Below are positions 1 to 22,355 of a DNA stretch of 22,355 nt, piece after piece. A model generated the notes under the pieces. That model did not search any database and was not told the origin of the DNA. It saw only the letters and a program-made list of their open reading frames with translations. Source of the DNA: a virus. The translations under genes were made by a program, and so were the position numbers. The DNA is taken from IMG/VR virus record IMGVR_UViG_3300035179_000067, positions 1-22,355 of that record; one strand, given 5' to 3'. Position 1 is the first letter of the stretch; each line of letters opens with the position of its first letter.

Positions 1-1302
1 CCCAAGAGCAGAAGAGAAAGAATATTAAAAGAGATAAAAAATCTAAGCGATGAAGAGAAGTTAAATTTTTTATATAATTGGAGGCTTTGGGCCCGATCTA
101 AACAGTTACCACCGAGAGGAAATTGGTTTGGCTGGTTATTAAGATCAGGAAGGGGCTTTGGCAAAACTAGGGCAGGGGCAGAATTTATAATAGAGCGAGT
201 AAAAAAAGGGTTTAAAAGGATAGCTTTAATAGGCCAGACTAAAGCAGATGTCAGGGATGCCATGATAGAAGTAGGGGAATCTTCAATATTGCAAGTTTCT
301 AACCCTCTTTTTACACCTAATTATGAACCTTCCAAGAGAAGATTGACCTGGCCTAACGGGGCGATTGCAATATCTTATTCCGGAGATGAGCCAGACCAGT
401 TAAGAGGGGAACAGCACGATACGGTCTGGATCGATGAACTGTCCAAATTCAAGTATCCGCAATTAACCTGGGATAACATGGAATTCGGTTTAAGAATAGG
501 ACCTAATCCCCAGGTGGTAATTACTACCACCCCCCGGCCTATTCCTATAATTAAAGATTTAATTAATGATCCTGGTATAAAAGATATTAGGGGAAACAGC
601 TATGAGAATATAGACAATCTGTCGCAAAAATATATCAATCGGGTAATTAAAAAGTATGAGGGTACAAGATTAGGAAGGCAAGAGATTCATGGCTATATCT
701 TAGAAGACAACCCCGATGCCCTGTGGACCAGAAAGATCATTGAGAAAAATCGTAGGAATAAAGCTCCTAAATTAATCAGGGTGGCCATTGCAGTTGATCC
801 CCAGGCTACCGATAATATCATGTCCTCTGAAACCGGGATAATCGGGGGCGGTTTAAGTGAGGATCGGCACGTCTGGATCTTGGAAGATGCCACCATAAAA
901 GGAAGTCCAGATAAATGGGGAAATGCAGCGGTAACCGTCTATCATAAACTTTTGGCGGACCGGATAGTTGGAGAAGTAAATAATGGCGGTGATATGGTAG
1001 AATATGTTATAAGGTCAATCGAACCTAATATAGCATATAAGAGCGTTAGGGCTTCCCGGGGTAAATATATCAGGGCTGAACCTGTATCGGCTTTATATGA
1101 GCAAAATAAAATCCACCATGTAGGGAGTTTTCCAGATTTAGAAGATCAACTTTGCGAGTGGGTGCCAGGAGATAAATCACCGGATCGATTAGATGCCTTA
1201 GTCTGGTTAATTTTTGAATTAATGCCCGATATGTTAGAAGATAGTTTTATAATTGAAGGGAGGAGTGCAGGAAGGAGATTGACCGCTGATCAAAACTGGT
1301 AA
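1..1302 (+). CDS. terL: Phage terminase large subunit (5' end outside the window)
   Basis: This is the ATPase-nuclease that packages phage DNA into the prohead and cuts the concatemer. The frame is open from base 1, so the N-terminus lies upstream; the first ATG inside the window (262) is internal, because the ATPase core starts before it. Walker A (GRGFGKT) is at 148-168 and Walker B (VWIDEL) at about 424-441. The RNase H-like nuclease half shows the expected acidic positions: AVDPQATD near 790, GEVNNGGD near 973 and DRLDALVW near 1186. The 433 residues visible are close to the usual 420-550. The C-terminus is intact. A promoter and the head operon follow after 170 nt. The family call is firm; the packaging type (cos or pac) cannot be told from this. 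Confidence 0.95.
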   Translation, partial: PKSRRERILKEIKNLSDEEKLNFLYNWRLWARSKQLPPRGNWFGWLLRSGRGFGKTRAGAEFIIERVKKGFKRIALIGQTKADVRDAMIEVGESSILQVSNPLFTPNYEPSKRRLTWPNGAIAISYSGDEPDQLRGEQHDTVWIDELSKFKYPQLTWDNMEFGLRIGPNPQVVITTTPRPIPIIKDLINDPGIKDIRGNSYENIDNLSQKYINRVIKKYEGTRLGRQEIHGYILEDNPDALWTRKIIEKNRRNKAPKLIRVAIAVDPQATDNIMSSETGIIGGGLSEDRHVWILEDATIKGSPDKWGNAAVTVYHKLLADRIVGEVNNGGDMVEYVIRSIEPNIAYKSVRASRGKYIRAEPVSALYEQNKIHHVGSFPDLEDQLCEWVPGDKSPDRLDALVWLIFELMPDMLEDSFIIEGRSAGRRLTADQNW

Positions 1303-1310
1303 TGATGGCA

Positions 1311-1340
1311 CTATAATTTATATTATGTAAAGTAAAAAAT
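1311..1340. repeat. Copy 1 of a 30-bp AT-rich inverted repeat (partner 22266-22295)
   Basis: The reverse complement of this stretch matches 22266-22295 at 26 of 30 positions, including the exact core TTTACTTTACATAA. It abuts the -35 box of the head-operon promoter. Because it is AT-rich the match could be chance; it is recorded because both copies sit in non-coding DNA near the two ends of the window. Confidence 0.35.
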
Positions 1341-1369
1341 TTGACAATAAATAATTAATATGTTATTCT
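1341..1369 (+). promoter_or_regulatory. Sigma-70-type promoter of the head operon
   Basis: TTGACA (1341-1346), a 17-nt spacer, then TATTCT (1364-1369) preceded by TG at 1361-1362, making an extended -10. Predicted transcription start is near 1376. The first thing transcribed is a leader holding an intrinsic terminator (1405-1457), then the portal gene at 1475. Confidence 0.75.
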
Positions 1370-1404
1370 GAAAAAAAATAAATATTCTCAAAGCGAGCAC
1401 CATT

Positions 1405-1457
1405 AGAGAGCCAGATTTGAGAATGCCAAAAGCATTCTTGACTGGCTCTCTTTTTTT
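1405..1457 (+). terminator. Intrinsic terminator in the leader of the portal gene
   Basis: AGAGAGCCAG (1405-1414) pairs perfectly with CTGGCTCTCT (1442-1451). An inner helix GAATGC (1421-1426) / GCATTC (1432-1437) lies inside, and T1451-1457 follows. It lies between the promoter at 1341 and the portal start at 1475, so it must be read through for head gene expression from that promoter. Its 5' arm and the upstream GAGCnCCATT are shared with the terminator at 17121. Confidence 0.85.
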
Positions 1458-1474
1458 ATTTCTAAAGGTGATAT

Positions 1475-3907
1475 ATGGATATAAAAAATATATTTCAAAA
1501 TACCAAAGAGACTATAAAAAAATTAGTTAAACCGGAAATGGGCGAAATGTCCCATTCTGGAACTGATATCTGGGGTATGGCCAATCTTCCTGTCTATAAT
1601 CCTGATGATCTAGTAGGAAAAAAGGGATTAGATATTTATAGGACTATGCAAAAACGAGATGGCCAGGTTAAAGCTGTCTTTATGTTAAAGAAGCATGCCC
1701 GGTTATCTACCCCCTGGAGTATCAGACCGGAAGATGAGAATGATCAAGATGCTGTAAAACAGGCTGAATTTATAGAGTATTGTTTTTCAGATATGAAGGG
1801 GAATATAAATAATTCCCTGCTTAAAATATGGAATGCCATGAGAGATGGCTATTCTGTGGCTGAGACTAATTACAAGATTATCCCCGGTGGAGAATTTAAG
1901 GGGATGATCGGGATTGATAATATCAAGGTAAGAAAAGCTACAAATTATATGTTTGAATGTGATGAGCATGGCAATATCAAAGAGGAAGGATTGATAGAAG
2001 CCGGTAAAAACCACTTACCTATTAATAAATTTATTCTTTTTACCTATAACCCTAATGATGATGATGCAGAAAGTTTATATGGTGAGTCCGATTTTAGGGC
2101 TGCCTATCGATATTATTTCTCTAACGATATCATTCAAAGGTTCTGGAATATCTTTTTAGAAAAGTTTGGCCAGCCCACCGTAATAGGTCGTTATGTTGCC
2201 GGTACTCCCAAAATTAAGCAAGATGAATATTTAGACATCTTAAAAAATATACAGACTGATACTGCCATAGTTATGCCTGTAGGTTTAGAAGCCGAACTTT
2301 TAGAGGCTACCAGGAGAGGGGATGCAGGATATAAAGAAGCCTTTGATAGTAATAACGCGATGATAGCCAGGTCCTTATTGGTAGGCACTCTTTTAATGGA
2401 TAGTGGAGAAAAGGGTTCCTGGGCCTTATCGAAAACTCATTTTGATATCTTTATTTACATTCTTGATTATTTAGGTGAGGAAACCGAAGATACTATAATC
2501 CGGGAGCAGGTCATAAAAAGATTAATAGATTTTAACTTCCCTCAACCTAAATATCCTTATTTTAAATTTGAATCTCTAATTAAAGAGGACCAGAAGGCTA
2601 AAGCTGAAATTGCCAAGATGTTAGTTGATGCAGGGTTAATTAATCCAGAAGAGGAATGGGTCAGAGGATTTTTGAAGATCCCGGCCAAAGAAGAGGGTAT
2701 AGTTTTACCTGAACCTAAACCTAAAGGCGGATTATTTATAAAAAATTATGAAAAATATCATAGAAAAAATCAATGTATGGAATGCTCTAAGCCTCCTGTT
2801 TATGAATGCTTATGGGCTGAAGGGTTTGGACACGCTTGGTTTTGTAAACAACATTTTAAAGAATGGGCTATAACTGGTGATGGTAAAGATGAAATAAATT
2901 CTATTAAAGAAATAAAAGATGGCAAGGCAAGTGAAAAATTTGGAGATAATCCTAACCCTAATTTAATTAAGGAATTAAATAAAATTATTAAAAATACAGA
3001 AGATTATCAGGCTAGATTATCAAGGCAGCCTAATCAATATGAAAAGAAATGTAATTTTACCAGGATAATCAAGAATTTAGATAACTTTGAAGTAAAAGCT
3101 AAAGAAGAACTTGAAGAGATCTTGATTTGGCAAAAAGATGCTCTTAAAAAATCAATAACTAAAGCCAAGATTATGGAATCCCAGAATGCCCGGGAAGTAG
3201 AGAAAATTCAATTACATTATGTAGGTGAATTTAGAGATTGTATTGGAAAATGGCTACAGGAATTATTTGAATATGGAATGAGTGAAGTAGAAAGTGAACT
3301 AAAAATTAAAAAATTTGTGGGGTTGCCTGCTGAAAAGGCTTTGCAATATTTAAAAAATAAGGCTTTTTGGATTGCTGGAGTAACCAGAGATACTATCTTA
3401 AAAGATGCCAAAGGGATACTTTATGCTGGGATGAAAAACGGTTCAACTACTCCAGAAATTATGTTTTTACTGGATCAATTTTTCAAAAAGTTTGCTAATC
3501 CAGGAGTATTAGAAATAAAAGAAGGCAAACTTTTAACTGCTCATCATTTAGAAAATATAGTTAGGACTAATTTCTCAGATGCCTATAACCAAGGTAGGCA
3601 AGACATGATGGAAGATCCTGACGTAAAAGACATCATGGCCGGGGAAATGTTTTCAGCTATAATGGATGACCGAACTACTGAAATCTGTCAAGCCCTCGAT
3701 GGCCAAATATTTATATATGGTGATCCTGATATAGCCAGGTTTACTCCACCATTACATTATGAATGTCGCTCACAATTAATCCCGGTAACTAAATATGAAA
3801 CATTTGAGGCGATTAAACCAGAATTGAAAGCTAGGGCTTTACCGATGAAGGGTAAGGATTTTATAAATATGGAAGGAGATGAGTTATATGCCTTACAAAT
3901 ATCCTAG
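1475..3907 (+). CDS. Portal protein (Mu gp29/DUF935-like) fused to a Mu F/SPP1 gp7-like minor head protein
   Basis: The N-terminal ~430 residues resemble DUF935 portals, the dodecameric ring through which DNA enters. Examples are the early MQKRDGQVKAVF segment and the GSWALSKTHFD segment. The C-terminal ~150 residues carry the signature of Mu F-like/SPP1 gp7-like minor head proteins: DDRTTEICQALDGQ at about 731-744 and PPLHYECRS at about 759-767. These are separate adjacent genes in Mu; here one 810-residue chain joins them. The linker contains C434-x2-C437 ... C457-x2-H460 with WAEG between, a probable zinc-binding site, followed by a charged, probably helical stretch. SD AAAGGTGAT precedes the ATG at good spacing. 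The 3' end overlaps the next gene by 20 nt. Confidence 0.9.
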   Translation: MDIKNIFQNTKETIKKLVKPEMGEMSHSGTDIWGMANLPVYNPDDLVGKKGLDIYRTMQKRDGQVKAVFMLKKHARLSTPWSIRPEDENDQDAVKQAEFIEYCFSDMKGNINNSLLKIWNAMRDGYSVAETNYKIIPGGEFKGMIGIDNIKVRKATNYMFECDEHGNIKEEGLIEAGKNHLPINKFILFTYNPNDDDAESLYGESDFRAAYRYYFSNDIIQRFWNIFLEKFGQPTVIGRYVAGTPKIKQDEYLDILKNIQTDTAIVMPVGLEAELLEATRRGDAGYKEAFDSNNAMIARSLLVGTLLMDSGEKGSWALSKTHFDIFIYILDYLGEETEDTIIREQVIKRLIDFNFPQPKYPYFKFESLIKEDQKAKAEIAKMLVDAGLINPEEEWVRGFLKIPAKEEGIVLPEPKPKGGLFIKNYEKYHRKNQCMECSKPPVYECLWAEGFGHAWFCKQHFKEWAITGDGKDEINSIKEIKDGKASEKFGDNPNPNLIKELNKIIKNTEDYQARLSRQPNQYEKKCNFTRIIKNLDNFEVKAKEELEEILIWQKDALKKSITKAKIMESQNAREVEKIQLHYVGEFRDCIGKWLQELFEYGMSEVESELKIKKFVGLPAEKALQYLKNKAFWIAGVTRDTILKDAKGILYAGMKNGSTTPEIMFLLDQFFKKFANPGVLEIKEGKLLTAHHLENIVRTNFSDAYNQGRQDMMEDPDVKDIMAGEMFSAIMDDRTTEICQALDGQIFIYGDPDIARFTPPLHYECRSQLIPVTKYETFEAIKPELKARALPMKGKDFINMEGDELYALQIS

Positions 3908-5210
3908 TAATATCCCGGAAGGGATAAAAAAACTACCAGTCGAAGCCCAAAAGACTTGGATTGATATATTTAATTCGGCTTGGGAAACTTATAAAGATAG
4001 AGATGACCAAGAGGCTTTAGCAGTTGCTACTGCCTGGGCTGGATTGAAAAAAGCAGGTTGGAAGAAGGACAAAGAAGGTAACTGGGTTAAAACTGGAGAG
4101 CAGGGGAATCTAACTACTATGGAATTAGCACTTTTAGAAGCCTATTCCCAGACCTATGAGCTTAAAGATGTTGAGGTATTTGGTACTGGAGAATGGAATA
4201 AGCATAAAATTACCGATGAGGATCTTGACAATATCGTAAATGGTACTAATGAAATAATCGATCAATTAAAGCCCAAAGTAAAATTAGGCCATGATGACAA
4301 ACAGGAGATTCTACAAAAATCGGGGTTGCCTGCTGGTGGCTGGATCACTAAATTAAAGAAGGTAGGCAATAAAATTTTAGTGGATATCAAAGAAGTGCCT
4401 AAAGTCCTATATGAATTAGTTAAAAATGGAGCATATAAGAGGATATCCAGTGAGATTTTATATGATTATACCGAGCCTAGTACTAAGAAAAAGTATAAGA
4501 AGGTCCTTTCTGCCATTGCCTTCTTGGGTGCTGATCTACCGGCAGTAACTAATTTAAAAGATATTATTGCCTTATATGATGCTGATGAGGAAGCTAATTT
4601 AATTATATACGAGAAAGAAGAAAAAATAAAAAGAAAGGAAGTGATTTATATTATGGCGAACGGAATAAAAATTACAGAAGTAGAGGGAAAGAAATTTGTC
4701 GCAGTGGAAGATTTCGAGAAAGTTACCAAGGAAGCAGAGGAAAGTAAAGATTATAAGGTTAAATTTGAAGCTGAACAGAAAAAAACTAAGGAATCAGAAG
4801 AGAAGTTAAACAAAATCTCTAAGGAAAAAAGAGAAGCTGAAATTAAAACCTTTACTGATTCTCACTGCTCCGAAAAGGACATGCGGTTTCTACCTAAACA
4901 GAAAGAAGTTTTGATGGCTCTTATAGGGTCAACTTCTGATGAGAAGAAAATTAAGTTTATGGTAGATAATAAAGAAACTGAACTTTCACAGCGAGAATTA
5001 CTGGAGAAATTTATTGAACTTCAACCTAATTTCTCTGACTCTATCTTTGCTGAATTAAGCAAGGGGAAAGAGGAAGAAGGGGAAGAAGGCAAAGAAAAAT
5101 TAACTCCAGAAGAAAAGAAAGTCCAGAAGTACATGGATGAGCATAAAGACGTATCTTATCGAGATGCTGTCTTAGCCGTTCTGGAGTCTACTGAAGAAAA
5201 GAAAAAATAA
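3888..5210 (+). CDS. ChaB domain - Mu I-like prohead protease - scaffold fusion
   Basis: Three parts are visible. Residues 1-~65 (MPYKYPSNIPEGIKKLP, then AWETYKDRDD and AVATAWAGLKKAGW) look like a ChaB domain. Residues ~80-230 are a Mu I-like maturation protease with KLGHD (His135) and RISSEI (Ser187/Ser188), the expected His/Ser catalytic region. From ~256 to 440 the chain is charged and predicted coiled coil, as in scaffolds. The start at 3888 is preferred over the in-frame ATG at 3879 because AAGGAG at 3873-3878 is 9 nt before 3888 but touches 3879. The protease is expected to process scaffold and capsid during head maturation. The gene overlaps the portal 3' end and is followed directly by the decoration and capsid genes. 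Confidence 0.9.
   Translation: MPYKYPSNIPEGIKKLPVEAQKTWIDIFNSAWETYKDRDDQEALAVATAWAGLKKAGWKKDKEGNWVKTGEQGNLTTMELALLEAYSQTYELKDVEVFGTGEWNKHKITDEDLDNIVNGTNEIIDQLKPKVKLGHDDKQEILQKSGLPAGGWITKLKKVGNKILVDIKEVPKVLYELVKNGAYKRISSEILYDYTEPSTKKKYKKVLSAIAFLGADLPAVTNLKDIIALYDADEEANLIIYEKEEKIKRKEVIYIMANGIKITEVEGKKFVAVEDFEKVTKEAEESKDYKVKFEAEQKKTKESEEKLNKISKEKREAEIKTFTDSHCSEKDMRFLPKQKEVLMALIGSTSDEKKIKFMVDNKETELSQRELLEKFIELQPNFSDSIFAELSKGKEEEGEEGKEKLTPEEKKVQKYMDEHKDVSYRDAVLAVLESTEEKKK
4653..5210 (+). CDS. Nested scaffold protein from an internal start (inferred)
   Basis: An in-frame ATG at 4653 (Met256 of the protease fusion) is preceded by AAAGGAAGTGAT at 4634-4645, which matches the ideal SD AAAGGAGGTGAT at 11 of 12 positions. 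Translation here would give a separate 185-residue coiled-coil scaffold. The arrangement is known from phage Mu (I/Z) and lambda (C/Nu3). The site lies right at the boundary between the protease domain and the scaffold region, which supports a real start. Confidence 0.65.
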   Translation: MANGIKITEVEGKKFVAVEDFEKVTKEAEESKDYKVKFEAEQKKTKESEEKLNKISKEKREAEIKTFTDSHCSEKDMRFLPKQKEVLMALIGSTSDEKKIKFMVDNKETELSQRELLEKFIELQPNFSDSIFAELSKGKEEEGEEGKEKLTPEEKKVQKYMDEHKDVSYRDAVLAVLESTEEKKK

Positions 5211-5245
5211 TCTAATAAAATAAAAAACGAAAAGAGGTGTTAAAT

Positions 5246-5632
5246 ATGTCTCAGGCTGTTGGAGCTTTAGATATAACTCTTAAAGCTGGTGAAGCCTTAA
5301 CTGCTAAGCAATATTATTTTGTAAAACTCGATGTCAATGGCGATGTTGTCGCTTGTGGTTTAAATGGAGTCTCTATCGGTATTTTACAGAATGCTCCTAG
5401 TGTTGTCGGGAAGGCTGCTAGGGTAAGAGTATTAGGTACGAGTAAATTAGTAATGGGTGAAGCGTGCGATGAAGGAGAAGCATTAACTTCTACTGCTACC
5501 GGAGTCGGTGAAGTAGTGGATGCTGCCGATGAGTATGCTGGGGCAATAGCTCTGGAAGCTGCCGGTAGTATAGATGAAATAATAGAAGTTTTAATTACGC
5601 ACATGTATTCTCCTGTTTCTCATGCTGGATAA
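5246..5632 (+). CDS. Capsid decoration protein (DUF2190-like)
   Basis: A 128-residue, small-residue-rich beta protein (AGEALTAKQYYFVKLDVNG, then GVSIGILQNAP and GKAARVRVLG) of the type found just before major capsid genes, which caps or cements the outer capsid surface. An upstream in-frame GTG at 5237 is part of the SD (AAAGAGGTG, 5231-5239) and cannot be the start; ATG 5246 is 6 nt after it. Lies between scaffold and major capsid genes as expected. The exact family name is less certain than the role. Confidence 0.8.
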   Translation: MSQAVGALDITLKAGEALTAKQYYFVKLDVNGDVVACGLNGVSIGILQNAPSVVGKAARVRVLGTSKLVMGEACDEGEALTSTATGVGEVVDAADEYAGAIALEAAGSIDEIIEVLITHMYSPVSHAG

Positions 5633-5667
5633 TAAATAATTTATAAAAGAAAGGAGTGTTAAATTAA

Positions 5668-6579
5668 ATGCCAGATGTAGAAAATGTTCATAAAGATCAA
5701 ATATTAACCAATATTTCCGTAATGTACCGTAATGCGGCCTATGTTGGAACAGAATTAATGCCGATTGTACCGGTTAAAAAGAAATCGGACATATATTATA
5801 TATATAATGATAAAGCTGATCGGTTTAGGATTCCCAAAACTTTGAGGGCTCCTAAGACTGAATCAAGAACTGTGGATTGGAAAGTAACCACTGATGGTTA
5901 TGTGTGCGATGAACATGCCTTAAATGATTTAATTGATGATATAGAAAGAGATAATGCAGATAGCCCTCTAAACCTTGAAGTAGATACCGTAGAATTTTTA
6001 ACTGATATCCTTCAATTAGGTTTGGAGATGAGGATCAAAGATATATTAGAGGCAAACTTATCGGCCAATGCTCCGTCTATTAAATGGGATGTTTATACTG
6101 ACGGTTCTAATCCTATAGGAGATATTGAAACCGGGAAGGATGCCATACATGCGGTAATCTTTAAAGAACCCAATGTATTGCTATTAGGAAAGGCTGTCTA
6201 TGATAAGCTGAAACATCATCCCAATATTTTGGAACGGATTAAATACGTTCAAAAAGGCGTAGTTACTCCTGATCTTATGGCCAGTGTATTTGAAATAGAA
6301 AAGGTGATAGTCGGTAAAGCTGGTTATAATACAGCCAAAGAAGGGAAGCCTGAATCTTTATCTTATCTCTGGGGTAAGAATGCCATATTGGCTTATGTAG
6401 AACCTAAACCTGGAATAAAGAAATTCTCTTTAGGTTATACCTTCCAATCTCAACCATTTCAAACCAGAAGGGCAAGGATAGAAGTAAAACATAGTGATTG
6501 GTTTGAAGTGGGTGACATAGAAGCTGAAAAAATGGTTTGTGTTGCTTGTGGATATAGAATATCCCCGGCAATAACCTAA
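5668..6579 (+). CDS. Major capsid protein (HK97-fold type)
   Basis: A 303-residue protein after the decoration gene, with the size and layout of HK97-fold coats: an N-terminal helical arm, a central YVCDEHALNDLIDDI segment, an alpha/beta part, and a C-terminal WFEVGDIEAEKMV segment typical of coats of Mu-like-head siphoviruses. No N-terminal delta domain of HK97 size is present, consistent with a separate scaffold. SD AAAGGAGTG lies about 10 nt before the ATG. A strong hairpin without a T-run follows the stop at 6591-6621 and may set the ratio of coat to later proteins. Confidence 0.9.
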   Translation: MPDVENVHKDQILTNISVMYRNAAYVGTELMPIVPVKKKSDIYYIYNDKADRFRIPKTLRAPKTESRTVDWKVTTDGYVCDEHALNDLIDDIERDNADSPLNLEVDTVEFLTDILQLGLEMRIKDILEANLSANAPSIKWDVYTDGSNPIGDIETGKDAIHAVIFKEPNVLLLGKAVYDKLKHHPNILERIKYVQKGVVTPDLMASVFEIEKVIVGKAGYNTAKEGKPESLSYLWGKNAILAYVEPKPGIKKFSLGYTFQSQPFQTRRARIEVKHSDWFEVGDIEAEKMVCVACGYRISPAIT

Positions 6580-6590
6580 TAAATAAATAT

Positions 6591-6621
6591 AGAGGGGGAG
6601 GATTCGACGTTCTTCCCCTCT
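6591..6621 (+). promoter_or_regulatory. Strong stem-loop directly after the capsid gene
   Basis: Bases 6591-6602 pair with 6610-6621: seven G/C-rich Watson-Crick pairs (AGAGGGG/CCCCTCT), then five more including two G-U. The loop is TTCGACG. No T-tract follows (AATAATAAG), so it is not a standard intrinsic terminator. It may stabilise the upstream coat mRNA 3' end or be a processing site. It ends 19 nt before the next start codon. Confidence 0.6.
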
Positions 6622-6640
6622 AATAATAAGGGAGCAATAA

Positions 6641-7087
6641 ATGGCTTTTTGTGAGAATACCGACGTTTTAACCAATTTGAATATGTCAACAAATGAAGTA
6701 CCTACTGCATTACTGGCTAAAGCTATCGTCAAAGCTGATGCAGAGATAAGAGCAGCTTTCTCATCTGATCTATTGACTGCTCTTGACGCTTTAGAGACTA
6801 CTCCGGCCATCATAAAATCTTTAGCTGAGGATATTGCCTCTTATTATGTGATAAGAGGATTGTATTCGGGAAGGATACCGAGTACTAATGAATGGATTGA
6901 TCGATATAAAGAAGCGAAAGAGACCCTCAAAGATATTGCTAGTGGTACGAAACAGATTGAAGGTATTACCATAGACGTGGGGGCTATTCAATCTACTACT
7001 AAAGACTATAAAAGGACCTTTGATGAGAGGGATGAAACTTGCTGGGGAATTGATTCTGGTAAGATAGAGGATTTAGAAAATGACTAA
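6641..7087 (+). CDS. Head-tail connector adaptor, DUF1320 (Mu gp36-like)
   Basis: 148 residues. The N-terminal half is helical with alternating alanines (ALLAKAIVKADAEIRAAF) and is followed by LAEDIASYYVIRGLYSGR, the core of DUF1320/gp36 proteins that attach under the portal. SD AAGGGAGC lies before ATG 6641. The last 8 nt overlap the following gpG-like gene, as in other Mu-like head clusters. Role is by family and position. Confidence 0.85.
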   Translation: MAFCENTDVLTNLNMSTNEVPTALLAKAIVKADAEIRAAFSSDLLTALDALETTPAIIKSLAEDIASYYVIRGLYSGRIPSTNEWIDRYKEAKETLKDIASGTKQIEGITIDVGAIQSTTKDYKRTFDERDETCWGIDSGKIEDLEND

Positions 7088-7649
7088 TGGTGGAGCATTA
7101 ATCAGTTATGAGATAAAAGATGATGAAAAGGTAAAGGCTTTATTAAAAAAGGCAGGGGAAAAAGCTAAAGATCTTAGAGTCCCTTTAAAACAATGCGGGA
7201 TATTAATGTTAGGCTCTATCGATAAAAATTTTAGAGAGGAAGGTAGACCTACAAGATGGGCCCCACTTTCACCAATGACCATAGCTATGAGAAGGAAAGA
7301 GGGTAAGGGAGCAAAGATATTACAGGATACCGGGATGGGAAAAGGCTCTATTGTTTATGAAGTCGTATCTGATCAGGAAGTCCAAATAGGAACTAGACTT
7401 GATTATATGAGGATACACCAAGAAGGTGGCTCTATTAAAATACCGGCAAGAGATATTTTTCCGGTAAAAGCGAGGGCTCTACACTGGGTTGATCCTGACA
7501 CTGGGGAAAATGTTTTTGCTATGCACGTTCACCAGAAGGCAAGGACTGCCAAAATACCCCAGCGTAAATTTCTACTCTTCCAGGAAGAGGATAAAACAAA
7601 TATAGTCAGGATCTTCACCGAATATTTAGAGGAGATAACTAAGGAATGA
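7080..7649 (+). CDS. Phage virion morphogenesis protein (Mu gpG-like)
   Basis: 189 residues with the family pattern: FREEGRPTRWAPLSPMTI, then a short KILQDTGMGKGSI segment, VQIGTRLDYMRIHQEGG and a late IPQRKFL. Members sit at the head-tail joint and are needed for virion completion or tail attachment. Translationally coupled on both sides: an 8-nt overlap upstream and an ATGA overlap with the next gene at 7646. Confidence 0.88.
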   Translation: MTNGGALISYEIKDDEKVKALLKKAGEKAKDLRVPLKQCGILMLGSIDKNFREEGRPTRWAPLSPMTIAMRRKEGKGAKILQDTGMGKGSIVYEVVSDQEVQIGTRLDYMRIHQEGGSIKIPARDIFPVKARALHWVDPDTGENVFAMHVHQKARTAKIPQRKFLLFQEEDKTNIVRIFTEYLEEITKE

Positions 7650-8092
7650 AATTAGAGACTATCTGGAATAAGGTTAAAACAATTTTAGAAGATGATGCTG
7701 TTTTAAAAACCTATATTAAAATCGTATATGCAGGGACACGCGATAATATCCCAACAAATAATTTCCCCTGTATTATCTTGGAACCTACCAATGCACCAGA
7801 AGAGGCGATAACCATGCCTCATAATACGGAGATAAATTTTACTGCCACTATTTATGCCTATATAAAGATTTTCGAGGTGGATAAACAAATAGTAGGTGAT
7901 GAAACTACTAAAGGAATATTAGACGTTAATTTCGATATTAAAAAAGCTCTCGGCGCTCATATTGATTTGGATGGGGAATGTCTATATTTTAGTTTCCCGG
8001 ATACTAGATTTAGTTTTAATTCTTATCCGTATAGAGGAGTAGATATAGATATAAAAATAACTTTAAGGCAAAATTTTGTAACTCGGACTTAA
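7646..8092 (+). CDS. Probable tail terminator / tail completion protein
   Basis: A 148-residue protein beginning LETIWNKVKTILEDDAVL and containing a mixed alpha/beta core (NNFPCIILEP, INFTATIYAYI, DIKITLRQ). Sequence recognition is weak. The call rests on position (between gpG-like and tail tube), size (130-160 aa is usual) and the start pattern. It shares an ATGA stop/start with the previous gene. In the virion it would cap the tail tube at the head side. Confidence 0.65.
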   Translation: MKLETIWNKVKTILEDDAVLKTYIKIVYAGTRDNIPTNNFPCIILEPTNAPEEAITMPHNTEINFTATIYAYIKIFEVDKQIVGDETTKGILDVNFDIKKALGAHIDLDGECLYFSFPDTRFSFNSYPYRGVDIDIKITLRQNFVTRT

Positions 8093-8106
8093 AAGAAGGT
8101 GATTTT

Positions 8107-8298
8107 ATGATATTGAAATATAATCGAAAAACTGAATTAGAAGTAGTTGGATTAGGAGTTTTTAAACCTAGTGAATTTGTAATAACTGATGATGAATCAA
8201 AAGCGAAAAAATATTTAGATACTGGATATTTTGATGAAGTTAAAGAGAAAGAAATAGAAATTAAGAAAAGAAAATCTAAAAAGAAAGGAGCTGATTAA
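8107..8298 (+). CDS. Small hypothetical protein between tail terminator and tail tube
   Basis: 63 residues, not recognised. The first ~45 form a possible small beta domain (YNRKTELEVVGLGVF, SEFVITDDE, YLDTGYFDEV) and the last ~17 are nearly all Lys/Glu (KEKEIEIKKRKSKKKGAD). SD AAGGTGAT precedes the ATG. Small proteins of this kind often sit in this slot in siphoviruses and Mu-like phages. Translation is well supported by spacing (2 nt before the tube gene); function is unknown. Confidence 0.7.
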   Translation: MILKYNRKTELEVVGLGVFKPSEFVITDDESKAKKYLDTGYFDEVKEKEIEIKKRKSKKKGAD

Positions 8299-8300
8299 TA

Positions 8301-9749
8301 ATGCCACAAGGAAACAGAGGACACATAGGAATCAAAAAAGAATTAATTTGGGGACAGAAGGAAGCAGGGGATAATGATTTTTACTTACCGTTTGTTAGTG
8401 AAACCTTAATTGCAAATATCGAAGATGTTTTATCTGCTGCCCAAAGGGGAATACTTGACGAGCCAATATCATATCAAGGAGAAAGGGCTTTCGCTGGTAA
8501 TGTTATTGTGGAAATACATCCTGCAAGTTTAGGACACCTATTAAGAAGTGCAATTAATGAACCAGCAGCGGCTACCCCGGCAGGTACAGCAGAAACCGAG
8601 ATAGAGGATTGTGAGGATAAATGGGACGAGTCAGTAGACGGTGGAGTAATATCTGAGGTAGATGCAAGCGATTATAAAAAAGGAACTAAATCGGTAAAAT
8701 TGCGAGTTACTTCTGGAGTAACAGCGGGGACTATTTTAGCCACCGAAGCAATTGCTTCTCATAATATGACCGCTTCAACCCATATAAAATTATGGATCAA
8801 ATGCTCGGTTGAAACTGCCTTAGGAGGTTTACAGTTCTTGCTCGATGATACACCTAATTGTGCCACACCGCTTGAAAATTTAAATATCCCGGCTTTAACC
8901 GCTGGAGTATGGAAAGAGGTAACTTTAACCATTGCTACCCCAGCAGGATTGACCGCTGTAATCAGTATGGGCTTAAAATATGTAACCGATTTAGGGGAAT
9001 GTGTTATTAATCTTGATGTTATCCGGAAGATAACCATTACCGGAGCCACCAATACTAAACAGCATATCTTTATTCCTAGACAGGCTACCGATTTTCATGT
9101 AGATTGTCCAATTAATCCCTATACCTTAGAGGTTTACCGGGATCAAGGGGATGCCTTCCAGTTTTTAGGGGCAATAGTTAATACCTTAGCTTTAAATTTC
9201 TCTACTACTGATAAAATCTTAAAGGCTACTAATGGAATCATTGCTAAGAATCTAGGCGATACACCAAAGACCGGTTTATCACTTGAAACTACCAAACCTT
9301 TTACCTGGGAACAGGCAGTTATTAAAATAGGTGGAACAGCAGAAGGAAATATTAATAATGATCTGGAAAGTTTCGGGATAAATTATGATAATAAATGTGT
9401 AGGAAAATATGCCCTGAATAATACCACTATACTCAGGAAGATTGTTCGGAGTGGCTTTAGGACTATTCCAGTCAATTTCACCATCGATTTTGTAGATCGG
9501 ACTGAATACAATAAATTTATAAATGGAATTGAGCAGTCCTTCCAGGTTAAATTTGTAGGGGCGGAATGTGAAACCGGATATTATTATACCCTGCAAATCG
9601 ATATACCTAAACTTAGATACCTGACCTATCCAATTAATATGGGTGGACCAGGACCGATAGTTTGTGGAGTTACCGGCAAAGCCAAATACGATGCAAGTTT
9701 AGGATATCCTTATAAAATTACCCTGATTAATCTTGAACCAGAGTATTAA
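8301..9749 (+). CDS. Major tail tube protein with an inserted jelly-roll (CBM-like) domain
   Basis: 482 residues, longer than the usual 200-350 of tube proteins. The tube fold is split: residues 1-~95 (RGHIGIKKELIWG, then SYQGERAFAGNVIVEIHP) and ~253-482 (FIPRQATDFHVDCPINPYTL ... GAIVNTLALNFS). Residues ~99-244 look like a carbohydrate-binding jelly-roll: EDCEDKWDES, GTKSVKLRV, HIKLWIKCS, LQFLLDD, GVWKEVTLTI and ECVINLDVIRKI. This order (damage-type start, strand pairs, W-x-x-V strand, final LD-I strand) is that of CBM-type modules. It would project from every tube ring. SD AAAGGAGCTGAT precedes the ATG. The tube call is by position and general pattern; the insert is by motif reading. Confidence 0.75.
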   Translation: MPQGNRGHIGIKKELIWGQKEAGDNDFYLPFVSETLIANIEDVLSAAQRGILDEPISYQGERAFAGNVIVEIHPASLGHLLRSAINEPAAATPAGTAETEIEDCEDKWDESVDGGVISEVDASDYKKGTKSVKLRVTSGVTAGTILATEAIASHNMTASTHIKLWIKCSVETALGGLQFLLDDTPNCATPLENLNIPALTAGVWKEVTLTIATPAGLTAVISMGLKYVTDLGECVINLDVIRKITITGATNTKQHIFIPRQATDFHVDCPINPYTLEVYRDQGDAFQFLGAIVNTLALNFSTTDKILKATNGIIAKNLGDTPKTGLSLETTKPFTWEQAVIKIGGTAEGNINNDLESFGINYDNKCVGKYALNNTTILRKIVRSGFRTIPVNFTIDFVDRTEYNKFINGIEQSFQVKFVGAECETGYYYTLQIDIPKLRYLTYPINMGGPGPIVCGVTGKAKYDASLGYPYKITLINLEPEY

Positions 9750-9784
9750 TATTAAAGTAATTTGGATCAGAGTGTTTCCTAGTT

Positions 9785-9809
9785 GGTTAAAGGGGTGGTT
9801 AAAAAGGGT
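9785..9809 (+). repeat. 12/13-nt tandem direct repeat
   Basis: GGTTAAAGGGGT (9785-9796) is followed at once by GGTTAAAAAGGGT (9797-9809). It sits at the start of the 300-nt gene-free gap after the tail tube gene, just before the cluster of ATTTnAGGGGTA motifs. Function unknown; could be part of the same protein-binding array. Confidence 0.5.
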
Positions 9810-9835
9810 ATATAAGTGTACCAAAAGAAATTTAG

Positions 9836-9912
9836 ACCCCCCTCAGAATACGAATTTGAGGGTATATTTTTAATTAAATTATAGAAAATGCCTTATATAT
9901 CATAACTTTTAG
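9836..9912 (-). repeat. Copy A of a 77-nt inverted repeat (partner 20401-20477)
   Basis: The reverse complement of this segment aligns without gaps to 20401-20477 with 61 of 77 identical positions. Conserved blocks are CTAAAAGTTAT, TATATAAG, TTTTCTATA, TTCGT and TGAGGGGGGT. Similarity continues patchily beyond (the ATCATACGTG and TTTAGGGGTA blocks). The segment is wholly non-coding in both places. Confidence 0.8.
9840..9870 (+). terminator. Probable terminator after the tail tube gene
   Basis: CCCTCA (9840-9845) pairs with TGAGGG (9857-9862), followed by TATATTTTTAATTAAATT. The stem extends by about two weaker pairs. The T-tract is interrupted, so it may be partial, which would reduce transcription between the highly expressed tube gene and the chaperone. 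It overlaps the 77-nt repeat. Confidence 0.5.
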
Positions 9913-10049
9913 CTTTTTTTAAGATTTTGAGGTTATAAAAGGTACATAAAATCATACGTGGTAAGATAAATTATCGTTATTTTGGGGATAAATTTTAAAG
10001 ATTTAGGGGTATTCTGAGCTAATTATCTAAAAGAAAGAAGGGGAGTATT

Positions 10050-10436
10050 ATGTCTAAAATTAAAGAAGTTAAAAAATCAAATATTATTGGTGGAGATAAA
10101 AGTTATAATCCAAATGTTACCGAAGAGGAAGTTTTTACTTCTCCAGTTAAAATAGGGAATAAAGAGTATATCATTAAACCTCTTTCTATGCTGGATATCA
10201 AGAAATTAAATATAGAAAAAAAGAAAGTAAAAAATGAAGATGAAATAACGGTTTATGATTATAGTTTCTATACCTTATTGCATGTAATTAAGAAGTTTAA
10301 TCCGGAAGCAAAAGATTTAACCGTAGATGATTTTGAAGATATGATTGATGTTGATGATTTTGAAAGAGTGCAAAAAGCGATCGTGCAAATATCTGGATTA
10401 AAAAAATATTTCAAGCCGGGGAATTCCAAAACATAA
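10050..10436 (+). CDS. Tail assembly chaperone, short form (gpG-like)
   Basis: 128 residues, acidic, with DYSFYTLLHVIKKFNPEA and a helical C-terminal part (VDDFEDMIDVDDFERVQKAIV). It lies between tail tube and tape measure, the invariable place of tail assembly chaperones that coat the tape measure during tail assembly. It has SD AAGGGGAG before ATG. Near its end is the heptamer A AAA AAA, from which a longer -1 frameshift product (10050-10594) can be made. Call by position, composition and frameshift architecture. Confidence 0.8.
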   Translation: MSKIKEVKKSNIIGGDKSYNPNVTEEEVFTSPVKIGNKEYIIKPLSMLDIKKLNIEKKKVKNEDEITVYDYSFYTLLHVIKKFNPEAKDLTVDDFEDMIDVDDFERVQKAIVQISGLKKYFKPGNSKT

Positions 10437-10594
10437 CAAAGGTATTATCCTTTGCCTATAATTATGGGTATAGAGACATTTTGGCAATTCCCCTAACTGA
10501 TTTAGACTGGATAATGAAAGATGCTCTTGAAGTCTATAAATTAAAAATGACTTTCTATAAAGCATTCTTGGCTTTTGTTGGTGTAAAGGAATAA
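10050..10594 (+). CDS. Tail assembly chaperone, -1 frameshift product (gpGT-like)
   Basis: At 10400-10406 the zero frame reads TTA AAA AAA, giving the slippery heptamer A AAA AAA. In the -1 frame the sequence stays open from there to TAA 10592-10594. It encodes about 62 further residues, including VLSFAYNYGYRDILAIP, LTDLDWIMKDALEVY and TFYKAFLAFVG, and gives a product of about 181 residues. No start codon or SD introduces this frame separately, so frameshifting is the simple explanation. A small hairpin, CAAAGG/CCTTTG (10437-10454), lies 30 nt downstream. This matches lambda gpG/gpGT, where the T extension binds the tube protein. Confidence 0.85.
10400..10406 (+). promoter_or_regulatory. Slippery heptamer A AAA AAA for -1 frameshifting
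   Basis: Seven A in the phase X XXY YYZ relative to the chaperone frame, 10-11 codons before its stop. A -1 slip joins the zero frame to an otherwise unannotated open frame ending at 10594. Confidence 0.8.
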
Positions 10595-10603
10595 CTTTTT
10601 ATA

Positions 10604-10632
10604 TGGAAAATAATGCTCGAAAATGGTATAAT
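10604..10632 (+). promoter_or_regulatory. Probable promoter of the HNH gene
   Basis: TATAAT (10627-10632) is preceded by TGG at 10624-10626, an extended -10. TGGAAA (10604-10609; 4 of 6 to TTGACA) lies 17 nt upstream. Predicted start is about 10639, 40 nt before the HNH ATG. A separate promoter fits an independently acquired selfish gene. Confidence 0.6.
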
Positions 10633-10678
10633 ATAAGCGTTAGGAGCATATTATATCATAGAGGGAATGGTAAAATAG

Positions 10679-11236
10679 ATGGGAACATTAATAAATTTAG
10701 TGGGACAAAAATTTAATAGATTAAATGTAATTAAGCGAGCTGATAAAGATAAATGGGGAAATGCAACGTGGTTATGCAAATGTGAGTGTGGAACAGAAAA
10801 AGTTATTGCTGGGAATGACTTAATAAATGGCAATACCAAGAGTTGCGGCTGTTTGAGAAATGAACGTGTGAGAGATGCAATAGGATTAAAGCCAGGACTT
10901 GCGAATATGCGAGCATTAATAAGTAGTTATAAAAAAGAGGCAAGAAGACGGGGACTAGAATATAAATTAACAGAAGAGCAATTTTCTGAATTAACCCAAA
11001 TGGATTGCCATTATTGTGGAGCAAAACCAAATGGGATATTTAATGATAAGGGTTGTAATGGAAAATATATTTATAATGGGATTGACCGAATTGATAACAA
11101 TAGAGGATATACAATAGATAATATAAATTCTTGCTGTAAGTGGTGCAATCAGGCAAAAAGTAATCGAACATTACAAGAATATAAAGATTGGATTAAAAGG
11201 TCTTATAATAAAAGGTTTGGTGATAATATTATTTAA
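10679..11236 (+). CDS. Free-standing HNH homing endonuclease
   Basis: 185 residues. The N-terminal domain has the common start LINLVGQKFNRLNVIKRA and a Cys-rich finger (WLCKCECG ... KSCGCL) used for DNA recognition. The C-terminal nuclease has CHYCGAKP, GIDRIDNNRGYTIDNI and CCKWCNQAKSN, a zinc-stabilised HNH variant. The gene sits between the frameshifted chaperone and the tape measure, both of which are intact, so it is not inside an intron. Its own promoter is at 10604. Such enzymes cut genomes that lack the insertion and spread by repair. The only SD candidates (GAGGGA, 10661-10666) are weaker than those of its neighbours. Confidence 0.92.
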   Translation: MGTLINLVGQKFNRLNVIKRADKDKWGNATWLCKCECGTEKVIAGNDLINGNTKSCGCLRNERVRDAIGLKPGLANMRALISSYKKEARRRGLEYKLTEEQFSELTQMDCHYCGAKPNGIFNDKGCNGKYIYNGIDRIDNNRGYTIDNINSCCKWCNQAKSNRTLQEYKDWIKRSYNKRFGDNII

Positions 11237-11250
11237 AGAGGTGAAAAATA

Positions 11251-13239
11251 ATAGCAGATCTGTGGGTGAACATTCTTGGAGATGCGAGTAAATTAAAAGG
11301 TGAACTTGATAAAGCCAGTGGCCATGTTAGTAATTTTTCTGAAAAGATAGGTTCTATCGGTAAAATTGCGACTATTGCCGGGGCTGCAATTACCGGGGCT
11401 TTTACTGCTATTGTGTATAAAACTGCTCAAGCTGGAGATCAATTTAATGATATGAGTTTAAGGACTGGGGTATCAGTAGAACATTTATCAACCCTTGCTT
11501 ATGCAGCTGAACTGTCAGGAACAAATATTGAAGGGTTAGAGGTAGGATTAAAATTTTTAACTAAAGGTATGGATGATGCCTCTAAGGGAACTGGAACAGC
11601 AAAAGATGCCTTTGAGGAATTAGGAATATCTGTTGTAGATGCAGAAGGTAACTTGAGACCCACCATTGATGTCTTAAAAGAAGCTGCTACCAAAATTGCT
11701 GAAATAGAAAATCCTGCTAAACAGGCAGCTTTGGCTATGGATTTATTTGGAGCAAGGAGTGGTACTCAGTTAATTCCTTTACTTAAAGAAGGTGGAGCAG
11801 GTATAGAGGAATTAATGGGAAAGGCTAAAGATTTAGGTATTGAAATATCTACCAAATCGGCACAGGCAGCTGATGAATTTAATGATAAAATGACCAGTTT
11901 AACTGGAAGTTTAGCTGGGGCAGGAAGGACTATTGGAGATGTTTTAATTCCAGCAATTATTCCCTTAATTGAAAAAGCTACCGAAATAGTCGGTAAAATT
12001 TCACTTTGGGCAGAAGAAAATCCCAGATTGATTGAGACTATTACAAAAGTTGGTGCGGTAGTAGGAGTTATAGGTGCAGTAGGCGGGCCTATTTTATTAG
12101 CCGTATCCGCATTTAGTAAAATATCAGGGGCTATATCCGCAATAGGAACTATTTCAACTGGACCAATAGGTTTATTACTGATAGCTGTCGGTGCGGCTTA
12201 TTGGGCTTGGAAAAATTGGGATAAGATAGTTGACTTTGTTCAAGATTGGTATAAAAAGATAATAGGATTTCTCACCGATCTTAAAGATATGGCAATACAA
12301 AAAGTTCAAGAGATGATAGATTGGATAATTCAAAAGTTTGAAGATTTAGCTAATCTACCTAAAAAGATGCTTGACTGGGGTAAAAATGCAGTTTCAGGAT
12401 TTGCTGATGGAATTAAAAATAGTACAAGTAAGGTGTTTGGTAATGTTGAAGATCTTGGGCAGGGGATTAAAGACCGTTTGGGTTTTTCGTCTCCACCTAG
12501 AATAGGACCGCTTTCTACTTCTGACCAATGGATGCCTGATATGATGGCTATGTTTGGAGATGGTATTACTAATAATATGGATTTAATATTGGAGCCTCTA
12601 AAATATACTGGCGAGAAGATGGAAGAAACTGTTAATAATACCACTTCTGCTATTGGTGATCTTATATCTGACTTAAAAACTGCTATGGAAAGCGGATTAA
12701 GTGATGCTTTTTATAATATCCTTTCTGGGACTAAAACCTTCGGGGAAGCCATGAAGGATCTTTGGAAAAGCACGATAAATGCCATTCTTCAACAGATAGC
12801 GAAACTTGCAGCCTCCTGGGTAGTTAAATTGATCTTTGGGGTCGTTGGATTTGAAACTGGCGGTATAGTTAAAGAATTTCAGTTTGGTGGAGAAGTGAAA
12901 AAGTTTCAATTTGGTGGAATGACAGATACAGTAATGGCGGCAGTAACTCCTGGTGAGTATATTTTGTCAAGGCCAATGACAGATTTTATTAAGAGATTTA
13001 AGATGATCCCCTCTAATTTAATTGATGCTATTGCTAAAGGTTTACCTACTCCGGTCCCCGCTTTTGCTGGTGGTGGACCAGTAGGGATTCCGAATATTAC
13101 TGCGCAGGGTTTTGGAGAAACCAAAATATATATCGATATTCATGATAATAGGATCTCTGACAACGTAGATATTAAGAGGTTGGCGGTAACCATAGGCGAT
13201 GAGGTATTAAGAAAAATAGAATTAAAAAGGAGACACTAA
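11251..13239 (+). CDS. Tail tape measure protein (ATA start proposed)
   Basis: About 662 residues; sets tail length and is threaded into the tube. Visible features: an N-terminal WVNILGDASKLKGELDKASG segment, hydrophobic segments (ITGAFTAIVYK; VGAVVGVIGAVGGPILLAVS; GPIGLLLIAVGAAYWAW), the LGFSSPPRIGPL motif, and a C-terminal FETGGIVKEFQFGG / VKKFQFGG repeat followed by VMAAVTPGEYILS. In-frame TGA at 11242 limits the start. SD AAAGAGGTG (11235-11243) is 7 nt from ATA 11251, giving M-ADLWVNILGD. The first ordinary start, GTG 11266, is 22 nt from the SD. At ~0.15 nm per residue the tail would be about 100 nm. Confidence 0.88.
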   Translation: MADLWVNILGDASKLKGELDKASGHVSNFSEKIGSIGKIATIAGAAITGAFTAIVYKTAQAGDQFNDMSLRTGVSVEHLSTLAYAAELSGTNIEGLEVGLKFLTKGMDDASKGTGTAKDAFEELGISVVDAEGNLRPTIDVLKEAATKIAEIENPAKQAALAMDLFGARSGTQLIPLLKEGGAGIEELMGKAKDLGIEISTKSAQAADEFNDKMTSLTGSLAGAGRTIGDVLIPAIIPLIEKATEIVGKISLWAEENPRLIETITKVGAVVGVIGAVGGPILLAVSAFSKISGAISAIGTISTGPIGLLLIAVGAAYWAWKNWDKIVDFVQDWYKKIIGFLTDLKDMAIQKVQEMIDWIIQKFEDLANLPKKMLDWGKNAVSGFADGIKNSTSKVFGNVEDLGQGIKDRLGFSSPPRIGPLSTSDQWMPDMMAMFGDGITNNMDLILEPLKYTGEKMEETVNNTTSAIGDLISDLKTAMESGLSDAFYNILSGTKTFGEAMKDLWKSTINAILQQIAKLAASWVVKLIFGVVGFETGGIVKEFQFGGEVKKFQFGGMTDTVMAAVTPGEYILSRPMTDFIKRFKMIPSNLIDAIAKGLPTPVPAFAGGGPVGIPNITAQGFGETKIYIDIHDNRISDNVDIKRLAVTIGDEVLRKIELKRRH

Positions 13240-13240
13240 A

Positions 13241-16051
13241 TTGGGTATAACAATTAAAATCGGTGGGGTAGATAAAACCGAATATGTGGATGCCCGGACC
13301 CTTAGCATAAGAGATGAGCTAACCAGTAAAGTTAATTCAGCTTCCTTTGATTTTATCTGTAATGATATAGCGGTTGCCCCCATTCCTGGAGAGGCAGTTT
13401 TAATCGAAGAAGGGGCTAATAAACTATTTTCAGGAAGGATCTTATCCAAAGAAGAAAGTTTTTTGCCCCCTAATCTCTTGAAATATCCGGTTGAATGTAT
13501 AGATCATACCCGGGATTTAGATAAAAAATTAGTATCTGAATCCTATAAAAACCAAAAAGCCGGGGACATTTATAAACATATAATCGATAATTATACTACT
13601 GGTTTTACTTATAATAATGTAAGTGATGGCCCCATTATAAGTGAAATAGCCTTCGATTATGTGCAAGTATCCGAAGTCCTAACCAAAATAACTGAAATTT
13701 GCGGTTATGAGTGGTACGTGGATTATGACCAGGATATCCATTTCTTTAGTAAAAATACTTACCCGGCCCCTTTTCAATTGGATGATAACCAAGCAAATTA
13801 TAAAGACTTAATAATTAATACTAATATCTCTCAATTAAGGAATAGGATATATGTAAAAAGTTCAGCATTAGAAGATACTTTTGGAGAAATTTTTATTTAT
13901 GATGGTGTGACTACGGAGTGGACTTGTAAATTTGCACCTATTAACCGGGGGCGTGAAAAATTACCAGACCCTGACCCTAAACCAGCGCGGGGGGTTTGGA
14001 GATGCGATTTTTCCCATGATGATATTTATTTGGCAGTACCTTATGAGAAGGTCATTGCGGCAAATAAGGGTATTTATATCTATAAAAGAGAAGGGGATTC
14101 GTTTAAAAGGTTAAACTTTCCTGACGTTACCCCTAATGATGATGGGCATGATGCTTCTTTCTCTCCTGATTCTACTTATTTGGCGGTAGTACACGCTGGC
14201 ACACCATACATGATGATTTATAAAAGAGTAGAAGATACCTTCACTAAATTAACTAATCCTGATATATTGCCTACCGGAACAGGCTGGGGCTGTGATTTTT
14301 CCCCTGATGGCGTTTATTTAGCAATAGCTCACAATGCTTCACCTTATATTACTATCTATAAAAGAAGTGAAGACACTCTTACTAAACTTGGCAATCCTGC
14401 CAATTTACCCACTGGAGATGGTTTTGGATGTAAATTTTCTCCTGATGGTGTTTATTTGGCGGTGGCTCATAATATTACCCCATTTATTACCATATATAAA
14501 CGTGATGGCGATACTTTTACCAAATTAGATAACCCTGCTACTTTACCTACTGGATGGGGATTTAATATAACTTGGACACCTGATTCTATTTATTTAGCGG
14601 TAGGTCATGAAGTATCACCTTTTATTACGGTATATAAACGAGCTTTAGACGTATTTACTAAAATAACTAATCCTGCTGAATTACCTACCGGGCCCAGTTA
14701 TGGCGTAGATTTTTCTCCTGATGGGATACAATTAGCAGTTGCTCATTCTACTACACCTTTTATAACTATCTATACTCGTACGGGCGATATTTTAGGTAAA
14801 CAAGTCGACCTTGCTTACTTGCCTAATGGTGACGGTCGTGGAGCCACATTCTCTCATAATGGTAAATATTTAGTAATAGGACATATGGCTGATCCCTATA
14901 TTATTATATATAAACAGTCTTCTCCTACCATAAAGGTGGATGGAGTAATTAAAACAATCGGTTGGGATGAGGTAGACAATCCACTTTATTATGATTTTAT
15001 GTTAAATGAGAAAACGAAAGTATTGTCCATTGGGGCGGCAGGTACTCAAATAATTGATATCGGGATTTTACTAATTAATCCAACAGCGGGTGGAAACCCA
15101 AACTTTACACATATAAATAAAGACAATCCAGCTAATGCAACCGGAAAAATTACACAAATAAGAATAGATGTAAAAGAAAATTTATCTAATTGTAAAGTTG
15201 CTACTTTCTATCGTCCTGACCCAGTAGGATTTCCTAATAATCTTTCTACCAGAGATGCGCAAACTATTGGGACTGTAATAGTGGGGTTACAAACCCTTGA
15301 AGTTGATTTAAATGTGGCAGAAGGGGATTATATAGGCATTCATTATACTGCTGGTAAAATTTGGGCAATGAATTCGGGATATGGTGGTCAATGGTATATT
15401 AATGAAGATAAAATACCCTGCACAAATCAAACTTTTACATTTGACGAAGGCGATGCAGCAAGTATTTATGGCACAGGAAGTATTGGGGAAGGAGAATTAA
15501 CTATAGGAAGTGAATTACTTGTTGGTTATACTACCTTCGGAGTACCCATTTGTTTTAAACGAGAAGATAAAAATTCCATAGACGCTATTAAGGCTATTGA
15601 AGGTGGGGACGGTATTATTGAATTTTGCTTGGTAGATAATAATATTGATAGTATAGCCTGGGCCAATGAAGCGGCTAAAGCAGACTTATTACAGAATGCT
15701 AATCCGATTATTCAAGGAACTTTTATAACTAACAGGAGCGATATCTGGAGCGGTCAGATAATAACACTTATTTCTACCAAAAGGAATATAAATCAGCAAT
15801 TTATAATCCAAAAGGTAGAATTGGTAAGGGTCGATGTGCTTACTGAATGGCCTACCATACCTTATAAACCTGCTATTGAGGCGGTAATAGGATATAAACC
15901 TACCAGTGAAGCAGAGAAGGGATATAGGGCTGCCGGGGATAGTGGCGGGATCATATATTATATTTTCAATGTCACTATTGCAAATAAGTTTAGAAAATTG
16001 GAGGATCTGTTTATCTATTTATTAAACCGGACTGATGAGAGCTTGAAGTAA
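13241..16051 (+). CDS. Tail hub / tip protein with an inserted seven-bladed beta-propeller and a second inserted domain
   Basis: 936 residues from a TTG start (AAAGGAG 8 nt upstream). Residues 1-~245 resemble the tail hub (gp27/Mu gp44-like) N-terminal part, with YPVECIDHTRDLDKK and VLTKITEICGYEWYVDYD. Residues ~248-563 are a seven-bladed WD40/YncE-like propeller with blade pattern FSPDGVYLAVAH ... PFITIYKRxxDTFTK. Residues ~595-747 are a second insert with LSTRD, DYIGIHY, IPCTN and IYGTG, homologous to the protein at 18165. The hub resumes at ~755 (NSIDAIKAIEGGDGIIEF) to ~865 (FIIQKVELVRVDVL). The inserts probably bind the host surface, making this both the tip plug and the receptor-binding protein. 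It directly follows the tape measure gene. Confidence 0.8.
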   Translation: MGITIKIGGVDKTEYVDARTLSIRDELTSKVNSASFDFICNDIAVAPIPGEAVLIEEGANKLFSGRILSKEESFLPPNLLKYPVECIDHTRDLDKKLVSESYKNQKAGDIYKHIIDNYTTGFTYNNVSDGPIISEIAFDYVQVSEVLTKITEICGYEWYVDYDQDIHFFSKNTYPAPFQLDDNQANYKDLIINTNISQLRNRIYVKSSALEDTFGEIFIYDGVTTEWTCKFAPINRGREKLPDPDPKPARGVWRCDFSHDDIYLAVPYEKVIAANKGIYIYKREGDSFKRLNFPDVTPNDDGHDASFSPDSTYLAVVHAGTPYMMIYKRVEDTFTKLTNPDILPTGTGWGCDFSPDGVYLAIAHNASPYITIYKRSEDTLTKLGNPANLPTGDGFGCKFSPDGVYLAVAHNITPFITIYKRDGDTFTKLDNPATLPTGWGFNITWTPDSIYLAVGHEVSPFITVYKRALDVFTKITNPAELPTGPSYGVDFSPDGIQLAVAHSTTPFITIYTRTGDILGKQVDLAYLPNGDGRGATFSHNGKYLVIGHMADPYIIIYKQSSPTIKVDGVIKTIGWDEVDNPLYYDFMLNEKTKVLSIGAAGTQIIDIGILLINPTAGGNPNFTHINKDNPANATGKITQIRIDVKENLSNCKVATFYRPDPVGFPNNLSTRDAQTIGTVIVGLQTLEVDLNVAEGDYIGIHYTAGKIWAMNSGYGGQWYINEDKIPCTNQTFTFDEGDAASIYGTGSIGEGELTIGSELLVGYTTFGVPICFKREDKNSIDAIKAIEGGDGIIEFCLVDNNIDSIAWANEAAKADLLQNANPIIQGTFITNRSDIWSGQIITLISTKRNINQQFIIQKVELVRVDVLTEWPTIPYKPAIEAVIGYKPTSEAEKGYRAAGDSGGIIYYIFNVTIANKFRKLEDLFIYLLNRTDESLK
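13984..14930 (+). repeat. Seven tandem beta-propeller blades, 138-nt period
   Basis: The Phe/Trp codon opening the FSPDG-type motif occurs at 14009, 14159, 14297, 14435, 14573, 14711 and 14849. The last six are exactly 138 nt (46 residues) apart; the first interval is 150 nt because blade 1 has four extra residues. Each blade ends in a (N/D)P-x-LPTG-like turn. Seven repeats is the number that closes a WD40-type ring. Confidence 0.9.
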
Positions 16052-16080
16052 TTGTAAAATATAAGAAAAAGATTTATAAT
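16052..16080 (+). promoter_or_regulatory. Probable promoter of the lipoprotein cassette
   Basis: TTGTAA (16052-16057), a 17-nt spacer, TATAAT (16075-16080). It begins on the base after the hub stop codon. Predicted start is about 16087, 70 nt before the first lipoprotein ATG. A copy of the iterated motif, ATTTTAGGGGGTAT (16137-16150), overlaps the SD of that gene. Confidence 0.65.
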
Positions 16081-16155
16081 ATTGATGGTAACTTCCCCTT
16101 ACTTATATCGTATTATATATTGGTAGTTTAAAGATAATTTTAGGGGGTATAAGCA

Positions 16156-16602
16156 ATGAAAAGGAAAGTTAAGAAAATTTTGTTAGTGGTCTTTGTCATA
16201 TTTTTAGTTTTAGCATTGGTTGGTTGCCAGCCTCATTTCCTTGATGGAATGGAAATTGAAGATTGTGCAGAAGATTTCGTTTATAACTATTGGATAGCAA
16301 TGATCAATCGGCAATATGAATTAGCCAAATGGTATTGTATAACTAACGGAGTCTGGTATAACAAGACTGACGAGTGGGAAGAATATATCAATACTAATTC
16401 TGAGGGTGAAGCCTCAGTATTAGTTTATTTTAATTATTTTTATAAACCAGCTGAGGTAGTCGGAAATAATATCATTGTGTATGCGAAAATTTCTGTTGAT
16501 AAAATAGCTTTTCCTGATAGTTATGAAATACTTGTTGATACCTTTGAATATGAAATGGAAGTAATTGAGACCCCGCCCCTTGGAAGGTTGAAACTTAAAT
16601 AA
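16156..16602 (+). CDS. Phage-encoded lipoprotein, paralogue 1
   Basis: 148 residues. A basic start (MKRKVKKILL), a hydrophobic stretch and the lipobox LVGC (Cys at ~24) show a type II signal peptide, so the mature protein is lipid-anchored on the cell surface or membrane. The mature part has VYNYWIAMINRQYELAKWYC and a DxWEEYIN segment, like small NTF2/SnoaL-type domains. It is clearly related to the next gene. Preceded by its own promoter and SD AGGGGG. Lipoproteins of prophages (Sie/Ltp, T5 Llp) block superinfection at the surface; that role here is inference. Confidence 0.8.
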   Translation: MKRKVKKILLVVFVIFLVLALVGCQPHFLDGMEIEDCAEDFVYNYWIAMINRQYELAKWYCITNGVWYNKTDEWEEYINTNSEGEASVLVYFNYFYKPAEVVGNNIIVYAKISVDKIAFPDSYEILVDTFEYEMEVIETPPLGRLKLK

Positions 16603-16631
16603 AATTTAAAAATAGGTGAGGGATAAAGGTA

Positions 16632-17084
16632 ATGAAAAGAAAATTTTTAATATCATTCTTGATTATACTTTTAATTTTGGCCTTAACCGGTTGCGTGGTT
16701 GCTCCGGAATTAACTGATAGGTTCTTGGCAGAAGAAGCAGTTTATAACTATTGGCAGGCGATCATTAATCGGCAATATGAATTGGCTAAATGTTACTGTA
16801 TAATTGGCGGAATTTGGTATAACAAGGTTGATGAGTGGAAAGAATATATCAATATTAATTCTGAAGGTGTGTGTTCCTTCCTACTGATTTTTCTCGATGA
16901 TTTTTATAAACCGACTGAGGTAATTGGAGATACTGCTATTGTATATGTAAGAATTATTGCCGATAAAATAGTTGTTCCCTGTAAAAAAATGGATGGAGAT
17001 GGAATAGATATTATTGATGTCTTTGAATACGAAACAGAATTAATTAAGCAAAATTACCCATACGGAAATTGGGAACTTAAATAG
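16632..17084 (+). CDS. Phage-encoded lipoprotein, paralogue 2
   Basis: 150 residues with signal MKRKFLISFLIILLILAL and lipobox LTGC. The mature part mirrors the previous gene: VYNYWQAIINRQYELAKCYC, GIWYNKVDEWKEYI, NSEG, DDFYKPTEVIGD and VFEYETELI at matching positions, so the pair arose by tandem duplication. Extra cysteines (CYC, VCSF, VPC) are present. Spacing to the first copy is 29 nt and an intrinsic terminator follows at 17121-17171, closing a two-gene transcription unit. Not recognised as a named family. Confidence 0.8.
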   Translation: MKRKFLISFLIILLILALTGCVVAPELTDRFLAEEAVYNYWQAIINRQYELAKCYCIIGGIWYNKVDEWKEYININSEGVCSFLLIFLDDFYKPTEVIGDTAIVYVRIIADKIVVPCKKMDGDGIDIIDVFEYETELIKQNYPYGNWELK

Positions 17085-17120
17085 AGTCTAAAAATTAAAT
17101 AACTTTAGAGCTCCATTTTT

Positions 17121-17171
17121 AGAGAGCCAGATTTTAAAAAGGTTTTTGACCTTTTAGATCTGGCTTTTTTT
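17121..17171 (+). terminator. Intrinsic terminator after the lipoprotein genes, sharing its 5' arm with the one at 1405
   Basis: AGCCAGAT (17125-17132) pairs with ATCTGGCT (17158-17165), with an inner AAAAGG/CCTTTT helix and T17165-17171. The stretch GAGCnCCATT, 2-4 nt, AGAGAGCCAGATTT (from 17108) matches that from 1395. The inner helices differ in sequence but both pair. It lies 28 nt before the start of the next gene. Confidence 0.85.
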
Positions 17172-17198
17172 ATTAAATAAATGAAAGGAGAGATTAAG

Positions 17199-18146
17199 AT
17201 GTTTAAAAAAAGAATATGGTTTGGAATTATTTTGTCAATTATCTTACTGGTATTTAGCATAAATGGCTTTACCGCATATTACAAATATACCCAGGAATCA
17301 GGGACTAATTTTTATGTGGGTACTGCTGATAAGGCCGATGCCATGGAAGATACTAATGAGGTTAGGCAAATACTCGATGATTTAGGGAATTTATTGGGTC
17401 ACTCAAAAAGAGATGATCTATACCCTAAAAATGGTACTACCGGCGGGTATTTGGGCCGGTTAAATTATGGGATAGATGCCTCTAAATCTGCTGTTCCGGT
17501 GGTAAATGATATGTATTTAGCCACTGATACTGTTAAGGTTTACCGGTGTTTTGTGGCTGGGAACTGGGTCCAGGTATATCCGGTAACAATAGAAAATAAC
17601 GTTATCAAGACAGGTGATTTTACTGCTGGAAGGATTACAAAGATAAATAATGCTACTGGAATTATAGAGGAAGGGACTAATACCGATACGGATGTGGCTG
17701 ACGCGATAACAAAGAAGCATAGCCAAAACACCGATACACAGTTTGACTTTTATAATGCTTTAGCTTCTGATCATACTTGGAGTGGAGACAAAGATACCCA
17801 ACCTGTTGGGGAAGGTGTACATTTCGGACAATTATTATATTTTAACTGGACAGATAAAGAGTGGAAATTAGCCAAAGCAGATGTTTCAATAACTATGCCA
17901 GGATCAAGAATAGCTCTTGAATCCAAAGCCGATAGCGAGGCTTGTCTAATGTTAGTCAAAGGCTATATCAGAGATGACTCTGCTTTTGAGTTTGCAGGGG
18001 CGATGGTTTACGTTTCTGCGGCAACGGCAGGAGCTATTACTTCTACTGCACCAAATACGGCTGGACAGCAAGTGCAAAGGGTAGGAGTGGCAAAATCTGC
18101 CGATGTTTTATTCTTTGATCCATCCATTGACGTAGGAGAGATTTAA
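17199..18146 (+). CDS. Tail-fibre-like protein with an N-terminal signal segment
   Basis: 315 residues. ATG 17199 is preferred to in-frame ATG 17181 because AAAGGAGA (17184-17191) is the SD, 7 nt before 17199. Residues 1-~28 (MFKKRIWFGIILSIILLVFS) look like a signal peptide or anchor. The rest resembles fibre proteins: GYLGRLNYGIDASKSAVPVV, YLATDTVKVYRCFVAGNWVQ, then DAITKKHSQNTDTQFD, typical of collar/fibre regions. The C-terminal beta domain is VGEGVHFGQLLYFNWTDKEW ... SALVYVS-type ending in QVQRVGVAKSADVLFFDP. A hydrophobic N-terminus is odd for a virion fibre. The gene follows a terminator, so expression may depend on readthrough. Confidence 0.7.
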   Translation: MFKKRIWFGIILSIILLVFSINGFTAYYKYTQESGTNFYVGTADKADAMEDTNEVRQILDDLGNLLGHSKRDDLYPKNGTTGGYLGRLNYGIDASKSAVPVVNDMYLATDTVKVYRCFVAGNWVQVYPVTIENNVIKTGDFTAGRITKINNATGIIEEGTNTDTDVADAITKKHSQNTDTQFDFYNALASDHTWSGDKDTQPVGEGVHFGQLLYFNWTDKEWKLAKADVSITMPGSRIALESKADSEACLMLVKGYIRDDSAFEFAGAMVYVSAATAGAITSTAPNTAGQQVQRVGVAKSADVLFFDPSIDVGEI

Positions 18147-18164
18147 TTAGAAAGGAGAATAATA

Positions 18165-18749
18165 ATGAAAAAATTTATTATAGGTTTAACCGTATTGTTA
18201 ATATTTTTATTAACCTTTAATGTAGTAGGTTTTTCTACGATAATTGATATAGGTGCAGCTGCAACAAACAGAACCAGTGAAAAGTTTACAGGAACATATA
18301 TGGTTATTGTTAATCCAGCCGATGGAACTGGAAAAATCACCAGTGTAGAAATATATGCTGTAACTGGCTATAACTTGACACTCGTAGAAGTGGCGACCTT
18401 CTATGTTGTAAGTGGAAATTTTCTTTCTACCAGAGATTGGGAATATATTGGAAATGTAACCGCTGGCTCTAAGCAAACTTTTGTTGTTGACCTTGATGTG
18501 GTAGCAGGAGACTATATTGGTATATATTTTGCTTCGGGGGGGAAAATAGAAGCAGACTCTACTGGAACTTATATGTCTAAAGCTGGAGATAATATACCCT
18601 GTACAAATGTAGAATTTGGCAGCCCAGTAGCTGGCACAATAAGTTTATATGGGACAGGTGAGACAGTTGCAGCAGGGATCAAATGGAATACTGTAACTAT
18701 CTCTAAATGGAATGGGCAAGTAATTACAAAATTAAATGGAATGCAATAA
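18165..18749 (+). CDS. Exported fibre-like protein sharing a domain with the tail hub
   Basis: 194 residues. MKKFIIGLTVLLIFLLTF is a probable signal peptide. The body is paralogous to hub residues ~595-747: shared segments in the same order are TGKIT, VATFY, LSTRD, DYIGI, IPCTN and YGTG. The C-terminal WNTVTISKWNGQVITKLNGM is a tail-protein ending seen in many phages. SD AAAGGAG precedes the ATG and the previous gene ends 18 nt upstream, so both fibre-like genes are probably co-expressed. It may be a secreted copy of the receptor-binding domain or a virion part with an unusual N-terminus. Confidence 0.7.
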   Translation: MKKFIIGLTVLLIFLLTFNVVGFSTIIDIGAAATNRTSEKFTGTYMVIVNPADGTGKITSVEIYAVTGYNLTLVEVATFYVVSGNFLSTRDWEYIGNVTAGSKQTFVVDLDVVAGDYIGIYFASGGKIEADSTGTYMSKAGDNIPCTNVEFGSPVAGTISLYGTGETVAAGIKWNTVTISKWNGQVITKLNGMQ

Positions 18750-18763
18750 AGGGGTTGAGATAA

Positions 18764-19099
18764 ATAGAAGGGATCGAATTAGGTAAAGCAATAGCCGAAT
18801 ATGGGATACCAATTATAACCGGTATATTCTTAGTATTGGTTTGCTGGCTGGTTAAATACCTTATTACTCAGCAGACCAAGGACAGAAATACTTTTATGAA
18901 TATGTTTCAGAATGAATTAAAAACACTTCATAAAGATAGCTTACTGAATGCTAAATTAAACCGCAAAAGTATAAGTATGCTGGGGACTTTAACCGAGTAT
19001 CTCAATAGACATTTTAATGGATGCACTGATAAGGTAAATTTTGAGAAAAAAACTGATGAAAAAGGATCATTAAAAAATGTCAGGCGATCTTTCAACTAA
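18764..19099 (+). CDS. Small membrane protein, BhlA/UviB-like holin candidate (ATA start proposed)
   Basis: 111 residues: (M)EGIELGKAIAEYGIPIIT, one transmembrane segment (GIFLVLVCWLVKYLI, residues ~19-33), then a charged, probably coiled-coil tail with many Lys. This resembles BhlA/UviB-type holin-like proteins found before lysis enzymes. In-frame TAA at 18761-18763 directly precedes ATA 18764. The SD-like AAAGGGG (18748-18754) is 9 nt upstream. No ATG, GTG or TTG occurs until TTG 18836, which would delete the start and half of the membrane helix. It overlaps the M15 peptidase gene by 23 nt. Confidence 0.65.
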   Translation: MEGIELGKAIAEYGIPIITGIFLVLVCWLVKYLITQQTKDRNTFMNMFQNELKTLHKDSLLNAKLNRKSISMLGTLTEYLNRHFNGCTDKVNFEKKTDEKGSLKNVRRSFN

Positions 19100-19385
19100 T
19101 TTCTGGAAGTGGGAGTTTAGATGCCCTTGTAAAAAATGTAGAAGGAAAAAAGTTAGAGTAAGCAGTCTATTGTTATTCAAATTAGAAATGGTAAGGATGG
19201 CTTTTGACGGTAAACCGGTAATTGTATTAAGTGGAAACCGTTGTCCTGAAGAAAATAAAAGGGTAGGTGGCTATCCTGATTCTGAACATATACCTAATCC
19301 GGATGGGGAGGGTTCCGATATTAAAATAAAAGGGGTAAAGCCTATTGATATCGGATTGGCTGCTGAAGAGATAGGATATATATAG
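19077..19385 (+). CDS. M15-type peptidase (D-Ala-D-Ala carboxypeptidase-like endolysin), C-terminally short
   Basis: 102 residues beginning DLSTNFWKWEFRCPCKKC, the usual start of phage M15_3 peptidases, with IVLSGNRCPEENKRVGG and SEHIPNPDGEGSDIKIKG, which supply the first zinc ligands (His and Asp). Family members continue ~25 residues further through a GIGxY...HxD segment holding the last zinc ligand. Here a TAG stop follows EEIGYI, so that ligand is missing. The -1 frame after the stop stays open for 28 codons but does not contain an HxD motif. It would cleave peptidoglycan peptides if active; activity is doubtful. Confidence 0.75.
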   Translation: MSGDLSTNFWKWEFRCPCKKCRRKKVRVSSLLLFKLEMVRMAFDGKPVIVLSGNRCPEENKRVGGYPDSEHIPNPDGEGSDIKIKGVKPIDIGLAAEEIGYI

Positions 19386-19484
19386 GAAATAAAATTATCT
19401 ATTCTGTACCTATAGAGAATAATAGCTTGATAAAATTCTATAAAATAATAACCGGAAAGAATATTTGATACTAATTTAAGTTTG

Positions 19485-19490
19485 TATAAT
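19485..19490 (+). promoter_or_regulatory. Possible -10 box upstream of the small gene at 19518
   Basis: A perfect TATAAT sits in a 130-nt gene-free gap, 28 nt before the next start. The nearest -35-like TTGATA (19465-19470) is only 14 nt upstream, which is too close. A weak candidate. Confidence 0.3.
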
Positions 19491-19517
19491 AATATTTAAG
19501 AAAGGAAGGTGAAAAAA

Positions 19518-19718
19518 ATGGCATATCTATCTGTTGATTACAAGAAAATAATGGAAGAATTTGAAAAATGGTTGGAAAGTAAGTGTGCGTCCATTGAAGT
19601 TAAGAAAGTGCAAGACAAATTTTTGTCTATCAAAAAAAAGTACACAACTGTTGTAGGGGTAGGAAAAGATAAGGGAAGTATTGGAATGATAGGAAAATCA
19701 AATGAAGAGATAAAATAA
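19518..19718 (+). CDS. Small hypothetical protein in the lysis region
   Basis: 66 residues, not recognised. The start is ATG 19518; the in-frame GTG 19509 is part of the SD AAAGGAAGGTG (19501-19511). The N-terminal two-thirds is helical and charged (VDYKKIMEEFEKWLESK ... VQDKFLSIKKKY), followed by a short Gly-rich end (VVGVGKDKGSIGMIG). No signal peptide or membrane segment. It lies between the M15 peptidase and the holin. A lysis regulator or antiholin is conceivable but nothing in the sequence shows it. Confidence 0.65.
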   Translation: MAYLSVDYKKIMEEFEKWLESKCASIEVKKVQDKFLSIKKKYTTVVGVGKDKGSIGMIGKSNEEIK

Positions 19719-19721
19719 TAA

Positions 19722-19745
19722 TTAATTAATATTTTTATTAATTAA
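19722..19745 (+). promoter_or_regulatory. AT-only hairpin before the holin SD
   Basis: TTAATTAAT (19722-19730) pairs with ATTAATTAA (19737-19745) around a six-base loop. It sits between the previous stop and the SD AAAGGAGAT of the holin gene. It could modulate holin translation; the stem is weak. Confidence 0.35.
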
Positions 19746-19765
19746 GAAAGGAGATAATAAAAATT

Positions 19766-20203
19766 ATGGCAACAATTATATTTGCTTTTGTCTATAAATA
19801 TTTTTTTGCCGCACTATTAACATTTGTTGTGGGTATGTTTTCTAAAGCTTTAATAAAAGATTTTGGAAATGATAGAGCAACAAAAATAAAAGAAACTATT
19901 CTATCGGCTATGTTATGGGCAGAAGAACAATTCGGAATAGGAAATGGTAATCAAAAGTGGGAAGAAGCCTGGAAGAAAATTAGAGAATTGTTAGCAGTTC
20001 AAGGAATTACTTTAACAACCGAAGAAGTTCCTGTTGTGGAAACTCTAATGAAATCTAATGTTCCTCAAATTAACGCTATAACATATTCCGCCTTACCAGA
20101 AGCGGATTTACAAGTTAGAGATATAAAAAATAGAACCCCTGAAGCTACATTACTTATTGAAGAATTAAAAAAGAAATATCCAGAAAATAAAGTTTCAAAA
20201 TAA
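19766..20203 (+). CDS. Phage holin, LL-H-like
   Basis: 145 residues. One N-terminal transmembrane segment (IIFAFVYKYFFAALLTFVVGMF) is followed by a soluble helical tail with AMLWAEEQFGIGNGNQKW, KIRELLAVQGITLTTEEV and VETLMKS. This is the layout of LL-H-type holins: membrane helix, AEQ.F-like helix, glycine, then a GI-T-EE-V...IE segment. The C-terminal ~40 residues are charged and extended. Holins form pores that release the endolysin. Together with the BhlA-like gene and the peptidase it defines a lysis block. A terminator at 20261 closes the late operon. Confidence 0.75.
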   Translation: MATIIFAFVYKYFFAALLTFVVGMFSKALIKDFGNDRATKIKETILSAMLWAEEQFGIGNGNQKWEEAWKKIRELLAVQGITLTTEEVPVVETLMKSNVPQINAITYSALPEADLQVRDIKNRTPEATLLIEELKKKYPENKVSK

Positions 20204-20245
20204 ATAATTGCTCACCACCAACCTGCACCATGAGTGCTTTTTCAT
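20195..20245 (-). CDS. Possible 16-codon micro-ORF on the minus strand
   Basis: On the minus strand GGAGG (20258-20254) is 8 nt before ATG (20245-20243). The frame codes MKKHSWCRLVVSNYLF and stops at TGA 20197-20195, inside the holin 3' end. The terminator hairpin 20261-20288 lies just 5' of the SD. The ribosome site is excellent, but no minus-strand promoter is evident and the peptide is unrecognised. It could be a leader peptide or chance. Confidence 0.3.
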   Translation of the reverse strand: MKKHSWCRLVVSNYLF

Positions 20246-20260
20246 ATTAATTACCTCCAA

Positions 20261-20295
20261 AACCCCTGCGTCTTTAAGCGCAGGGGTTCATTTTT
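20261..20295 (+). terminator. Intrinsic terminator of the late operon
   Basis: AACCCCTGCG (20261-20270) pairs perfectly with CGCAGGGGTT (20279-20288) around TCTTTAAG, then CATTTTTATTTAT. It lies 57 nt after the holin stop. On the opposite strand the T-run is only TTTT, so termination is mainly rightward. Confidence 0.88.
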
Positions 20296-20300
20296 ATTTA

Positions 20301-20519
20301 TATCCCTAAAATCGCTAAGCCTACCCCTCAAATTATCATTTCTTTACTCTCGATAGCCCTTTATCTATCACCTGTCATATACCCTAAATTTATAAAATAA
20401 CTAAAAGTTATAGTATATAAGCCTTTTTCTATATTTAGACTAAAATTAGATCTTCAATTTCGTCATTTGAGGGGGGTATTTTACCCTTTCACGTATGATC
20501 ATAAGCGACCCCTCAAAAT
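20301..20519. repeat. Cluster B of the iterated motif ATTTnAGGGGTA in the control region
   Basis: The gap 20204-20757 (554 nt) has no + strand gene. Motif copies: minus strand at 20301-20312 (ATTTTAGGGATA), 20322-20333 (ATTTGAGGGGTA), 20380-20389 (ATTTAGGGTA) and 20508-20519 (ATTTTGAGGGGT); plus strand at 20465-20478 (ATTTGAGGGGGGTA). The 10-mer AGCGATTTTA brackets the region in inverted orientation (20307-20316 and 20586-20595). The rest of the gap is AT-rich DNA (20595-20680) and the early promoter. Confidence 0.6.
20401..20477 (+). repeat. Copy B of the 77-nt inverted repeat (partner 9836-9912)
   Basis: Ungapped match, 61 of 77, to the reverse complement of 9836-9912. The 3' part can fold: CTTCAA pairs with TTGAGG, and the corresponding arms in copy A are CCCTCA and TGAGGG. 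The base changes between copies keep pairing as G-U when read in this orientation. Confidence 0.8.
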
Positions 20520-20562
20520 TTCTTACCACCAGCGATCCTGGAGCATCTTCAAAAATCAAACA

Positions 20563-20583
20563 AACCCTTTATATATAAGGGTT
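20563..20583. promoter_or_regulatory. Inverted repeat AACCCTT-N7-AAGGGTT, operator candidate
   Basis: A 7-bp perfect inverted repeat with centre TATATAT, about 100 nt upstream of the early promoter. The symmetry fits a dimeric repressor site. There is no T-run. Confidence 0.45.
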
Positions 20584-20681
20584 ACAGCGATTTTAAGTAA
20601 AAAATCATCAAAAAAATTTAATTTTTAGTATATAATTATATGAAAATAAGTAAAATATTTTATATTATTTACAGAAAATAC

Positions 20682-20710
20682 TTGACAAAGTTTGAAAAAG
20701 GGAGTATATT
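20682..20710 (+). promoter_or_regulatory. Early-operon promoter
   Basis: TTGACA (20682-20687), 17 nt, TATATT (20705-20710). Predicted start is near 20717, within the tandem 8-mers TTAGATAA/TTAGATAG (20715-20730). Drives the small genes from 20758. AT-rich DNA (20595-20680) upstream may act as an UP element. Confidence 0.85.
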
Positions 20711-20757
20711 ATTATTAGATAATTAGATAGAGGATATAAATAAGGTGGTATAAAAGG

Positions 20758-21039
20758 GTGGAAAAGAGAGAATTTGAGGAAATGTGTAAAAAAGCAGGAG
20801 TTAAAAAAGAAGATTTATGCGATACGGTTTTTACAAGACAATTTAAAGAGGCCGATAAAATGAGAATATCACGACAAAGAATAATAAGATTAGCTAATTT
20901 ACTTGATATAGAATTTTTTAGAACTTATTTTGCCTGGACTTTCTATTATGATAATGGGGAATATCAATTTATTAACCCACATAAAAATTTGAAAGCATAT
21001 AATTTTTTGATTGAAATAAAAGGGAGGGTTGAAAAATGA
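20758..21039 (+). CDS. Hypothetical early protein 1
   Basis: 93 residues, GTG start with SD AAGGTGG 9 nt upstream. Not recognised. Two regions: a helical N-terminal part (FEEMCKKAGVKKEDLCDTVF ... RISRQRIIRLANLLDIEFF) that could be a small DNA-binding or adaptor helix bundle, and an aromatic part (FAWTFYYDNGEYQFINP). It is the first gene after the early promoter and shares ATGA with the next gene, so both are translated together. First genes of phage early operons often act on host or phage regulation; here that is only context. Confidence 0.75.
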   Translation: MEKREFEEMCKKAGVKKEDLCDTVFTRQFKEADKMRISRQRIIRLANLLDIEFFRTYFAWTFYYDNGEYQFINPHKNLKAYNFLIEIKGRVEK

Positions 21040-21233
21040 AATTGGCGGTAGACAGCATAATAAAGGCTCAAGATTTTTTGATTAACCGGTATGGAAAAGA
21101 AGGTTATAAAACATTAATTAATAATGTTAAAGAGAAAACTCATAATGATCAGGCAGTATTACTGGGAATGTTACAAGACGAAACTTTGAAGGCTGATATA
21201 AGGCTGGTAATTTTAGCGAGTTTTGGAGAGTAA
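21036..21233 (+). CDS. Hypothetical early protein 2
   Basis: 65 residues; starts in the ATGA overlap with the previous gene, with GGGAGGG as SD. Predicted all-helical (VDSIIKAQDFLINRYGKEGY, then HNDQAVLLGMLQDETL), acidic end, no membrane segment. Not recognised. Tight coupling to the 93-residue protein suggests a shared complex or function. Confidence 0.7.
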   Translation: MKLAVDSIIKAQDFLINRYGKEGYKTLINNVKEKTHNDQAVLLGMLQDETLKADIRLVILASFGE

Positions 21234-21260
21234 AAATAATTAAAAGGGAGGTATTTTAAA

Positions 21261-21629
21261 ATGAAATTCTTAGGGTTATTAGATAAACCAGTAATAAATA
21301 AAGAAAATAGCAAACCAAAGCCTGGCGATATTGTTTATGCTAAAAATAGTGATCATTGCTTAATTGAAAATGGCACCTATGGGGTTATTGAAAACGTAGA
21401 TCATAAAACTGTTAGGGCCGGTTGGAATATTACTACTCCATATTTTGATAAAGGAATTTGCACCGTATCGGGTGGTCCAGTAATTGGGCTCAAGATTAAA
21501 AAAATTAGGCCAACCTTCAATAAAAGGATCATAACCTTTTGGAGATTTAAAGATGGTCTTATGATGGCTCATAATGGAGAAGATTTTGCCGGGCAAGTTA
21601 ATGTTTTTGAGTATGATTTTAAGTCTTAA
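21261..21629 (+). CDS. Hypothetical early protein 3, SH3-like beta protein
   Basis: 122 residues with SD AAAGGGAGG. After a short linker (LDKPVINKENSKPKPGDIVY) it reads as a small beta barrel: GDIVYAKN, GTYGVIENVDHKTVRAGW, VIGLKIKKIRP and IITFWRFKDGLMM. The GDIVYAK...YGVIENV pattern is like SH3/KOW-type modules. No catalytic motif is visible and no family is recognised. A hairpin follows at 21642. Confidence 0.7.
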   Translation: MKFLGLLDKPVINKENSKPKPGDIVYAKNSDHCLIENGTYGVIENVDHKTVRAGWNITTPYFDKGICTVSGGPVIGLKIKKIRPTFNKRIITFWRFKDGLMMAHNGEDFAGQVNVFEYDFKS

Positions 21630-21641
21630 GCAATTAGAACT

Positions 21642-21664
21642 CAGGGGATTTTAAAAGTCCCCTG
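21642..21664 (+). terminator. Hairpin, probable weak terminator of the early genes
   Basis: CAGGGGA (21642-21648) pairs with TCCCCTG (21658-21664). The following GTTTGTG is a poor T-tract, so it may terminate partially or mark a 3' end. Confidence 0.55.
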
Positions 21665-21702
21665 GTTTGTGATTACTTATTAAAAATAAAAGGAGTATTA
21701 TA

Positions 21703-21906
21703 ATGGTTAAAAAAGAAATTATGGAAACCAAAAAAGAAGAAGATGACAGAATCACTTTTAATGCGGGATCTGCTAAAGTAAAAGAGGAAGCCCGGGAACT
21801 GGCTAGAAATTTTAAACCTATTAAGCTCAGTTTATCTAATTTCTGCCAGATAGCCTTAAAAGAATTCATAGAAAAGGTCAAGAAAGACAAAATAAATCAT
21901 CTTTAA
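21703..21906 (+). CDS. Ribbon-helix-helix-type small protein (candidate regulator)
   Basis: 67 residues, SD AAAGGAG. After a charged start, RITFNAGSAKVKEEARELAR forms a short strand and a helix, then KLSLSNFCQIALKEFIEKV gives the (L/S)S-x-x-Q-x-ALKEF pattern seen in the second helix of Arc/MetJ/CopG-type ribbon-helix-helix proteins. These dimers bind short operator repeats. It lies between the early genes and the XRE-type remnant, close to the promoter at 21920. It is therefore a plausible ligand of operator-like repeats in this window, but the fold call is from pattern only. Confidence 0.6.
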   Translation: MVKKEIMETKKEEDDRITFNAGSAKVKEEARELARNFKPIKLSLSNFCQIALKEFIEKVKKDKINHL

Positions 21907-21919
21907 TGCTAAAAAATAC

Positions 21920-21948
21920 TTGACAAATGATAATACGAATGGTAATAT
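21920..21948 (+). promoter_or_regulatory. Promoter of the XRE-type regulator
   Basis: TTGACA (21920-21925), 17 nt, TAATAT (21943-21948). Predicted start about 21955. A variant of the iterated motif (ATTTTTGGGGGTTA, from 21949) overlaps the transcription start, which fits autoregulation. Confidence 0.85.
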
Positions 21949-21963
21949 ATTTTTGGGGGTTAG

Positions 21964-22022
21964 TTCTCCTAAAGCCTCAGATAAAAAGAAGAAGGAGGAT
22001 AGACAATTTTTTTATAATTGTC
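21964..22022 (+). promoter_or_regulatory. Structured leader: sequestered SD plus second hairpin
   Basis: TTCTCCT (21964-21970) can pair with AGGAGGA (21993-21999), masking the SD GGAGG. A second perfect hairpin, GACAATT (22002-22008) / AATTGTC (22016-22022), lies between SD and start codon. Without the hairpin the SD is 36 nt from ATG 22035; with it folded the gap is about 15 nt. This suggests translational control. Confidence 0.55.
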
Positions 22023-22034
22023 CACGTAGCATGA

Positions 22035-22223
22035 ATGAATATCGACCTAAGCAAATTAAGAGAACTAAGAGAAAAAGCTGGTTTGACTAGAAGAGATCTT
22101 GCCGATAAAATTGGTTGCCGGGAACATACCATTATTAGATGGTAAAATGGAAAGAATAAGAAACCATTATCACCATATCGGAAAGAGTTAGAAAAGTTTT
22201 ATTCGGAAATGTTAATAAAATAA
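22035..22223 (+). pseudogene. XRE-family helix-turn-helix regulator interrupted by an in-frame TAA
   Basis: The frame reads MNIDLSKLRELREKAGLTRR DLADKIGCREHTIIRW, then TAA at 22143-22145, then NGKNKKPLSPYRKELEKFY up to TAA 22221. XRE proteins have W-E-N-G at that point (GAA), so a single G-to-T change explains the stop. The 36-residue product would have helices 1-3 only. It cannot be a different genetic code, since other genes in the window end in TAA. It may be a decayed repressor, a sequencing error, or a truncated product. An in-frame TGA directly before ATG 22035 fixes the start. Confidence 0.7.
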
Positions 22224-22265
22224 AAAAACATCTTTAAATGTTTCGGGGTTGTATTATAATTTTTA

Positions 22266-22295
22266 ACTATTTACTTTACATAAGATATATTATAG
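22266..22295. repeat. Copy 2 of the 30-bp AT-rich inverted repeat
   Basis: Partner of 1311-1340 (26 of 30). The tail of the window, 22224-22355, holds no gene that can be supported on either strand. Confidence 0.35.
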
Positions 22296-22355
22296 GACGT
22301 TGCAAAATTATAAAAAATAGGTTAAAGTTCCTCGAACACCATTTTATTTTTTATC

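Follow-up and report, generated by a model that had tools for sequence, protein, structure and literature searches.

What are clusters of a short, asymmetric motif doing in just two gene-free gaps of a phage genome? The window, by which we mean the whole stretch of DNA analysed here, is a phage record of 22,355 bases and appears to be a fragment, the left part of the phage genome being missing. Its gene order runs from a truncated terminase through portal, head and tail genes, lipoproteins, an M15 peptidase and a holin to a short early block, with all called genes on the plus strand. One motif cluster falls between the tail tube gene and the gene at the tail chaperone position, in the gap 9750-10049, and the other in a gap 3' of the holin (20204-20757). 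An Rfam search of the window gave no match above the gathering threshold, and no Phage_integrase or other recombinase gene is found in these 22 kb of a fragment that is without the left part of its genome. An earlier note on this DNA took the clusters for a possible stoperator-like system of ten copies; our answer is that each gap holds one copy of a composite element, which we think has about an even chance of being an attP-like recombination region or a derivative of one, with an arm-binding accessory protein that would probably also serve as an operon regulator.

It is worth asking what the motif is before asking what it does. The 12-mer consensus, ATTTnAGGGGTA, is matched exactly only once in the window (20322-20333, minus strand) and with one mismatch only once (20301-20312, minus strand), every other copy having at least two mismatches, so the consensus is loose and individual copies are weak; the clustering in the two gaps is real. 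Over the whole window the count barely exceeds chance, with 24 matches at up to two mismatches against 15.4 expected and 2 of 100 shuffles reaching 24, while at the same threshold the two gaps have 8.2 matches per kb and the rest of the window 0.79. Gap B holds more matches than all 500 local shuffles; gap A taken alone is not above its local shuffles (P about 0.09). A position weight matrix (PWM) built from relatives, the kind of scan that the earlier note had proposed, also matches coding DNA. A matrix from two-site alignments, run over the window, was no better than shuffles at moderate cut-offs and was set aside, and single motif copies are therefore not to be trusted. Two outlying copies had been listed as well: the one at 16137-16150 is the Shine-Dalgarno region of a lipoprotein gene and is conserved in relatives as such, and G007, G023 and G012 do not retain the variant near 21949.

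The gaps make much better sense when they are compared with each other. A and B are two inverted copies of one composite element of about 200 bp: a repeat finder pairs 9836-9943 with 20370-20477 in inverted orientation (75% over 108 nt), blastn gives the inverted pair an E value of about 1e-15, and, aligned against reverse-complemented B, A matches over about 200 bp, both distal motifs included. The left arm has motif copies that face each other on either side of CCCCCC; next comes the centre, GCCTTATATnnnATAACTTTTAG, and then the right arm, where the motif copies are direct repeats. In A, in B and in their homologues, motif copies thus lie on both sides of a conserved centre, a 23-bp imperfect palindrome recognised by eye. 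The parts are as follows.

8301-9749, plus strand: tail tube gene.
9829-10020, plus strand: the whole of element A, from left arm through centre to right arm; 143.8 bits with the nhmmer profile, E 1.4e-42; a profile seed.
9836-9849, minus strand: left-arm motif copy 1 of A, ACCCCCCTCAGAAT as read on the plus strand; from sequence and alignment.
9853-9865, plus strand: left-arm motif copy 2 of A, AATTTGAGGGTAT; PWM 17.8.
9890-9912, plus strand: conserved centre of A, GCCTTATATATCATAACTTTTAG, an imperfect inverted repeat and putative recombination core; alignments of 7 and 11 elements.
9924-9936, plus strand: motif copy of A to the right of the centre, ATTTTGAGGTTAT; from sequence and PWM.
9962-10012, plus strand: right arm of A, made up of TAAGATA, ATTTTGGGGATA (9979-9990) and GATTTAGGGGTAT (10000-10012) as direct repeats spaced about 20-22 bp; nhmmer and alignment.
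10050-10436, plus strand: tail chaperone-position gene.
20300-20498, minus strand: element B in full, inverted; nhmmer 128 bits, E 9.8e-38; a profile seed.
20301-20333, read on the minus strand: right-arm repeats of B, ATTTGAGGGGTA (20322-20333) and ATTTTAGGGATA (20301-20312).
20379-20395, minus strand: motif copy of B beside the centre, TTATAAATTTAGGGTAT; PWM.
20401-20423, minus strand: conserved centre of B, GGCTTATATACTATAACTTTTAG; alignments.
20463-20518: facing left-arm sites of B, ATTTGAGGGGGG (20465-20476, plus) and TTTTGAGGGGTC (20507-20518, minus); conserved in G007, G017 and G023.
20440-20757, plus strand: control region of the downstream early operon, which overlaps B in its left arm; conserved, with 79-81% identity to G007, G017 and G023.

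Element B therefore sits between the late-operon hairpin and a conserved early control region, the latter carrying a promoter-like pair, TTGACA (20682-20687) and TATATT (20705-20710), 17 bp apart. Because the gaps are inverted copies of one element, two sets of five motif copies are largely the same sites counted twice, so that the clusters described in the earlier note stand as clusters but not as ten independent, scattered sites; that they are gathered sites for a putative DNA-binding protein is supported. A recent internal duplication was considered as the origin of the pair and rejected, as A and B are 61% identical and no closer to one another than either is to the elements of other phages, in a tree that is itself poorly supported. 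A blastn search with A against annotated phages returned one chance match.

Is the element found elsewhere, and in what company? Four routes led to relatives: the tail tube gene (26 loci), the recombinase described below, the core pattern and a companion open reading frame (ORF). Genes in the relatives were called by a simple script and not by curated annotation. The core pattern scan also brought in many GGCTTATTTTTTATACCTT loci, which were unrelated and were discarded. A profile seeded with seven copies (A and B of the window, G006 and L067-L070) recovers nine full elements outside the window at about 70-183 bits, in G006/L057, L066, L067, L068, L069, L070, L104, L107 and L129, among which L066, L104, L107 and L129 were not seeds. 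All nine lie directly downstream of a 192-aa tyrosine recombinase or of the ORF of about 71 aa that follows it, with only this ORF, and not the recombinase, visible in the stretch examined for L104 and L129. No more than about 120 nt separate the recombinase stop from the start of the element in L069, L070 and L107, and in L107 the element still adjoins the gene even though this recombinase is 47% identical to the query and both terminase and genome are different. The 192-aa protein matches Phage_integrase (E 4e-26) over the catalytic domain only, with the catalytic motifs R, K, H, R, H and Y conserved. Scans of viral contigs for one-sided centres of the attL/attR kind returned unrelated DNA only, and revealed no integrated copy or host junction; a genome scan for the recombinase found distant recombinases only.

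More distant recombinases tell us something about position. A site resembling CANAATATAAGATATG (up to three mismatches) occurs downstream of homologous phage recombinases at 25 of 76 loci, as against 1 of 76 control stretches, mostly about 100-165 nt 3' of the gene; these loci fall into a few related groups and are therefore not 25 independent events. In addition, a palindrome, TAACAAAATGNNNATTTTGTT, lies downstream of five Bacillales chromosomal homologues of the recombinase. Both kinds of site differ from the element centre, and a PWM of the Firmicutes sites of the CANAATATAAGATATG type does not pick the centre out when applied to the elements; an apparent common 10-mer between these sites and the elements, TATAAGATAT, was dropped. 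As predicted sites, they support the position of the element and not its sequence.

A further line of evidence comes from arms that stand by themselves and recur at operon boundaries. The right arm alone is found between the tail tube and chaperone genes in 20 relatives, out of 23 with a contig that spans this gap (nhmmer 29-53 bits), with its direct repeats again about 20-22 bp apart, and it persists even in front of a downstream gene of another type. The left arm alone occupies the B position on the minus strand in G007, G017 and G023, and a left arm also adjoins the recombinase in G007/G008/L061. The earlier note had looked to related phages to keep the motif at these places, and they do so for part of the sites, namely the tandem right arm in those 20 relatives and the left arm at B in three. 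The right arm is 75% identical between phages, compared with 61% at synonymous sites and 57% in the neighbouring upstream gap, and on this comparative evidence it is under purifying selection; a rate of change below that of synonymous sites makes a second role, in regulation, probable. G009 and G023, both apparently complete to judge from their end overlaps and both with the window's type of terminase, keep the right arm while showing no Phage_integrase match. Conserved secondary structure, as expected of a structured RNA leader, is not seen, for RNAalifold finds no pairs either in the alignment of 11 elements or in 17 tail-gap sequences, which favours a function at the level of DNA.

How might all this fit together? 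We think that the element most likely is the attachment or recombination region of a recombinase, or descends from one, since its homologues adjoin a tyrosine recombinase with only a catalytic domain elsewhere. Each gap would then be a single composite site for protein assembly, made up of the motif-bearing left arm, the imperfect palindrome and the tandem right arm, the centre being where the recombinase would act and the asymmetric arm motifs where a small accessory protein would bind DNA. The N-terminal domain of lambda Int binds arm sites, and the recombinase here has no such domain, which counts against an attP but also means that the arms would need another protein; as the right arm is conserved by itself at the head/tail boundary and the left arm at the lysis/early boundary, some of these phages showing no recombinase, that protein is probably a regulator as well, and it may act at the starts of the tail and early operons in the manner of P2 Cox and 186 Apl. 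It also counts against an attP that the window, G009 and G023 have no recombinase match although they retain the right arm, that the scans of viral contigs gave no integrated copy or host junction, that the Firmicutes matrix misses the centre, and that the core palindrome is imperfect and was picked out by eye.

The same facts can be read as transcriptional control and nothing else, with a regulator binding the clusters at the starts of the packaging, tail and early operons, no recombination at all, and a full element that merely happens to lie 3' of a recombinase gene. This is possible, though we doubt it. A right arm that immediately precedes the tail operon in 20 relatives, whatever the type of the next gene, a left arm upstream of the early promoter, conservation of arms above synonymous sites and their retention in phages without the recombinase are all what such control would predict. 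However, L069, L070 and L107 differ in what lies 3' of the element, yet have the upstream recombinase in common; the right arm of B is directed away from all called genes, and the centre has no recognisable promoter.

On either reading a protein would bind the sites, and the window offers two small candidates.

20758-21039, plus strand: 93-aa ORF (p20758), possible element-associated protein.
21703-21906, plus strand: 67-aa ORF, modelled as two helices after an extended stretch and compatible with a ribbon-helix-helix (RHH) fold; candidate binder at B only.

Around residues 3-29, p20758 shares 59-75% identity with the C-terminal part of the ORF of about 71 aa in other phages, and its structure model has a mean pLDDT of 51.9, too weak to read or to use in a fold search. 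The 67-aa protein, which the earlier note had put forward as a binder, has no Pfam match and a model of mean pLDDT 68.8, too weak for a fold search; its gene is found only in the window, G007, G017 and G023, which rules it out as the binder in the remaining relatives with a conserved right arm. The ORF of about 71 aa belongs to a different subset of genomes from the RHH gene, and both were rejected as the general binder since most phages with a right arm lack them. A conserved protein that looks HTH-like by eye, encoded at 25579-25926 of G007, is a further candidate.

Replication, partition or packaging would be another use for such repeats, as an origin, a centromere or a packaging signal with iterons bound by an initiator, a ParB-like protein or the terminase, and we consider it improbable. 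The repeats are tandem and about 21-22 bp apart, several full elements lie upstream of a terminase gene, and L070 encodes ParA together with a ribbon-helix-helix protein; the window, however, has no ParA, it carries two inverted copies 10 kb apart, and the element tracks the recombinase or its companion ORF, the terminase being more than 1 kb away in L070, L104 and L107. It is very improbable, in our view, that the element is a non-autonomous mobile element or a boundary sequence without function of its own, kept at module joints by homologous recombination: copies do occur at several module boundaries, and A is no closer to B than to the elements of other phages, but the right arm is under what appears to be purifying selection, and neither terminal repeats nor target duplications were seen by eye. 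Stoperator-like immunity, in which an L5-type repressor binds asymmetric intergenic sites and halts the elongating polymerase, is scarcely credible here, for although the motif is asymmetric, intergenic and clustered at conserved positions, it occurs in both orientations where genes run nearly all on the plus strand, forms inverted pairs, and marks a few boundaries and not more than twenty sites.

Returning to the attP-like reading, it has a bolder extension, namely that this phage family could invert or exchange structural modules at att-like sites, through a catalytic-only tyrosine recombinase of its own or from another phage, with the arm protein also timing the transcription of the modules. 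We regard this as unlikely, but the inverted A and B do bracket the complete block from tail to lysis genes (10,021-20,299), and relatives have single arms at these boundaries too. If the attP-like reading itself is right, one set of short asymmetric sites ties a minimal tyrosine recombinase to the boundaries of phage gene modules, and the old problem of how head, tail and early gene modules are swapped between phages at fixed joints would become directly testable in this family. The stoperator reading is also corrected ahead of any hunt for an immunity repressor.

What, then, does the element most resemble? Stoperators of the L5 type are more than twenty 13-mers spread across the genome and oriented with transcription (PMC9283540). 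An asymmetric motif of about 13 bp in gene-free DNA is common to both systems, the gaps here having the higher density given above, but the analogy drawn in the earlier note is not supported: here the motif occurs in both orientations, clusters are confined to A and B, relatives have them mainly at the same boundaries, the left arm holds inverted pairs, and the sites surround a conserved centre that is linked to a recombinase. The attP regions of tyrosine integrases (lambda, L5 and 186 type) are closer, since a core flanked on both sides by short asymmetric repeats is what the motif copies, as predicted sites, provide, and in nine other phage contigs the recombinase gene is adjacent, directly or by way of the ORF of about 71 aa. 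The differences are the recombinase of catalytic domain only, the absence of a host junction from scans of viral contigs, the two inverted copies in one genome and the single arms at other boundaries. The excisionase-regulators 186 Apl and P2 Cox act both at att and at promoters, and Apl repeats are 10-11 bp apart, one helix turn (PMC7498355). Here, similarly, one short asymmetric repeated site would serve att and control regions elsewhere, although the right-arm repeats lie two turns apart and no Apl or Cox homologue was identified. Short FimB-like tyrosine recombinases act on inverted sites. In the window the flanked segment is 10 kb long and carries tail and lysis genes, and no inversion was seen in relatives, but in common with those systems there is a recombinase of about 190-200 aa and an inverted pair of sites flanking a segment. 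The element is ordinary in kind and unusual in its arrangement.

The terminase is of two types in otherwise similar phages, one carried by the window and by the related contigs G023, G009 and G005, the other by G007 and G006, and the 192-aa tyrosine recombinase sits upstream of one type and not of the other; the packaging cassette is exchangeable.

In other phages, where the ~200-bp motif-bearing element adjoins the recombinase gene, the surroundings are varied. At locus L107, a CRISPR-like array (3871-4257) lies immediately 3' of the two, with about six degenerate ~37-nt repeats (GTTGCAGAnTAACTTTTAGCTAAAnAAGGATTGAAAS) spaced at ~73-75 nt; several of its spacers are palindromic, and two are near reverse complements of each other. 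Close to the element at locus L070 (6318-7327) are encoded a ParA-like ATPase and then a ribbon-helix-helix protein, a pair which suggests a plasmid-like lifestyle for that phage.

Several further features of the window itself deserve mention:

10679-11236: candidate HNH-type endonuclease-like ORF, recognised by eye
14165-14829: five 138-bp repeats (46-aa units, FSPDGVYLAVAHN...ITIYKR) within a 936-aa tail protein
16156-17084: tandem pair of lipoprotein genes that have diverged from each other (82% over 142 nt)
20204-20290, minus strand: antisense Shine-Dalgarno plus ATGAAAAAG, conserved in several relatives
22035-22220: in-frame TAA breaking up an XRE-type ORF

The HNH-like ORF forms an insertion that separates the gene at the chaperone position from the tape measure gene. 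Upstream of the lipoprotein genes, which number at least three in some relatives as against two here, a ~104-nt gap is conserved in many relatives. The antisense Shine-Dalgarno stretch lies 3' of the late-operon hairpin, and no reading frame there is well conserved. The TAA falls after ~36 residues of the XRE-type ORF; G007, G023 and G012 have no stop there and read through.

Finally, two sequence matches are dif-like (TTTACATAAnATAnATTATAG):

1305-1333, minus strand
22273-22301, plus strand

About 0.25 such matches would be expected by chance per window. One lies a few bases beyond the terminase gene, a placement shared by seven relatives (G002, G003, G005, G006, G007, G014 and G023), and the other 3' of the regulator block. 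These sequences, which resemble the dif site of Bacillus subtilis, suggest that integration is Xer-dependent.
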